Shown piece by piece: positions 1 to 54,477 of a DNA stretch of 54,477 nucleotides (its first letter is position 1; each line of letters begins with the position of its first letter). The position numbers and the translations under genes are program-made. The notes beneath the pieces were generated by a model that worked only from the letters and a program-made list of their open reading frames with translations, ran no database searches and was not told the DNA's origin. This stretch comes from an uncultured Eggerthellaceae bacterium (GTDB lineage: Bacteria; Actinomycetota; Coriobacteriia; Coriobacteriales; Eggerthellaceae), in NCBI GenBank assembly GCA_947650915.1, contig CANSWY010000011.1, positions 1 to 54,477 on the forward strand, written 5' to 3'.

Positions 1-115
1 CCTTTCGCACACCGGAGAAACCTTTCGCACACCGGAGAAACCTTTCGCACACCGGAGAAACCTTTCGCACACCGGAGAAACCTTTCGCACACCGGAGAAA
101 CCTTTCGCACACCGG
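1..115. repeat. 20-bp perfect tandem array
   Basis: The unit cctttcgcacaccggagaaa is repeated head to tail with no spacers: five complete identical copies, then a 15-base partial copy ending at 115, one base before the ldh stop codon complement at 117-119. The array continues beyond the left edge of the window, so its full copy number is unknown. The 20-bp period is not a multiple of three, so a repeated peptide is unlikely. The lack of variable spacers rules out a CRISPR array. Its role is unknown; being just 3' of ldh, it will be transcribed if ldh lacks a terminator here. Confidence 0.9.
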
Positions 116-116
116 G

Positions 117-1070
117 TCACAGCTCCAGGCCGGCGATGACCTCTTTCAGCTGGTTCGCGGATTCCTTCAGCTGCGCCTGTTCGCGGTAATTCAGAGAGGG
201 CGGCATGCGCACCTCTATCCCGCTGCTGCCCAGGACGCAGGGCGTCGACAGCGCCACGCCCTCTATCCCGTATTCGCCCTGCAGGCGGTTGGACACGGAC
301 AGCACTGATTTCTCGTCCCGTACGATGCATTCGCAGATGCGCTTCACCGCCATGGCGATGCCGAAGTAGGTGGCCTTCTTTTTCTGGATGATCTCATAGG
401 CCGAATCGCGCACCAGATCCGTCACCTCATGGCGGAACTCCTCGTAGGAGCCTTTTGACCGCATGTTGAAGAAATCTTCCAGCGGGATGCCGGCCACGTG
501 CGCACTGGACCACGCGATCAGCTCTGAATCCCCGTGCTCTCCTAAGATGCGCACGTGCACGTTGCGCGGATCCACGCCCAATCGTTCGCTGATGATCTGC
601 TTCAGGCGTCCGGTGTCCAGCACCGTGCCCGATCCGATCACGCGGTGCTCTGACAGGCCGGACATCTGGATGGACACATGGGTCAGGATGTCCACCGGGT
701 TGGAGACGATGAGCAGGATGCCGGAAAAGCCGCTCTCACGGATCTGGGCCATGATGCCGCTGAAGATGGCCACGTTCTTGTTCACCAGGTCAAGGCGCGT
801 CTCACCCGGTTTCTGCGCCGCGCCCGCGGTGACGATGATCACGTCCGCGTCCGCCGCGTCCGCATAGGTGCCTGCGTGGATGTCCATGGGGCGCGCGAAC
901 GCGATGCCGTGGGAGATGTCCAGCGCTTCTCCCTCGGCGCGGTCCTGATCAACGTCTATCAGCACCATTTCCGAGAACAGGCCTGATTCCATGAGCGCGA
1001 ACGCGCTGGTGGCGCCCACGAACCCGCATCCCACGATGGCCACCTTGCGGCCCTTGATCCCTTGCGCCAT
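117..1070 (-). CDS. ldh: L-lactate dehydrogenase
   Basis: This 317-residue protein is a cytoplasmic NAD-dependent dehydrogenase interconverting pyruvate and L-lactate, a fermentative redox valve. The N-terminal Rossmann fold has a GCGFVGA glycine motif at about residues 14-20. The mobile-loop segment is QKPGETR; Gln at the specificity position favours lactate over malate dehydrogenase, where Arg is usual. The catalytic His lies in GEHGDSE in the second half. Length is typical for the LDH/MDH family. The ATG at 1070 is preceded by GGGAG at 7-nt spacing. The gene is transcribed toward the tandem array, with its stop codon immediately next to it. It is divergent from the small gene at 1212. Confidence 0.9.
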   Translation of the reverse strand: MAQGIKGRKVAIVGCGFVGATSAFALMESGLFSEMVLIDVDQDRAEGEALDISHGIAFARPMDIHAGTYADAADADVIIVTAGAAQKPGETRLDLVNKNVAIFSGIMAQIRESGFSGILLIVSNPVDILTHVSIQMSGLSEHRVIGSGTVLDTGRLKQIISERLGVDPRNVHVRILGEHGDSELIAWSSAHVAGIPLEDFFNMRSKGSYEEFRHEVTDLVRDSAYEIIQKKKATYFGIAMAVKRICECIVRDEKSVLSVSNRLQGEYGIEGVALSTPCVLGSSGIEVRMPPSLNYREQAQLKESANQLKEVIAGLEL

Positions 1071-1211
1071 GGCTCCGCTCCCATCTTTTCCGCCGTTCGA
1101 ATGCCGTGCAGTCTATCACCCTTCAGCGGCAACGGCCCCAAGAGGTGTAGGATGCCTGCAGGAAAGTTGGCGGCCACGGAGCGGCCGCCCTGCGAACAAG
1201 GAGGTTTCCCG

Positions 1212-1574
1212 ATGGACAAGAAGACGTTCGACCAGGTGGCGGAGCGTGTTGACGTGCTCATCTCATCCGGCGCCAGCACGCAGGTGACGAAGGATGCGGC
1301 GCAGGCGTGGAAGGATGCCGTTGCGGCTGATGAGGGCGCGGCAGATGAGGCCACAGAGCGCCTGCTGGACGTGCTGGAAGGCCGCCCCACCACCATCGAT
1401 GGCGTGATCGCGTTCGCGCAAGGCCCTGCGAAGGAGATGTTCGGGGAGGAAGCGGCAGCGAAGATGCTGGAAGAGCAGACGGCGCGCAAGGAAGCCGGCG
1501 CGAAGTACTGCAACTGCGATGCCTGCACGGCCGCCTCAGAGCTGCTGGCTCAGTTCGGCCGGATAGAGCTGTAG
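1212..1574 (+). CDS. Hypothetical protein with Cys-rich C-terminal tail
   Basis: A 120-residue soluble, Ala/Glu-rich, probably helical protein that I do not recognise. The start is the ATG at 1212, which follows an excellent AAGGAGG at 7-nt spacing; a longer upstream frame has no such signal. Near the C-terminus is YCNCDACTAA, three cysteines (C-x-C-x2-C) suited to binding a metal or forming a disulfide. There is no signal peptide and no membrane segment. It is divergent from ldh and convergent with the SDR gene at 1646, so it is probably monocistronic. Function is unknown. Confidence 0.75.
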   Translation: MDKKTFDQVAERVDVLISSGASTQVTKDAAQAWKDAVAADEGAADEATERLLDVLEGRPTTIDGVIAFAQGPAKEMFGEEAAAKMLEEQTARKEAGAKYCNCDACTAASELLAQFGRIEL

Positions 1575-1599
1575 CACCGGATTCATAGAGCGCGGATCC

Positions 1600-1631
1600 A
1601 AGGGCGGCGTCCAGCGAAGGATGCCGCCCTT
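1600..1631. terminator. Bidirectional intrinsic terminator
   Basis: The 9-bp perfect inverted repeat AAGGGCGGC/GCCGCCCTT (1600-1608 and 1623-1631) is followed by GTTCTT on the plus strand. It lies in the short gap between the convergent genes ending at 1574 and 1646, so it can serve both. Confidence 0.6.
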
Positions 1632-1645
1632 GTTCTTGCCAAGTG

Positions 1646-2446
1646 CTACGGGCGCAGGCCCATGCCGCCTTCCAGGGTGATGGTCTCGCCGCTCATGAAC
1701 TTGAAATCCGGGCCGCATAGCTGCACCACCACACGGCCGATCTCCCGTTCCACGTCTCCGTAGTGGCCCATCGGGGGCATGTGCACGTTCGCGGTGAACG
1801 CGTCCGGGTATTCCTCCTGGAAGCGTTCGAGCGCCGCCGTCCAGGCCAGCGGGCACACCACGTTCACGTTGATGCCATCCTTGCCCCATTCGTTGGCCGC
1901 CACGCGGGTCATGCCGCGGATGCCCTCCTTGGCCGCCGCGTAGGCCACCTGGCCCACGTTCCCGAACAGCCCCGCGCCGCTGGCGAAGTTGACGATGGAG
2001 CCCTTCGTCTCCTTCAGGTGCGGGTAGCAGGCCTGCATGTAGTAGAACGCGGCGTACAGACCGGAATAGATGGCCAGATCGAATTGGTCGGTGGTGTGGT
2101 CGGCCAGGCTCACGCCGGAGGCGGAGGCTTGAGCGTTGTTCACCAGCGCGTCGATGCGTCCGAATTCGCTGACGGCCGCGTCCACCACGCGCTGCACGGT
2201 GGCCGCGTTGTCCGCGTGCGCTGCCACATCCGCCTGCATGGGCAGCACCTTGATGCCGAAGGCGGCCTCCAGCTTCTCCTTGGCGTCCGCGAGCTTCTGT
2301 TCGTTGCGGCCGGTCACCACCAGGTTCGCGCCTTCCTTGGCGAACGCCGTGGCGATGCCGTAGCCGATGGATCCGGCCGATCCGTCCTTCAACGCCGCAT
2401 AGCCGCCGCCCGTGATGATGGCCGTCTTGCCTTCGAAAAAGCCCAT
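1646..2446 (-). CDS. SDR family NAD(P)-dependent oxidoreductase
   Basis: A 266-residue classical short-chain dehydrogenase/reductase. The nucleotide-binding segment ITGGG...GSIGYGIA carries an insertion between the usual glycines, giving a pattern closer to enoyl-ACP-reductase-like SDRs than to the plain TGxxxGIG form. NNAQ stands for the usual NNAG, and the active-site YAAAK pairs Tyr and Lys; the upstream Ser is in NFASGAG. The C-terminal TLEGGMG matches the cofactor-loop end of the family. Substrate cannot be assigned; in gut Coriobacteria such enzymes often act on steroids or other hydroxyl/keto compounds (inference). It is monocistronic, with AGAAAGG upstream of the ATG. Confidence 0.85.
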   Translation of the reverse strand: MGFFEGKTAIITGGGYAALKDGSAGSIGYGIATAFAKEGANLVVTGRNEQKLADAKEKLEAAFGIKVLPMQADVAAHADNAATVQRVVDAAVSEFGRIDALVNNAQASASGVSLADHTTDQFDLAIYSGLYAAFYYMQACYPHLKETKGSIVNFASGAGLFGNVGQVAYAAAKEGIRGMTRVAANEWGKDGINVNVVCPLAWTAALERFQEEYPDAFTANVHMPPMGHYGDVEREIGRVVVQLCGPDFKFMSGETITLEGGMGLRP

Positions 2447-2518
2447 GATGCCGCCTTTCTGCGTTCGGTTCCCGTTCAGTTCCTCAACGCCATTATAGGC
2501 AGCGGCCTGCGGGGCGGG

Positions 2519-3970
2519 TCAGTTCAGGGGCCGGTCCGGGTCGAAGGCTCCATGGATGGTGCGCCCGAAGCGCTTGAAGCGGGCGCGGTCGCTGTCAGCC
2601 ATGCCGTTGAAGTCACGCGTCCGGTGCTGCGCGCGCGGGTCCGTCTCATCGGTCCAGAGGCGTTCGGCCACCGGTGCCCACGCCTTCGCTGCCGGGCGGC
2701 ACTTCTCTGCCAGGTCATGGGCGCTCTCCTGCGCTTGCAGGTCCGTGCAATGCGCGCCGGAGACCTCCACCAGATCTTCCAGGCAGTCCGGGTTCTCCAG
2801 CATGGGGCAGGGGCGCAGCAGATTGTCATTGAAGGGCTGGTGTTCGTAGTAGCCCATGAAGATGGGGGACTGGAGGCATTCCAGCAGGCTCTGCTGGCGG
2901 ATGTTCGCGTTGGAGTAATGGATGAACACGCAGGGCTCCACATCTCCGTTGGCGTTGATGTGCAGGTAGCGGCGACCGCCCGCGATGCAGCCGCCCACGA
3001 ATTCGCCGTCATGTTGGAAATCCAGCGTGAGGATGGGCTTCGTCTCGCGCACGTGGCGGTTGAAATGGTAGAGCAGCTCCCGGTCGTCAGGGGTGGGCAT
3101 GAGGGAGGTGGGCGCGTCCTGGCCCACGGGCATGTAGGTGAAGATCCAGGCGAACAGCGCGCCCTTTTCGATGAGCCAGTCGAAGTAGGCGTCGCTGGCC
3201 ACGGAATGGGCGTTCTCGTGGGTGTAGCAGATGGACACGCCGAACGGCAGACCGTGCGAGCGCAGCAGGTCCATGGCCGCATCCACTTTCTGGTAAGTGC
3301 CTTCGCCGCGGCGGCCATCCGTGGCTGCTTCGTCACCCTCGGCCGAGATGGCCGGCACCAGGTTCTTCACGCGCAGCATCTCCTGGCAGAAGGCTTCATC
3401 TATGAGAGTGGCGTTCGTGAAGCAGAGGAAGGCGCAATCCGGGTGCGCTTCGCAGAGGCGGATGAGGTCGTGCTTGCGCACCAGCGGCTCTCCGCCCGTG
3501 TAGATGTAGATGTGGACGCCCAGTTCTTTGCCTTGACGGATGATGGAGTCTATCTCGTCGTAGGAGAGGTTGAGCGCGTGGCCGTATTCCGCTGCCCAGC
3601 AGCCCGTGCAGTGCAGATTGCAGGCGCTGGTGGGATCCAGCAGGATGGCCCAAGGGATGTTGCAGCGGTGCTTTTCGCGCATGCGTTCTTGGTGGCCCCA
3701 GGCGATGAGGTTGGCGTCCACCAGGAACGTTTTCAGGAAGCTGTTGCGCACCTGCGGGTTCAGCGACATCACGCGCATGAGCAGCTGGTGCATGTTGTTC
3801 TTGTCCTTGATGGCCTTCGTGAACGCGCGCCGCTGCTCAGTGAAAAGGGCGGGCGGCACCAGGGCGTTCACCTTGTCCATGGCGGCCGGCAGGTTGTTCT
3901 CCGGGTCTTCGCACAGATAGTCTATGAGCTTGTTCGCGGCTGCGCGCTTCGTGAAATCCATCGGTCTCAT
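2519..3970 (-). CDS. Radical SAM/SPASM protein
   Basis: A 483-residue radical S-adenosylmethionine protein. The motif CNLHCTGC at about residues 125-132 supplies the three cysteines for the [4Fe-4S]-SAM cluster. YTGGEP is the SAM-contacting GGE motif, and the C-terminal third has a Cys-rich stretch (GGCIAGG, VEPCVF, RPCPMLENPDC) like SPASM auxiliary-cluster binding. The start is the ATG at 3970, because AAGGGGAGG sits 7 nt before it but only 1 nt before the ATG at 3976. The first 110 residues are a helical extension outside the core. It stands alone, with no obvious peptide substrate nearby, so I do not assign a reaction. Related proteins are commonly annotated only as radical SAM domain proteins. 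Confidence 0.85.
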   Translation of the reverse strand: MRPMDFTKRAAANKLIDYLCEDPENNLPAAMDKVNALVPPALFTEQRRAFTKAIKDKNNMHQLLMRVMSLNPQVRNSFLKTFLVDANLIAWGHQERMREKHRCNIPWAILLDPTSACNLHCTGCWAAEYGHALNLSYDEIDSIIRQGKELGVHIYIYTGGEPLVRKHDLIRLCEAHPDCAFLCFTNATLIDEAFCQEMLRVKNLVPAISAEGDEAATDGRRGEGTYQKVDAAMDLLRSHGLPFGVSICYTHENAHSVASDAYFDWLIEKGALFAWIFTYMPVGQDAPTSLMPTPDDRELLYHFNRHVRETKPILTLDFQHDGEFVGGCIAGGRRYLHINANGDVEPCVFIHYSNANIRQQSLLECLQSPIFMGYYEHQPFNDNLLRPCPMLENPDCLEDLVEVSGAHCTDLQAQESAHDLAEKCRPAAKAWAPVAERLWTDETDPRAQHRTRDFNGMADSDRARFKRFGRTIHGAFDPDRPLN

Positions 3971-4100
3971 GAACATGCCTCCCCTTGAGCGCCGTGCGTG
4001 CATTCTTTGTCCGAGGATTATCGGCATCTTTGAGGGTGCCGATCATTTCTGACCGCTCCGGTTACCATTCCGTTTCCAAGGTGCAAAAAGAACGTCTGAA

Positions 4101-4152
4101 CACAGAACACAGAACACAGAACGCAGAACACAGGGGACGGTTTCCTGTGTAA
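4101..4152. repeat. REP palindrome, A family, with 7-bp tandem arm
   Basis: The palindrome AACACAGGGGACGGTTTCCT followed by GTGT (4127-4152) pairs AACACAGG with CCTGTGT around a GACGG core. It is preceded by four units of the heptamer CACAGAA (4101-4128), as if the left arm had expanded. This is the first of several A-family elements in the window. It lies between the radical SAM gene and the GrpB remnant. Confidence 0.75.
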
Positions 4153-4226
4153 TTTCGCGCCCCAGCGCTACATGTGTCGTTTGCAGAAGCTATTCAGTTG
4201 CATGGAAATGGTGCCATTCGCCAAGC

Positions 4227-4262
4227 AACACAGGGGCAACACAGGGGACGGTTCTCTGTGTT
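4227..4262. repeat. REP palindrome, A family
   Basis: AACACAGGGGACGGTTCTCT ending in GTGTT (4238-4262), preceded by a partial copy AACACAGGGG at 4227-4236. It marks the 3' boundary of the recognisable GrpB-like sequence. Confidence 0.75.
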
Positions 4263-4637
4263 GTCTTATCTCCCTTGCAACGCAGATGGATATGGAAAGT
4301 CTTTTCCGCATGCCCTTCGTCGTGTACCCGAGATTCATTGATATGCGGGAAGGCAACTCAGAAGACCCATAAAAATGCTCAGGCATTCTGGTAAAACCGA
4401 ACGCCTCCAACGATCCGGCTGCGGTTGACAGGGGTTCAGCCGCATTCACCTCAACCAAAACATCCTATCCTTTGCCATGATGCCCGCAATCGCTGTGCTG
4501 CCGATGCGATTCACTCGAAGACCGCAGACGTTTTCAAACGCGTCGGTCAGTACAGCCTCGATCCTCTGATATTGCTGCGCCCACTTTTTCGCTTGGCTCT
4601 GTGAGAGAAATGGGAAACAGCTCTCAAAGTTTTTCAA
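4263..4637 (-). pseudogene. Broken GrpB-family (UPF0157) nucleotidyltransferase-like gene
   Basis: Reading leftward from 4637, the protein begins as a GrpB-family N-terminus with the family hallmark RIGSTAIAGIMAKD, then stops after a few out-of-frame residues. The next frame picks up at about 4465 with VEVNAAEPLSTAAGSLEAFGF, the expected continuation. Comparing the frames suggests a single-base loss near 4465-4470. The 3' end then runs into the A-family palindrome at 4238-4262. Both lesions argue for a dead gene. GrpB-family proteins adopt a nucleotidyltransferase fold; the reaction is uncertain for most members. Confidence 0.65.
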
Positions 4638-4668
4638 GGCTCATTTCAATCAAGGACTCCATGTGTTT

Positions 4669-5220
4669 TCAGTCTCCACTTATGCAGACCTTCATCCAGC
4701 GACTTTTGGGCAAGCATGTGAAATGCTCGTCGCGCGTATCCCCCATAAGCTCGCAAGGCACGCCTTTCTCAATATGGTCAAAGGTGAATCCGCACTTGTC
4801 CATGACGCGCTTCGATTTATCGTTGGAATCATCGCATACGCACCAGATTCGCTGCACGTCCAGATCCTCAAATGCATGTCGAATGACTTCTCGTGATGCC
4901 TCCGGAATAAGTCCGCGCCCCCAGTAGGGCTTGCCGATCCAGTAGCCAAGCTCCGCCTCGCCTTCCGGCAGCGGCTTAGTGCCGCTCTCTTTGAAGAGCA
5001 GTCCGACGCTGCCGACGGGCTTGCCGGTTTCTTTGAGGATGACCGCATAGGTTTCTGGTGCAGATAGCACATTGCGAATGATCTCGCGACTGTTCTCGAC
5101 ATTCGTATGCGGCGGCCAGCCCGCAATAGGGCCTATATCCGGGTCTTTCGCGTAACGAAAGAGCTCCTCCGCATCGTCATTTTCCCATGGACGCAATATC
5201 AATCGCTCTGTTTGAAGCAC
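4669..5220 (-). CDS. GNAT family N-acetyltransferase (RimJ/RimL type)
   Basis: A 183-residue acetyl-CoA-dependent N-acetyltransferase. The N-terminal [11 protein letters not shown] is the classic RimJ/RimL opening, [15 protein letters not shown] holds the acetyl-CoA pyrophosphate loop (WGRGL), and VMDKCGF is the usual C-terminal motif. I chose the GTG at 5220, which follows GGAGAAAGG and gives the family's normal N-terminus. A longer frame to 5307 starts inside the repeat at 5303-5379 and is unlikely. Substrate unknown; relatives modify ribosomal proteins, small molecules or antibiotics. Confidence 0.8.
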
Positions 5221-5302
5221 TGCTTTCAGTCCTTTCTCCAGCTTTTCACAGGCGAGTTTTCTGCCATTGTCAATGCCGTGCAGATCGCAGGAGATGTCAA
5301 GG

Positions 5303-5379
5303 AACACAGGGGACGGTTCCCTGCGTCGTTTACCGGCGCTAGGCGATCAGCATCAACACATAGAACCGTCCCCTGTGTT
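5303..5379. repeat. Composite A-family REP pair (copy 1)
   Basis: Two A-family palindromes in inverted orientation with a spacer containing GGCGCTAGGCGATCAGCATC. Near-identical 76-77 bp composites lie at 11114-11189 and 32317-32393, all in the same orientation. This copy and the one at 11114 flank the giant surface-protein gene as direct repeats. The architecture matches a BIME, two REPs in opposite orientation. Confidence 0.85.
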
Positions 5380-5385
5380 GCGGGT

Positions 5386-8300
5386 TCATTCGATGCGGCG
5401 AGAACGGGCGATGAGGCCGAACACCAACGAAAGCACGCCAAAGCAGGCACCCAGAAGGCCAAGCGCTAAGACATCGTCCATGGCATCGTCGCCGGTGTTC
5501 GCAAGCACGGCATCGCTTCCAAGGTCGTCGTTGGCCGTTGGGACGCAAGGGGTCGTCGGAGTGGGTGAAGGCTCAGGATTCGGGTTCGGGGTCGGATCCG
5601 GCGTAGGCGTCGGGGTCGGATTCGGATCCGGCATGGGTGTGGGCTTGTCCGCCTCCACCGGAACAACTTCGAGCGTGTAGGTCTTCTGCAGGTCAGGGTT
5701 GTCCCTGTGCCGAAGCATGATGTCCCAGAACTCGGACTGCGACCCTTCGCGCGCGGCGGCGTCGCGTGCGGCCGCAACGTCGTATGCGTCGTCCGACGAA
5801 AGCGCGTCAAAGAACGCCTCCAGCGGATGTGCGAGGGCATATGCCTGCACCTGCTTGGTGATCGACAGGATTTCCACGTCGTCGGGAACCTTCAGGTTGA
5901 AGTCCTCGCGTTTGGTGGGCATCTTCGAACGCAGCACCTCCATGCGCCCATAGAAGTGGCCGTCTTCCGCTTCCGTCCAGTTGACGACCTGCTGCGCATC
6001 GACGCCGAGCGCCAGCGACAGGATGACCACGTCGGACAGGTCGGGTTCGTCGGGATCAGGCTCGTCAGGGCCGGGGTTATCGGGATCCGGTTCGATGGGA
6101 CCGGGAGGGGGCGTGACCTGCTCTTGCTCCCACTTCGCATAGAACGTCTTATCGCCCGTCGACCCCTCGACGATTGCTATCACGGCTTCCCCAGCGAAGC
6201 TCTCATCGGTGAACCAGCCTTTGAACTTGTACCCCTCGCGAGCAATGCCGCTCGCATCGGGAAGCAGCATGTCCTCGGATTCGACCGTATAGCTGCTGGC
6301 GGGAACATGGAAGTCATCGACCCAGCTTCCGCCATTCGTCACGTAGACGATGGCATATTCCACGGGCGTCCATTTAGCGTAGAGGTCGAGCGTGCCCACG
6401 AACAGTTCGATGTCCGACACCGCCGAGCCGCTGAGATCCTCATTCTCGTACCAGCCATCGAACTCATAACCCAGTCGCAGGATATCGCTCGGCAGCTTTA
6501 CCGTCTGCCCAACGGAGAATCCGTCATCGAACCCATACACCAGCTGCGGGTTCGATTCGAACTTGCCGCCGTTCTCGTGGTAGTTGACCACACATGCCTC
6601 GCCCGTCCACTTGGCATACAGTTCGACGTCACCATAATGTCCGGCCGGAATCTCACGCAACTCGCTTCCAGAGAAGTCGGCGCTTTCATACCATCCTGCG
6701 AAGGTATGGCCCTCCCACTTCATAACGCTGGCATCTGGGAGCGCGAAGGCATCTCCGGTGCTGTAGGAAGAGAATCCGGTGAGGTCGATTCCCTCAGGCG
6801 AGTTAGTTCCATCGCCGCCAAGGTCATACGTTATCGAATACTGGATGGGGTTCCATTTGGCGCATAGGCTCACGGCGCCCGTGCTTCCGGCCGCGATCTC
6901 GGTCACAGCCTCGCCGGCAAGGTTCCCGCCTTCGTCCTTCGCGAACCAGCCAGCAAACGTGTATCCCGGACGAGACAGGTCGCCATTGCCAGGAAGCGCG
7001 AACGCTTGCGTGTTGTCGTATTCGGTTGGTGCGGTGTAGCCTTGCGCCCATGTGCCACCGCCGATATCCAGCGTCAGCGGATACACCGTCACCTCGGGCT
7101 CGGGATCAGGGTCAGGGTCGGGGTCAGGCTCGTCAGGAGCTTGCATCTCTCCAAACGCATTGACGTGGACAACCAGCCTACCTTCGTTTCCCGCCTTGTC
7201 GTAGAACACGATCTCGTAGTCTCCGTTGGTAACATACTCATAGGTGCCGTTGCCCTCCGCGAAAGTTATCTCTTCGCTGGGGTTGACCACCTGCACGACC
7301 ACCCTGCCCGTCGCATTGTCCATGTTGTAGGTGAGCTCGGCGGTGGGCGGCGTCTTGTCAATCCAGTCGACGACGGCTTTCTCAGAACCGGTCTTGCCAT
7401 TGTCGAGATCTATGAAGGTGAACTCCCACTCGCCGTTTTCGGTGAAGATGTGGTTCTCTCCGCCCTCGCTGGTTATCTTGTAGTTGTCGGCGCTGATGTT
7501 ATCCAAGCGAGCGAGCACGTCTTGATTCGTGCATTCACTTGGACTGTAGACGATGCCTGCGGTGGGCCTAGCGTTGCGAAGGTCCTGATACACGTTGATC
7601 ATTTTGACGAAGCAATACTTTTCTGAAGGGCTGGCCTTAATCCGGATATAGCTGACCTCTCCACCATCCTCTTGCCTGTATTGTTCAGGTATCTCGATCT
7701 TATGAATGTCCTCTCCTGCAGCAAAAGAGACCTCATCGCCTAGCAAAGGATGCCAGTTCTCGCCATCGGCGCTTCCTTCTACCATCGCTGATTTCAAATG
7801 ACCGTCGACCTTTCCCTCCTGCCCGACGAGGTTAGGAGGAAGAAGTATACCGTCAGGAGTCTGCTCGGGATAAACGTATGTTATAACGCTGGGAACGATC
7901 TCTATCGCCGAAATGTAGCGAGGTTTGTCGAGCTTCAACGTGATATAGGGCGATGGGTCGACTGTAGTGACACTGTTGTACCAACTTGTATATATGCTCG
8001 CATCTATCACATGAGAAGCGCTTCCCAGATACCAATAACCAGTAATCGGGTCCACGAGTGAAGCCACTTCCGAAGAGACGTCCTCGACCTTCAAATGTGA
8101 AACCGCCACATATTTGCGATCTTTCGGCTGGTTGTCAGCAGTGAACTGGAATGTCTCCGACTCGCTCGGAAGATGATTGCCCGTTCCGGCCACTCGAACT
8201 TCCAAAGTCTTGTTGCCGGTGTTGTTCGGAGACGCCTTCGCATACGATGTCCAACGTTGGTCTGCGCTGTTCCGCCACTCGAATTTGGTATTGACTCCAA

Positions 8301-11019
8301 TGACCCGGTTCTCCAAATCGTTGGCGTACAACTCATCGGGCAGCTTTGTTTCGACCAAAGGTATTGTGTATGCGGGCTTGGATTCAGACAATCCTTGTAT
8401 GTATATCTGGATTCCGTTGTTTGCCGTAAGGGTTGCCATCTGCTCGTCCGTGAGCTTTATGTCCTTTTCCCGAAACTCCTCTGATTTGCTGGCACCGCCG
8501 TCTAGGCTGTATCTCCACGTAAATCCTATCCCGTCATAGGGCGAATTGAACTTGATCTGTCCGGCATTGGCACCATCGAACGAGAATGACGCCATGTCGT
8601 TCGGGCTCACCTTTAGAAGAGCATTTGCGACCTGAATGCAGGCATCGTATTGCAGCACATCCGCCTTTGTCGCGGTGGAAGCAGCTTTAAGAGCAACGTG
8701 CTCCTCTGAGAGAACGTATGTCTGATCGACCTCGTTGAGATATGGCTTTATCGCCCTAATAAGATCGTCCATGGCCATCGGATAATAGGTGTACGCATCG
8801 ATTATCCGGAGACAAAGATCTCGCCAATCGGCGCTGGTCTTGTTGGCGCTGTCGGCCTTGTAGCTGTTGACCACAGCCTCCCAGCTATCGAGATTGAGGT
8901 CGTTCACCTCAAGCGCCTTGTTATAGGTGCTCAGCTTCTGGTCTTTGTCTGTATAGGAATTCGCGATCAGGTTGTAGTAGTAGGATTGCTTGAATGCCGG
9001 GTAAATGTTCAAGTTCGCTTGAGCCAGATAGGTATATGCGACGTTGTTTCCCGTATCGTTGAAATTGATCGCCTTTCTGCAAAAGCTCTTCCAGTCCCAC
9101 CCGAAAATAGATCTGCAGTGGTTTCCCATATACCACGAAGTAGCGCTCGAACCCCAATCGGTATACGCATTCTCGAGTATCCATACACCTTTTGCGGGTT
9201 CGTCCCCCTTTGCGGGTTCGTCCTCCTCATACCGGATATAGGCAACATGCCCAGGTTGGTATGCGATCATTCCGGGAACGCCACGGATCTCGTTGACGAT
9301 CACGCCCGCTTTGGAGATATTTCCGCAAACGCCCCCGTAATCCACCATCATCCAATGCCTCAGATTAGGCTTGTCCCCATATGGCACGTCAAATTCGTCC
9401 AGGTTGTATTTCTTTGTGTAAGCCTCACGATTTGCTTCAGCGAAATACTTTTCTTGAGGCAACTTGTTGCTTAGGTACCCCAGGTTGTACCACATGAATC
9501 TTGAGCCGAAATAGTCGGTATGCCCTTTATCTCCAACCCAATCGCTTAGCCACAAGAACTCGTCATTGGTTACGCCGATGTGCATGATGAGGCGCATCAG
9601 CGTAATGTGATAGGCCATGAACTGTTCTTTGTTGTTCCTGTTGGAGCCAGAATCCTTGCGTTCGAACTTCAATTTGTCTTCGTCGTAGAGCTTCTTGAAT
9701 AACTCATAGCGCACGACGGGGTCGTAATCGGCAGCTTTTCCGGCATACAAGAAACCGGGGAACATCAGATCCGTAGAGCGCGCTGCAGCCAGAGCGATCA
9801 TCATCTTCTCGAAGACGTAGCCGTCCTCTCGCGCTAAATCGTCCTTATGAGCAACATAGATTGGATAGAGCGTCTTCAGAAAGCTGGAGCCATTGCTGAC
9901 ATCGCCAACCTCCAGCGTGAATTCGGCAATCCTTTGGTTGTCGAAGATCCAATCGATCATTTCCTTGCATTCGGGATTCATCTCCAGAAGGTTCTGGATG
10001 TTCCAGTAACCGAGCTTGTTGACGAGCGCCCTCTCCAGGACGAGCTGGTAGTTGTTCGCATAGTTGTATTCGACGTCATGCGCAGAAAGGGTCGTATCGT
10101 AGTGATCGAGCTTATGGACGCGTTCGTAGTTGAAGTCGACGGGGACGTAATCCGAGGTGACGAGCTTCGCATTCGCTATGTTGCCATGGTCGGAGGTAAC
10201 GGCTCCCAGAGGGTCGACGTAGATCCGAAGATAGGTGCGTCCCGCGATGGGAACATCGACGTCTGCCGCCTCGGTGCTGCCCGTAAGGGCACCTGACGTG
10301 AACAACTCATCCCACGTCTCGCCGTCGTTCGAAGCGCTTATGATGTACTTGATTCTTCCTGCGGTTCCTCGCCCTGCATCAACGCCCACTTTGGCCGTGA
10401 AGCGCGAATATTGCGCGGAAAGAGCAGATATATCGTAGGTGACCTGGCCCTTTGCGTGGACGCTGACGCCCTTGGGATATTCTCGCTTCTCGCCATCGAC
10501 GATCAGGCTTAGGGGTTGTCCTTCCTGGTTCTTGTCGTGCTGAATGCTATGCCCCGACCAGCCGTTGTAAGACCAGTTGTCGGTGGTGATGATGCTGAGG
10601 TCGGAAAGGTAGGCATACTGCTGTGTCCCATTGGCGGTGGCTTGCGCAGCAAGCGCCTGGACTTCCGCTTCGTCCGCATTGTTGACGATCTCGCCTGCGG
10701 TGACCTCTTCTTGGGTTTGAAGCTTGACGTCTTCATGTATGTAGTCGGCCGAAGACAGCGGTGCGTCCACGACTTGCCCGTCGGCGTCTACCGTCACGCC
10801 AGTGATGGGCACCTTTACGTTGATCTGGCTGGGTTGCGAAGAGGTGTATTCAGCGGAGCTGACAGCGGCTTGCTGGTCGGCAGCGTCGACGGTGTCGGCA
10901 TAGGCGGGAGCAAGCTGAGAGAGCGGGAACGCGGGGATGGCGAGCGCTGCGGCAACGATGACGGAAACGACTGTACGCATGCCGCCTTTCACCCTTGTTG
11001 AGAACGCCATTGCCGTCAT
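5386..11019 (-). CDS. Giant multidomain surface protein, sortase-anchored
   Basis: About 1,877 residues, secreted and probably wall-linked. An N-terminal signal peptide (VVSVIVAAALAIPAF, cleaved near AYA) is followed by an NPCBM-type carbohydrate-binding domain (about 130-300). A helical region with a Cys-peptidase/transglutaminase-like core comes next (GGVCGNISKAG Cys, PGHVAYI His, WILENAY Asn, about 570-640). Then come an F5/8 type C-like domain (about 1000-1180), Ig-like modules, an acidic DP-rich linker, and four InlB/Listeria-Bacteroides repeats recognisable by GYxFxGW and LYAKW. A Pro-rich linker precedes LANTGDD, one TM helix and RSRRIE, a sortase signal. The start at 11019 follows AAGGGG at 9 nt; an upstream frame to 11100 lacks a better site. 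Base composition in its middle is more AT-rich than neighbours, suggesting transfer. A role in binding or cleaving host or dietary glycoproteins is inference. Confidence 0.85.
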   Translation of the reverse strand: MTAMAFSTRVKGGMRTVVSVIVAAALAIPAFPLSQLAPAYADTVDAADQQAAVSSAEYTSSQPSQINVKVPITGVTVDADGQVVDAPLSSADYIHEDVKLQTQEEVTAGEIVNNADEAEVQALAAQATANGTQQYAYLSDLSIITTDNWSYNGWSGHSIQHDKNQEGQPLSLIVDGEKREYPKGVSVHAKGQVTYDISALSAQYSRFTAKVGVDAGRGTAGRIKYIISASNDGETWDELFTSGALTGSTEAADVDVPIAGRTYLRIYVDPLGAVTSDHGNIANAKLVTSDYVPVDFNYERVHKLDHYDTTLSAHDVEYNYANNYQLVLERALVNKLGYWNIQNLLEMNPECKEMIDWIFDNQRIAEFTLEVGDVSNGSSFLKTLYPIYVAHKDDLAREDGYVFEKMMIALAAARSTDLMFPGFLYAGKAADYDPVVRYELFKKLYDEDKLKFERKDSGSNRNNKEQFMAYHITLMRLIMHIGVTNDEFLWLSDWVGDKGHTDYFGSRFMWYNLGYLSNKLPQEKYFAEANREAYTKKYNLDEFDVPYGDKPNLRHWMMVDYGGVCGNISKAGVIVNEIRGVPGMIAYQPGHVAYIRYEEDEPAKGDEPAKGVWILENAYTDWGSSATSWYMGNHCRSIFGWDWKSFCRKAINFNDTGNNVAYTYLAQANLNIYPAFKQSYYYNLIANSYTDKDQKLSTYNKALEVNDLNLDSWEAVVNSYKADSANKTSADWRDLCLRIIDAYTYYPMAMDDLIRAIKPYLNEVDQTYVLSEEHVALKAASTATKADVLQYDACIQVANALLKVSPNDMASFSFDGANAGQIKFNSPYDGIGFTWRYSLDGGASKSEEFREKDIKLTDEQMATLTANNGIQIYIQGLSESKPAYTIPLVETKLPDELYANDLENRVIGVNTKFEWRNSADQRWTSYAKASPNNTGNKTLEVRVAGTGNHLPSESETFQFTADNQPKDRKYVAVSHLKVEDVSSEVASLVDPITGYWYLGSASHVIDASIYTSWYNSVTTVDPSPYITLKLDKPRYISAIEIVPSVITYVYPEQTPDGILLPPNLVGQEGKVDGHLKSAMVEGSADGENWHPLLGDEVSFAAGEDIHKIEIPEQYRQEDGGEVSYIRIKASPSEKYCFVKMINVYQDLRNARPTAGIVYSPSECTNQDVLARLDNISADNYKITSEGGENHIFTENGEWEFTFIDLDNGKTGSEKAVVDWIDKTPPTAELTYNMDNATGRVVVQVVNPSEEITFAEGNGTYEYVTNGDYEIVFYDKAGNEGRLVVHVNAFGEMQAPDEPDPDPDPDPEPEVTVYPLTLDIGGGTWAQGYTAPTEYDNTQAFALPGNGDLSRPGYTFAGWFAKDEGGNLAGEAVTEIAAGSTGAVSLCAKWNPIQYSITYDLGGDGTNSPEGIDLTGFSSYSTGDAFALPDASVMKWEGHTFAGWYESADFSGSELREIPAGHYGDVELYAKWTGEACVVNYHENGGKFESNPQLVYGFDDGFSVGQTVKLPSDILRLGYEFDGWYENEDLSGSAVSDIELFVGTLDLYAKWTPVEYAIVYVTNGGSWVDDFHVPASSYTVESEDMLLPDASGIAREGYKFKGWFTDESFAGEAVIAIVEGSTGDKTFYAKWEQEQVTPPPGPIEPDPDNPGPDEPDPDEPDLSDVVILSLALGVDAQQVVNWTEAEDGHFYGRMEVLRSKMPTKREDFNLKVPDDVEILSITKQVQAYALAHPLEAFFDALSSDDAYDVAAARDAAAREGSQSEFWDIMLRHRDNPDLQKTYTLEVVPVEADKPTPMPDPNPTPTPTPDPTPNPNPEPSPTPTTPCVPTANDDLGSDAVLANTGDDAMDDVLALGLLGACFGVLSLVFGLIARSRRIE

Positions 11020-11113
11020 TTGCAGAATCCCCTTCGCCCCTCGATAGCAAAACAACATAGTTGTTGTGGAATATATCATTTCAGAGGACATTTTCTTCAA
11101 CGTTCAAAAACAT

Positions 11114-11189
11114 GAACAGGGGACGGTTCCCTGTGTTATTTGCCGGCGCTAGGCGATCAGCATCAACACATAGAACCGTCCCCTGTGTT
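11114..11189. repeat. Composite A-family REP pair (copy 2)
   Basis: A second copy of the composite at 5303-5379, same orientation, with the spacer GGCGCTAGGCGATCAGCATC intact. It sits just upstream of the surface-protein start, so that gene lies between two direct repeats about 5.8 kb apart. Confidence 0.85.
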
Positions 11190-11217
11190 GTGGCCATCCT
11201 CGTCGAGTGTCGCTAGC

Positions 11218-11259
11218 GTGAACAGGAGGCCGTAGCATTGTTCACTGCCTCCTGTTCAC
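11218..11259. repeat. REP palindrome, E family
   Basis: GTGAACAGGAGGC and its complement GCCTCCTGTTCAC enclose a second inner arm (ATTGTTCACT). It resembles the E-family element at 30719-30773. The TGA stop of the YhgE C-terminal fragment (11256-11258) lies within its right arm. Confidence 0.65.
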
Positions 11260-11954
11260 GACGACGATCCTGCGTGCCGGGGGTCGGCGTGGGCCAGCGT
11301 GAGGGCCTTGATGGTGGCTACATCGCGCTTCTGCTTCATTCTCAAGGCAAGGGGATAGAACGCAACGGAGGCGAGCGCAGAAGCCACAGCGAACAGCATC
11401 AGGGTGGCCTCATCCGAAAGGATTGCGCCCGGGTCTACCCCGCTCATGCATGCGCGCATGCCGTCGATGGCGTACGTGAACGGAAGGAGCGGGGATACGT
11501 CGGAGGCGAACCCTTCGCCGAGCACTGAGGGAAACGTGCCCGAGCAGCACACCACCTGCACGATGAGGACGACGATGGCCAAGGCCTTCCCGGGAATATC
11601 GAAAAGGCTGAACAGCTGGAGGATGGAGAAGAACGAGAAGCCGACGCAGGCGAGGAGCAACAGGAATTGTCCGCTGGCGGCATTCGGAACGCCAGATAGC
11701 CCGGCACCGACGGCCGCTGACGCCACGTTGAGCGCCACGAGCACAAGATACAGAGGCCATCGCCCGAACACCGCGGCGAAGCGGTCCGCGTACTCCATGT
11801 TCTTCGAGGGGAACGGGTCGAAGATGAAGAAGAGCAAAAGCGACCCGAGCCAGAGGCAAAGTGTGAGAAACAGAGGCGCGAAACCGTAGCCGAATGCACC
11901 GAGGTTGCCGAAGACGTCCTCTTCCATCTCGACGGGGGCGACGAGGTAGCCGCA
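11256..11954 (-). pseudogene. YhgE/Pip-family membrane protein, C-terminal fragment
   Basis: Only the C-terminal membrane domain of a YhgE/Pip (ABC-2-like) protein survives. It begins near VAPVEMEED, continues with YGFAPLF and at least five hydrophobic segments, includes SGTFP and the LLPFTYAIDGMRA motif, and ends SSS. Full-length members have a long N-terminal extracytoplasmic region before this domain; here it is missing. Upstream, the frame consists only of codons from the B-family palindromes at 11955-12035. A separate N-terminal half of this family lies at 28632-30005. I infer deletion of the 5' part, with the junction at the repeats. Confidence 0.7.
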
Positions 11955-12035
11955 ACCCGTTGGGGACGGGGCCAATGAACCCGTTGGGGACGGGGCCAAT
12001 GGGTTCCCGCCCAATAGCCCCGTCCCCATTGGGTT
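11955..12035. repeat. Triple B-family REP cluster at a double gene truncation
   Basis: Two direct copies (11955-11977 and 11979-12001) of AACCCGTTGGGGACGGGGCC and one inverted copy (12011-12035) whose complement is AACCCAATGGGGACGGGGCT. The same family flanks the frameshifted RAYT at 27.5-28.4 kb. Left of it a YhgE gene lacks its 5' part; right of it a response-regulator gene lacks its 5' part. Confidence 0.85.
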
Positions 12036-12615
12036 GCATCCGATAGTCGGTGATGCGGATAGCGGTGAAGGAGCTATTGAGTTATGCGCTCAGCATCGAC
12101 CTGATCTTGTGCTTTTGGATGTGAAGATGCCCAACGTCGACGGAATAGAGGCTTGTGGCGTGATCCGCGGACGATTTCCAGACACTGCAGTTGTGATGCT
12201 GTCGCTCTATGGCGAGAAAGAGCGAGTTTTGGGAGCCATTGCAAATGGCGCTGATGGGTATCTTCTGAAGAGCATCCATGCAAAGCAACTGCGAAGCAAA
12301 TTGCGCTCGGTGCTTGGAGGTGGAGGAGCTCTTTCAGACGAGGCTTCATCCATCTGCATCGAGGCGCTTCGCAGGCTCAGTTTTGGCATCGTTGATCAGA
12401 AAGAGACGAACAGGCTTGCTTCTTTGATGACGGTACATGAAAGAGAGATCTTGCGTTTTGTGGCCGTCGGTGCTTCCAACAAGGAGATCGCTGACAGCCT
12501 TCATATCAGTGAAAGCACCGTCAAGAAGCAGTTGAGCCAGCTTATGATGAAGCTGGGGTTGGCCAACCGCGTGCAGGCTGCGGTTTTCGCACTGCGCTCC
12601 GGACTTGCACAGTAG
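12034..12615 (+). pseudogene. NarL/LuxR-type response regulator, N-terminally truncated
   Basis: The reading frame encodes most of a NarL-family regulator: a receiver from VVGDAD-like residues onward with the phosphoacceptor Asp in LVLLDVKMPN, Lys in GYLLKS, a linker, and a complete LuxR-type HTH (LMTVHEREILRF...ISESTVKKQL). The first 25-30 residues, including the acidic pocket before the first helix, are missing. The frame emerges from the B-family palindrome through a TTG at 12034 with no ribosome-binding site. If expressed it could bind DNA but should not be phosphorylated normally. It lies 169 bp upstream of the transhydroxylase operon on the same strand, so an ancestral role in its control is possible. 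Confidence 0.7.
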
Positions 12616-12654
12616 CAGTGACCAAAAGTTACTGACAATCTACTTTAGTTACCT

Positions 12655-12688
12655 CACGCATGGCCAAATGTGACCATGCGTGGGTTTT
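12655..12688 (+). terminator. Intrinsic terminator after the truncated regulator
   Basis: Perfect 9-bp stem CACGCATGG/CCATGCGTG with a 10-nt loop followed by GGTTTT. It would separate the truncated regulator from the transhydroxylase operon. Confidence 0.6.
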
Positions 12689-12722
12689 GGCGATCGAACA
12701 TCCTCTCTATTCTTGGTTCAGT

Positions 12723-12757
12723 GGCTCATGCAAGCGGTTCCGCTTTGTGCATGAGCC
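12723..12757. promoter_or_regulatory. Long palindrome upstream of the transhydroxylase operon
   Basis: GGCTCATGCA and TGCATGAGCC are perfect inverted arms at 12723-12732 and 12748-12757, with further pairing inside (AGCGG/CCGCT). It lies 28 bp before the ATG at 12785, in the likely 5' leader or promoter of the operon. It has no U-tract, so an operator or leader hairpin is more likely than a terminator. The binding factor is unknown; the TetR protein at 16603 is a candidate. Confidence 0.5.
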
Positions 12758-12784
12758 GTATAGAACTCGACGAGAGGAGATGGA

Positions 12785-13000
12785 ATGCCACGGTTCACGA
12801 AAGACACGAAGCTGAAGGTCATCGTCGACGATCCTGAGGCTAGCGCCATTCTGCAAGAGTGGTTTCCCATGGACCTGCACGGGTCAATGGTGAAGATGGC
12901 GTATGGGATGACGCTTGAGAAGTGTTTTTCCTTTCCGCAGGTGAAAGTGACGGATGAGGAAAAGGAGCAGATCTACCAACAGCTGGCTGAACTCGGCTAG
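12785..13000 (+). CDS. Small protein leading the transhydroxylase operon
   Basis: A 71-residue protein with GAGGAGA before the ATG. It starts PRFTKDTKLKVIVDDPEA, has an amphipathic middle (LQEWFPMDLHGSMVKMAYGM) and ends in a Glu-rich helix. The pattern of a short beta-like start, a position for a failing 'PEA..IL' helix and then GMTLE recalls the small helical domains found at the ends of some hydrolases and redox enzymes, or a DUF1858-like fold, but the match is weak and there are no cysteines. It lies 27 bp before the large subunit on the same strand, so it is probably co-transcribed. A chaperone or accessory role for the Mo enzyme is only inference. Confidence 0.75.
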   Translation: MPRFTKDTKLKVIVDDPEASAILQEWFPMDLHGSMVKMAYGMTLEKCFSFPQVKVTDEEKEQIYQQLAELG

Positions 13001-13027
13001 CCCCCATCTTGAGAGAGGAGAATCGTC

Positions 13028-15634
13028 ATGGGGATCAAGGTAGACAAGAGAGTCATCAAACCTGTTGCATGCAGCTCTACTGGGGGTGATCCAGTCGTCG
13101 TTGAGTCCTCGGACGGCAAGATCGTCCGCATCAGACCGTGCAACTGGACGGAAAGCTATACGGAAGAGGAGCTGAAGGACACTTTCTGGGAGATCGATGC
13201 ACGCGGTAAGAAGCTGAAGTGTCCTCGCAAGGCGATGCCTCCTTACTACGCACTGGCATACAAGAAAAAGACTTATTCGAAAGACCGCGTCATGTACCCT
13301 TTGAAGCGCGTCGATTGGGAACCAGGCGGAGATCCAGACAAAGTCAATGCGCAAAACCGCGGCAAGAGCGGCTATGAGCGCATCTCGTGGGATGAGGCTA
13401 TTGATATCCTTGAATCCGAGATACGCCGCATGTACGACACTTACGGCCCCTATGGCATCCTAGCCATCGGCTATGACGGTCACAAGGAGTCCAAGTGCGT
13501 GCATTATGGCTCCGGCTGTCAGATGCAAGTGCTGCGCATGATCGGTGGCTACATTCGTGAAGTGCGCACCCCTGACTCGGTAGAGGGGTTCTATTGGGGT
13601 GGCAAGCATGTATGGGGTACTGGCGCATGGGACGGCCTGGGTCTTCCCGAGGAGTACTACAACACGATGAAGGATGTCTCAGAGCATACCGAGTTCTTGG
13701 TGATGCAGGCGGGAGACCTTGAGACGACGGCTAACTATGCCTCCCAGTTTCAAAGCTGCATGATGAAGTATTGGCTTGATCTAGGCATCGAGATGGTGGC
13801 TGTGGACCCGTTCGGCACCTATACCGCAATGGCGCATGATGAGATCACGTGGATCCCCATCCTCCCGAACACGGACGCTGCGCTTGATTTCGCTTTGATC
13901 AACGTATGGATCAAAGAAGGGCTCTACGACAAGGAGTACGTGGACACCCACACTATCCATTTCGACAAGATGGCGGACTACGTCATGGGCAAGGACGACG
14001 GCATTGAGAAGACCCCTGAATGGGCTTCGAAGATAACCGGCATCCCAGAGTGGACCATCAAGGCGCTCGCGCGCAAATGGGGAACCTCCGCTACCACGAT
14101 CGCGCACTTCTGTGGGGCGCATATCCGTGGGCCCTACAGCTTCGAGCCGGGGCGCACGGAGTACTATAAGCTTGCGATGCAGGGCATCGGCAAACCTGGC
14201 GTGCAGATGATCCACCTGTTCTCGTGGAACGTTGCCGAGCAGGTGGTTCCCAGCGTGGGCGGCATGCTCTCCTTCATGTACATGGGGCACGCTGATATGC
14301 AAGACATTCCTGGACCCACATCGCTGCCGCGTACGGCAGTGCATCATGCCATCATGGATGGCAAGTACGAATGGTATGGCAGTCCCTCCATCATCATGGC
14401 ACCGCCCGAGGATCAGTTCATCAAGCGCACGTATCCGTGCGAGGAGGCAAATGGAACCGAGTTCCATATGATCTGGTCCGAGAAAGCATCGAACCAGGGT
14501 TCTTGGAATGGCGGCTTCTATCTACAGGATGCTTACCGCAATCCGAAGATCGAGTTCTTCGTTTCCAACCATCAATGGATGCAGCAAGACACCATCTTCG
14601 CTGACCTCATTCTGCCTGTGACCACATGCCTTGAGGAAGTGGACTCCATCGGTTCTAGCCAGGGCGGGTCTCTTTGTTTCTATGGCGTGCAGGAGAGGGC
14701 CTGTGACGTAGTGGGCGAATCGAAGTCCGACTATGAGATCGCAGCAGAGCTGGCGAAACGTTTCGGTATCTACGAGGAGTACACAAAAGGCCTGAGCGTG
14801 GATGAGGAGATCGCTGCAGCGTACGAAGAATCGTTCATCAAGGACTTCATCAGCTTCGATGAACTGAAGAAAAGGCAGTACTTCATACCGCCTGTGAATC
14901 CGGACTGGAAAGACATCCCTGCCGGCATGCGCGAGTTCTATGAGGACCCTGAGAGCCATCCGCTCCATACGCCATCAGGCAAGATTGAATTCTGGAGCGA
15001 AGCCTTGGCTGAACACTTCCCCGACGATAAAGAACGCACGCCAATGGCGAGGTGGACCATCGGCGGCTCCAAGGAGGACGGTTTCGCTCATGATGAGTCC
15101 CAGTGGGGAGAAAAAGCGAAGACATATCCGCTGCTGCTCAACACGAGCCCGGGTCGCTGGCGCATCCATGTGCAGAACGACGACATTTGCTGGCTGCGTG
15201 AGATCCAGACTTGCAAGATTCGTGGCAAGGATGGATATATGTATGAGCCGGTATGGATGTGCCCGGAGTTGGCGGCCGAACGCGGCATCCAGAACGGCGA
15301 CATCGTGAAAGTTTTCAACGGTCAGGGAATCGTGTTGGGTGCTGCGCGCATATCCGAGCGCGTGCTCCCGAATTCCATCAAGATGGATAAGGGTGCTCAT
15401 CCCGATCCCATCGCACCGCACATCGACCGTGGAGGGTGCACGAATCTCATCAGTCCGCCCGATCCCATCTCCAAGCATTGCGAAGGCTTCGTGGTCACGG
15501 GTTATTTGGTGGATGTTGCCAAGCTGGAGGATGCGGAGATGGAACAGTGGAAAAGGGATTACCCGGAGAACTTCGCCCGTACCTATGATCCGGCGTCTGG
15601 GTCAAGCCGTGCTGGTTGGATCGTGAAAGAGTAG
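13028..15634 (+). CDS. Transhydroxylase-like molybdopterin oxidoreductase, large subunit (copy 1)
   Basis: An 868-residue bis-MGD enzyme of the DMSO-reductase superfamily, close in size and partner to the large subunit (AthL) of Pelobacter pyrogallol-phloroglucinol transhydroxylase. As in that enzyme, the N-terminus lacks the Cys motif for a [4Fe-4S] cluster. TPDSVEG (D183, S184) and H152 match, with nearly the same spacing, the Asp-Ser and His I recall from its active site, where Ser ligates Mo. The cofactor-binding C-terminal domain includes LLNTSPGRWR and APHIDRGG. No Tat signal is present, so it is cytoplasmic. GAGAGGAG precedes the ATG at 13028. The small subunit follows after 10 bp. It could instead be a related catechol dehydroxylase; the substrate is not determinable from sequence. 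Confidence 0.85.
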   Translation: MGIKVDKRVIKPVACSSTGGDPVVVESSDGKIVRIRPCNWTESYTEEELKDTFWEIDARGKKLKCPRKAMPPYYALAYKKKTYSKDRVMYPLKRVDWEPGGDPDKVNAQNRGKSGYERISWDEAIDILESEIRRMYDTYGPYGILAIGYDGHKESKCVHYGSGCQMQVLRMIGGYIREVRTPDSVEGFYWGGKHVWGTGAWDGLGLPEEYYNTMKDVSEHTEFLVMQAGDLETTANYASQFQSCMMKYWLDLGIEMVAVDPFGTYTAMAHDEITWIPILPNTDAALDFALINVWIKEGLYDKEYVDTHTIHFDKMADYVMGKDDGIEKTPEWASKITGIPEWTIKALARKWGTSATTIAHFCGAHIRGPYSFEPGRTEYYKLAMQGIGKPGVQMIHLFSWNVAEQVVPSVGGMLSFMYMGHADMQDIPGPTSLPRTAVHHAIMDGKYEWYGSPSIIMAPPEDQFIKRTYPCEEANGTEFHMIWSEKASNQGSWNGGFYLQDAYRNPKIEFFVSNHQWMQQDTIFADLILPVTTCLEEVDSIGSSQGGSLCFYGVQERACDVVGESKSDYEIAAELAKRFGIYEEYTKGLSVDEEIAAAYEESFIKDFISFDELKKRQYFIPPVNPDWKDIPAGMREFYEDPESHPLHTPSGKIEFWSEALAEHFPDDKERTPMARWTIGGSKEDGFAHDESQWGEKAKTYPLLLNTSPGRWRIHVQNDDICWLREIQTCKIRGKDGYMYEPVWMCPELAAERGIQNGDIVKVFNGQGIVLGAARISERVLPNSIKMDKGAHPDPIAPHIDRGGCTNLISPPDPISKHCEGFVVTGYLVDVAKLEDAEMEQWKRDYPENFARTYDPASGSSRAGWIVKE

Positions 15635-15644
15635 GAGCTGACAG

Positions 15645-16445
15645 ATGAAGACGTTGTTGATCGACTTGGACAAGTGCGTCGGCTGCTACGCTTGCCAGGT
15701 CGGATGTAAGGATGAGCATTGCGAGCAGTCATGGATGCCTTACGCTGAGGCGCAACCGGAGACGGGACAATTCTGGATGCGCGTGGATGAGCGAGAAAGG
15801 GGCAAGCGGCCGCACGTGAAGGTCACCTACATTCCCACTCCTTGTCAGCACTGTGCTGATGCACCGTGCATGAAGGTGGCAAAAGACGGAGCGGTGTATC
15901 GCCGTGAAGATGGATTGGTGATAATCGATCCAGAGAAGGCCAAGGGGCAGAAAGCCATCAAGGATGCATGTCCCTACCATGCCATTTACTGGAACGATGT
16001 CCTGAATATCCCGCAAAAGTGCACTGGTTGTGCGCATCTCATCGATGAGGGCGACACCATCACGCACCCGCGTTGCTATGACAATTGCGTGCACGGTGCC
16101 ATTTCTTGGGGCGAAGAGAGTGCTCTTGATCTTGCTGATGCCGAGAGGTTGCATCCTGAGTTCGGCACATCTCCGAAGATCTGGTACAAGGGATTGCCGA
16201 AGCGCTTCATCGCGGGTCGTGTATACGATCCAGAAGAAAAGGAGGTCGTGGAAGGAGCGGTCGTCACAGCATCCGGAGGCGGTGGCTCATTCACGACGAA
16301 GACCAACTGGATTGGCGATTTCTGGTTGAGGGGGTTGCCTGACGGTGACTGGACGGTGTCTATCGAGGGCCAAGGCAAGAAGAAGGTCTTGGAGGTGTCC
16401 ACCAAGCAAGAGGATGTTGGCCTGGGGGATGTGCCCCTGAACTGA
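15645..16445 (+). CDS. Transhydroxylase-like Fe-S small subunit (copy 1)
   Basis: A 266-residue electron-transfer partner. C11, C14, C17 and C21 open the first ferredoxin motif; further clusters are indicated by PCQHCADAPC, the CPYHAIYW region, KCTGCAH and PRCYDNC, enough cysteines for three [4Fe-4S] clusters as in AthS. The last 75 residues form a transthyretin/Cna-B-like beta domain (VYDPEEKEVVEGAVVTASG...DFWLRGLPDGDW). That is an unusual addition for a ferredoxin subunit but matches the C-terminal beta domain of the Pelobacter protein. It lies 10 bp after the large subunit, so translation is likely coupled. No signal peptide. Confidence 0.87.
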   Translation: MKTLLIDLDKCVGCYACQVGCKDEHCEQSWMPYAEAQPETGQFWMRVDERERGKRPHVKVTYIPTPCQHCADAPCMKVAKDGAVYRREDGLVIIDPEKAKGQKAIKDACPYHAIYWNDVLNIPQKCTGCAHLIDEGDTITHPRCYDNCVHGAISWGEESALDLADAERLHPEFGTSPKIWYKGLPKRFIAGRVYDPEEKEVVEGAVVTASGGGGSFTTKTNWIGDFWLRGLPDGDWTVSIEGQGKKKVLEVSTKQEDVGLGDVPLN

Positions 16446-16473
16446 CTCACTGTATAAGCCGTGAGCTGAGAAC

Positions 16474-16530
16474 CTGAGAGCGCCCAGGGCGCATGTCTGA
16501 TGACGAGCCCGATGGTGCTCTCAGCTTTTT
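16474..16530 (+). terminator. Terminator after transhydroxylase module 1
   Basis: CTGAGAGC (16474-16481) pairs with GCTCTCAG (16517-16524) and is followed by CTTTTT. The 35-nt loop is long but itself contains short GC-rich pairing (GCCCAGGGC). It would end the first transcript before the TetR gene. Confidence 0.55.
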
Positions 16531-16602
16531 ATAATACAAAGCATCAAGGGGGAATGCGTTCGTTGCAGGGAGTGTGCAGCGGCGGAATTGGGGGGGGCTT
16601 CC

Positions 16603-17166
16603 ATGGATGTGCGCGAGCTGGTTGAGAGTGCTTTCAAGGAGTTGTTGAGAGATAAACCGTATGGAAAGATCACGGTATCTGAGATCTGCCGAATGGCTGG
16701 TGTGACGCGCAAAGCGTTCTATTCGGTCTTCCGTGACAAAGAGGCGGTCGTCGAGGCATTGTTCGATGAGCACGTTGTGAATCGCTTGCGCGATCTGCAT
16801 CGGTTGTTCAGCTTGCAGGACAGGATGACGCTCAATGACACGTTCGTCGTGCGCATGTATGAAGCCATCTATGCTGAGAAAGACTACTACATCAATCTGG
16901 TCGGTCCACTACGCGGGCATGATGATACGTTCCTTCGCGTGGTGACCAATTCGATCTACAAGTTAAACATGGATAATACTTCCATACTTGATGTCATACA
17001 GTCGGAACGCAAGCGTGATTATGTCGCTTACTTTTTCGCTTCATCCCAAGCCATGCTCATGCAGAAGTGGATCAGCGACAGAATGGACATCGGACCCGAT
17101 GTCCTCGCAGAGATCTACAACGATTTGACAATGCCGTTCCTTCTGACGCTTCTTGACCGTCGTTGA
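16603..17166 (+). CDS. TetR family transcriptional regulator within the transhydroxylase locus
   Basis: A 187-residue regulator. The N-terminal helix-turn-helix is clear (PYGKITVSEICRMAGVTRKA, then FYSVFRDKEAVVEALF), and the rest is an all-helical ligand/dimer domain. I chose the ATG at 16603, placed 5-6 nt after a run of eight G residues; a TTG 15 bases upstream is less likely. It lies between the two transhydroxylase modules on the same strand, preceded by a terminator, so it is the obvious candidate to sense the aromatic substrate and repress one or both modules (inference). Confidence 0.85.
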   Translation: MDVRELVESAFKELLRDKPYGKITVSEICRMAGVTRKAFYSVFRDKEAVVEALFDEHVVNRLRDLHRLFSLQDRMTLNDTFVVRMYEAIYAEKDYYINLVGPLRGHDDTFLRVVTNSIYKLNMDNTSILDVIQSERKRDYVAYFFASSQAMLMQKWISDRMDIGPDVLAEIYNDLTMPFLLTLLDRR

Positions 17167-17425
17167 TGACGCGCGCACCTTTGCGCTTCCTGCAAGATCC
17201 TGCCGTTCGTGCCCCTCAAAACACCTCAGACACAGAAGCGGCAGATTGAGCAGAATTTGGATACAAATGACTTGAAATGTCCCTCTGGTTGCTCAGGCGC
17301 AAGCGATTGAACCAGCAATGGACCAATGCGCGGATCATGGTCATTGCCCCTCTTCTCCTCACTTTGGTTTGATGAATACAAGAAGTCCGCCAGTGCGGCG
17401 GGCTGAGGAGCGAGAGGAGTGCGGC

Positions 17426-20140
17426 ATGAGCAGTGAAGACATCCGGACCACCGCTGCGAAGCAGAGCGATTATTCAACGACGCTTCAAAGCATTGCGTGC
17501 GGAGGCACGGGCGGCGAGTTGACCGCGGTCGACTCAGTGGACGGCAAGATCGTCCGCATCCGTCCCTACAACATCGACTCGAAGTACACAAAAGAGGAGC
17601 TTGCGGATTCTCTTTGGGAATTGGAGAAGGACGGAAAAACGTTCTCGCCTCCGATGAAGACCGCTCCGAACTATTTCGCGCTGGCATACAAGAACCGCGT
17701 CTACTCCAAGAACCGCGTCATGTATCCGCTCAAGCGCGTCGATTGGGAGCCAGGTGGCGATCCGGACAAGATCAATGCTGCGAATCGAGGCAAGTCCAAG
17801 TTTGAGCGCATCAGCTGGGACGAGGCGCTCGACATCATGGAGAGCGAGCTGAAGCGCATCATCAGTACCTACGGACCATATTCCGTGCTGACGGTAGGCG
17901 AAGATGGTCATCGTGAATCCAAAGACCTGCATGCTGGTGGCGGAATGCATTCGAATCTCATGAGCAAGCTTGGCGGCTACACTCGCGAAACGCGCACACC
18001 GGACTCGGTTGAGGGATGGTATTGGGGCGCCAAGCATGTGTGGGGTTCTGGCTCCAATAAGGGCTTGGGCATGATAGCCCCGCCTCAGACTGGTTACAAC
18101 TCCTGGAACGTCATCAAGGACATCACGGAATATTCTGAGCTCGTCTGCTTCGACGCGGGCGACTGGGAATTGACGCAGAATTACGGAAGCCAGTTCTGGT
18201 CGCGACTGCTGAAGTACTGGGAGGAGCTGGGCAAGGAATTCGTCATCGTGGACCCGTTCTGCAATTACACGGCCGTATGCCACGAGACCATGAAATGGAT
18301 CCCCATTCTTCCCAACACTGATGTTGCATTCGATTTCGGGGTCATGTACGTGTGGATCACCGAAGGCCTCTACGACAAGGATTATGTAGACACTCACACG
18401 ATCCACTTCGACAAAGTGCGCGACTATATCCTGGGCACCGACGAAGAGGGCATCGCAAAAACGCCGCAATGGGCATCTGAGCGATGCGGCGTGCCGGTGC
18501 ATACCATCAAGGCGTATGCACGAAATGTGGCCAAGAAGGTCACGTCGCACGCGCACTTCAGCTCGGGTTCCGTCAAAACGCCCTACTCTCACGAACCGGG
18601 TCGTACTGGTGCATATAAGCTGGCCATGCAGGGACTTGGAAAACCCGGTGTGCAGCAGCTGCATTTGAACGCATCCAGCATGGCGAAGGCGCGCATCGCA
18701 CGCTCTACGTCCGCTCCGTACAGCTCTATCAACCAATGCCGCATGTTCTACCCCAATGCACAATCCATTCCCCGCACCATGGTCGCCGAAGCGCTGCAGA
18801 AAGGCGAGATCAAGTGGTGGGGCAGCCCCTGCATCGTGTATGTCGAGACCTCAGAGCAATTCCAGGAATTCAACTACCCGGCGAAGCCTGAAGCGGTGCT
18901 CGGCATGATGCGCGCGATGGCTGAGGCGGCAGGCATGGAGCCGCCCACTGAGGCTCCGAAGGTGGAGAAAGTGCACATGCTCTGGTCTGAGAAGCCTTGC
19001 AACATGAATTGCTGGGATGGCGGTTTCAACTATCAAGATGCCATCCGCACCAACGAGGTGGAGTTCTTCGTCACCAATCACCAGTGGCTTGAGAACGACT
19101 CGCTCTTCGCTGATCTGGTGCTTCCGGTCACCACCTGCGTGGAAGACAATGACTCCATGGGCTCCGGCATGATCGTCGCGCAACCCCATTCAGGGCTCAC
19201 GCCTCCAGGTTGCGATCGCGTGGGAGAATCTTTCTCTGACTTCGAGATCGCGTGCATGATCGGTGACCGCTTCGGCGTTCGCGACCAGATCGATCTGGGC
19301 ATGTCTGTAGATGAGTGGATCCAATATGGTTTCGATCAGTCACGCCTGGGTGAAGAGATCTCATGGGATGAGTTCAAGGAGAAGGGCTACTACTTCCCGA
19401 AGCTGGATGAGAATTGGAAGGACCTCCCGCCGGGAATGCGCCAGTTCTATGAGGATCCCGAGAGCTTCCCGTTGGATACGCCGTCCGGCAAGATCGAATT
19501 CTGGTCTCAGGCGCTGGCAGACAACTTCCCTGACGACAAAGAACGCACGCCCATGGCTCGCTGGATCATCGGCGGTCCAGCAGAGGAGGGTTGGACTCAC
19601 GATGAGACGCTGTGGGGTGAACGCTGCAAGAAGTACCCGCTGCTCGTGACGGCGAACCCCGCTCGCTTCCGCGTTCATGTGCAGGGAGACGATATCAAGT
19701 GGTTCCGCGAGATTGAGACCTGCAAAGTGAAGGGCCCAGACGGCTACCTCTACGAGCCGGTCTGGATGAACAAAGTGGACGCTGAAGCCCGCGGCATCGA
19801 GGCCGGGGATATCGTGAAGCTCTACAACGAGCGCGGCTGCGTGCTCACTGCAGCCCGCATTTCCGAGCGTATCACGCCGGGCTCCGTCGTGGTCAACAAG
19901 GGCTCTCGCGTGGATCCCATCGCACCGCACCTTGACCGCGGTGGCGCGATCAATCTCATCAGCCCCAACAATCAGGTGTCGAAGCATTGCAAAGGTTTTG
20001 CGGTCACGGGTTACCTGCTTGAGGCGGAGAAGCTCACGCAAAGCGAATACGACGAGCTGAAGGCGAAGTATCCCGAGGCGTTCGCCCGTGACTACGATCC
20101 CGCCATCGGCATCAATTACAAGTCTTGGGTCGTCGACTAG
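17426..20140 (+). CDS. Transhydroxylase-like molybdopterin oxidoreductase, large subunit (copy 2)
   Basis: A 904-residue paralogue of the enzyme at 13028. Long stretches align closely (RVMYPLKRVDWEPGGDPDK, DEALDIMESEL), and the active-site set is kept: H162, D193 and S194 in TPDSVEG. It differs by a longer N-terminus and by an insertion of about 30 residues near 500-530 (EAVLGMMRAMAEAAGMEPPT) that is absent from copy 1. There is no N-terminal Fe-S motif and no Tat signal. The ATG at 17426 follows AGAGGAG; upstream in-frame sequence lacks a good start. Divergence between copies suggests different substrates rather than simple dosage. Confidence 0.85.
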   Translation: MSSEDIRTTAAKQSDYSTTLQSIACGGTGGELTAVDSVDGKIVRIRPYNIDSKYTKEELADSLWELEKDGKTFSPPMKTAPNYFALAYKNRVYSKNRVMYPLKRVDWEPGGDPDKINAANRGKSKFERISWDEALDIMESELKRIISTYGPYSVLTVGEDGHRESKDLHAGGGMHSNLMSKLGGYTRETRTPDSVEGWYWGAKHVWGSGSNKGLGMIAPPQTGYNSWNVIKDITEYSELVCFDAGDWELTQNYGSQFWSRLLKYWEELGKEFVIVDPFCNYTAVCHETMKWIPILPNTDVAFDFGVMYVWITEGLYDKDYVDTHTIHFDKVRDYILGTDEEGIAKTPQWASERCGVPVHTIKAYARNVAKKVTSHAHFSSGSVKTPYSHEPGRTGAYKLAMQGLGKPGVQQLHLNASSMAKARIARSTSAPYSSINQCRMFYPNAQSIPRTMVAEALQKGEIKWWGSPCIVYVETSEQFQEFNYPAKPEAVLGMMRAMAEAAGMEPPTEAPKVEKVHMLWSEKPCNMNCWDGGFNYQDAIRTNEVEFFVTNHQWLENDSLFADLVLPVTTCVEDNDSMGSGMIVAQPHSGLTPPGCDRVGESFSDFEIACMIGDRFGVRDQIDLGMSVDEWIQYGFDQSRLGEEISWDEFKEKGYYFPKLDENWKDLPPGMRQFYEDPESFPLDTPSGKIEFWSQALADNFPDDKERTPMARWIIGGPAEEGWTHDETLWGERCKKYPLLVTANPARFRVHVQGDDIKWFREIETCKVKGPDGYLYEPVWMNKVDAEARGIEAGDIVKLYNERGCVLTAARISERITPGSVVVNKGSRVDPIAPHLDRGGAINLISPNNQVSKHCKGFAVTGYLLEAEKLTQSEYDELKAKYPEAFARDYDPAIGINYKSWVVD

Positions 20141-20166
20141 CAACCGACCTGCAAAGGAGGATAGTG

Positions 20167-20967
20167 ATGAAAGCATTTCTTATCGACCTGACGAAGTGCG
20201 TCGGCTGCCACGACTGCCAGATCGGGTGCAAAGACGAACATTGCGATCAAGCATGGATGCCCTATGCCGAAGCGCAACCAGAGGTTGGGCAATTCTGGAT
20301 GAAGGTCAAGCAGTTTGAGCGTGGTCACGCGCCGCATGTCAAAGTCACTTATATGCCGACCATGTGCAACCATTGCGAGAACGCGCCGTGTGAGGCTGCT
20401 GCGAAGAACGGAGCGGTTTATCGGCGTGAGGATGGCTTGGTCCTCATCGATCCGGCTAAGGCCAAGGGCCAGCGCGAGATCATGGATGCTTGCCCGTACC
20501 ACGCCATCTACTGGAACGACGCTCTGAACATTCCCCAGAAGTGCACGGGCTGCGCCCACCTTCTGGACGGCGACCATCCTATCAGCGTTCCGCGCTGCGT
20601 GGATAACTGCCACGTCGATGTCATCACGTTCGGCGAGGAAGCTGAGCTTGATCTGGAAGGCACCGAGGTGCTGCATCCGGAGTACGGCACGAAGCCGCGC
20701 GTGTTCTATCGCGGTCTTCCGAAGAAGTTCATCGCCGGCACGGTGTTCGATCCGGATGCTGAAGAGATCATCGAAGGCGCGCTGGTGACAGCCACGGGAG
20801 ACGCAGGCACGTTCACCGCTACGACAGACTCCTGGGGCGATTTCTGGCTCAGGGATCTTCCTGACGCAGAATGGACCGTGACCATCGAGCATGGCGGCAA
20901 GAAGAAGAGCGTTGCTGTGAGCACGGTCTCTGAAGACCAAGGCTTGGGAGACGTAGCGCTCTGTTAG
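20167..20967 (+). CDS. Transhydroxylase-like Fe-S small subunit (copy 2)
   Basis: A 266-residue protein, the same length as its paralogue at 15645. C11, C14, C17 and C21 and the later motifs MCNHCENAPC, CPYHAIYW, KCTGCAH and PRCVDNC are conserved, again enough for three [4Fe-4S] clusters. The C-terminal beta domain is also kept (FDPDAEEIIEGALVTATG, DFWLRDLPDAEW). GCAAAGGAGG precedes the ATG, 26 bp after its large subunit. Confidence 0.87.
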   Translation: MKAFLIDLTKCVGCHDCQIGCKDEHCDQAWMPYAEAQPEVGQFWMKVKQFERGHAPHVKVTYMPTMCNHCENAPCEAAAKNGAVYRREDGLVLIDPAKAKGQREIMDACPYHAIYWNDALNIPQKCTGCAHLLDGDHPISVPRCVDNCHVDVITFGEEAELDLEGTEVLHPEYGTKPRVFYRGLPKKFIAGTVFDPDAEEIIEGALVTATGDAGTFTATTDSWGDFWLRDLPDAEWTVTIEHGGKKKSVAVSTVSEDQGLGDVALC

Positions 20968-20982
20968 ACGCCATTTCCTTCC

Positions 20983-21026
20983 AGGAGCCCGGCTCCACCC
21001 CCCCCCTAGAACGGGGCTGGGCTCCT
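20983..21026 (+). terminator. Hairpin after transhydroxylase module 2
   Basis: AGGAGCCC (20983-20990) pairs with GGGCTCCT (21019-21026), with CCCC/GGGG pairing inside the loop. There is no strong U-tract, only CTCTC, so it may be an attenuating hairpin or mRNA 3'-end stabiliser. Confidence 0.45.
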
Positions 21027-21122
21027 CTCTCGTTCGACGGCATCCATGTCGAACGCATATGCAGCACAAGACGACGAAGACGAAAGAGCAGGATCATGTG
21101 CTTCAGACCAGCAGAGATTCAA

Positions 21123-21338
21123 ATGAAGAAATGCCCCAGCTGCGGCAAGGCTTGCAAACCAGTTGACAAGGTCTGCCCTGATTGCGGTGCAGAACTGGAT
21201 AACAGCATCAAGGATTTCGATGCTGATCAAGCGAAGCTCGATGCCGCAGCAACCCCCAAAGCTCCTGGGGCGCCTCAAGCACCTGGCGCTCCCAAGCCGC
21301 CATCGGCACCAGGAGCACCCAAGCCGCCAACTGTTTGA
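21123..21338 (+). CDS. Zinc-ribbon miniprotein with Pro-Ala tail
   Basis: A 71-residue protein with an N-terminal zinc ribbon (MKKCPSCGKACK, then VCPDCGAEL: two CxxC pairs) and a low-complexity tail of A-P-G-A-P repeats. It probably starts at the ATG at 21123; an upstream ATG at 21096 would add nine residues, and neither has a strong ribosome-binding site. It lies between module 2 and the VOC gene on the same strand. Function unknown; such ribbons commonly mediate protein or nucleic acid contacts. Confidence 0.6.
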   Translation: MKKCPSCGKACKPVDKVCPDCGAELDNSIKDFDADQAKLDAAATPKAPGAPQAPGAPKPPSAPGAPKPPTV

Positions 21339-21470
21339 GCTTGGCACAGCAGAGGGCAGCGCTCGATCGTTGAAGCGCTGCCCGAACCCTCTTCAATCAG
21401 CAGGACATGCAAAGAAAGAGGCACTTCGCGTGCCCTGTGAGTCCCATTGCCTCATCTAGGAGGATCTGAA

Positions 21471-22007
21471 ATGACTGAGAGCATGTTCGATTCATACGGT
21501 ATCAAGCAACTGGGCTATTACGTAGCCAGCATCGAAGAGGCGGCAGAACAATTGCGGACCGCCCTTGGAGCTGGGCCCTTCGTCGATCTGGGCGTGAGCA
21601 ACAATGAGAACGTGGACATCCGTGGAGAAAGGGTCAGCCTTGACATGCGCACGGCCCTTGGGCATGTCAACGACATCCAGATCGAGCTCATTGAGGTAGT
21701 GAGCGAAGGGCCGGACCCTTATCACGAGAGCGGAAGGTACGGTCTGCACCATTTCTGCATCTATGCCGACGATGTCGATGCGGCAGTGAAGCAGATGGAG
21801 AATGCGGGCATGGCCTTGGCTATGCGCATGACCAGCGGACAGGGCATGGAGATCGCTTACCTGGATGCCCGTAACCTCCTTGGACAATATATCGAGGTCA
21901 CCACCCCCTCAGAGCAGCTTTGGCAAGGCATCAAGGCCATTCATGAGAAATCTCCTGCAGATGCGCCTGCACTCATGCCCATGTCAGCCCTCATGGGCAG
22001 CAACTAG
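21471..22007 (+). CDS. VOC (glyoxalase/bleomycin-resistance fold) family protein, 1
   Basis: A 178-residue protein with the two-module beta-alpha-beta-beta-beta VOC fold: IKQLGYYVASIEEAAEQL near the start and LHHFCIYADDVDAAVKQM in the middle, with E-type metal ligands possible in YIEVTTP. VOC enzymes use a divalent metal for isomerisation, hydrolysis or ring cleavage. The Met at 21471 has TAGGAGG in front; an upstream extension does not. It heads a run VOC-SDR-MFS-SDR-VOC. In this context it may process the product of the transhydroxylase (inference). Confidence 0.82.
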   Translation: MTESMFDSYGIKQLGYYVASIEEAAEQLRTALGAGPFVDLGVSNNENVDIRGERVSLDMRTALGHVNDIQIELIEVVSEGPDPYHESGRYGLHHFCIYADDVDAAVKQMENAGMALAMRMTSGQGMEIAYLDARNLLGQYIEVTTPSEQLWQGIKAIHEKSPADAPALMPMSALMGSN

Positions 22008-22020
22008 GACGAGGAGGTAG

Positions 22021-22848
22021 ATGATGACCACAGGTGGGCTTATCGCGGCAAAGATGGGTCCTTTGGATGGACCCGACCCGTTCGACCTTACTGGGCGTGT
22101 TGCGCTCATTACCGGTGCAAGCTCCCACGGCATCGGAAGCGCTTCGGCTAAAGTGCTGGCGGCTCATGGCGCAAAGGTGTTCCTCACCGCACGTCGTGAG
22201 GATAAGCTGAAGGCCGTGGCGGCCGAGATAGCGGCAGCCGGTGGCATGGTGTCACACCTCGCCACCGATGTGTCCAGTGAGGAAGGCTGCAAGGCAGCGG
22301 TCGAGGCGTGCGTTGATGCTTTCGGGCGTCTCGACATCATGGTGCTTGCTGCCGGCATGTCTGGGCTTTCAGCTCAGAAGGGCATGGATGCGGTGTTCGA
22401 CACCGACAACTGGCGGCGCATGATGTCTGTCAATCTGGATGGCGTGTTCTTCATGATCAAGCATGGGTGGGAGGAGTGCGCGAAGGGTGGCGTGGGCGCC
22501 ATCGTGCCGATCGCTTCTCTTGCCGCTTGGCACGCTGCTGGATCTGCTGCTTATACAGCTACGAAGGGAGCGATACGTTCACTCACGCAGTACTTCGGAA
22601 AGCTTTTGGCGCCCGAAAACGTGCGCGTGAACACGCTCTATCCGGGATACATCGAAACAGATATGACCCATCCAGAAGGAACGGATGCCATCTTTGAAAA
22701 GGTGGCTGAGAAGATGGTAGGCAAGATTCCGCTCGGTCGTGTCGGCACAGTAGACGACTGCGCTAATGCGGTGCTCTATCTGGCATCTGATGCATCCAGC
22801 TTCATGACAGGACAGCATCTCATCGTAGATGGCGGCGAACTCGCTTGA
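22021..22848 (+). CDS. SDR family oxidoreductase, 1
   Basis: A 275-residue classical SDR: TGASSHGIG cofactor motif, an LAAGMSG segment in the NNAG position, Ser in IASLAAW, YTATK catalytic pair, and the C-terminal VDGGELA. GAGGAGG lies before the start at 22021-22024, 13 bp after the VOC gene. In the known phloroglucinol pathway, the product of transhydroxylation is reduced by an NADPH-dependent SDR, phloroglucinol reductase; this is a candidate for such a step, but the match is by family and context only. Confidence 0.85.
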   Translation: MMTTGGLIAAKMGPLDGPDPFDLTGRVALITGASSHGIGSASAKVLAAHGAKVFLTARREDKLKAVAAEIAAAGGMVSHLATDVSSEEGCKAAVEACVDAFGRLDIMVLAAGMSGLSAQKGMDAVFDTDNWRRMMSVNLDGVFFMIKHGWEECAKGGVGAIVPIASLAAWHAAGSAAYTATKGAIRSLTQYFGKLLAPENVRVNTLYPGYIETDMTHPEGTDAIFEKVAEKMVGKIPLGRVGTVDDCANAVLYLASDASSFMTGQHLIVDGGELA

Positions 22849-22873
22849 GTTCGACCGGAACAAGGAGGATCAA

Positions 22874-24340
22874 ATGACTCAAGCAGATCAGGGGACGGCA
22901 GCAGCCGTGAACCCGTTCCTCAGTGCATCAAGCAACAAGAAACGCATGACGCTGATCGGCCTGTATCTTGCGGTGATCGCGAACATGTTGGTATCCAATA
23001 CCAACTCCACGATGCTCCCCGCTGCTGCGGCTGACATCGGGGGCATGGACATCTATGGATTGGCGCAAGCCGTTAGCGGCATCATAGGCGTGTGCGCCAT
23101 GCCCATCTATGGCTTTTTGGGCGCGCGCAACCCGGCCTTGAAGCGTTGGCTTGCAGGCGGTTCGCTCTTAGTGGGTGCGGCTGTGCTGGGCATCCGTGGC
23201 ATTGCGACGAACATGGTGATCGTGCTGGTTGCCAACGTCTTCTGGGGCCTTGTGAGTGCTGGTGTGTTCGCCATCGGCTTCACCATGATCCGCGATATAT
23301 ATGACAAGAAGCAAGCAGGCGTGTATTTGGGCTTGGTGGGAACCATGATGTCTGTGGGCATCTTGGCTGGTCCTTTCGTGGGCGGCATCGTGATCGACCA
23401 GATTGGCTGGCGTGTCTGGTGCTTCATTCTGTTCGCATTCCTGCTGGCTGGCGGTTTAATGGTTCTCATGGGTGTGAAGGTGAGCGCTGCTGATGCAGCT
23501 CCATTCGCGGTCAAAGGCGGCAAGTTCGATTTCGCGGGCGCAGCTGCTGTCACCATCTTCTTGGGCTGTCTCATTATCGCGCTCTCTATGGGCAGCAACT
23601 ATGTGAAGTTCGGCACGCCGCTCAACACTGGTTTGTTGGTGGTGTCCGCCGTTGCGCTCATAGCTCTCGTGCTCATCATCAAGAAGAAAGGAAACGATGC
23701 CATCATTCCCGTGAATGCCATCAAGGACCGCAATACGCTCGTCTTCACGGGAGCGAACTTCTTGCACAACTTCGGGGCCATGGCCATCACGTTCTTTCTG
23801 CCTGGTTTCATCATGCGCACTCTTGCCACCGATCCGATCGTCGAGACGATCGGCCCAGCTCTGGCTGGCGGCTTGGCTACATCGCTCATGGCGGTGCTTG
23901 GTCTATTCCTAGGCCCCGTGTTCGGCAAGATGATCGCGAAGCAGAACACGGCAAAGTGGGTCATGACCTTGGGCAATGTGTTCCGTGTGATCGTCATGGC
24001 TGCGTATGTGTTCGTGTTGGTGCCCGGAGTGCCTGTATGGGTAATCTACATCATCTCGTTCGTCGGCGGCATTTTCAACTCTCAGCAAACGGTCACGCAG
24101 TCGGCTGGCCCGCAGATCATGCTGAAGCCGGATCTGCGCACTTTGGGCAACTCAGTGATTCAATTAGGGCAGAACATCGGCGCGGGAGTTGGCATGGCGA
24201 TCTTCACATTGCTCACAGCCATGGATCCGACGACCGGCATGCGCCTTTGCATGATCGTCGCGCTGGTCGCATGGATCATTCTGTTCCTCATCACCTTCTT
24301 GCTGCAGAAGCCCACTGAGGCTGAAGCGGACGAGAGTTAG
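22874..24340 (+). CDS. MFS transporter
   Basis: A 488-residue membrane protein with 12 or more predicted helices, of the drug/metabolite (DHA2-like) MFS type. After a hydrophilic N-terminus come LIGLYLAVIANMLVSN, then a loop 2-3 region with GFLGARNPALKRW and GLVGTMMSVGILAGPFVGG, the antiporter-motif-C-like helix. ACAAGGAGG precedes the ATG at 22874. It is flanked on both sides by SDR genes in one strand-consistent run, so it probably imports the aromatic substrate or exports the product. Confidence 0.87.
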   Translation: MTQADQGTAAAVNPFLSASSNKKRMTLIGLYLAVIANMLVSNTNSTMLPAAAADIGGMDIYGLAQAVSGIIGVCAMPIYGFLGARNPALKRWLAGGSLLVGAAVLGIRGIATNMVIVLVANVFWGLVSAGVFAIGFTMIRDIYDKKQAGVYLGLVGTMMSVGILAGPFVGGIVIDQIGWRVWCFILFAFLLAGGLMVLMGVKVSAADAAPFAVKGGKFDFAGAAAVTIFLGCLIIALSMGSNYVKFGTPLNTGLLVVSAVALIALVLIIKKKGNDAIIPVNAIKDRNTLVFTGANFLHNFGAMAITFFLPGFIMRTLATDPIVETIGPALAGGLATSLMAVLGLFLGPVFGKMIAKQNTAKWVMTLGNVFRVIVMAAYVFVLVPGVPVWVIYIISFVGGIFNSQQTVTQSAGPQIMLKPDLRTLGNSVIQLGQNIGAGVGMAIFTLLTAMDPTTGMRLCMIVALVAWIILFLITFLLQKPTEAEADES

Positions 24341-24373
24341 AGCAGCGTTCTCAGCCGATCTGAAAGGAATCCT

Positions 24374-25204
24374 ATGAAAAGACTGCAAGTAGTCACTGGC
24401 GGGACCTCAGGCATGGGTCTTGCCACCGCCATGGCGCTTGGGAAGTTCGGTCCGGTGCTGGTGGGCGGACGAAACCAGAAACGCCTGGATGATGCTGTGA
24501 CGAAGCTGACCGATGCGGGCATTGAGGCATACGGAAAAACGGTGGACATATCCGATCGCACTTCGTTGGATGAATTCGCTGCCTATGCGGCGTCCCTGGC
24601 TCCTTTGGGCAACGTTGTGAATGCGGCTGGCGTGGATGCTGGCGGTGGGGATCTCATCGTCAAGGTGAACATGGTCGGCACCGTTAATTTCGTGGAGGCG
24701 TTCTTGCCTCACCTCGAAAAAGGAGCCACTCTGGTCAACTACTCTTCCATCACGGGCTACTTCGTGCAGCCCACTCCCGAAGAGCGTGCCGTCTGGGACG
24801 AGCCGAACGATCCAGATTTCTTCGCCAAAGCGAAAGCGGCCATCGATGCGCGTGAGGTTCCTGAGGCCATGGCTGCCATGGGCGAGGACTATCGGTACTA
24901 CCCCATATCGAAGACGTTCACCCAATACTATACGCGAGCGAACACGCGGCGATTCGGTCAGAAGGGATGCCGTATCTTCTCCATCGCACCAGGTGCATTC
25001 GATACACCCATGTTGCGTGAAGCCTCCGACGAGACTGTCGAGGGCATCAGGCGCGGCACAGCGTTCGGTCGTCTGGGCGATCCTGGCGAGATGGCTGAAT
25101 TCATCGTGCGCTTGCTGGAGCCGGGACTTGAGTATTTGACGGGTGTCGACTTGATCTTGGACGGTGGCAAATTCGGCATGACCATGGCAAAGCAACTTGA
25201 TTAG
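24374..25204 (+). CDS. SDR family oxidoreductase, 2
   Basis: A 276-residue SDR that is atypical in part. The N-terminus is TGGTSGMGLATAMAL, NVVNAAGVD is the NNAG equivalent, Ser is in NYSSITG, and the catalytic pair is YYPISK. Between Ser and Tyr is an insertion of about 40 residues, including AVWDEPNDPDFF and MGEDYRYY, likely a substrate lid. Similar inserted SDRs include hydroxysteroid dehydrogenases, so other ring ketones are possible. AAAGGAAT precedes the ATG, 33 bp after the MFS gene. Confidence 0.84.
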   Translation: MKRLQVVTGGTSGMGLATAMALGKFGPVLVGGRNQKRLDDAVTKLTDAGIEAYGKTVDISDRTSLDEFAAYAASLAPLGNVVNAAGVDAGGGDLIVKVNMVGTVNFVEAFLPHLEKGATLVNYSSITGYFVQPTPEERAVWDEPNDPDFFAKAKAAIDAREVPEAMAAMGEDYRYYPISKTFTQYYTRANTRRFGQKGCRIFSIAPGAFDTPMLREASDETVEGIRRGTAFGRLGDPGEMAEFIVRLLEPGLEYLTGVDLILDGGKFGMTMAKQLD

Positions 25205-25219
25205 AAAGCGAGAGCAGTT

Positions 25220-25849
25220 ATGGCACGCAAAGATTTCACAGACTACTTCCAGGGTAAGGATTGGGTGCATCAACTGGGTTTTTGCGCCCCTGATTGGCGC
25301 GCTTTCATGACGGCACATAACCGTTTGTTCGGATCCGGCCCGTTCTTCTATACCACCAATACTTTCGGCAAGCTTCTCTATCATGGTGACGAGGTGAACT
25401 GCGAAGGACTGGAGTTCCATGCTTGCTACGGTGCGTGGGGCAGCCACTCCATTGAAGTGGTGACGCAGAATGACTGGTCCATTCCCACGATGTTCACCGA
25501 GCTGAACAAGGAGGAGGAGCCAGGGCTCAATCATATCCACATTTTCGTCGATAGCTTGGCTGAGGCTCAGGATGCTTGTGACTTCCTCGGAATCGAGGTC
25601 ATCACGGTTGGGTATCCGGATCTTGAAAACGCACTGGAAAAGGCGCGTGCAACCGGCACTGATGAGGCTATGGTGCGTGCGAACGCCGGCAAGCCTTCGT
25701 TCATGGTTGCGGATATGCGCCAGGAGCTCGGATTCGCTGTGCAGTTCGTGGAGGAGCGTGCCAAGCGCTTGCATGAGGCGATCATCGGTGCACGAGAGAA
25801 ATGGGATGGGTCTGAAGCGACGATGTTCATTCCGCTTGGTGGTGATTGA
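25220..25849 (+). CDS. VOC family protein, 2
   Basis: A 209-residue VOC-fold protein opening WVHQLGFCAPDWRAFMTAH, with GLNHIHIFVDSLAEAQDA as the second module's metal-binding start. It is longer and only distantly similar to the VOC at 21471. It starts 15 bp after the second SDR, and a strong hairpin at 25862-25890 follows it, so it probably ends the VOC-SDR-MFS-SDR-VOC transcript. Substrate not assignable. Confidence 0.82.
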   Translation: MARKDFTDYFQGKDWVHQLGFCAPDWRAFMTAHNRLFGSGPFFYTTNTFGKLLYHGDEVNCEGLEFHACYGAWGSHSIEVVTQNDWSIPTMFTELNKEEEPGLNHIHIFVDSLAEAQDACDFLGIEVITVGYPDLENALEKARATGTDEAMVRANAGKPSFMVADMRQELGFAVQFVEERAKRLHEAIIGAREKWDGSEATMFIPLGGD

Positions 25850-25861
25850 TCTTCAGTGATT

Positions 25862-25918
25862 GGCTGCACCCTGTGGCACAGGGTGCAGCCCGATTTGATC
25901 AGTACCGTTTGATCAGTA
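25862..25918 (+). promoter_or_regulatory. Hairpin and TTTGATCAGTA direct repeat before the slyD-like gene
   Basis: GGCTGCACCCTGT (25862-25874) pairs perfectly with ACAGGGTGCAGCC (25878-25890), a terminator-strength stem with weak U-tract. Directly after it TTTGATCAGTA occurs twice (25894-25904 and 25908-25918), a 14-bp period, just upstream of the next gene. The second part could be a regulator site. Confidence 0.5.
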
Positions 25919-25939
25919 TCCGAGTGTTTGGAGCAAAAC

Positions 25940-26443
25940 ATGGCAGAGATCGGTGATGTGGTGCGCATCCATTGCGTGGGAAGCCTAGATGACGGCTCTC
26001 TATTCTGTGATTCGCGAAAAGCAGGCGAGCCCATTGAATTCACCGTTGGATCTCAGACGCTTCTCGCCGCTCTGGAAGAAGCGGTGCTCGATATGGAGCC
26101 GGGGATGATGCGCAAGTTGCGAATACCGGCTGATAAGGCATACGGGCCCTATGATGAGTCATTGATCGAGGCGATTCCTAAAGCGCGATTCCCGGGTTGG
26201 GAGCGTCTTCCCCTTGGAGAGTATATCGAGGTGCAGACTACTGCTGGCATTTTGAGAGTCAGGGTGGCATCCATTGATGAGGAGTCAGTCAGGTTCGACC
26301 ATAATCATGAGCTTGCTGGGAAAGATCTTACATTCGACATCGAGCTTTTGGAGGTCGTGACACCTGACGCCATCGCACATGAGGCCCATGCAGCTGATTG
26401 CGGATGTGGATGCCAGCGGCTGAAAGCATCACTTCAGTCATGA
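25940..26443 (+). CDS. SlyD-type FKBP peptidyl-prolyl isomerase with metal-binding tail
   Basis: A 167-residue FKBP-fold prolyl cis-trans isomerase and chaperone. DHNHELAGKDLTFDIELLEV near 125-145 is the SlyD signature; an insert-in-flap domain occupies the middle. The C-terminal tail HEAHAADCGCGCQ has alternating His and Cys, like the nickel-binding tail of SlyD. Start ATG 25940 follows TTGGAG. It sits next to the molybdenum locus, so a role in folding or metal handling for those enzymes is plausible but unproven. The next gene overlaps its stop. Confidence 0.85.
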   Translation: MAEIGDVVRIHCVGSLDDGSLFCDSRKAGEPIEFTVGSQTLLAALEEAVLDMEPGMMRKLRIPADKAYGPYDESLIEAIPKARFPGWERLPLGEYIEVQTTAGILRVRVASIDEESVRFDHNHELAGKDLTFDIELLEVVTPDAIAHEAHAADCGCGCQRLKASLQS

Positions 26444-26721
26444 ACTGCGACCGTTCCATCATTGAAGAGCTCAAGTCTCAAGGGGCGCTCAAGGCGCTTG
26501 CGATCGTTTCATCCCATGAAGCGTCCGGAACGCTGTTGGCCAGTGATGGGTCAGAGTTGTACGAGTATGGTGGGTTCGGCAGCGGACGCTGGGTGCGCAA
26601 AGGCGACCTTCATGATGGCTCAGTCCTCTACTTAGGAAGTGCCACACATGCAGGTCATATCGAGCTGAAAGCCTATGCCGTGCTGATCGACGGTTCTTGG
26701 CATAGTGTGATCAATGTCTAG
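26440..26721 (+). CDS. Hypothetical protein overlapping the slyD-like gene
   Basis: A 93-residue protein whose ATG overlaps the upstream TGA (ATGA at 26440-26443), so translation is probably coupled. I do not recognise it. It opens NCDRSIIEELKSQGALKALAI and ends with a beta-rich half (YLGSATHAGHIELKAYAVLID). There is no signal peptide or membrane segment. Confidence 0.7.
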   Translation: MNCDRSIIEELKSQGALKALAIVSSHEASGTLLASDGSELYEYGGFGSGRWVRKGDLHDGSVLYLGSATHAGHIELKAYAVLIDGSWHSVINV

Positions 26722-27103
26722 CACTCATTTTTGAAATCATCAGACATCTCTATTGGTTTGGGATCCATCAGGCGGCAGCCGTTGCAGGCATGTTCATGAA
26801 TGGATGACTCTTGCACGATCGCGCGCGGCTGGGACTCGAACAGAGCAAGAGGTTCTGAAGAACTGTGGGTCATCGCATGATGGATGCAGCATGATCAACG
26901 GCACGTTTTGGCTTGATCGCAGAGCGATCACCCACTTCTCTATAGCAGCATCGTATCGGTCGGATATCTCGATATAGAAATATCTGTGCAATCTGATGAT
27001 CTTGATCTGGTGCTGCTTTGCAGTTTCCCCTAACTCATAAAAGCTGTCCGTTATTAAGAGGGCCCCTACTCATGAGTGCCTCTCAGCAATCGAGAGGAAT
27101 CTT
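26722..27103. other. Gene-poor gap
   Basis: About 380 bp with no convincing gene on either strand. Codons are interrupted in all frames, and I see no repeat of the REP families. It separates the transhydroxylase locus from the eroded RAYT region and is more AT-rich than the flanks, perhaps decayed mobile DNA. Confidence 0.4.
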
Positions 27104-27487
27104 ATGGGAAGAATCTATCAGACGCGCATTGTTGAGAATGGTGATTCGAGACAGTACATTGTTTCGGTTAAATGCGATTCTGAGAATGAAATCGAGGCAG
27201 TCGTCAACGAGACTCTTTATGAGGAAATCGTAGCTTTGCAATGAGAGATTTGGCGCCTAGAACGCAGAGATTCGCGACACTGCGTTCATATTGAGAGGAT
27301 TCCTGATTGCTATCTGCCGCACGCTAGAGAGACAAAGACTCCTGAGGAGATAGTGATCGAAAGCTGCGAGGGCGATCTGTTGAACAATGCTCTAGCAGAG
27401 ATCCCAGATAAGCAACGCAGAAGATTTATCTTGCGTCATGAGCACAGGATGTCGCTCAAGGAGATCGCACGCCTCGAAGGATGCAGC
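27104..27487 (+). pseudogene. Conjugative-element-type sigma factor, broken twice
   Basis: ATG 27104 follows GAGAGGAAT and starts a protein resembling the sigma-70-like factors of integrative elements. The frame ends at TGA 27242-27244 after 46 codons (..IVALQ), but reading through it continues seamlessly as EIWRLERRDSRH, PEEIVIES and the region-4-like IPDKQRRRFILRHEHRMSLK. TGA probably replaced CGA (Arg). The protein is then cut at 27485 by the B-family palindrome, losing the end of the HTH. One nonsense change and one truncation make it a pseudogene. Confidence 0.7.
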
Positions 27488-27515
27488 AACCCAATGGGGA
27501 CGGGGCTGTTGGGCG
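27488..27515. repeat. B-family REP, 3' side of RAYT 1
   Basis: AACCCAATGGGGACGGGGCT followed by GTTGGG; CCCAAT and the trailing TTGGG form the outer stem. It interrupts the sigma-factor frame and pairs with the inverted copy at 28359-28383. Confidence 0.8.
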
Positions 27516-27535
27516 CACGCAGAGGCTCCTGTTGC

Positions 27536-28299
27536 CTATTTCAAGCGGCATGCTCTTCTGGTCACACCCCGGCCGATCCCTGTCATCCGCTCAAGCTGCC
27601 TTGTCGACAGCCCCAACGCGTAGAGATGCGCTATCGCTCGGTCTCTTTCTGAGCGCTCCATCAAGGGGACCGCTTCGGCGAAGCCTTCGCCGCATTCGAT
27701 GCGCGCGATGCGGCGCGCGCATTCATCATCGACCCTGCGCCTGTGCGTCGGCGCCTCGACCATGCCCAGATGGACATCCTCGGCATGGAACCTCTTGAAG
27801 CCCTCCGGTCCGCCGAACAGGTCGACGATCCCATCCATGTGAGCGTGCGCGGGCCATCCATGAAGAGCGGATAGCTTGACCAACGATACCGGGCAGGATC
27901 TTCGAACCCTTTGTCCCGACAGTTCAGATGGATGTATCTGACGGCTTCCATCAGATACGCATCGCTTTCTATGGGAAAGCTCGCGAACCGCTCCTGGAAG
28001 ACCGGCCCCACATGGCCGTTCTTGCGATTGAACCTGGACGCATGACCTGAGCAGAGCCAATGGATGGCTTTCTGGAGTGAAGAGAGGTCCGCGGCCTTCG
28101 TCACGAGATGGACATGGTTGTCCATGAGGCACCATGCAGGGGCCTCGACCATCTCGTCGCTGCGCCTTGCAGCATCATCCAGGCCACGGAGAAAACGGGT
28201 CCTATCATCGTCATCTTCGAACAGCGCCCGCCGTCCCGCTCCGCGCATCGTCACATGGTACCAACCGCTCTCCGAAGCCTGCCGTGCACGTCTGGTCAT
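27536..28299 (-). pseudogene. REP-associated tyrosine transposase (RAYT 1), frameshifted
   Basis: A Y1/IS200-like transposase. It opens GWYHVTMRGAGRRALFEDDDD, carries the HUH motif as DNHVHLV and the tyrosine in VRYIHLN. It reads well from 28299 to about 27850, then the frame is lost; the expected continuation (MDGIVDLFGG...) resumes in another frame and runs to 27536, ending with an HTH-like LSTRQLERMTGIGRGV. The shift lies between about 27837 and 27860. Inverted B-family REPs flank it. It resembles the intact RAYT 2 at 35476. Confidence 0.8.
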
Positions 28300-28358
28300 C
28301 TATCGCGTCCTCCGCCCCTCGTCCCACCTGGCGTTCGAGAGGAGCATTCTACGTCAAC

Positions 28359-28383
28359 CCGATAGCCCCGTCCCCAATGGGTT
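28359..28383. repeat. B-family REP, 5' side of RAYT 1
   Basis: The complement reads AACCCATTGGGGACGGGGCT and then ATCGGG. It is inverted relative to 27488-27515, so the two enclose RAYT 1 as in canonical REP-RAYT units. Confidence 0.8.
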
Positions 28384-28476
28384 CCAGGTCTTCCTCGGCG
28401 AGCCTATGGGTGCGCTCGAGGCGGTCGGCGGTGTGCTCATCGTCGGCGGGGCTGTGGCGGGGACGATGGGTAAGGC
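28384..28476 (+). pseudogene. EamA/DMT-transporter-like C-terminal remnant
   Basis: Directly after the palindrome the plus strand reads FQVFLGEPMGALEAVGGVLI followed by VGGAVAG. This is the typical ending of EamA-family metabolite transporters (helix 9 edge with GE.., then a final hydrophobic helix). No upstream part survives, so I read it as the tail of a gene truncated by the RAYT/REP unit. Confidence 0.45.
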
Positions 28477-28487
28477 GCCATGCTGTT

Positions 28488-28512
28488 GGAACAGGGGTCG
28501 GTTCCCCGTTCC
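28488..28512. repeat. REP palindrome, F family
   Basis: GGAACAGGGGTCGGTTCCCC followed by GTTCC; GGAAC/GTTCC outer stem, GGGGTCGG core. Its inverted partner is at 28661-28685. A further imperfect hairpin (CGCTGCCCAG/CTGGACAGCG, 28539-28564) lies between them. Confidence 0.6.
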
Positions 28513-28631
28513 ACTCTCTCACGGATAGGGAGGCTCAGCGCTGCCCAGTGATCCCTGGACAGCGCGGGATACAGGGTATGCCTGAAGGGTGTTGGGAAGG
28601 GTCGTCTTGCTCAGACATCGCTGCACTCTTT

Positions 28632-30005
28632 TTACGTGTATGCGTGGGCCCGCATCATCTGGAACGCGGAACCGACCCCTGTTCCGGACAGCTGCGCTGC
28701 CCCGCTTACGAGCGCACTCGTCCCGACGTTGAGGGAGGAAGCGCCGTCGGCCAGGCTCAAGCCGCCCTCTCGCAGTTGACGCGCACCCGCCGCGGCGCCC
28801 TCCACCGCGCTGGCGACCGACCCGATGCCGTCAGTGACGCTATGGATGCCGAATAGAAGCGTATCGGGGGTCTCGCTATCGCCCAGCGCCTCTTCCACGT
28901 GGGCCAGGCCCGTCTCGACGGCATGCGCCGCCCCGGCTATGTTGCCGTCGCCGGAGCCGCCGCTGCCGTCCAGTGCGCTCCTCGCGCGGCTGATTCCCTC
29001 CGAAAGGGCATGACTCTCGGCGACAGGCAGCAGGTTCGCCTCGATGGCGGCCATAGCCGCTTCGGCGGGAAGGGTTCCGGTCCTCCATTGAGCAATGATC
29101 CTAGCAATGCCGCTTTCCAGATTCCTGGCCGCATCCTCGGCGTCGGCCAGGCCGGAATTCACGCTCTGAGCCCCGGCGGCAACGGCCGAGGAGGCCTCCT
29201 TCGCCGCACCGATACCTTCCTTGAGCTCCTTTGCGCCCGTTTCCACCGATGAAGCCGCCTCCATCAGCGTGATGCCGCTACTTCCATTCAACCTTCGATC
29301 CAGTTCGTTCAAACCGCCGGCCAGCTCGCCCGAACCGCTGGCTATCTCGCCCAAACCGCTGGCTAGCTTACCGGCTCCACCAGAGAGCGCAGATGCCCCC
29401 GCAGCCAACTCGCAGGTGCCGTCCTTCAGCTGGCCAGCCCCGTCGACGGCATCGGAGAATCCCTCCTTCGCATCGTAGAGTCCCTCGGCCAGCGCCTCTC
29501 CGTACTGGGCGCCGATCTTCGCGTTGACCGTCTCATGCAGTGCCATCTCCATCTTCGATGAGAGTGTCGAGAGCATGAAGTTCTTCCTCATATTGCTGAA
29601 GAAGGTGATGCGAGCGGTTTCCGGCGAGGAGGTCTGACCTGCCGCTACGCGCTCGCTGAAGTCGGCAGGGATCACCACGGCCATGTAGTATTCGCTGTTC
29701 TCGATCCCTGATCCGATGAGCTCCGGTCCTTCGGTTGTCCAAAGCGCGGAGTCGTCTTCCTGGATGGCCTCGATCAGCTCGGCGCCATAGTTCTTCCATG
29801 CGTCATCGACGGGTACCCCCTCGTCCAGGTTCACCACTGCGACGGGGAGCTCCCTCATCTTCTCGTAGGGGTCCATGAACACGTTGACGTACAGAAGGCC
29901 GAACAGTGCCGCTATGAGCGGTACCGCCACGAGACCGACGTACGTCAGGGGGTTTCTACGGGCGGTGGCGAATGCGTCTCGCAGAACAGAGACGATGGAG
30001 CTCAT
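28632..30005 (-). CDS. YhgE/Pip-family protein, N-terminal half only
   Basis: 457 residues. An N-terminal TM helix (VGLVAVPLIAALFGLLYVNV) is followed by the YhgE/Pip extracytoplasmic domain (LPVAVVNLDEG, YYMAVVIPADFS) and a long stretch of helical repeats rich in SG.GEL, AxGA and LxxG patterns, the 'X-heptad' region. The membrane domain that should follow is absent. The last normal residues (SGAAQLSG) run into the F-family palindrome at 28661-28685, which supplies the final 16 codons. GGAGGAAAG precedes ATG 30005. A separate C-terminal half lies at 11256. It may be non-functional, or a secreted-domain remnant still expressed. Confidence 0.7.
   Translation of the reverse strand: MSSIVSVLRDAFATARRNPLTYVGLVAVPLIAALFGLLYVNVFMDPYEKMRELPVAVVNLDEGVPVDDAWKNYGAELIEAIQEDDSALWTTEGPELIGSGIENSEYYMAVVIPADFSERVAAGQTSSPETARITFFSNMRKNFMLSTLSSKMEMALHETVNAKIGAQYGEALAEGLYDAKEGFSDAVDGAGQLKDGTCELAAGASALSGGAGKLASGLGEIASGSGELAGGLNELDRRLNGSSGITLMEAASSVETGAKELKEGIGAAKEASSAVAAGAQSVNSGLADAEDAARNLESGIARIIAQWRTGTLPAEAAMAAIEANLLPVAESHALSEGISRARSALDGSGGSGDGNIAGAAHAVETGLAHVEEALGDSETPDTLLFGIHSVTDGIGSVASAVEGAAAGARQLREGGLSLADGASSLNVGTSALVSGAAQLSGTGVGSAFQMMRAHAYT
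28661..28685. repeat. REP palindrome, F family (inverted), overlapping the YhgE 3' end
   Basis: Complement reads GGAACAGGGGTCGGTTCCGC then GTTCC. It provides the last codons of the truncated YhgE reading frame. Confidence 0.6.
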
Positions 30006-30033
30006 ATCTGCTTTCCTCCAGGCTCTAAGTCGA

Positions 30034-30055
30034 GTATGATCAAAAAAAATCATAC
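30034..30055. promoter_or_regulatory. Probable TetR operator in divergent promoter region
   Basis: Perfect palindrome arms GTATGAT and ATCATAC around an A-rich centre (CAAAAAAA), in the 109-bp gap between the divergent YhgE-like and TetR genes. This is the arrangement typical for a TetR protein controlling its own gene and the neighbour. Confidence 0.6.
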
Positions 30056-30114
30056 AAATGTAAGAAAAGTAAATCTATAGACACATCTCCAATGTGTATG
30101 GATTTGGAGGAACC

Positions 30115-30690
30115 ATGGGGAAAAAGAGCGATGAGACGAAGAACGCTCTGGCCGACGCCTTGCTAACGATTCTCCTCGAAGGCGAACGCGGCGCCATAAC
30201 AGTGAAGCTGGTCTCGGAAAGGGCCGGGGTGGACCGACAGACTTTCTACTACCATTTCAGGGGAATGGAGGAGCTCGTCGGCTACCTTTCTGAAAGGGAG
30301 ACGAGCGCGTTAGCTGCGCAGATCGGCCATGATGCGTCCTTCGATGAGTTCGTAGGCAGGCTCGTCGACCAGATATCTGCGAGGCAGCGGGTTTTCAGGG
30401 CGCTGCTCGACCGGTTCGGGCGGCCAACGCTGAGGAGCCTGTTGCACGAGAGAGCGACCGGGCTCCTGCGGATCTACGCGCACCAAGAGCTTGCCGATGT
30501 CGAACGGCGGATCGGGTCCCGGTACCGAGACGAGGCGGTGGAATATTGCGTTCGCGCGTCAGCGTCGATGCTCGAGGCGTGGATAACAGGCGAGCTGGAC
30601 ATGGACGAAGAGCGCCTCAAGGCTTTCCTTGCTAGGTCGTTCAGGCAACAAATGATCGGGGTGCAGGCGCTGGGCAAGCATCTTTCGTGA
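30115..30690 (+). CDS. TetR family regulator, divergent from YhgE half
   Basis: A 191-residue TetR protein. The HTH region is KNALADALLTILLEGERGAI, then VSERAGVDRQTFYYHFRGMEEL. The C-terminal region is helical. ATG 30115 follows TTGGAGG. Regulation of the adjacent YhgE gene through the palindrome at 30034-30055 is likely; YhgE-like transporters are often paired with such regulators. Confidence 0.85.
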   Translation: MGKKSDETKNALADALLTILLEGERGAITVKLVSERAGVDRQTFYYHFRGMEELVGYLSERETSALAAQIGHDASFDEFVGRLVDQISARQRVFRALLDRFGRPTLRSLLHERATGLLRIYAHQELADVERRIGSRYRDEAVEYCVRASASMLEAWITGELDMDEERLKAFLARSFRQQMIGVQALGKHLS

Positions 30691-30718
30691 GCGCTAAGGA
30701 ATTGCACGAGGGATAAAC

Positions 30719-30773
30719 GTGAACAGGGGACGTAGCACTGTTCACCCTGTTTCCGTTCCGTCCCCTGTTCGCC
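30719..30773. repeat. E-family composite REP
   Basis: GTGAACAGGGGACGTAGCAC with CTGTTCAC closes an inner stem, and a second inverted copy ends CGTCCCCTGTTC. The core GGGGACGTAG is shared with the A-D families in its GGGACG part. Confidence 0.75.
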
Positions 30774-30798
30774 CTGCGCAGGGAAGCGGGTCGCTATC

Positions 30799-30870
30799 CC
30801 TGCCTCAGGCACAGAAGGAGATGCCGCATGTTCTTGCCGAGTCGGTGCGCTGTGGCGATGCCCTCGTCAT
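30799..30870. repeat. 72-bp direct repeat (copy 1), gene-tail remnant
   Basis: Identical to 36319-36390 over 72 bp. On the minus strand one frame reads DEGIATAHRLGKNMRHLLLC, which resembles the C-terminus of a flavodoxin-fold NAD(P)H-dependent reductase; I treat that as possible. An E-family REP lies 26 bp to the left here, while a C-family REP lies 7 bp to the left of the other copy. A half A-family palindrome follows at about 30885-30896. Confidence 0.7.
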
Positions 30871-30936
30871 CGCTCATCACATTCCCTGTGTTGCCAGAGC
30901 ATCGGAGCGTTGGCGCGAGCGGAAGAGAAGCGAAGA

Positions 30937-30968
30937 GAAAACCCGCCGGCTTTGCGGGGCTGACGGGC
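30937..30968 (-). terminator. Terminator of the AAA ATPase gene
   Basis: On the minus strand GCCCGTCAGC and GCCGGCGGG form an imperfect GC-rich stem followed by TTTTCTC, just downstream of the stop at 30993. Confidence 0.55.
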
Positions 30969-30992
30969 TTAGGAGCGGAGGCTGTGCGAGCC

Positions 30993-32189
30993 CTATTCGG
31001 ACGCTGTCAGCCAGGTGGCCAAGTCGCGCACCTCGATGCCCTCGTAGGTGTAGATGCCGTGATGCGTGTTGGCGATGATGAGCTTGGGGTAAGCATCCCG
31101 AACGGCGAGCAACGGCGCGCATTCGCGCTCGAATGTGGCCGAGTCAGAGATGCTGTCGCTCACCTGGATGTAGACCTTCTCGCTTCGGCGCATGGCCACG
31201 AAGTCGATCTCCTTCTCGTAGAGCATCCCGGCGTAGACCTCGTATCCGCGCCTCATGAGCTCGATGGCGACCATGTTCTCGTAGATGCGCCCGTAGTCCA
31301 TGTTGCGCGTTCCCAGCTTCGCGTAGCGGAATGAGTGGTCGGCCAGGTAGTATTTGTTCCCCGAGGAGAGGTAGCGCTTGCCGCGCGTGTCATAGCGGCG
31401 CATCTTGTAGAAGGCGAAGGCGTTGCAGAGATAGCCCAGATATGAGCTGACGGTCTTGTCGTCGGCTTTGGATCCCATCGCCCCCAGGGAGTCGGCGACG
31501 CTCTTCGCTGAGGTCACGTTCGACACGTTGTCCATCAGGAAGTCCGCCACGCGGTCGAGGGCGTCCACGTTGCGAATGCCGTGCTTCTGGCGGATGTCGC
31601 GCACGATGAGCGTGTCGAACACGTCGGCAACATAGGAGTAGCGCGCCTCGTCGGTCCGGTAGGCATAGGAGCCGGGCATGCCGCCTTCGAGAGCATAGCG
31701 CTCGAAGGCCTCTCCGGGGTCTTCCAGCTCGTAGTACTCCATGAACTCCAAAAGCGAGAACGGGTAGACGGGAACCGAGAAGGTGCGCCCGGTGAACAGC
31801 GTCGCCAGATCGCTGCTCATGAGGAAGGCGTTGGAACCGGTGAGGTAGATGTCATAGCGCTCGGAGGCATGCAGGCTGTTCACGGCGCGCTCGAAGCCCT
31901 CGCACATCTGCACCTCGTCGATGATGATGTAGTTGGCCGCGCCTTCAGCATAGCGCGCTTCGATGTGCTCGTGCAGGGCGCGCCATTCCATCAGGGGCTC
32001 GAACTCGGCGAGGTTGAAGTTCACCTGGATGACGTTCGCGCTCGGGTCGCGCTCGCGCACGTCTCGGGCGAACGCCTCCAAGAGTTTCGACTTGCCGCAG
32101 CGGCGCACGCCCGTGACCACCTTGATGTCGGGTGTCCCCTCTACCTCGGCGAGCCTCGACAAGTAGGCTTCGCGGCGGATCAGGCGCAT
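30993..32189 (-). CDS. AAA-type ATPase with DUF4143
   Basis: A 398-residue protein. Walker A GVRRCGKS near residue 27, Walker B as YIIIDEVQ near 86, and sensor-like LTGSNA identify an archaeal-type AAA/ATPase; the second half, with VIRDIRQKH-like and DFVAMRR motifs, matches DUF4143, a restriction-endonuclease-like fold with the DFV residue set. Function of this widespread family is unclear; members have been proposed as toxin-like or mobile proteins. A 41-bp inverted repeat lies directly upstream. Confidence 0.85.
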   Translation of the reverse strand: MRLIRREAYLSRLAEVEGTPDIKVVTGVRRCGKSKLLEAFARDVRERDPSANVIQVNFNLAEFEPLMEWRALHEHIEARYAEGAANYIIIDEVQMCEGFERAVNSLHASERYDIYLTGSNAFLMSSDLATLFTGRTFSVPVYPFSLLEFMEYYELEDPGEAFERYALEGGMPGSYAYRTDEARYSYVADVFDTLIVRDIRQKHGIRNVDALDRVADFLMDNVSNVTSAKSVADSLGAMGSKADDKTVSSYLGYLCNAFAFYKMRRYDTRGKRYLSSGNKYYLADHSFRYAKLGTRNMDYGRIYENMVAIELMRRGYEVYAGMLYEKEIDFVAMRRSEKVYIQVSDSISDSATFERECAPLLAVRDAYPKLIIANTHHGIYTYEGIEVRDLATWLTASE

Positions 32190-32198
32190 GGCGGTCTC

Positions 32199-32239
32199 CT
32201 ATTCCGAAAAAATCAGCACAATTCATTTTCTCGGAATAG
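32199..32239. promoter_or_regulatory. Inverted repeat upstream of the ATPase
   Basis: CTATTCCGA (32199-32207) and TCGGAATAG (32231-32239) are perfect arms 23 nt apart, beginning 10 bp before the ATPase start codon. It is an AT-rich island in GC-rich DNA, so operator or promoter function is likely. Such an arrangement is also seen at some integration sites. Confidence 0.5.
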
Positions 32240-32316
32240 GATGCTTCATGCAAGATGCAAGGCGGAGAGAAAGCCCCCCGACCCGAAGGCCGCCTTGGGC
32301 CTAACGCAGGGGACCT

Positions 32317-32393
32317 AACACAGGGGACGGTTCCCTGTGTTGTTTACCGGCGCTAGGCGATCAGCATCAACGCATATAACCGTCCCCTGTGTT
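32317..32393. repeat. Composite A-family REP pair (copy 3)
   Basis: Third 77-bp composite, same orientation as 5303 and 11114, with spacer GGCGCTAGGCGATCAGCATC intact and a few changes in the right arm (CGCATATAACCGTCCCC). A partial A arm (ACGCAGGGGAC) precedes it at about 32304. Confidence 0.85.
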
Positions 32394-32400
32394 ACTCCCA

Positions 32401-32567
32401 TGCAGGACAAAGCGGGTTCCGCCAAGCGCTACAACCGGGAATGGACGCGCATCTCCGGCATACCCCTTCTCTGGATAGAAGGAGCCGGTCATAACTCGGA
32501 CACCGACAAGCCCGAAGCGGTGAACGAGGCGATCGAGGGCTTCATGGAATCATGCGGCAGAGGGTGA
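32401..32567 (+). pseudogene. Alpha/beta hydrolase C-terminal remnant
   Basis: The frame after the palindrome reads IPLLWIEGAGHNSDTDKPEA followed by VNEAIEGF, the characteristic end of an alpha/beta hydrolase with the catalytic His in GAGHN. The rest of the enzyme is missing; the upstream codons belong to the REP. I read it as a truncated gene. Confidence 0.6.
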
Positions 32568-32592
32568 CGGAGTGGGTCTAGGGCGTTTAGCC

Positions 32593-33144
32593 CTAATCAT
32601 CTAGCAGCGGATTGTGCTTCATGCGCAATCCACGATCCAGGCCGGCAAGGATGCCTGCTATGCCGAGGAAAGCATTGAGCCACTCAGGAAATCCGACAGT
32701 CGGCATCGACCAGCCCGTCAAATAACCAATGGAGTTAAGCAGGTTCGGTATCTGCGTCACCAGAGCTATTGCAAGGACGATCCACGCCGCAGCTGCCAAG
32801 AGCATGCTCGCAACAGGGTGCTTCCTTCCGAAAGAAAGCCGGCGGTCTTCCGCTGTGCCAGGCAATGGCGCAAGCGGCCGAGGCCTTTGCCCATGCGGTA
32901 TAAGCCTCGCAGTTTTCATGCCATTAAGCGCCATCGCCGCCTCGATCGTTGCATCTCCTATATCGAAAGAGACGGGAGAGCTCCCCTCTTCCACAAGACG
33001 GTCGTCGCGATAGAGACGCACCCTTTCTTTGATACCGAAGAAATCGACTTCGACGACATATCGCGCATCACCGTAATCGACTCCGTACAGCCCGCGCCAG
33101 AAAATGTCAGAAAACTTAGATGGTCGAAGCGCGCTCATTTCCAT
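32593..33144 (-). CDS. Small membrane protein, unknown
   Basis: A 183-residue protein. The first 100 residues are soluble and beta-rich (ARYVVEVDFFGIKERVRLYR), then two hydrophobic helices (ASMLLAAAAWIVLAIALVTQ and the LNAFLGIAGILAG segment) near the C-terminus. ATG 33144 follows AAAAGGAGA. Divergent from the TetR gene at 33213, which may regulate it. I do not recognise a family. Confidence 0.72.
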   Translation of the reverse strand: MEMSALRPSKFSDIFWRGLYGVDYGDARYVVEVDFFGIKERVRLYRDDRLVEEGSSPVSFDIGDATIEAAMALNGMKTARLIPHGQRPRPLAPLPGTAEDRRLSFGRKHPVASMLLAAAAWIVLAIALVTQIPNLLNSIGYLTGWSMPTVGFPEWLNAFLGIAGILAGLDRGLRMKHNPLLDD

Positions 33145-33164
33145 CGGTCTCCTTTTTAGTACAC

Positions 33165-33192
33165 TTGTATTTTGTTGCAGATGTATTATAAC
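33165..33192 (+). promoter_or_regulatory. Possible promoter of the TetR gene
   Basis: TTGTAT, 16 nt, TATAAC, ending about 20 bp before the TetR start, in an AT-rich divergent gap. Only a sequence-pattern match. Confidence 0.35.
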
Positions 33193-33212
33193 CAGAAAGG
33201 GGGCGAACGGGA

Positions 33213-33821
33213 ATGCCGAAGCTGGTTAATGAGGAAAAGCGCCGCGAACGCATCGCAAAGGCGGTATGGAACATCGCTGCCGACCAGGGGCTCGAACGCG
33301 CCACGATACGCGCGGTCGCTGCCGAATGCGGCCTCTCGGTTGGCTCGATACAGCACTCATTCCGCACGCAAGAGGAACTCAAGCGCTTCGCCATGGAGCT
33401 TGTCGTACAACGCGTGACCACGCGCCTCAACGATGCCGAAGGATTGCCTTTTCGCGCTGGCGACAAAGCAGCTGCTATTGCAGGGCTTCTAATGGAGACG
33501 CTGCCTTTGGACGCCGAGCGGGAGAAAGAGGCGCGCATTTGGGCCGCCTTTTCGACAGCTGCGCTCACGGACGAAGGTCTTGGCAACTATAGCCGACAGA
33601 TGAACAGCGCCCTTGAGCGATTCTGCCTAAGATGCATGCAAGAACTGAACGGCCCCGAATCCCCCAAGGAAGACTGCGGTATCAGACTCGAAGCCATGCA
33701 TCTTCACAGCCTGCTCGACGGGCTTACGCTTGCGTTGCTAACTGACCCGTCACACGCTCGCCGGCAAGAAACCAAATGCATCGTGCGCAACTTCGTAGAG
33801 CAATGCGCCAAAACGCGCTGA
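33213..33821 (+). CDS. TetR family regulator (BetI-like)
   Basis: A 202-residue regulator. HTH: RRERIAKAVWNIAADQGLER, then AECGLSVGSIQHSFRTQEEL. GGGGGCGAACGGG precedes the ATG. The C-terminal domain is TetR_C-like. It is divergent from the membrane protein at 32593-33144, a likely target. Confidence 0.85.
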   Translation: MPKLVNEEKRRERIAKAVWNIAADQGLERATIRAVAAECGLSVGSIQHSFRTQEELKRFAMELVVQRVTTRLNDAEGLPFRAGDKAAAIAGLLMETLPLDAEREKEARIWAAFSTAALTDEGLGNYSRQMNSALERFCLRCMQELNGPESPKEDCGIRLEAMHLHSLLDGLTLALLTDPSHARRQETKCIVRNFVEQCAKTR

Positions 33822-33892
33822 TCCATGGAACAAACGATGATGTTATCCCCCGTTCAATATCTGCTCTTTTGCTCTTGTCTTTAGGGATCAAC

Positions 33893-33995
33893 ATGTCCGA
33901 CTTAAGCGTATTCATAGATGAATCCGGTGATCTCGGTCCCTATTCCGCGCACTCGCCGATACTATGATTTATTCACAATCCCGAAAAATCACCCT
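33893..33995 (+). pseudogene. DUF3800-like N-terminal remnant
   Basis: ATG 33893 opens SDLSVFIDESGDLGPYSAHS, the typical start of DUF3800 proteins (RNase-H-like Asp motif DESGD). The frame is lost after about 25 codons; YYDLFTI in another frame suggests a frameshift, and nothing further follows. Confidence 0.5.
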
Positions 33996-34059
33996 GCGTC
34001 AGGCATTGCTCGTAACGTAGCGTCATGTTGTTTCATGGGTCGAGAAAGGAGGTGTGGCT

Positions 34060-34638
34060 ATGGCCCAATACACTACAGGCGAGCTCGCCAAACTCTGTGG
34101 CGTCACGGTTCGCACGGTGCAGTTCTACGACTCTAAGAATCTGTTGAAACCGAGTGAATTGACCGATGGCGGACGCCGCCTCTACACAAACGAAGACGTC
34201 GAACGCTTGCGTGTAATCTGCTTCCTGAAAGAGATCGGCTTCTCGCTCAAAGGCATCTCGGCGCTGCTGAACGAGCCGAACACCGATTCGACCTTGCGAT
34301 TCTTGCTCGAGAACCACGAAGAGGGGCTGACGAAGGGGATAGAGGCTGACCAGGCTGCGCTGTTGAAGACGCGCGAGATGCAACAAGGCATCGCCCATTT
34401 CAATTCGCTGACCCCGAAGACCTTTGGCGTCATAGCCGGCTTCATGAACAGCAAGAAGAAGTTGAGGAACATGCGCATAGGAATGTTGCTCGTAGGGCTT
34501 GCGATGGATGTGGCGTGGATAGCTCCGCTTGTCTACGGAATCATCGTGGGCAACTGGTGGCCTTTTGCACATCCGATCTGGGACATTCCTTTCGCCCCCC
34601 CTGCTCAGACAGTCTTTCCCGTTCAGGGACTTATGTAA
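34060..34638 (+). CDS. MerR family regulator with membrane tail
   Basis: A 192-residue regulator. The winged HTH is clear (YTTGELAKLCGVTVRTVQFY, then LTDGGRRLYTNEDVERL), followed by a helical linker and, near 145-170, a hydrophobic segment (IGMLLVGLAMDVAWIAPLVYG). AAAGGAGG precedes the ATG at 34060. Relatives I recall have a longer C-terminus with Cys pairs; here it ends soon after WWPFAHP, so 3' decay is possible. Confidence 0.8.
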   Translation: MAQYTTGELAKLCGVTVRTVQFYDSKNLLKPSELTDGGRRLYTNEDVERLRVICFLKEIGFSLKGISALLNEPNTDSTLRFLLENHEEGLTKGIEADQAALLKTREMQQGIAHFNSLTPKTFGVIAGFMNSKKKLRNMRIGMLLVGLAMDVAWIAPLVYGIIVGNWWPFAHPIWDIPFAPPAQTVFPVQGLM

Positions 34639-34742
34639 AGACCTTTTGACATCTCGGGCGACCTTCAAATCAGCGATGTAAAGCCATCTTGGTGGTATCG
34701 TCGCATGCCGAATGGGAACCTCGTCTCGGAAAGGAGGCGTCG

Positions 34743-35360
34743 ATGGAACTGCCCGAGCACTTGAAGGCGAACCGCGAGCGGCTTGGTCTATCTCAGGAAG
34801 ATGTCGCGCACGCGATCTTCGTGTCGCGGCAAACGATGTCCAGCTGGGAAAACGGCAAGACCTACCCCGACGTGCAAAGCCTGCTTTTGCTCAGCCGGCT
34901 CTTTGGCGTCTCCATAGACGAACTCGTGAAAGGAGACGTGGTTTCAATGAAGAACATGATCAACAAAGACGCAATGGTAATGGAACGGATGGCCGTCGGA
35001 TCGGTTGTGCTCATACTTATGGGCATTGCCTGCATGGTTGGGCTTAACGCCATTTGGCAGGATCCTTCGCCCATACCGTTTATGTCAACGGGCTCCCTTG
35101 CGGGAATAGCCGCCATGGTTGCCTTCTGGATTCCCTCGCTCGTGCTCTCGGTGAGAATCGAGCGGATAAAGAAAAGCCATGACCTTGTGACATACCGCGA
35201 AATCAGTGCGTTCATGGACGGGGAAGACATACCCGAGGATTGCGAAGCCCTTTCGCGGCGCAATCCATGGATATCCAACCTTACGAAACTCATCTGTGGC
35301 GCGGGAATCGGGTTGATCATCGCATTCGTTCTCACGCTCATCGTCAACGCGCTGCGCTAA
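34743..35360 (+). CDS. XRE family regulator with C-terminal membrane domain
   Basis: A 205-residue protein. Residues 1-60 form a Cro/CI-type HTH (LKANRERLGLSQEDVAHAIF, SRQTMSSWENGK, YPDV). Two hydrophobic segments (VGSVVLILMGIACMVGL and a region near 125-145) and a last helix (IGLIIAFVLTLIVNAL) follow. GAAAGGAGG precedes ATG 34743. Membrane-bound HTH proteins of this kind are seen as self-regulators in low-copy gene islands; target not known. Confidence 0.83.
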   Translation: MELPEHLKANRERLGLSQEDVAHAIFVSRQTMSSWENGKTYPDVQSLLLLSRLFGVSIDELVKGDVVSMKNMINKDAMVMERMAVGSVVLILMGIACMVGLNAIWQDPSPIPFMSTGSLAGIAAMVAFWIPSLVLSVRIERIKKSHDLVTYREISAFMDGEDIPEDCEALSRRNPWISNLTKLICGAGIGLIIAFVLTLIVNALR

Positions 35361-35401
35361 TTGATGGCGCGCAAACGAGCATCCTGCTGTTTGGGAACGA
35401 G

Positions 35402-35461
35402 TGTGACAGGGGTGTGACAGGGGGACGGTCCAGGTGTGACAGGGGGACGGTCCAGATGTCA
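35402..35461. repeat. C-family REPs, 5' side of RAYT 2
   Basis: TGTGACAGGGG, then TGTGACAGGGGGACGGTCC with AGG, then the full TGTGACAGGGGGACGGTCC with AGATGTCA (35434-35461): a tandem of one partial and two near-complete units. TGACA/TGTCA closes the outer stem. Confidence 0.85.
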
Positions 35462-35475
35462 TAATCTTCTTTCAG

Positions 35476-36291
35476 ATGCAACGCGATGAACGGAGTGCAG
35501 TGGCAAGGCAACGAAGGCAAGAATCGGATACCGGGCTGTACCATGTGACCTCGCGAGGCGCTGGGCGGCGCAACCTCTTCGAAGACGATGACGATCGGAG
35601 CCTCTACCTCTCGAAGCTCCGCAGGCTCTCATCCGAAAACGACGTCTCCATCCACGCATGGTGTCTGATGAACAATCACGTCCATCTGCTCCTTGCGTGC
35701 GACCTGGCGGACCTGACGGCCCTGATGCGCGCCCTGAACACCGCCTACGCTCAACACTTCAATGGCCGCCATGGCCATGTCGGTCCCGTGTTCCAAGGCC
35801 GTTTCACGAGCATCCCCATCGAAGATGAGCCTCATCTGCTCGAAACCGTCCGCTACATCCATTTGAATCCTCAAGCGGCTGGGATCGACGCAGCCGAGAG
35901 CTTTCCTTGGAGCAGCTATCAAGAGTATGTTCCGTCCCCGGACGCAGGCTGCGCGCCCCTGTGCGACACGTCCTTGGTCTTGGGGATGCTCGATGACTTC
36001 GTTGGATTCCATCAGGTCAAGGGAATGGAGATCGAGGTCTTGGATCTGACCCCTGTGCGCCCATATCGTTCTGACGCCGAAGTGGCCGCGGTAGCGCGAA
36101 AGCTGTTCGGCGAAGCCTATGCCGATGCGATCTCATCCATGCCCAAAGCGGATCGGGACGCGAGCCTCGTGCGGCTCCATGCCCAGGGCGCGTCCATCAG
36201 GCAGCTTGAGAGGCTGACCGGTATCGGGCGAGGCGTGATCCAGACGGCCGTGAAAGAAGGCAACGCAGCAAAGCGAAGCAACGGCAGCTGA
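35476..36291 (+). CDS. REP-associated tyrosine transposase (RAYT 2), intact
   Basis: A 271-residue IS200/Y1-like single-strand transposase. TGLYHVTSRGAGRRN opens the domain; HUH motif NNHVHLL near residue 62; tyrosine in VRYIHLNP near 128. The C-terminal third is an extra region ending in the HTH-like ASIRQLERLTGIGRGV. A shorter start at GTG 35500 with CGGAG would give the same N-terminal length as RAYT 1. Its TGA stop (36289-36291) is also the first bases of the 3' C-family REP, so gene and element ends are physically fused. RAYTs act on REP hairpins as single strands; this one appears functional. Confidence 0.87.
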   Translation: MQRDERSAVARQRRQESDTGLYHVTSRGAGRRNLFEDDDDRSLYLSKLRRLSSENDVSIHAWCLMNNHVHLLLACDLADLTALMRALNTAYAQHFNGRHGHVGPVFQGRFTSIPIEDEPHLLETVRYIHLNPQAAGIDAAESFPWSSYQEYVPSPDAGCAPLCDTSLVLGMLDDFVGFHQVKGMEIEVLDLTPVRPYRSDAEVAAVARKLFGEAYADAISSMPKADRDASLVRLHAQGASIRQLERLTGIGRGVIQTAVKEGNAAKRSNGS

Positions 36292-36312
36292 CATCTGGAC
36301 CGTCCCCTGTCA
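36289..36312. repeat. C-family REP, 3' side of RAYT 2
   Basis: TGACATCTGGACCGTCCCCT ending in GTCA, inverted relative to the unit at 35434-35461. The first three bases are the RAYT stop codon. Confidence 0.85.
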
Positions 36313-36318
36313 GGTAGT

Positions 36319-36390
36319 CCTGCCTCAGGCACAGAAGGAGATGCCGCATGTTCTTGCCGAGTCGGTGCGCTGTGGCGATGCCCTCGTCAT
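36319..36390. repeat. 72-bp direct repeat (copy 2), gene-tail remnant
   Basis: Identical to 30799-30870. It lies 7 bp after the C-family REP. The stop codon TGA of the permease gene at 36387-36389 lies in its right end, so that gene's 3' end was joined to this segment. Confidence 0.7.
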
Positions 36391-38399
36391 AACTCAACTG
36401 GAACCGCTCGGCCATCCGATCTCAAAGTGGCGAAGAGCGCGCCGCTTTCATAATCGACCGACAGGGCAGGCCCTTTCAAAATCATCGCAGCTTCGGAGCC
36501 GTCTTTGGCGCAGGTGCAGACTGCATCGCCGTCCAGGCGATTGACGAAGCAAAGGCCGTCCTCGGTAAGGCAGAAGCTACGGGCGACGATGTTTCCCGCA
36601 GGAGCAACCTCTCGGGTTTGGGTATCGTAGGCCTGAAGGCACGAATCCTCGTCTATAAAATAAATGACACGACCGTCGAAGGCGATGTTGCCGCTGGCGG
36701 GGATGGCGAGCGTCTGCACCGAGAGCGTGACCCGATCCACCTCGACGATCTTGTCGTTCGCCACAAAAAAGAAGCTGCGATCGTTCAGGAAAAAACTGCG
36801 GCAATCCGGAAGGAACGCCCAGGTGTCGCCAACCGTGTAGTCAATCCCCAGCAGAGAGCGATCGCTGTCGGCGATCTGCTCGAAAATCACGTGGCGCTCC
36901 AGCGTATCCGCATTAAGGCACACGATGCTGAACCGGGTGAACGTGCTGCTGTAATTACCAACCCGATCGATGTGTTGTTGAGTGCGCGAAGCAAGGTAGT
37001 AAACGCAAGAGCCGGCCACGTAGGCACCCGTCACGGACTCCCCGTCCGAAAAGGCACCAAAAAGCGGCGATGTTTCCACGGCCATCGATGCGGCGCCTTC
37101 GCGCTCTAAGGTGTAGGCTCGGGTCTCGTCGTCGAACATCACGGCAAAGCCATCGCCTGTCACGCTTTGAGCGGCGGAATTGTAGACCACGGTCTCGGCG
37201 GCCTCAGAAGAGCATCCGGTCATGGGCAGCAGAAGAGCGACGGTGAGCAGGAGGGCGGCCGCGGGCTTTGCCTTGCAGCCGAGACGGGGCCTTCTCTCCA
37301 AGAGCCAGCAGTTCGTGCTGCGTCGCACCGTTCCGTACAACGCGAGCATCACAAGCGCTGCCGAAATTCCCGCCACCAGTGCGAATTCCCACGGGGACAC
37401 TTCGGCAAACACCGCGATCGCTTCCCCTCCGTCGCTCTGAGCGAAGCGGCCGCCTTCCAAGAATCCCGTCGCCAGCAAAAACGGCAGGGGAAGGGGCAGG
37501 CGGAAGATGAATTGCTCCGGTAGTCCGATGAGGGGGATGAGGGTGGCAGCGGCGCCGATAAGAGCCGTCAGTGCGTACTTCCTCACTATAACTGAGGCGA
37601 AGAGGAGCAAGGCCGCGAGCATCACCGCGCCGAAGCAACGGAGGACGGCGGCCGCTACGAACGCCTCTGCAAGGGAGAGGCTCTTCTCGCTGGTGCCGAA
37701 AAGCGGAACGCTCTGGAGGGGGTAGTCTCCGTGGGGCAGCCCGTATTTCACCGCGAAGAACGTGAGCTGGAGAAGGGAGAGCGCGACACAAAGGGCAACG
37801 GCGGAACCGATGACGATGAGCACCTTGCACCGGGCGCTTGCGCGGCCCTCGGGGGTCGTACGCAAAAGCGCGTCCATCTGGCAGGCGTATTCCGAGCAGA
37901 AAGCCGCGGCGGCCAGATACAAGACGGCCAGCAGCACCGCGAAATCCAGCGTCTGGACAGAGAGAAGCCCGGCCCAGCCGTTCGTCTCAAGGAAGTATCG
38001 GTTGGCTGGGTTCTCCGATACATAGAGGTACTGCTGGAAGGCGGCGTCGAAGCCCCGCTCGTGGGCCAGCATCTCCCCGGCCTGCGCCGCCGCACTTTCG
38101 TAATTCTCAGCTGAAACGAGGCCGCTGTAGTAGCTTTCTTGCGCTTCGGCACGGACGGCTTTCGCTTCTGTGATGGCCTCGCTCTCGTCTTGAAGCCAGG
38201 CCTCCTTCTGGTCGTTCAGTGCCCCGTCCAGCCTTTCCAGGCACCAGGTGTAATCGGATCGGTGCTCTTGCATGGCGATGTTCTGGGGCTGTTCGGTCGC
38301 CGCCAGCCAGACCCCGCTGACCACCAGGGCCGCCAGCAGACAGGCCAACCCTCGCTGCCCGATCATGAGCTTCTTCCATTCATAGGCGAGCACCATCAT
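36387..38399 (-). CDS. ABC permease fused to lipoprotein-like propeller domain
   Basis: A 670-residue protein. Residues 1-380 form an ABC-2-type permease: an N-terminal TM, a 110-residue extracytoplasmic segment, and further helices (LDFAVLLAVLYLAAAAF, FGAVMLAALLLFASVIV, FALVAGISAALVMLALYG). Residues 382-396 look like a second signal peptide ending in a lipobox (AALLLTVALLLPMTGC, Cys396), followed by a 275-residue beta-rich domain with repeated blades resembling DUF5050-type sensors. It overlaps the next permease gene by 4 bp. The fusion may be natural or a loss of a stop codon between two genes. Its 3' end joins the 72-bp repeat. Confidence 0.75.
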   Translation of the reverse strand: MMVLAYEWKKLMIGQRGLACLLAALVVSGVWLAATEQPQNIAMQEHRSDYTWCLERLDGALNDQKEAWLQDESEAITEAKAVRAEAQESYYSGLVSAENYESAAAQAGEMLAHERGFDAAFQQYLYVSENPANRYFLETNGWAGLLSVQTLDFAVLLAVLYLAAAAFCSEYACQMDALLRTTPEGRASARCKVLIVIGSAVALCVALSLLQLTFFAVKYGLPHGDYPLQSVPLFGTSEKSLSLAEAFVAAAVLRCFGAVMLAALLLFASVIVRKYALTALIGAAATLIPLIGLPEQFIFRLPLPLPFLLATGFLEGGRFAQSDGGEAIAVFAEVSPWEFALVAGISAALVMLALYGTVRRSTNCWLLERRPRLGCKAKPAAALLLTVALLLPMTGCSSEAAETVVYNSAAQSVTGDGFAVMFDDETRAYTLEREGAASMAVETSPLFGAFSDGESVTGAYVAGSCVYYLASRTQQHIDRVGNYSSTFTRFSIVCLNADTLERHVIFEQIADSDRSLLGIDYTVGDTWAFLPDCRSFFLNDRSFFFVANDKIVEVDRVTLSVQTLAIPASGNIAFDGRVIYFIDEDSCLQAYDTQTREVAPAGNIVARSFCLTEDGLCFVNRLDGDAVCTCAKDGSEAAMILKGPALSVDYESGALFATLRSDGRAVPVEL

Positions 38400-39613
38400 C
38401 GCAGCCTCCTTATGGGACAGTAGGTGTTTCGGGGCGAAAGCAGATAGATGGCTGCGGCAATGACGAGCCCCGCAACCAGGGAGATTGCGAGCGCCGCCTG
38501 CCAGGACAGGACGGGGAAGCCGCCGATGTCCAGAAATTCTGTCTGGGCCAGGAGGGGGCGGCCCGCCAGCAGCGAATAGGGATCGAGCGCTTTCGCCCAG
38601 ACAAAATGGGAATAGGCCACGCTCGCGCCTCCGACGACGAGCACGGCGGTGAGCGCGAAGTTGGCGACGAGGGGAACGAGGGCGTTTCTGCTCCGCAGCG
38701 ACACCGCAAGCCAGACCATGCCCAAAGCCCAGAGCCCGGCGCTTCGCAGCGCTGCTGCCAGCACCGCAAACGGGAGAACGCTGAGGCTGACCGGCGCCTC
38801 GGCGAAGCTAGGGATAGCGTATACCGGCAAATCCAGGCCCTCCAAGGTGCCGAAGGCAGCCCCGAAGCCCGCCAGGTCGAGCAGCGAGAACCACGTGGTC
38901 ACCAGCAGCAAAAACCCGCTGGCCGCCACCAACTTCGCGAGAACCGTGCGGCTGCCGCCGTTGGGGTTCGTGAGCAGCAACCGATCCATCTGAGTTTCGC
39001 GTTCTTCCACGAAGGTGCCGGCCACGCCGTAGAGTCCCAGAAGCAGCACAAGAATGAGGGAAAAGTCGTAGTTCAGGTAGTAGTTTGCCATCTCTGTGTA
39101 GGCGAAATCGGGCACGGCGCGACCGGCGTAGATCCGGTACAGGGCGACGCTTTCCCTCTGCTGATACAGGGAGTTGACCTGGGCTGCCCGCTCGGCGTTC
39201 TGGCGCGCCTTTTCCGCCACCGATGCAGCACTATCGCCATACTCGTAGCAATACTGCATGGGATCGACGAAATACTTCTCCAGTAGATTCCGATCGCTGT
39301 AGAGGTTTCCCGTCAGGGAGTTGGCGTCGTCGGTGGCGGTGCTGGCGGTCATGTCCGCCGTGGCCTGGGCCAAAGGCTGCCACGTCGCCAGCAGCTGCTG
39401 CACCTTTTCGGGCGTAATGGGGCCTTGGTACTGGTCGTAGAGCTGCCAGTAGACGGTGTGCCAGCTGCGCTCGCCGCTTCCGTCGGCCAGAAACGAATAG
39501 GCATCCCACTCGCTGTAGATCTTGGCCAGGTTTATAACGCTGAACAGGACGAAGAGCACGAGAACCGATCGCCGACAGAAAAGCTTGGCGAATTCGTACC
39601 AGACTAGGCGCAT
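38396..39613 (-). CDS. ABC transporter permease
   Basis: A 405-residue membrane protein. One TM near the start (SVLVLFVLFSVINLAKIY), then about 150 extracytoplasmic residues, then at least five hydrophobic segments (FSLILVLLLGLYGVAGTF, VAASGFLLLVTTWFSLL, ALAISLVAGLVIAAAIYLL). Start at 39613 overlaps the ATPase stop by 10 bp, so translation is coupled. With the ATPase and second permease it would form an exporter. Confidence 0.82.
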   Translation of the reverse strand: MRLVWYEFAKLFCRRSVLVLFVLFSVINLAKIYSEWDAYSFLADGSGERSWHTVYWQLYDQYQGPITPEKVQQLLATWQPLAQATADMTASTATDDANSLTGNLYSDRNLLEKYFVDPMQYCYEYGDSAASVAEKARQNAERAAQVNSLYQQRESVALYRIYAGRAVPDFAYTEMANYYLNYDFSLILVLLLGLYGVAGTFVEERETQMDRLLLTNPNGGSRTVLAKLVAASGFLLLVTTWFSLLDLAGFGAAFGTLEGLDLPVYAIPSFAEAPVSLSVLPFAVLAAALRSAGLWALGMVWLAVSLRSRNALVPLVANFALTAVLVVGGASVAYSHFVWAKALDPYSLLAGRPLLAQTEFLDIGGFPVLSWQAALAISLVAGLVIAAAIYLLSPRNTYCPIRRLR

Positions 39614-40482
39614 GGTGCATCGCCGTCCTGGCAGAAATACAGGAACACGTCTTCCAGGTTCGGTCGCGCTGGCCGGGCCCCCGCACAGGGGCGCTCGTCG
39701 CTGATGATGCGAAGCGAGAAGAGCGGGCCGTCTTGCTTCATATTGCCGATGCAGCAGCGTTCGGCCAGCTGCCGGGATTGTTCCAGGTCCGCCGTTGCTT
39801 CCCACACTTTGCCCGCAATGCTCTGCTCCAGTGCCTCCGGCGCTCCCTGCATGAGCAGCCTGCCGCGGCGCATCAGCAGGATCTCCGTGGCAATGCACTC
39901 AACATCGGGCACGATGTGGGTTGCTAGAAGGATGGTGCGCCCGGGGGCGAAACGGGAGATGAGGTTGCGGAAACGGATGCGCTCGCCGGGATCCAGGCCG
40001 GCCGTAGGTTCGTCCAGCACCAGGACCTTCGGGTCGGACAGCATAGCCTGGGCAATGCCGAGCCTTTGGCGCATGCCCCCCGAAAGGGCGCCGATCTTCT
40101 TGTCCCGCGCGTCGGACAGATTCACGGTGTCCAGCAATTCCGCCGCGCGGCTTCGCGCCAAAGCCGGGGACAGGCTCTTCAGCGCTCCCATGTAGAGGAG
40201 GAAATCCCCCACGGTGAAGTCGCGGTAGAAGACCGGGTACTGCGGCATATAGCCCAAATCGGCCAGAAATGCGCGGCCCTGCGCCCCAACGTCGCGCCCA
40301 TCGGCTCTCACTGTCCCGCCGTCGGCGCGCAAGATGCCCACGAGGATGCTGATGAGCGTCGTCTTCCCGGCGCCGTTTTCGCCCAGTAGCCCGAAGACGC
40401 CTTCGCCCAGCGTGGCGCTAAAGTCTTTGAGGGCGTACTTGCCCTTGTAGCATTTCGCTACGTTATCGAACTGAATCTCCAT
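39604..40482 (-). CDS. ABC transporter ATP-binding protein
   Basis: A 292-residue ATPase. Walker A GENGAGKTT near 36, Q-loop in YMPQYP, signature LSGGMRQRLGIAQ, Walker B VLVLDEPTAGLD and switch His in LATHIV are all intact. ATG 40482 is 1 bp after the upstream lipoprotein stop, with GGAG inside that gene's last codons. Powers the two downstream permeases; the substrate is likely a peptide or antimicrobial, by analogy with similar operons. Confidence 0.9.
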   Translation of the reverse strand: MEIQFDNVAKCYKGKYALKDFSATLGEGVFGLLGENGAGKTTLISILVGILRADGGTVRADGRDVGAQGRAFLADLGYMPQYPVFYRDFTVGDFLLYMGALKSLSPALARSRAAELLDTVNLSDARDKKIGALSGGMRQRLGIAQAMLSDPKVLVLDEPTAGLDPGERIRFRNLISRFAPGRTILLATHIVPDVECIATEILLMRRGRLLMQGAPEALEQSIAGKVWEATADLEQSRQLAERCCIGNMKQDGPLFSLRIISDERPCAGARPARPNLEDVFLYFCQDGDAPCA

Positions 40483-40483
40483 G

Positions 40484-41656
40484 CTAGGCTCCAAAGCTGA
40501 ACGTGGCGACTGCCGTGTCGATTTCCTCTATGCCGCAGCCCAGAAGCACGATGGCGGCCTGCGCATCATCTAGAAGGATCACCTGGGGAACCCGCCCCAC
40601 ATAGCGGGAGTCGTCCACCTCGATGGTCTCGGTGGTCAGAAGCTCGCCGGAGTCAACGGCATAGACCCGCACGGTGAGCACGTCGCCCAGTTCGGCGGTG
40701 GCGACGTATTTGCCCTGTTCGGACACGTAGACACCGTCCCCTCCCTCGTCGCTCGCGGAAAAGGCGAGCCGATGCGCGGCGCCGCTTGCTGCATCGACCC
40801 AGGGAAGGCTCCCGTCGACATGGGAAATTGCAGGGGGAAAGAACAGCCGGCCGTCGGCTCGTAGCATTTCCTCCACGCCCTCCGATTCCAGCCAGTCAAG
40901 CTCAAGCTCGCTGCCGTCGATGCCTATGGTTCCCCATACCGGCGCGCTGTCCTCGCCATCTCCGCTTTCGGCGGAAAAGCCGTCGCCGAAAAAGGCCACG
41001 CGGTCGTTGTCGGGGGTGAATGCGGCGCCGTTCAGTGAGGTCGCCATGCAGCTGGAGCCGCCGATGCCTTGGGCAGTGTCGAGCAGGGTAGTCAGCTGGC
41101 CGGCCGGGCGGTCGTAAAGGTAGAGGGCGCTAAGGCCTGCGATGGCCAGCCGATTCCCGTCGCTCGACGCCGCCACACAGCCGGGATCGACCACCGGATC
41201 GCCGGACAGAAGCTCTTCCAGCTTCAGAGTTTCTTCCAGCTTCAACTCGCTGTCGTAGATGTACGCGACCGCCCCCGCATCGCCCATAACCGTGAGGACG
41301 ATGCCGTCTTTGAACGGTGCTGCGCCGAAGTCTCGCATTGGTGCCGGAGCCGGGCAGTGGGCCAGCACCGTGCCGGAGGCGGTATCGTAGAGGTACAGCT
41401 CATCAGCGCAGACGAGCAACGTGCCCGCCTGGGCATAGGAACAGCCCGTCAGCTTTCCCTGGAAAGGAGCGCTGTCGAAAGCGAAGGAACCTGACGTTTG
41501 GGCGGGGTCGTCGTCCTTCATGACATCGGAAGCTGGCAGCGGGGCGGCCGGTGTTTCCGGCGCCGCCTTTTCGGAGTTGTCCGTTGGTGCAGGCGCGCTG
41601 CAGGCTCCCAGGACGAGCAGCGACAGGGCAAACGCGGCGCAAAGTGCTTTTCTCAT
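40484..41656 (-). CDS. Beta-propeller-like lipoprotein
   Basis: A 390-residue lipoprotein: MRKALCAAFALSLLVLGAC signal with lipobox LGAC. The rest shows repeated blades (SAYLYD-type LYLYDTASG, AYIYDSELKL, ALYLYDRPAG, then VYAVDSGELL), as in WD/PQQ-like sensors, possibly a quinoprotein-amine-dehydrogenase-like fold. It probably recognises an extracellular ligand for the two-component system or the transporter. Starts 3 bp after the next lipoprotein's stop. Confidence 0.8.
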   Translation of the reverse strand: MRKALCAAFALSLLVLGACSAPAPTDNSEKAAPETPAAPLPASDVMKDDDPAQTSGSFAFDSAPFQGKLTGCSYAQAGTLLVCADELYLYDTASGTVLAHCPAPAPMRDFGAAPFKDGIVLTVMGDAGAVAYIYDSELKLEETLKLEELLSGDPVVDPGCVAASSDGNRLAIAGLSALYLYDRPAGQLTTLLDTAQGIGGSSCMATSLNGAAFTPDNDRVAFFGDGFSAESGDGEDSAPVWGTIGIDGSELELDWLESEGVEEMLRADGRLFFPPAISHVDGSLPWVDAASGAAHRLAFSASDEGGDGVYVSEQGKYVATAELGDVLTVRVYAVDSGELLTTETIEVDDSRYVGRVPQVILLDDAQAAIVLLGCGIEEIDTAVATFSFGA

Positions 41657-41659
41657 GAT

Positions 41660-42694
41660 CTAGGCCTCCTGGAAGAGCAGTATCGAGTTGGTTTTGAAGA
41701 AGGGCGTGCCCGCGTTGTCGGCAGGCACCGCCACGCAGTAGAACGTGCTGAGCTTCCCTAACAGGGACGGGTCGATGACGCCCTCCACCACGGCCACGCC
41801 CCCTTTGCTCAGCTCTACGGCGCTCGATGTCTCTCCGTTCATCGCCATCGGCTGGTGATCGAGGAAAAAGGAGATGTGGTAACGCGCACCAGGAGTGCCG
41901 CACAGGGTGAAACGCACGGCTACCGGTTCGGCAATGGGAAGGTTGTCGAATACCGTGTCGCCATTGAGGGTGAGCGTGTAATAGACCCCGTCATCCAGCG
42001 CATCCATGGTTATATCCAGCCATCCCGCCTGGGCCAGGTCGTTCTCCAGGTACCGGGACGTGACCTTTTCCCCGTGCACGCTGCAGGAGGAAAGAGCCTC
42101 CACCGGGTTCAGCGCCGTGGTGGTGGACGAAGGGGAGTCGACGTTGAAGTGCATCTCCACACTGGCGGGAAGCGCATTGTGATACCACCCGTAGCTGGAC
42201 GTGCTTTCCATGTCCGGCTGGAAGTCGGGGTTCGTGATGCTGACGATAGTCAGGTTCAGCGTGTCGCCGCCGTGCCCGGCCACCGGCTCGAAGAGGAAGA
42301 CAGCGTCTTGATCTTCTGCCGCATCGAATGTATGGCAAAAGGCATAATCGGACGGACGGTTGTCAGTGCGGTAGGGCTGGGGTTTCCCGTCCAGGAAAAG
42401 GAGGAACCCTATGCTTTCCAGGTCTCCGCTGACAGAAAAACGATAGTCCAGGCGAAACTCTCCGCCATCGTAGGGAAACGGCTCCCGCTCACCGCTGTCG
42501 GACAGGGGCGGATCGGCGACCTCGTGGCTGAGCATGGCCATAAGGCTCGCGTCGTTCTGGGCTTCTTCGAAGGGGTTTGACGCATCGCTTTGCGCAGGTG
42601 CGAGAGCTTCTTCCGGAATGTCGTAACCGCTGCAGGCGGAGATGGGCAGAAGAGCCGTCCCCAGCAGCACGGCCAAAATGGGTTTCATTCGCAT
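41660..42694 (-). CDS. Lipoprotein, first gene of the ABC transcript
   Basis: A 344-residue lipoprotein with signal AVLLGTALLPISAC and lipobox ISAC. It is mostly beta-rich, without a family I recognise. ATG 42694 follows AAGGAGG at 6 nt. Preceded by a TTGAC-N6-TTGAC site (42739-42754), as is the regulator gene. Confidence 0.8.
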   Translation of the reverse strand: MRMKPILAVLLGTALLPISACSGYDIPEEALAPAQSDASNPFEEAQNDASLMAMLSHEVADPPLSDSGEREPFPYDGGEFRLDYRFSVSGDLESIGFLLFLDGKPQPYRTDNRPSDYAFCHTFDAAEDQDAVFLFEPVAGHGGDTLNLTIVSITNPDFQPDMESTSSYGWYHNALPASVEMHFNVDSPSSTTTALNPVEALSSCSVHGEKVTSRYLENDLAQAGWLDITMDALDDGVYYTLTLNGDTVFDNLPIAEPVAVRFTLCGTPGARYHISFFLDHQPMAMNGETSSAVELSKGGVAVVEGVIDPSLLGKLSTFYCVAVPADNAGTPFFKTNSILLFQEA

Positions 42695-42738
42695 ACAGGA
42701 CCTCCTTTGCGCTTTCTGTTCCAGCCTAGGGCGCAAAA

Positions 42739-42754
42739 GTCAAAAACCGGTCAA
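42739..42754 (-). promoter_or_regulatory. TTGAC direct repeat, lipoprotein-ABC promoter
   Basis: On the minus strand TTGACCGGTTTTTGAC: two TTGAC half-sites 11 bp apart, one helical turn, as bound by OmpR-type regulators. The upstream TTGACC could also be the -35 element. The same arrangement is found at 44818-44833. Confidence 0.65.
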
Positions 42755-42818
42755 GCGGCGAAAGAATTCAGAGATGCTGAAGGGGGTGCTGGTGAAGATC
42801 GACGGCAGCGGTTTTGCG

Positions 42819-44108
42819 TCAGCTGTTCCCGGCGTTTCCTTGGGAGCGATCGACAGCGATCAGCGCCTTTGCGCAGGCACCCGCATCGCCATTCGACAGT
42901 TCTAGGGACCCTCCCAGTTTCCTGCAGAATATCCGGCTCATGGCAAGCCCCAGCCCCAAATGGCCACCGGAGCCATCCTCGGTGAAGAACAAGGCGTCCC
43001 TCTTTCGGAGCGCTGCCTCTGAGAAGCCGGGGCCGTCGTCGGTCACCGTGGCCGCTAGCAGTTCTCCTTCCAGGTGGAACTCAAGGACGATCTCGCGGCG
43101 GGCAAAGCGTTGGGCATTGCCCACGAGGTTTTCGAGAATGCGGTACAGAAGCTCGCCGTCGAAGACAGCTGTGCGCTCCGGTACGGAGATGCGACAGGTC
43201 AGCTGCGCGGAACCGTCGCGGCACAGCACGGCCAAAGAACCGCCCAGGCCCTCCAGAAACTCCGGAAGGCTCTCCTCTTCAAGGCGAACCTTCACCTCCT
43301 CGATGGCTCCTACCTCGCGCATGGCTTCGGTGTAGCGCTCCATGCGATCGGCGGCGGATTCCAAGTTGACAAGCGCCCGATCCAGCTCCTCATCGGTCAG
43401 AAGACCCGCCTTGCGGCTTTCCTGCAAATGCTCCACATAACCTCTCATGATGGCGATGGGGTTGCGCAGATCGTGGGCCACGGATGCCTGGAGGGATCGG
43501 CGCTCTTCCAGCATGTCCCACAGAAGGCGGTTGTTGCCTTCGAGAGCCTGGCGCATGCTCTCGAAGGCAACGCAGAGCTGGCCCAACTCGTCGGCGGAAG
43601 CGCAATGCACCCGAAAGTCGAGGTCTTGACGGCGGACGTGGGCGGTCGCGTCGGCGAGCGCGCGAATAGGCGGCTCCAACTTCTTCCGGTAGAACCATTG
43701 CCCCGCCAGGGCGATGCCAAGGACGGCGAACAGGAGCGGCAGCCCGACCATGGCCGCCTGCGAAGCGCGATAGGCGGCTTTCGCCTTATCCGTGAGCATC
43801 GAGAAGCTGGAGTCTATGCGGTTGACGGCGTAACTTGCCGTTTGGTCGGGATCGCCTTCCGCGCCGTCCTGGACGAGGCGGCCGAGCGACTGCGCCTGTC
43901 CGCCGATCTCAACTCGAGTGGTCGCTTCTGAGACGGTGCCGTCGGCAGCAGTGATCCTCTGGGTGAGCCATGCCTCGTTGGAATCTGGCAGGATGGATTT
44001 CTGCAGCTGACTGCAGCCAAAGATCGCGAGGCCGCTGGCTAGAGCAACGGCGAGCATGGTCACCGCCACGGTTCGAGCGAACTCGCCTTTGAGGGACTTC
44101 TTCATCAT
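42819..44108 (-). CDS. Sensor histidine kinase
   Basis: A 429-residue membrane kinase. Two TM helices (AVTMLAVALASGLAIFG, near 120-140 QAAMVGLPLLFAVLGIALAG) flank a periplasmic domain, then HAMP (RALADATAHVRRQDLDFRV), the HisKA box SVAHDLRNPIAIM with phosphoacceptor His, and a HATPase with NLVGNAQRF, DDGPGF and GLGLAMS. Its ATG overlaps the regulator stop (ATGA). Likely senses the ligand handled by the downstream lipoproteins and ABC transporter. Confidence 0.9.
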   Translation of the reverse strand: MMKKSLKGEFARTVAVTMLAVALASGLAIFGCSQLQKSILPDSNEAWLTQRITAADGTVSEATTRVEIGGQAQSLGRLVQDGAEGDPDQTASYAVNRIDSSFSMLTDKAKAAYRASQAAMVGLPLLFAVLGIALAGQWFYRKKLEPPIRALADATAHVRRQDLDFRVHCASADELGQLCVAFESMRQALEGNNRLLWDMLEERRSLQASVAHDLRNPIAIMRGYVEHLQESRKAGLLTDEELDRALVNLESAADRMERYTEAMREVGAIEEVKVRLEEESLPEFLEGLGGSLAVLCRDGSAQLTCRISVPERTAVFDGELLYRILENLVGNAQRFARREIVLEFHLEGELLAATVTDDGPGFSEAALRKRDALFFTEDGSGGHLGLGLAMSRIFCRKLGGSLELSNGDAGACAKALIAVDRSQGNAGNS

Positions 44109-44779
44109 GCCTTCCACCGGTACCCCATTCCCCAGACCGTTTCAATGGGCTCGCTGCCGCAGGCTTCCGAGAGCTTCCGGCGTATTTTGCGCACGTGCTC
44201 TTTGACGACGCCGGCATCCCCTTGGCCGTCGATGCCCCATACTGCCGCGTAGATGCGCTCACGGTCGAAAACCTGGTTGGGATGCGACACTAGGAAATTC
44301 AAGATGTCGAACTCGCGCTTCGAGAAGGCTATTTCCCGATCCCCGGAGAACACCTTCCGCTGGGACCGATTGATGAGGAGGCCCTGCGCGGCCACCACTT
44401 CCGATGTTTGGCACCCCCGGGCTTCCCGGCGCAGGTGCGCCTCGATGCGCGCCGTCAGTTCTCGCAGGCTGAAAGGCTTCGTGATGTAGTCGTCCCCGCC
44501 AGCAACAAGCCCGTCAACCTTGTCCTGCTCGGCGATGCGCGCCGTAAGAAACAAAATAGGGCAGCCCACGTGGTTCCTGATGGTCTGGCAAAGCTGCAGC
44601 CCGTTTGTCCCCGGCATGCCGATGTCCAACAAGATAAGGTCGGGCTTCCAGTCCAGCTTCGCCAGAGCCTCTTCTGCGTTGTTGGCTTTGCAGACCGAAT
44701 ATCCGCGCTGGGTCAGGTGTGCATCCAGCAGATCAGTGAGCATGGGCTCGTCATCAACCACGAGAATCTTTTGGGTCAT
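44105..44779 (-). CDS. OmpR-family response regulator
   Basis: A 224-residue regulator. Receiver with DDE near 8-10, phosphoacceptor in LILLDIGMPG, Thr in LTARI and Lys in YITKPFS. Winged HTH with GDREIAFSKREFDIL and KIRRKL. ATG 44779 follows TTGGAGG. The TTGAC repeat at 44818 upstream suggests autoregulation. Confidence 0.9.
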   Translation of the reverse strand: MTQKILVVDDEPMLTDLLDAHLTQRGYSVCKANNAEEALAKLDWKPDLILLDIGMPGTNGLQLCQTIRNHVGCPILFLTARIAEQDKVDGLVAGGDDYITKPFSLRELTARIEAHLRREARGCQTSEVVAAQGLLINRSQRKVFSGDREIAFSKREFDILNFLVSHPNQVFDRERIYAAVWGIDGQGDAGVVKEHVRKIRRKLSEACGSEPIETVWGMGYRWKA

Positions 44780-44817
44780 GTTGTTGCCTCCAATCCTGTG
44801 GATCATAAGACGGGAAA

Positions 44818-44833
44818 GTCAAAAAACCGTCAA
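44818..44833 (-). promoter_or_regulatory. TTGAC direct repeat, regulator promoter
   Basis: On the minus strand TTGACGGTTTTTTGAC: the same two half-sites and spacing as 42739-42754. TTGACG, 17 nt and TCTTAT follow, a fair -35/-10 pair. Confidence 0.65.
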
Positions 44834-44913
44834 GCCCGAGCAGTCCTCCGCGGCAAAGCCACAGGCATCAGATGTCCAGAAAGGCGACCTGGGTGCTTCT
44901 CTTTGTCCGCATA

Positions 44914-44940
44914 GCACAGGGGACGGTTCTGTGTGTTGTG
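44914..44940. repeat. REP palindrome, A family
   Basis: AGCACAGGGGACGGTTCTGT with GTGTTG, an A-family unit, located 5' of a short SMR-like remnant. Confidence 0.7.
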
Positions 44941-44999
44941 GCCAGGCATGGCGCAGCTGCGGCACCTGTTCGCCTTCCCTTGTGTTCTTCTCACATGCG

Positions 45000-45114
45000 C
45001 CATCATTTGACATGGCCGCTGAACGCCGTGGTGGCCGTGGGGATCGCGCTCATCATCAGCGGCGTGGTGCTCTTGGAATCCTTCCCGGATGTCCCTGAGA
45101 GAGCGGAAGGCTGA
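45000..45114 (+). pseudogene. Small multidrug-resistance-like tail
   Basis: The plus strand reads WPLNAVVAVGIALIISGVVL, a hydrophobic helix like the last segment of SMR/EamA transporters, and ends PDVPERAEG. Nothing upstream belongs to it. It is possibly another gene truncated beside an A-family palindrome at 44914-44940. Confidence 0.35.
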
Positions 45115-45126
45115 CGTTTCTCGCTG

Positions 45127-45299
45127 ATGTGCAAAAGGGACGTCCCAAATTGCACCGGGAAGGTTGCCTGATGTGCAAAAGGGACGTCCCAAATTGCACA
45201 TAGGAGAAGCCTTTCAGTGCTCATCCTCTTTTCCTATGTGCAATTTGGAACGTCCCTTTTGCACATCAGCATCCGCCATGCAGAACGTCCCTTTTGTGC
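45127..45299. repeat. D-family composite REP (copy 1)
   Basis: Units GTGCAAAAGGGACGTCCCAA ending in ATTGCAC at 45129-45155 and 45173-45199, an inverted unit at 45238-45264 and a partial at 45279-45299. The 140-bp block 45127-45266 is nearly identical to 48333-48472. GTGCAA/TTGCAC forms the outer stem and GGGACGTCCC a palindromic core. Confidence 0.9.
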
Positions 45300-45343
45300 G
45301 TTCGCGGGGTTATCATCGGGGGATCGCGCGGAAGGAGAGCGGC

Positions 45344-46018
45344 ATGCAGGTCAAGGGGCGGCACGTCCAAGGTATCCTGTTCGATGCGGATGGGACACTG
45401 ATAGACACTTACGGCACCATCTTGGCGTCTATGCGCCATGCGGTGGGAGAGGCTCTGGGCCTCCAGCTTCCGGATGCGGAGCTGATGGGCTTGGTGGGCA
45501 CGCCGCTCTCCGACCAGATGCTGCATTTTGCGCAGGGGGATGCCGAACGCGCCGATCGCGCCATGGAAGTCTATCGGCTTCACAATGCGGGCACCATCGA
45601 ACGCACGCGCGCGTTCCCGGACACGCGGGAGGCGCTCGTGCGCTTCAAGCGCGCGGGCGTGCCCATGGGAGTGGTCACCTCCAAGCGCCATGATCCGGCC
45701 GTGCGCGGCCTCACGGTCAGCGGCTTGAGCGGATTCTTCGCCTTCGTCATCGGTTGCGATGACTGGCCGGAGCACAAGCCGGATCCGGGCCCCATCCTGC
45801 ATGGTTGCGATCTGTTGGGCATCGCGCCCGGCGCATGCGCCTACGTGGGAGACAGCCCCTTCGACATCCAGGCCGGTGCCGCCGCAGGATGTTTCACGGT
45901 GGCAGCGCTCTGGGGCATGTTCCCGCCAGAGGCCCTTGCCGCCGAGCGCCCGGATCTCACCTGTTCCACGCTTGCTGCCGCAGTGGACGCCTTCGGCGTG
46001 CCGGGCCTGGCGGAATGA
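45344..46018 (+). CDS. HAD-superfamily phosphatase (phosphoglycolate-phosphatase-like)
   Basis: A 224-residue HAD hydrolase. Motif I DADGTLIDT near 14, motif II VVTSK, motif III in HKPDP, motif IV GDSPFDI; a helical cap follows motif I. ATG 45344 follows GGAAGGAGA. A frame upstream starts inside the D-family REP and is unlikely. Close to PgpH/Gph-type phosphatases. Confidence 0.85.
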   Translation: MQVKGRHVQGILFDADGTLIDTYGTILASMRHAVGEALGLQLPDAELMGLVGTPLSDQMLHFAQGDAERADRAMEVYRLHNAGTIERTRAFPDTREALVRFKRAGVPMGVVTSKRHDPAVRGLTVSGLSGFFAFVIGCDDWPEHKPDPGPILHGCDLLGIAPGACAYVGDSPFDIQAGAAAGCFTVAALWGMFPPEALAAERPDLTCSTLAAAVDAFGVPGLAE

Positions 46019-46083
46019 GGCGGTAACGTTTCGAGGCGCCGGTCCGTCCAATGGTCGTGAGGCCTGAGACGGAAGGAGGCACC

Positions 46084-46677
46084 GTGGCTGATCTGTTGGC
46101 CTTGGCGCGCGCGGGAGACGGGGACGCGTTCGCGCGGCTTTTCCAGGAGCATGCTCCCATGCTCTGGAAGACGGCCGTGGCGGTGATGCATGACGAAGAC
46201 GGCGCAGCGGACGCGCTGCAGGAGACGGCGGTGAAAGCGTGGCGCGCCGTGCCGCGCTTCGATGGCAAGAGCGCGCTCTCCACCTGGCTTGTGCGCATCC
46301 TGCTGAACACCTGTTACGACGAACTGCGCGCGCGGAAGAAGGTCATCCCGTTCGAGGACATCGCGCGCGAAACGGATGCGGGCACCGCGCTCGTTGCTCT
46401 GCATGGTGCGGTGCCAGAGGACCCGGCAGAGGCTTGCGCGCGCATGGACGTGCACCGCGCGCTTGAACAACTGGGGCCGGATGACCGGCTGGTCCTTTCG
46501 CTCTTCTACGTGAGCGACCTGCCGGTGGCGCGCATCGCAGAGATGTTGGGGATCTCAGAGGGCGCGGTGCGCACGCGCCTGTCCCGCGCGCGGCGGCGCT
46601 TCAAAGAGACCTATCTGCGCGCGGGCGGTCCGCAGCGCACCATCCCGCACGAATCCCACAAGGAGGCAATGGCATGA
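46084..46677 (+). CDS. ECF sigma factor
   Basis: A 197-residue RNA polymerase sigma factor of the extracytoplasmic type. Region 2 as DAFARLFQEHAPMLW with ADALQETAVKAWRAV; region 4 as LGPDDRLVLSLFYVSDLPVA and ISEGAVRTRLSRARRR. GTG 46084 with AAGGAGG is chosen over any upstream start. Its stop overlaps the DUF4179 gene, so the pair is probably a sigma/anti-sigma unit. Confidence 0.88.
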   Translation: MADLLALARAGDGDAFARLFQEHAPMLWKTAVAVMHDEDGAADALQETAVKAWRAVPRFDGKSALSTWLVRILLNTCYDELRARKKVIPFEDIARETDAGTALVALHGAVPEDPAEACARMDVHRALEQLGPDDRLVLSLFYVSDLPVARIAEMLGISEGAVRTRLSRARRRFKETYLRAGGPQRTIPHESHKEAMA

Positions 46678-48254
46678 ACGACGATCTGATGACGAATGGT
46701 GCGGCAGGAGATGCCGCTCTCAAGGAATCCGTGACGCGGGCGCTGGACCCGGGCGGCATCCCGGACGAGGTGCAGGCGCGCCTTGACCGGACCTATGCGG
46801 CTTTCGGGAAGATCCCGCAGGAGTCTCCGCTGCGCCCGGCGCGCAGGCGCATCCGGAAGAGCGCGGTGGCCGTGAGCGTGGCGGCGGCTTGCGCCCTGTT
46901 CGCGGGCGTGGCCTATGCGGCGTCCAACCTGATCCAGATGCAGGCGGGGGATGCGGCCTTCTTCGCGCGTGATGCGAACCTGCCCGTCTACGACAGCATG
47001 GAGCCGGGCGCGCGATCGCTTTCCGCGCAGGTGGGCCAGACCGCATCCGTGGACGGTGTGGAGGTGACGCTGGATGAAGTGTCGTGCGACCGGAACGTGG
47101 CGAACCTGTATCTCACGCTGCGCAAGGAGGGCGGCTTCCGTCTGGAGGAGCTTTCGCTCTATGAGGGGTCGGCGGAAGGCGAATGGGCGCGCCTGCAACG
47201 GTTGGTGCCCGATCTTGCGTGCACGGTGACCGGCAGGGACGGCAGCGCGACCACGGTGGAGGCGCGGAAGCTGGATGCGTATCTGGATGGGGATGCCGTC
47301 CGCTGCCTTCTGCGCGTGACGCCAGAGGAGTCGATGCCCGAGCAGGTGCAGCTGGACATCCGGGCCTGGACGCAGGGCGCACAGGAGCCGCAGCCCGTGT
47401 TCGCGGTGGGGCTGGACCTGGCGGATGTGCCCGCGCCGCTGGAGGTGGCTGCGCAAGACATCACATTCAGCACAGCGCAAGGGGAGAAGGTCCTGAGGCT
47501 GGAGCGGTTCACCGCATCAGAGCTGGCCTGCGTCATGGTGACGGATCCCCAAGAGGAGACGTGGACCGATGGGACGGGCGCTGACGTCCAGGGGACGCGG
47601 CAGGGCGCGCTGGACCCGGCGCTCATCAAGGTGACCGATGATGTGGGAAACGTCCTGCTTCCTGTGGATGCCGGTGACGGCGCGGGCCACGGGTTCGGTG
47701 AATTGCGCGTGACGGAGTTCGCGGGGCTTTCCCATGAGGCGCATGCGGTGACCTTCACGCCCGTCCTGATGGACGCGGACGCCGCAGAGGCGGACCGGCA
47801 GGCGCGCGCAGAGGCCATCCAGCGCGGGGAAGCGGTGGATGATGGCCGCATGGACGTGGACGTGTCCCAGCCGGGGGCGCGCATCCCGGTGACAGGCCTG
47901 GGCGGGTATGAGGTGACAGGCTGGGATGTCCAGGGGAGCACGGTGTCCATCCGCATGAAACCCTACGGGTGGGTGATGCCGGAGTCAGTGCCGGAGCTCA
48001 TTCCGGCAGTGGACGTGAGCATGCTCACGGAGACGTGGACGGATCCGGAGAGCGGGGAAGAGCGATCAGGCGCACACGGGGCCATCCGGTATGTGAAGCA
48101 GGATTTCGCCACCGGTGAGGCGGTGCAGATGGATTCCTACTACCGGGCCAGCGAGGAAGAGCTGCGGAGCGTGACGGACTACATCGCGTTCGTGAGCCCT
48201 GCGCAGTGGTACGCGGAGGACGCGGACGCTGCACAGACGCTTCCGCTCGGGTGA
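46674..48254 (+). CDS. DUF4179 anti-sigma-like membrane protein
   Basis: A 526-residue protein. The N-terminus is a short cytoplasmic segment, then one TM (AVAVSVAAACALFAGVAYAA), then a long extracytoplasmic domain rich in beta strands; the segment LDEVSCDRNVANLYLTLR is typical of DUF4179. ATG overlaps the sigma stop (ATGA). Likely anti-sigma, releasing the ECF factor on a cell-surface signal. Confidence 0.82.
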   Translation: MNDDLMTNGAAGDAALKESVTRALDPGGIPDEVQARLDRTYAAFGKIPQESPLRPARRRIRKSAVAVSVAAACALFAGVAYAASNLIQMQAGDAAFFARDANLPVYDSMEPGARSLSAQVGQTASVDGVEVTLDEVSCDRNVANLYLTLRKEGGFRLEELSLYEGSAEGEWARLQRLVPDLACTVTGRDGSATTVEARKLDAYLDGDAVRCLLRVTPEESMPEQVQLDIRAWTQGAQEPQPVFAVGLDLADVPAPLEVAAQDITFSTAQGEKVLRLERFTASELACVMVTDPQEETWTDGTGADVQGTRQGALDPALIKVTDDVGNVLLPVDAGDGAGHGFGELRVTEFAGLSHEAHAVTFTPVLMDADAAEADRQARAEAIQRGEAVDDGRMDVDVSQPGARIPVTGLGGYEVTGWDVQGSTVSIRMKPYGWVMPESVPELIPAVDVSMLTETWTDPESGEERSGAHGAIRYVKQDFATGEAVQMDSYYRASEEELRSVTDYIAFVSPAQWYAEDADAAQTLPLG

Positions 48255-48274
48255 TCTCCCGAGCGCGCAAAGGA

Positions 48275-48311
48275 CATCCCGGACCGCACGGAGGATGCGC
48301 GATCCGGGATG
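48275..48311. terminator. Inverted repeat after the sigma/DUF4179 operon
   Basis: CATCCCGGA (48275-48283) and TCCGGGATG (48303-48311), perfect arms with no U-tract, just downstream of the DUF4179 stop. Confidence 0.45.
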
Positions 48312-48332
48312 CCCCGGACCGCAGCCGCTCGG

Positions 48333-48472
48333 ATGTGCAAAAGGGACGTCCCAAATTGCACCCGTGAGGTTGCCAGATGTGCAAAAGGGACGTCCCAAAT
48401 TGCACATAGGAGAAGCCTTTCAGTGCTCATCCTCTTTTCCTATGTGCAATTTGGAACGTCCCTTTTGCACAT
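48333..48472. repeat. D-family composite REP (copy 2)
   Basis: A 140-bp block nearly identical to 45127-45266, with units at 48335-48361, 48379-48405 and an inverted one at 48444-48470. Only a 15-nt linker differs notably. Together the two copies are direct repeats flanking a 3.1-kb segment. Confidence 0.9.
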
Positions 48473-48491
48473 TCCTTCTGCGACCGCATGC

Positions 48492-48519
48492 AAAAGGCCC
48501 CCTCATATGAGGGGGCCTT
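48492..48519 (-). terminator. Terminator of tRNA-Ala
   Basis: AAGGCCCCCTCATATGAGG with GGGCCTT is a perfect palindrome; on the minus strand it is followed by TTTTGC, so it terminates the tRNA transcript. Confidence 0.75.
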
Positions 48520-48527
48520 CGGGTTCC

Positions 48528-48603
48528 TGGTGGAGATGATGGGACTTGAACCCACGACTTCCACGTTGCGAACGTGGCGCTCTCCCAGCTGAGCTACATC
48601 CCC
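48528..48603 (-). tRNA. tRNA-Ala (anticodon CGC)
   Basis: A 76-nt tRNA including an encoded CCA. The anticodon loop is TTCGCAA between CCACG and CGTGG, anticodon CGC for GCG codons. The acceptor stem GGGGATG/CATCTCC has the G3-U70 pair that defines tRNA-Ala. TTCAAGT is the T-loop. Confidence 0.93.
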
Positions 48604-48683
48604 GGATGTTTTCGCAGCGCGAAGCTGCAACGCGATATTCTCCCCAAAACCGGGCGCGCTGTCAAACGCGCAGGGAAGAGCCG

Positions 48684-49028
48684 CTAGTTCAGCACCTGTT
48701 CCTTGTCATGGAACAGCTTGATGTTCTCAGGGGCGGGCTCCGGCGGGGTGTCATCGATGAATTCGCCGAAGATGGGCTCTCCGTCTTGGGAAAGCTCCAC
48801 CGTGCCGGTGAGCACATCAGCGAACTGGTACGAATGGCGCGCCGTGCGGCCGCGCTTGCGTTCCACTTCCATCACGAACAGACGCGGATGCACCTGGGTC
48901 AACACGCCCACGTTCTCCACGATCTTGGAGCGGCCCATGTTCGCGCGGACCTTGATCTTCTGTCCCAGGAAATCATTCAGGGTGTCATGGATGCTGTCCA
49001 CGATCTTGGACTGCTTGACCAGATCCAT
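48684..49028 (-). CDS. Veg-like protein
   Basis: A 114-residue protein. The start is ATG 49028 after AAAAGGAGC. LGQKIKVRANMGRSKIVENV followed by GVL and PRLFVMEVE matches the small Veg family, associated in Bacillus with biofilm. The C-terminal acidic tail is longer. Cytoplasmic. Confidence 0.75.
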   Translation of the reverse strand: MDLVKQSKIVDSIHDTLNDFLGQKIKVRANMGRSKIVENVGVLTQVHPRLFVMEVERKRGRTARHSYQFADVLTGTVELSQDGEPIFGEFIDDTPPEPAPENIKLFHDKEQVLN

Positions 49029-49180
49029 ACGCCGCTCCTTTTCTGTTCTGGAAATTGACTGCGACATACTAGCACCCGGGACGGTGAGCGGCAATTTTGA
49101 AAGGGCGAACGGCGCATCTCATGGAGCCCCCGTGCCAGTACAATAGCGCGAACGCAAGCTGCCGACCGTCAGGAGACGCC

Positions 49181-50161
49181 ATGTTCCTAGAAGCCTCGTT
49201 CGCAGACCTGCCCGCATTCCGCGCCGCGCACATGACGGACGCGGAGGGCGGCACCGGGTGCACCGTGTTCATCGCGCCGGAAGGGGTGGTGGCGGGCGTG
49301 GATGTGCGCGGAGGGGCGCCCGCCACGCGCGAGACGGACCTGCTGCGCCCGGAGAACATGGTGCAGCAGATCAATGCCGTGGTGCTCTCCGGCGGCTCCG
49401 CCTTCGGGCTGGAGGCGTCAAGCGGCGTGATGGAGGAGCTGGCGGCGCGCGGGATCGGCTTCAAGCTGGCGGGGGCGTGCGTGCCCATCGTCTGCGGCGC
49501 GTCCCTGTTCGATCTTCCTGTGGGAGCGCCGGTCTGGCCGGATGCGGCCGCGGGCAGGCGCGCGGCTGCGACCGCCTTCGCGGACGCTCCGGCGGATTTG
49601 GCCCAGGGCTGCGTGGGCGCGGGCACGGGGGCCACGGTGGGCAAGCTGGGGCTGCCTGAACAGGCCATGAAATCCGGCTTCGGCTGGGCTGGCCTCAAGC
49701 TGGGCGGCCTGGTGGCGCTGGCATGCGTGGCGGTGAACGCGCTGGGGAACGTGCGCGCTGAGGACGGCAGCTGGCTTGCGGGCGTGCGCGGCGAAGACGG
49801 GCGCGTGACCGATCCGCTGGTAGCTGCTGCGGCGGCGTTCGCGGCAGCCCCGGCATCGTCGGAGGACGCGGCCCCTGCCAGCAATACCACCATCGGGTGC
49901 ATCCTCACGAACGCGCAGCTCACGAAGGCGCAGGCCACGAAGGTGGCGCAGATATCCCAGGACGCCTACGCGCGCGCCATCAAGCCGGTGCATACCACCA
50001 GTGACGGTGACGCCATCTTCGTGATGGCGTCAGGCGAGGCGCCCGCGCCCACGGACGCGGTGGCCATCCTGGCGACGGAGGCCATGGAGCGCGCCATCCG
50101 CTGTGCGGTACGCCATGCGGAAAGCTCCTACGGCTTGGCGGCAGCGTGCGATCTTCCCTGA
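49181..50161 (+). CDS. P1 family (DmpA-type) peptidase
   Basis: A 326-residue enzyme of the self-processing Ntn-like P1/S58 family, relatives including L-aminopeptidase D-Ala-esterase DmpA. Near 229, ASNTTIGCILTNAQLTKAQA holds the predicted nucleophile/self-cleavage site; HTTSDGD near 275 is the second family motif. GGGTGCTVFIA near the start is typical. ATG 49181 follows CAGGAGACG. Substrate unknown. Confidence 0.82.
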   Translation: MFLEASFADLPAFRAAHMTDAEGGTGCTVFIAPEGVVAGVDVRGGAPATRETDLLRPENMVQQINAVVLSGGSAFGLEASSGVMEELAARGIGFKLAGACVPIVCGASLFDLPVGAPVWPDAAAGRRAAATAFADAPADLAQGCVGAGTGATVGKLGLPEQAMKSGFGWAGLKLGGLVALACVAVNALGNVRAEDGSWLAGVRGEDGRVTDPLVAAAAAFAAAPASSEDAAPASNTTIGCILTNAQLTKAQATKVAQISQDAYARAIKPVHTTSDGDAIFVMASGEAPAPTDAVAILATEAMERAIRCAVRHAESSYGLAAACDLP

Positions 50162-50194
50162 TGGTCCTCTGGCAGATGCGATACCATCCCGTCC

Positions 50195-51526
50195 ATGGCT
50201 GATCGCACCGAAGAGCACCCGCGAATGAACCGCGTCCTGCGCGCGGCTTTGGTGCAGTCGGGCCGCTTGAGCGCTATGCAGTGGCTGGTGGACGCGTGCA
50301 TCGCTTGCGGCGCGTTCGGCTTCGGCATGCTCCAGATGACGCTCTCTTTGGACCTGTTCCTGCCGGATGAGTTCACGCGGCTGATGCTGGGCATCAGGTC
50401 CGTGGCTCCCTCCGCGCTGGCCGTCACGGCGGTGGCGGCCACCTGCGCGCCGCTCATCCTGCGCCAAAAGCTCCCCTGGCCCGCGTTCGCGGTCTGCGTG
50501 GGGTGCTGGACGGTCTTCTCTGCGGCGCTGGGCATCCAGACCCTTTCGTTGGCGGGGCCGCTGGTGGCGCTCTTCACGGTGGCGGTCTCGCGCAGCCGCG
50601 GGGAATGCCTGGCGGCGGCGCTCATGCTGCTCGCCTGCGTGCTGGGGCTGCCGGCCCTGGTGCCGGATGCGCATTCGCCCTTCGACAACCTGATGCTGCT
50701 CATGAACGCGGCGCTGGTGGCCGCGGTGGCGTTCGCGGGCTACGCGTTCCATGTGCGCGAGGAATACCTGGCAGAGGCTCGCGCGCGGGCCGCGCAGGCC
50801 GAACAGCTGCAGGAGGCGGAACGGCTGCGAGCGGAAGAGGCGTTGCGCACTTCAGACGCCGAGGCGTCCCGGCGCGTGGAGGCTGAACGCGTGCGCATCG
50901 CCCATGAGGTGCATGACATCACGGCCCATTCGCTCTCTGCGGTGAGCATCCAGGCGGCGCTGGCGTTGCGCCTGGTGGATGCTGAGCCGGCGGCGGCGAA
51001 GGAGGCCATGGAGCTGGCCCGGACCACCTCCAAAGAGGCGCTCTCTGAGATGCGCGCCATGATCGGTGTCTTGCGGGACGGATCTGCGGCAGGTGAGATG
51101 GAACCCACGGCCGGCACGGACCGGCTGGGAGACGTGGTGGATTTCCTGGAGGCGGCAGGAGTGCGCACGGTGCTGGATGAAGCGCGCTATCAGCGGGAGC
51201 GCGTGCCGGCCTATGCGGACATCGCGCTCTTCAAAGTGGCGCGCGAGGCGGCCACGAACATCGTGCGCCATGCCGGGGCGCAGCGCGCGTGGATCAGCGT
51301 GGCCGTGATGGGCGGATGCGCGCACCTGGAGGTGGCGGATGACGGCCGCGGCATCTCCGGCGCTGACCTGGAAGCTGCGGAGGGCCATGGCATCGCCGGC
51401 ATGCGCCAGCGCGTGGAGGTGCTGGGCGGCATGTTCAAGGTGGGGGAGCGCGCAGGTGGCGGCAGCGCGGTGCGCGTGCGCATCCCCTTGGGCGCAGGCG
51501 CGAAGGCGGAAGGACGTGGGGCATGA
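50195..51526 (+). CDS. NarL-type sensor histidine kinase
   Basis: A 443-residue kinase. Five or six hydrophobic helices in the first 190 residues with no large extracellular domain, then a coiled-coil linker, the HisKA_3 box RIAHEVHDITAHSLSAV, and a HATPase with EAATNIVRHA and DDGRGI. Its stop overlaps the regulator's ATG (ATGA). Confidence 0.87.
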   Translation: MADRTEEHPRMNRVLRAALVQSGRLSAMQWLVDACIACGAFGFGMLQMTLSLDLFLPDEFTRLMLGIRSVAPSALAVTAVAATCAPLILRQKLPWPAFAVCVGCWTVFSAALGIQTLSLAGPLVALFTVAVSRSRGECLAAALMLLACVLGLPALVPDAHSPFDNLMLLMNAALVAAVAFAGYAFHVREEYLAEARARAAQAEQLQEAERLRAEEALRTSDAEASRRVEAERVRIAHEVHDITAHSLSAVSIQAALALRLVDAEPAAAKEAMELARTTSKEALSEMRAMIGVLRDGSAAGEMEPTAGTDRLGDVVDFLEAAGVRTVLDEARYQRERVPAYADIALFKVAREAATNIVRHAGAQRAWISVAVMGGCAHLEVADDGRGISGADLEAAEGHGIAGMRQRVEVLGGMFKVGERAGGGSAVRVRIPLGAGAKAEGRGA

Positions 51527-52233
51527 GAGGGGCGAAGGCGGACGCGCGGCCCGTGCGCGTGCTGGTGGCGGATGACCAGGAGCTCATCCGTTCGGGATAT
51601 CAGGCCATCCTGAACACCTTTCCCGGCATGGACGTGGTGGGCGCGGCGCGCAACGGCAAGCAGGCGGTGGACGAGGCCATCCGCTTGAAGCCGGACGTGG
51701 TGCTCATGGACATCCGCATGCCGGATCTGGACGGCATCCAGGCGACGCGCCGGATCACGGAAAATCCGCTTCTGGCCGCTGTGCACGTGCTGGTGCTCAC
51801 CACGTTCGATCTGGACGAATACGTCTACGACGCGCTGGAGGCGGGCGCCAGCGGCTTTCTGTTGAAAGACGCTGAACCGGAGGACATCGCAGAAGCCATC
51901 CGCGTGGTGGCGCGCGGGGATGCGCTCATCCAGCCCTCCGTCATGAAACGGCTGGTGGAAGCGTTCGCGCGCACGCGGCCGAAGGCGGCGGAGCGCGCAT
52001 CGGCTGACGCGGAAGCGCGCACCTCCGGCCTCACCGATCGCGAACGGGAGATCTTGGCGCTGGTGGCCACGGGGGCGGACAACGCGGCCATCGCGGAGGC
52101 GCTCTTCATATCACCTGCCACGGTGAAGACGCATCTGTCGCGCATCATGTCGAAGGCGGGCGCGCACGACCGCGCCCAGCTGGTGGTGCTGGCCTACGAG
52201 AGCGGCTTGGTGGCACCGGGTCGGAACGCGTGA
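51523..52233 (+). CDS. NarL/LuxR-family response regulator
   Basis: A 236-residue regulator. DDQ near 18-20, phosphoacceptor in VVLMDIRMPD, Lys in GFLLKD. LuxR HTH: LTDREREILALVATGADNAA and ISPATVKTHLSRI. Partner of the kinase at 50195. Confidence 0.9.
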   Translation: MRGAKADARPVRVLVADDQELIRSGYQAILNTFPGMDVVGAARNGKQAVDEAIRLKPDVVLMDIRMPDLDGIQATRRITENPLLAAVHVLVLTTFDLDEYVYDALEAGASGFLLKDAEPEDIAEAIRVVARGDALIQPSVMKRLVEAFARTRPKAAERASADAEARTSGLTDREREILALVATGADNAAIAEALFISPATVKTHLSRIMSKAGAHDRAQLVVLAYESGLVAPGRNA

Positions 52234-52366
52234 AGCGCAGCCCGGCGGCTTTCGAACGCTGACATCTTCTGGCAGGGCCGTTCTCAAGAAATCTCAGCGT
52301 CCTGCAGGCAGAGCCTACTCTCTGTCAACATAAGCGCAACGCCATCAGATTTCTTGCACGCAGGTC

Positions 52367-52394
52367 TTGCAAAGCGCTGCGAGGCTGCTAATAT
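52367..52394 (+). promoter_or_regulatory. groESL promoter
   Basis: TTGCAA, 16 nt, TAATAT: sigma-70-type -35 and -10 just upstream of the CIRCE operator. Confidence 0.7.
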
Positions 52395-52406
52395 GTCTCC
52401 TCGAAC

Positions 52407-52433
52407 TTAGCACTCGCACCCTCAGAGTGCTAA
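52407..52433. promoter_or_regulatory. CIRCE operator (HrcA binding site)
   Basis: TTAGCACTC, 9 nt, GAGTGCTAA: exact match to the CIRCE consensus, located downstream of the -10 and before groES. HrcA represses chaperone genes here when proteins are folded. Confidence 0.97.
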
Positions 52434-52515
52434 AACCGGGAAGAGCGATAACTCGGCGCTCATCCCAGCCATGAGGGAGCGAACGGATCAGCGAAGAAGA
52501 AAGGAAGTCGGTGAC

Positions 52516-54467
<1,952 letters not shown>

Positions 54468-54477
54468 AGCCGCGAAC

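Follow-up and report, generated by a model that had tools for sequence, protein, structure and literature searches.

An AthL-type molybdenum enzyme locus with a VOC protein partner and a possible role in hydroxyl removal in an uncultured Eggerthellaceae bacterium

An uncultured Eggerthellaceae bacterium (GCA_947650915.1) carries on contig CANSWY010000011.1 two adjacent modules, each encoding a molybdenum large subunit (LS1, LS2) and an Fe-S small subunit (SS1, SS2) related to the transhydroxylase AthL/AthS of Pelobacter acidigallici. What is new here, judged from sequence comparisons of family, domain content, conserved catalytic residues and gene association, is that an AthL-clade molybdenum enzyme is partnered with a VOC protein (VOC1) in this family. 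The locus may encode a substrate-inducible, horizontally spread cassette for taking up a polyhydroxylated ring compound, modifying it by SDR and VOC steps and removing a hydroxyl group with the molybdenum enzyme, probably as an electron sink; the probability of this reading is put at about one half. The window, the whole stretch of DNA that was analysed, comprises 54,477 nt.

Gene layout of the locus

All named genes of 12785-26721 lie on the plus strand (open reading frames and Pfam; Table 1), and module 2 has the order TetR-LS2-SS2-zinc ribbon-VOC1-SDR1-MFS-SDR2-VOC2-FKBP-small protein. This grouping is more than chance, because the same set is found clustered in numerous other genomes. Every gene named in the earlier note was found, with small corrections. 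The start of LS2, previously placed at 17318, is most likely 17426, which has a ribosome-binding site (GAGGAG) just upstream. The zinc-ribbon gene between SS2 and VOC1 had been missed and is conserved beside these enzymes, and the gene after the SlyD-like one is best read as encoding a single 93-aa protein.

Table 1. Features of the locus (positions in the window)
Feature	Coordinates	Strand	Basis
LuxR-type response regulator, 5'-truncated	12034..12615	+	Pfam Response_reg from profile position 24, GerE
71-aa conserved protein preceding LS1	12785..13000	+	family c61
LS1, AthL-family bis-MGD molybdenum large subunit, 868 aa	13028..15634	+	PF00384, PF01568, PF21423
SS1, three-[4Fe-4S] small subunit, C-terminal beta domain, 266 aa	15645..16445	+	PF13247, PF13620
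TetR-family regulator of module 2	16603..17166	+	PF00440, PF14278
LS2, second AthL-family large subunit, 904 aa	17426..20140	+	Pfam, residues, tree
SS2, three-[4Fe-4S] small subunit, 266 aa	20167..20967	+	PF13247, PF13620
80-aa zinc-ribbon protein (MCFRPAE start, Pro-rich tail)	21096..21338	+	Zn_ribbon_3 E 4.5e-6, just under cut-off
VOC1, predicted methylmalonyl-CoA-epimerase-fold metalloprotein	21471..22007	+	PF13669
SDR1, classical short-chain dehydrogenase/reductase	22021..22848	+	PF13561
MFS transporter	22874..24340	+	PF07690
SDR2, short-chain dehydrogenase, insert before YxxxK	24374..25204	+	PF13561, PF00106
VOC2, VOC1 paralogue, altered ligand positions	25220..25849	+	profile match to VOC1
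FKBP-type (SlyD-like) prolyl isomerase	25940..26443	+	PF00254
93-aa small protein (YLGSATHAGHIEL)	26440..26721	+	start overlaps FKBP stop

Enzyme subunits and their place in the superfamily

LS1 and LS2 both matched the Molybdopterin, Molydop_binding and AhtL-like_1st (PF21423) families above cut-off. They had been described as cytoplasmic and free of an N-terminal Fe-S cluster, and indeed neither an Fe-S domain nor a twin-arginine motif was found at their N-termini. LS1 matched the AthL structure (4v4c_A) with an E-value of 2.4e-96, and acetylene hydratase scored far lower than AthL (9e-17 vs 2e-96). SS1 matched the AthL small subunit (4v4c_B; E 2.8e-59). The three clusters attributed to the small subunits are borne out by a full set of 12 cysteines, enough for three [4Fe-4S] clusters; these residues align with their counterparts in the AthL small subunit and stand at the same places in SS1 and SS2; both proteins also have a C-terminal CarboxypepD_reg beta domain (Pfam).

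Phylogeny agrees with the proposed kinship to transhydroxylases: LS1 and LS2 group with Pelobacter AthL (support 100/100), which forms a distant early branch, long and separate, inside the shared clade. AthL residues H144, D174 and S175 are retained in LS1, LS2 and all aligned Coriobacteriia members of clades A and B; in the alignment they are also retained in some Chloroflexota relatives, and several Chloroflexota relatives lack D174. We take His144 and Asp174 to be catalytic and Ser175 to be the molybdenum ligand. Among the other residues presumed to line the AthL pocket (R153, W176, W354 and Y404), the first three are substituted or fall in gaps in both large subunits and the Y404 region is poorly aligned; a further presumed pocket residue, 481, was left out as it did not match the sequence.

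The subunit pair, the clade and the three conserved residues would suit a true pyrogallol-phloroglucinol transhydroxylase in a gallate or tannin route, in which, as had been suggested, SDR1 or SDR2 would act as phloroglucinol reductase. This route is very unlikely and was rejected, because UbiD, the Cyclase family (DPGC type) and the BKACE-type TAL had no match in the bacterium's own genome, which is 98.6% complete; no family was thus found there for the steps of gallate decarboxylation, dihydrophloroglucinol hydrolysis or triacetate cleavage. Positions 153, 176 and 354 and the long separate branch of AthL also speak against it, and a ring hydrolase was not found in any related cassette examined. 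Unlike AthL/AthS, the enzymes here have VOC, SDR, MFS, FKBP and zinc-ribbon genes as partners.

The host family also has ordinary Dadh/Hcdh/Eadh-type catechol dehydroxylases, and the Gordonibacter-type cytoplasmic enzymes (Eadh, Gp Hcdh, Gs Vadh), in the portion of the published description consulted (PMC12771579), share a cytoplasmic large subunit, an Fe-S partner, an MFS transporter and a dedicated regulator in a similar regulator-LS-SS-MFS layout. However, they belong to another clade of the DMSO reductase superfamily, and that portion of the description mentions no VOC protein in the cluster. Published catechol dehydroxylases group with acetylene hydratase, away from Pht/AthL (PMC7028382), and the structure of acetylene hydratase scores far lower here than that of AthL. 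The Gordonibacter molybdoenzymes encoded beside an Eah-like amidohydrolase, which were identified by this gene context and not by accession and are probable catechol/urolithin dehydroxylases, form a separate, fully supported group (100/98), and LS1 and LS2 are about 25% identical to them over a third of their length. An ordinary catechol dehydroxylase, the alternative raised in the earlier note, is therefore scarcely tenable. A steroid 21-dehydroxylase was also rejected, as the published Elen_2451-2454 cluster, compared by gene neighbours alone, has FdhD and SPFH/band-7 neighbours unlike this locus. An AthL-type clade in Eggerthellaceae was not reported in the literature searched for transhydroxylases (papers outside subscription journals).

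A VOC protein accompanies the enzyme

The model of VOC1 (pLDDT 92) has its best fold match in 3gm5, a putative epimerase (Z 15.7). Its putative metal ligands (Q13, E72, H94 and E142), located by aligning VOC1 with epimerases and glyoxalases, are invariant in 25 homologues, and by predicted fold and these four positions VOC1 is a VOC superfamily metalloprotein. Methylmalonyl-CoA epimerase and glyoxalase I share the fold and the four ligand positions; VOC1 differs from them in being only about 20% identical, in having Gln for the first His ligand and in its genomic tie to a molybdenum enzyme. Fold and aligned ligands point to epimerisation or isomerisation as its chemistry.

That tie was surveyed in 138 genomes of the family. 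A strong VOC1 homologue was present in 24 genomes, all of which (24/24) have a clade-A enzyme, compared with 0/110 of those without VOC1 (Fisher 5e-23 over genomes, ignoring shared ancestry). Counted by genus the association is 14/14 (2e-10), a count that corrects only partly for shared ancestry. Most VOC1 genes (22/28) lie ≤ 5 kb from a clade-A enzyme. In this lineage the enzyme is nearly always accompanied by an epimerase-like metalloprotein.

VOC2 had no Pfam match above cut-off and gave a profile match to VOC1 of 99.6%. A VOC fold is predicted from a model of mixed confidence (pLDDT 84.5, but with the five models down to 44.7; best match 3gm5). The first ligand position is Q/M and the fourth Q, and likely metal ligands appear to have been lost.

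In equol clusters of the same family, a racemase of the Glyoxalase_4 type stands together with an SDR (PMC8898433), as in the Adlercreutzia-type cluster of DDRC racemase and DHDR reductase. Together with the action of AthL on pyrogallol rings, this could indicate a flavonoid pathway analogous to equol formation, in which a flavanone or dihydroflavonol is racemised by VOC1 and reduced by SDR1, and a B-ring hydroxyl, such as one on the pyrogallol ring of gallocatechins, is taken off by LS2. Against the probable dihydrodaidzein racemase DDRC, identified by gene context in locus L205, VOC1 has no significant BLASTP similarity (E 0.013 over 20 residues), and the hhalign match (88.6%) is partial, covering 88 columns only. 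SDR1 is just 29% identical to the probable dihydrodaidzein reductase, and with these racemase and reductase results equol-type orthology was rejected for VOC1 and SDR1. The cassette has no flavin ring-cleaving reductase, and relatives of LS1 and LS2 were not found in the 20 kb examined of L205. A flavonoid pathway of this kind is judged improbable.

Transport, redox and accessory genes

The nearest solved SDR to SDR1 is 5x8h, and SDR2 matched solved SDRs down to E 1e-15; these solved-structure searches indicated no specific function for either protein. The MFS transporter is 81% identical to its counterpart in L090, and of 50 named loci, 19 have a TetR gene next to the clade-A large subunit. 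The zinc-ribbon gene occurs in 20 related loci, with other copies mostly beside molybdoenzyme genes, and its product is a probable molybdoenzyme accessory. The FKBP gene is present in half of the related clade-A loci and also adjoins other molybdoenzymes of the same genome; it probably encodes a maturation chaperone. The 93-aa protein had no Pfam match and has homologues beside clade-A enzymes.

The cassettes of one subclade (L083, L119) have a DASS transporter, LS, SS, FKBP and VOC1 but few SDR genes or none, suggesting that enzyme, VOC and uptake form the core. At the A. murintestinalis locus SDR1, MFS, SDR2 and VOC2 are absent despite an LS2 at 97% identity, so these four genes are not always needed. 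Gordonibacter cassettes L084 and L087 have probable proton-translocating transhydrogenase genes (c54/c65, assigned by eye) adjoining dehydrogenases. Clade-A cassettes are carried by Gordonibacter sp. 28C as well as by Adlercreutzia sp. ZJ473.

Such genes may hint at a non-aromatic substrate, i.e. a cyclitol, a quinate-like acid or a steroid-like alpha-hydroxy ketone, handled by SDR oxidation, VOC epimerisation and molybdenum-dependent dehydroxylation. This would fit the presence of two SDRs at the locus, the additional zinc alcohol dehydrogenase (c34) and probable pyridine-nucleotide transhydrogenase genes of related cassettes, the epimerase fold of VOC1, the altered AthL pocket positions and the dicarboxylate-type DASS carrier of one subclade. 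However, the sole characterised clade member acts on phenols, and both the DASS carrier and the transhydrogenase are absent from the window; a non-aromatic substrate is rather unlikely.

Origin of the two modules

LS1 and LS2 are 54% identical and belong to distinct lineages, and it is therefore likely that they differ in specificity, as had been supposed. LS2 has its 97% match in Adlercreutzia murintestinalis, and in Adlercreutzia sp. ZJ473 the orthologues of LS1 and LS2 lie on different contigs. Tandem duplication is thus ruled out, and by sequence the two cassettes can be taken as independent in origin. The locus has a GC content of 0.56 (0.63-0.64 in the outer flanks) and is absent from the one congener compared; this low-GC region is best read as horizontally acquired.

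The truncated LuxR-type regulator is 50% identical to the full ZJ473 regulator from residue 47 of the latter on, and no kinase homologue was found upstream of it. It is evidently what is left of the kinase/regulator pair found upstream of module 1 in relatives. The following 71-aa gene has 83% DNA identity with the same position in L058, and a homologue of its product had no Pfam match. Module 1 (LS1-SS1) would supply a further enzyme with a specificity of its own; the module has presumably lost the kinase and part of the response regulator, and perhaps its own VOC and SDR genes too.

Proposed function

In the proposed cassette of hydroxyl removal, the TetR regulator would sense the substrate and the MFS transporter import it. 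SDR1 and SDR2 would interconvert alcohol and ketone, and VOC1 (with VOC2) may epimerise or isomerise beside the ketone via a metal-bound enolate. LS2-SS2 would then bind the compound at the serine-ligated molybdenum and remove a hydroxyl group with acid-base help from His and Asp; the electrons of dehydroxylation would pass the three [4Fe-4S] clusters, making the reaction an electron sink. FKBP and zinc-ribbon proteins may serve maturation. The likeness of the layout to the Gordonibacter dehydroxylase clusters (PMC12771579) speaks for this reading, as do the probable transhydrogenase genes of L084 and L087. We infer the reductive direction, the order of steps and the VOC chemistry; a reductive role is an assumption because the only characterised member placed in the clade is a redox-neutral transhydroxylase. 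An epimerase-like partner and the missing known follow-up pathway probably mean that hydroxyl is removed from a different compound, possibly a polyphenol.

A broader proposal is tentative: that this is a previously undescribed two-component molybdenum dehydroxylation, in which an AthL-clade enzyme needs an epimerase-fold VOC metalloenzyme of its own for the reaction. The system would have spread horizontally among Coriobacteriia of gut and termite, its molybdenum enzyme occurring in Chloroflexota too, and would act on a substrate other than a catechol to provide an anaerobic electron sink.

Conclusions

Dozens of uncharacterised molybdoenzymes in gut Coriobacteriia reshape dietary and host compounds, and those characterised in the literature searched are mostly catechol dehydroxylases. 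If the proposal is true, these would be joined by a second clade, of the AthL type and with a fixed VOC partner, and thereby by a new type of reaction to seek. The VOC partnership offers a testable handle in the search for substrates that bear a hydroxyl beside a ketone or on a polyhydroxylated ring.

Gene content of the locus

The whole window corresponds to contig C11 of a genome with its closest protein matches in Adlercreutzia and other Eggerthellaceae. Every gene described between 12785 and 26721 lies on the + strand. The transhydroxylase-like subunit pair proposed in an earlier note is borne out by solved structures: large subunit LS1 matches the large subunit of the Pelobacter enzyme, AthL (2.4e-96; acetylene hydratase, 9e-17), and small subunit SS1 matches the AthL small subunit over the full SS1 length (2.8e-59). 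All 12 cluster cysteines are present in both SS1 and SS2. Pfam also agrees with that note's TetR, VOC, SDR, MFS and SlyD-like genes (TetR, VOC1, SDR1, MFS, SDR2 and FKBP).

Features of the locus and its borders (window positions; zinc-ribbon copies elsewhere by genome and contig)
Feature	Position	Strand	Remark
1904-aa protein	5386-11100	-
Short repeats	11975-12040		CCCGTTGGGGACGGGGCCAATG
LuxR-type response regulator, 5'-truncated	12034-12615		missed in earlier note
71-aa gene	12785-13000	+	missed in earlier note
LS1	13028-15634	+	Pfam Molybdopterin, Molydop_binding, AhtL-like_1st
SS1	15645-16445	+
TetR	16603-17166	+	Pfam
LS2	17426-20140	+	Pfam as LS1
SS2	20167-20967	+
Zinc-ribbon gene, 80 aa	21096-21338	+	missed in earlier note
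VOC1	21471-22007	+	Pfam
SDR1	22021-22848	+	Pfam
MFS	22874-24340	+	Pfam
SDR2	24374-25204	+	Pfam
VOC2	25220-25849	+
FKBP	25940-26443	+	Pfam
93-aa small protein	26440-26721	+
IS200-like (Y1_Tnp) transposase-like gene	27661-28299	-	immediately right of locus
Other zinc-ribbon copies	G000:C5:35548, C23:14308, C1:94314		several in G068 and G029

The kinase partner of the LuxR-type regulator is gone here, though relatives have one. The short repeats lie at the cut of the regulator and an ABC-2 membrane gene starts at them on the other strand; they are likely a recombination junction that removed the kinase. The transposase-like gene, which adjoins an ABC-2/DUF3533-like gene, may be related to cassette mobility. 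The 1904-aa protein (GC 0.55) has repeats and a membrane-anchor-like tail and, from its translation, is apparently secreted.

Relationship of LS1 and LS2 to AthL

The large-subunit phylogeny proposed in the earlier note, here a mixture-model tree of 29 proteins, placed LS1 and LS2 in one clade (100/100) with AthL, two other AthL-like large subunits of the same genome, those of relatives and Chloroflexota members. AthL itself differs in forming a long early branch. Gordonibacter molybdoenzymes adjoining an Eah-like amidohydrolase, probably catechol or urolithin dehydroxylases, form a separate group (100/98), which argues against LS1 and LS2 being catechol dehydroxylases. Published trees, with catechol dehydroxylases near acetylene hydratase and apart from Pht/AthL (PMC7028382), agree with this split.

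Clade A (marker PDSVEG) includes LS1 and LS2, and clade B (PDSWEG) the other three AthL-like copies of the genome (L003-L005). At one compared locus (L207, G007:C9) a VOC protein directly adjoins a clade-B enzyme; the association with VOC may therefore not be confined to clade A. In place of SDR and VOC genes, Chloroflexota enzymes of the AthL clade (L099, L102, L103, L106, L113) have as neighbours a small membrane protein (family c40), B12-binding radical SAM proteins and others.

H144, D174 and S175 of AthL are retained in LS1 and LS2, as in every aligned Coriobacteriia member of clades A and B, whereas neither LS1 nor LS2 has R153, W176 or W354, and alignment around Y404 is poor. Given the roles of these residues in the AthL structure, the chemistry site therefore looks conserved and the substrate pocket altered. 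D174 is absent from several Chloroflexota enzymes of the clade.

A gallate/phloroglucinol-type route is probably not present: the UbiD, Cyclase and BKACE families have no match in this 1.98-Mb, 98.6%-complete genome, while control genomes do match.

Association of VOC1 with the clade-A enzyme

Among 138 genomes of the family, the clade-A enzyme was present in 24/24 with a strong VOC1 homologue, and strong VOC1 occurred in 0/110 without clade A (Fisher 5e-23; by genera 14/14, 2e-10; p-values that ignore shared ancestry). These strong VOC1 genes lie ≤ 5 kb from the large subunit in 22 of 28 cases, the remainder being on different contigs. Of the four clade-A genomes without strong VOC1, three (L073, L078, L080) have in their cassette a more distant VOC protein or a homologue of VOC2; in the fourth the locus is on a short contig (L075). 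Since two cassettes of one subclade (L083, L119) combine LS and SS with the small protein, FKBP, VOC1 and a DASS carrier but have few SDR genes or none, the enzyme, VOC1 and uptake may be the core and the SDRs an extension.

The confident VOC1 model (pLDDT 92) has a methylmalonyl-CoA-epimerase-like fold (3gm5: Z 15.7, rmsd 2.1, 136 residues). Q13, E72, H94 and E142, invariant in 25 homologues, match metal-binding positions of epimerases and glyoxalases in our alignment and are putative ligands; human glyoxalase I has the same Q/E/H/E set. VOC2 retains only part of this set and has no Pfam match above cut-off, but matches the VOC1 profile (99.6% probability) and is predicted to have a VOC fold (best solved match 3gm5; 1/5 models confident).

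VOC and SDR genes also occur in an equol cluster (L205), recognised by its flavin reductase, SDR and Glyoxalase_4 protein. Its VOC protein, however, has no significant BLAST similarity to VOC1 and its SDR is 29% identical to SDR1, so an equol-type pathway is probably not encoded.

Probable mosaic origin of the two modules

On sequence grounds the modules have independent origins rather than being tandem duplicates, since Adlercreutzia sp. ZJ473 carries an LS1 orthologue (94%) and an LS2-type enzyme (86%) on different contigs. In A. murintestinalis, whose large subunit is 97% identical to LS2, TetR, SS2, VOC1, FKBP and the small protein are found at the locus, and SDR1, MFS, SDR2 and VOC2 are not. 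An uncultured Coriobacteriia locus (L090) has VOC1-SDR1-MFS-SDR2-VOC2 in the same order at 73-89% identity, beside an LS only 74% identical. Because these patterns differ, the cassettes appear to be mosaic, with parts exchanged between them. GC content is 56% at the locus and 63-64% in the outer flanks, and the single congener compared (G074) has neither a clade-A enzyme nor a VOC1 match.

Accessory proteins and proposed pathway

FKBP genes also adjoin other molybdoenzymes of this genome and zinc-ribbon relatives occur beside many other molybdoenzyme genes; both therefore more likely help in maturation than act as pathway enzymes. The zinc ribbon starts MCFRPAE, has a Pro/Ala tail and reaches nine copies per genome, mostly a few kb from molybdoenzyme genes of several clades; it appears to be a molybdoenzyme accessory of general use in Eggerthellaceae. 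Downstream of the clade-A cassettes of Gordonibacter sp. 28C and Marseille-P2775 (L084, L087) lie an additional zinc alcohol dehydrogenase gene and probable PntA/PntB proton-translocating transhydrogenase genes, which hint at a role in balancing NAD(P)H.

In the direction and order of steps that we infer, the regulator would sense the substrate, the carrier would import it and the SDRs would adjust a carbinol's oxidation state. VOC1 would then move a proton adjacent to the ketone formed by the SDR step, and LS2-SS2, drawing electrons through its Fe-S chain, would use molybdenum to remove a hydroxyl group.
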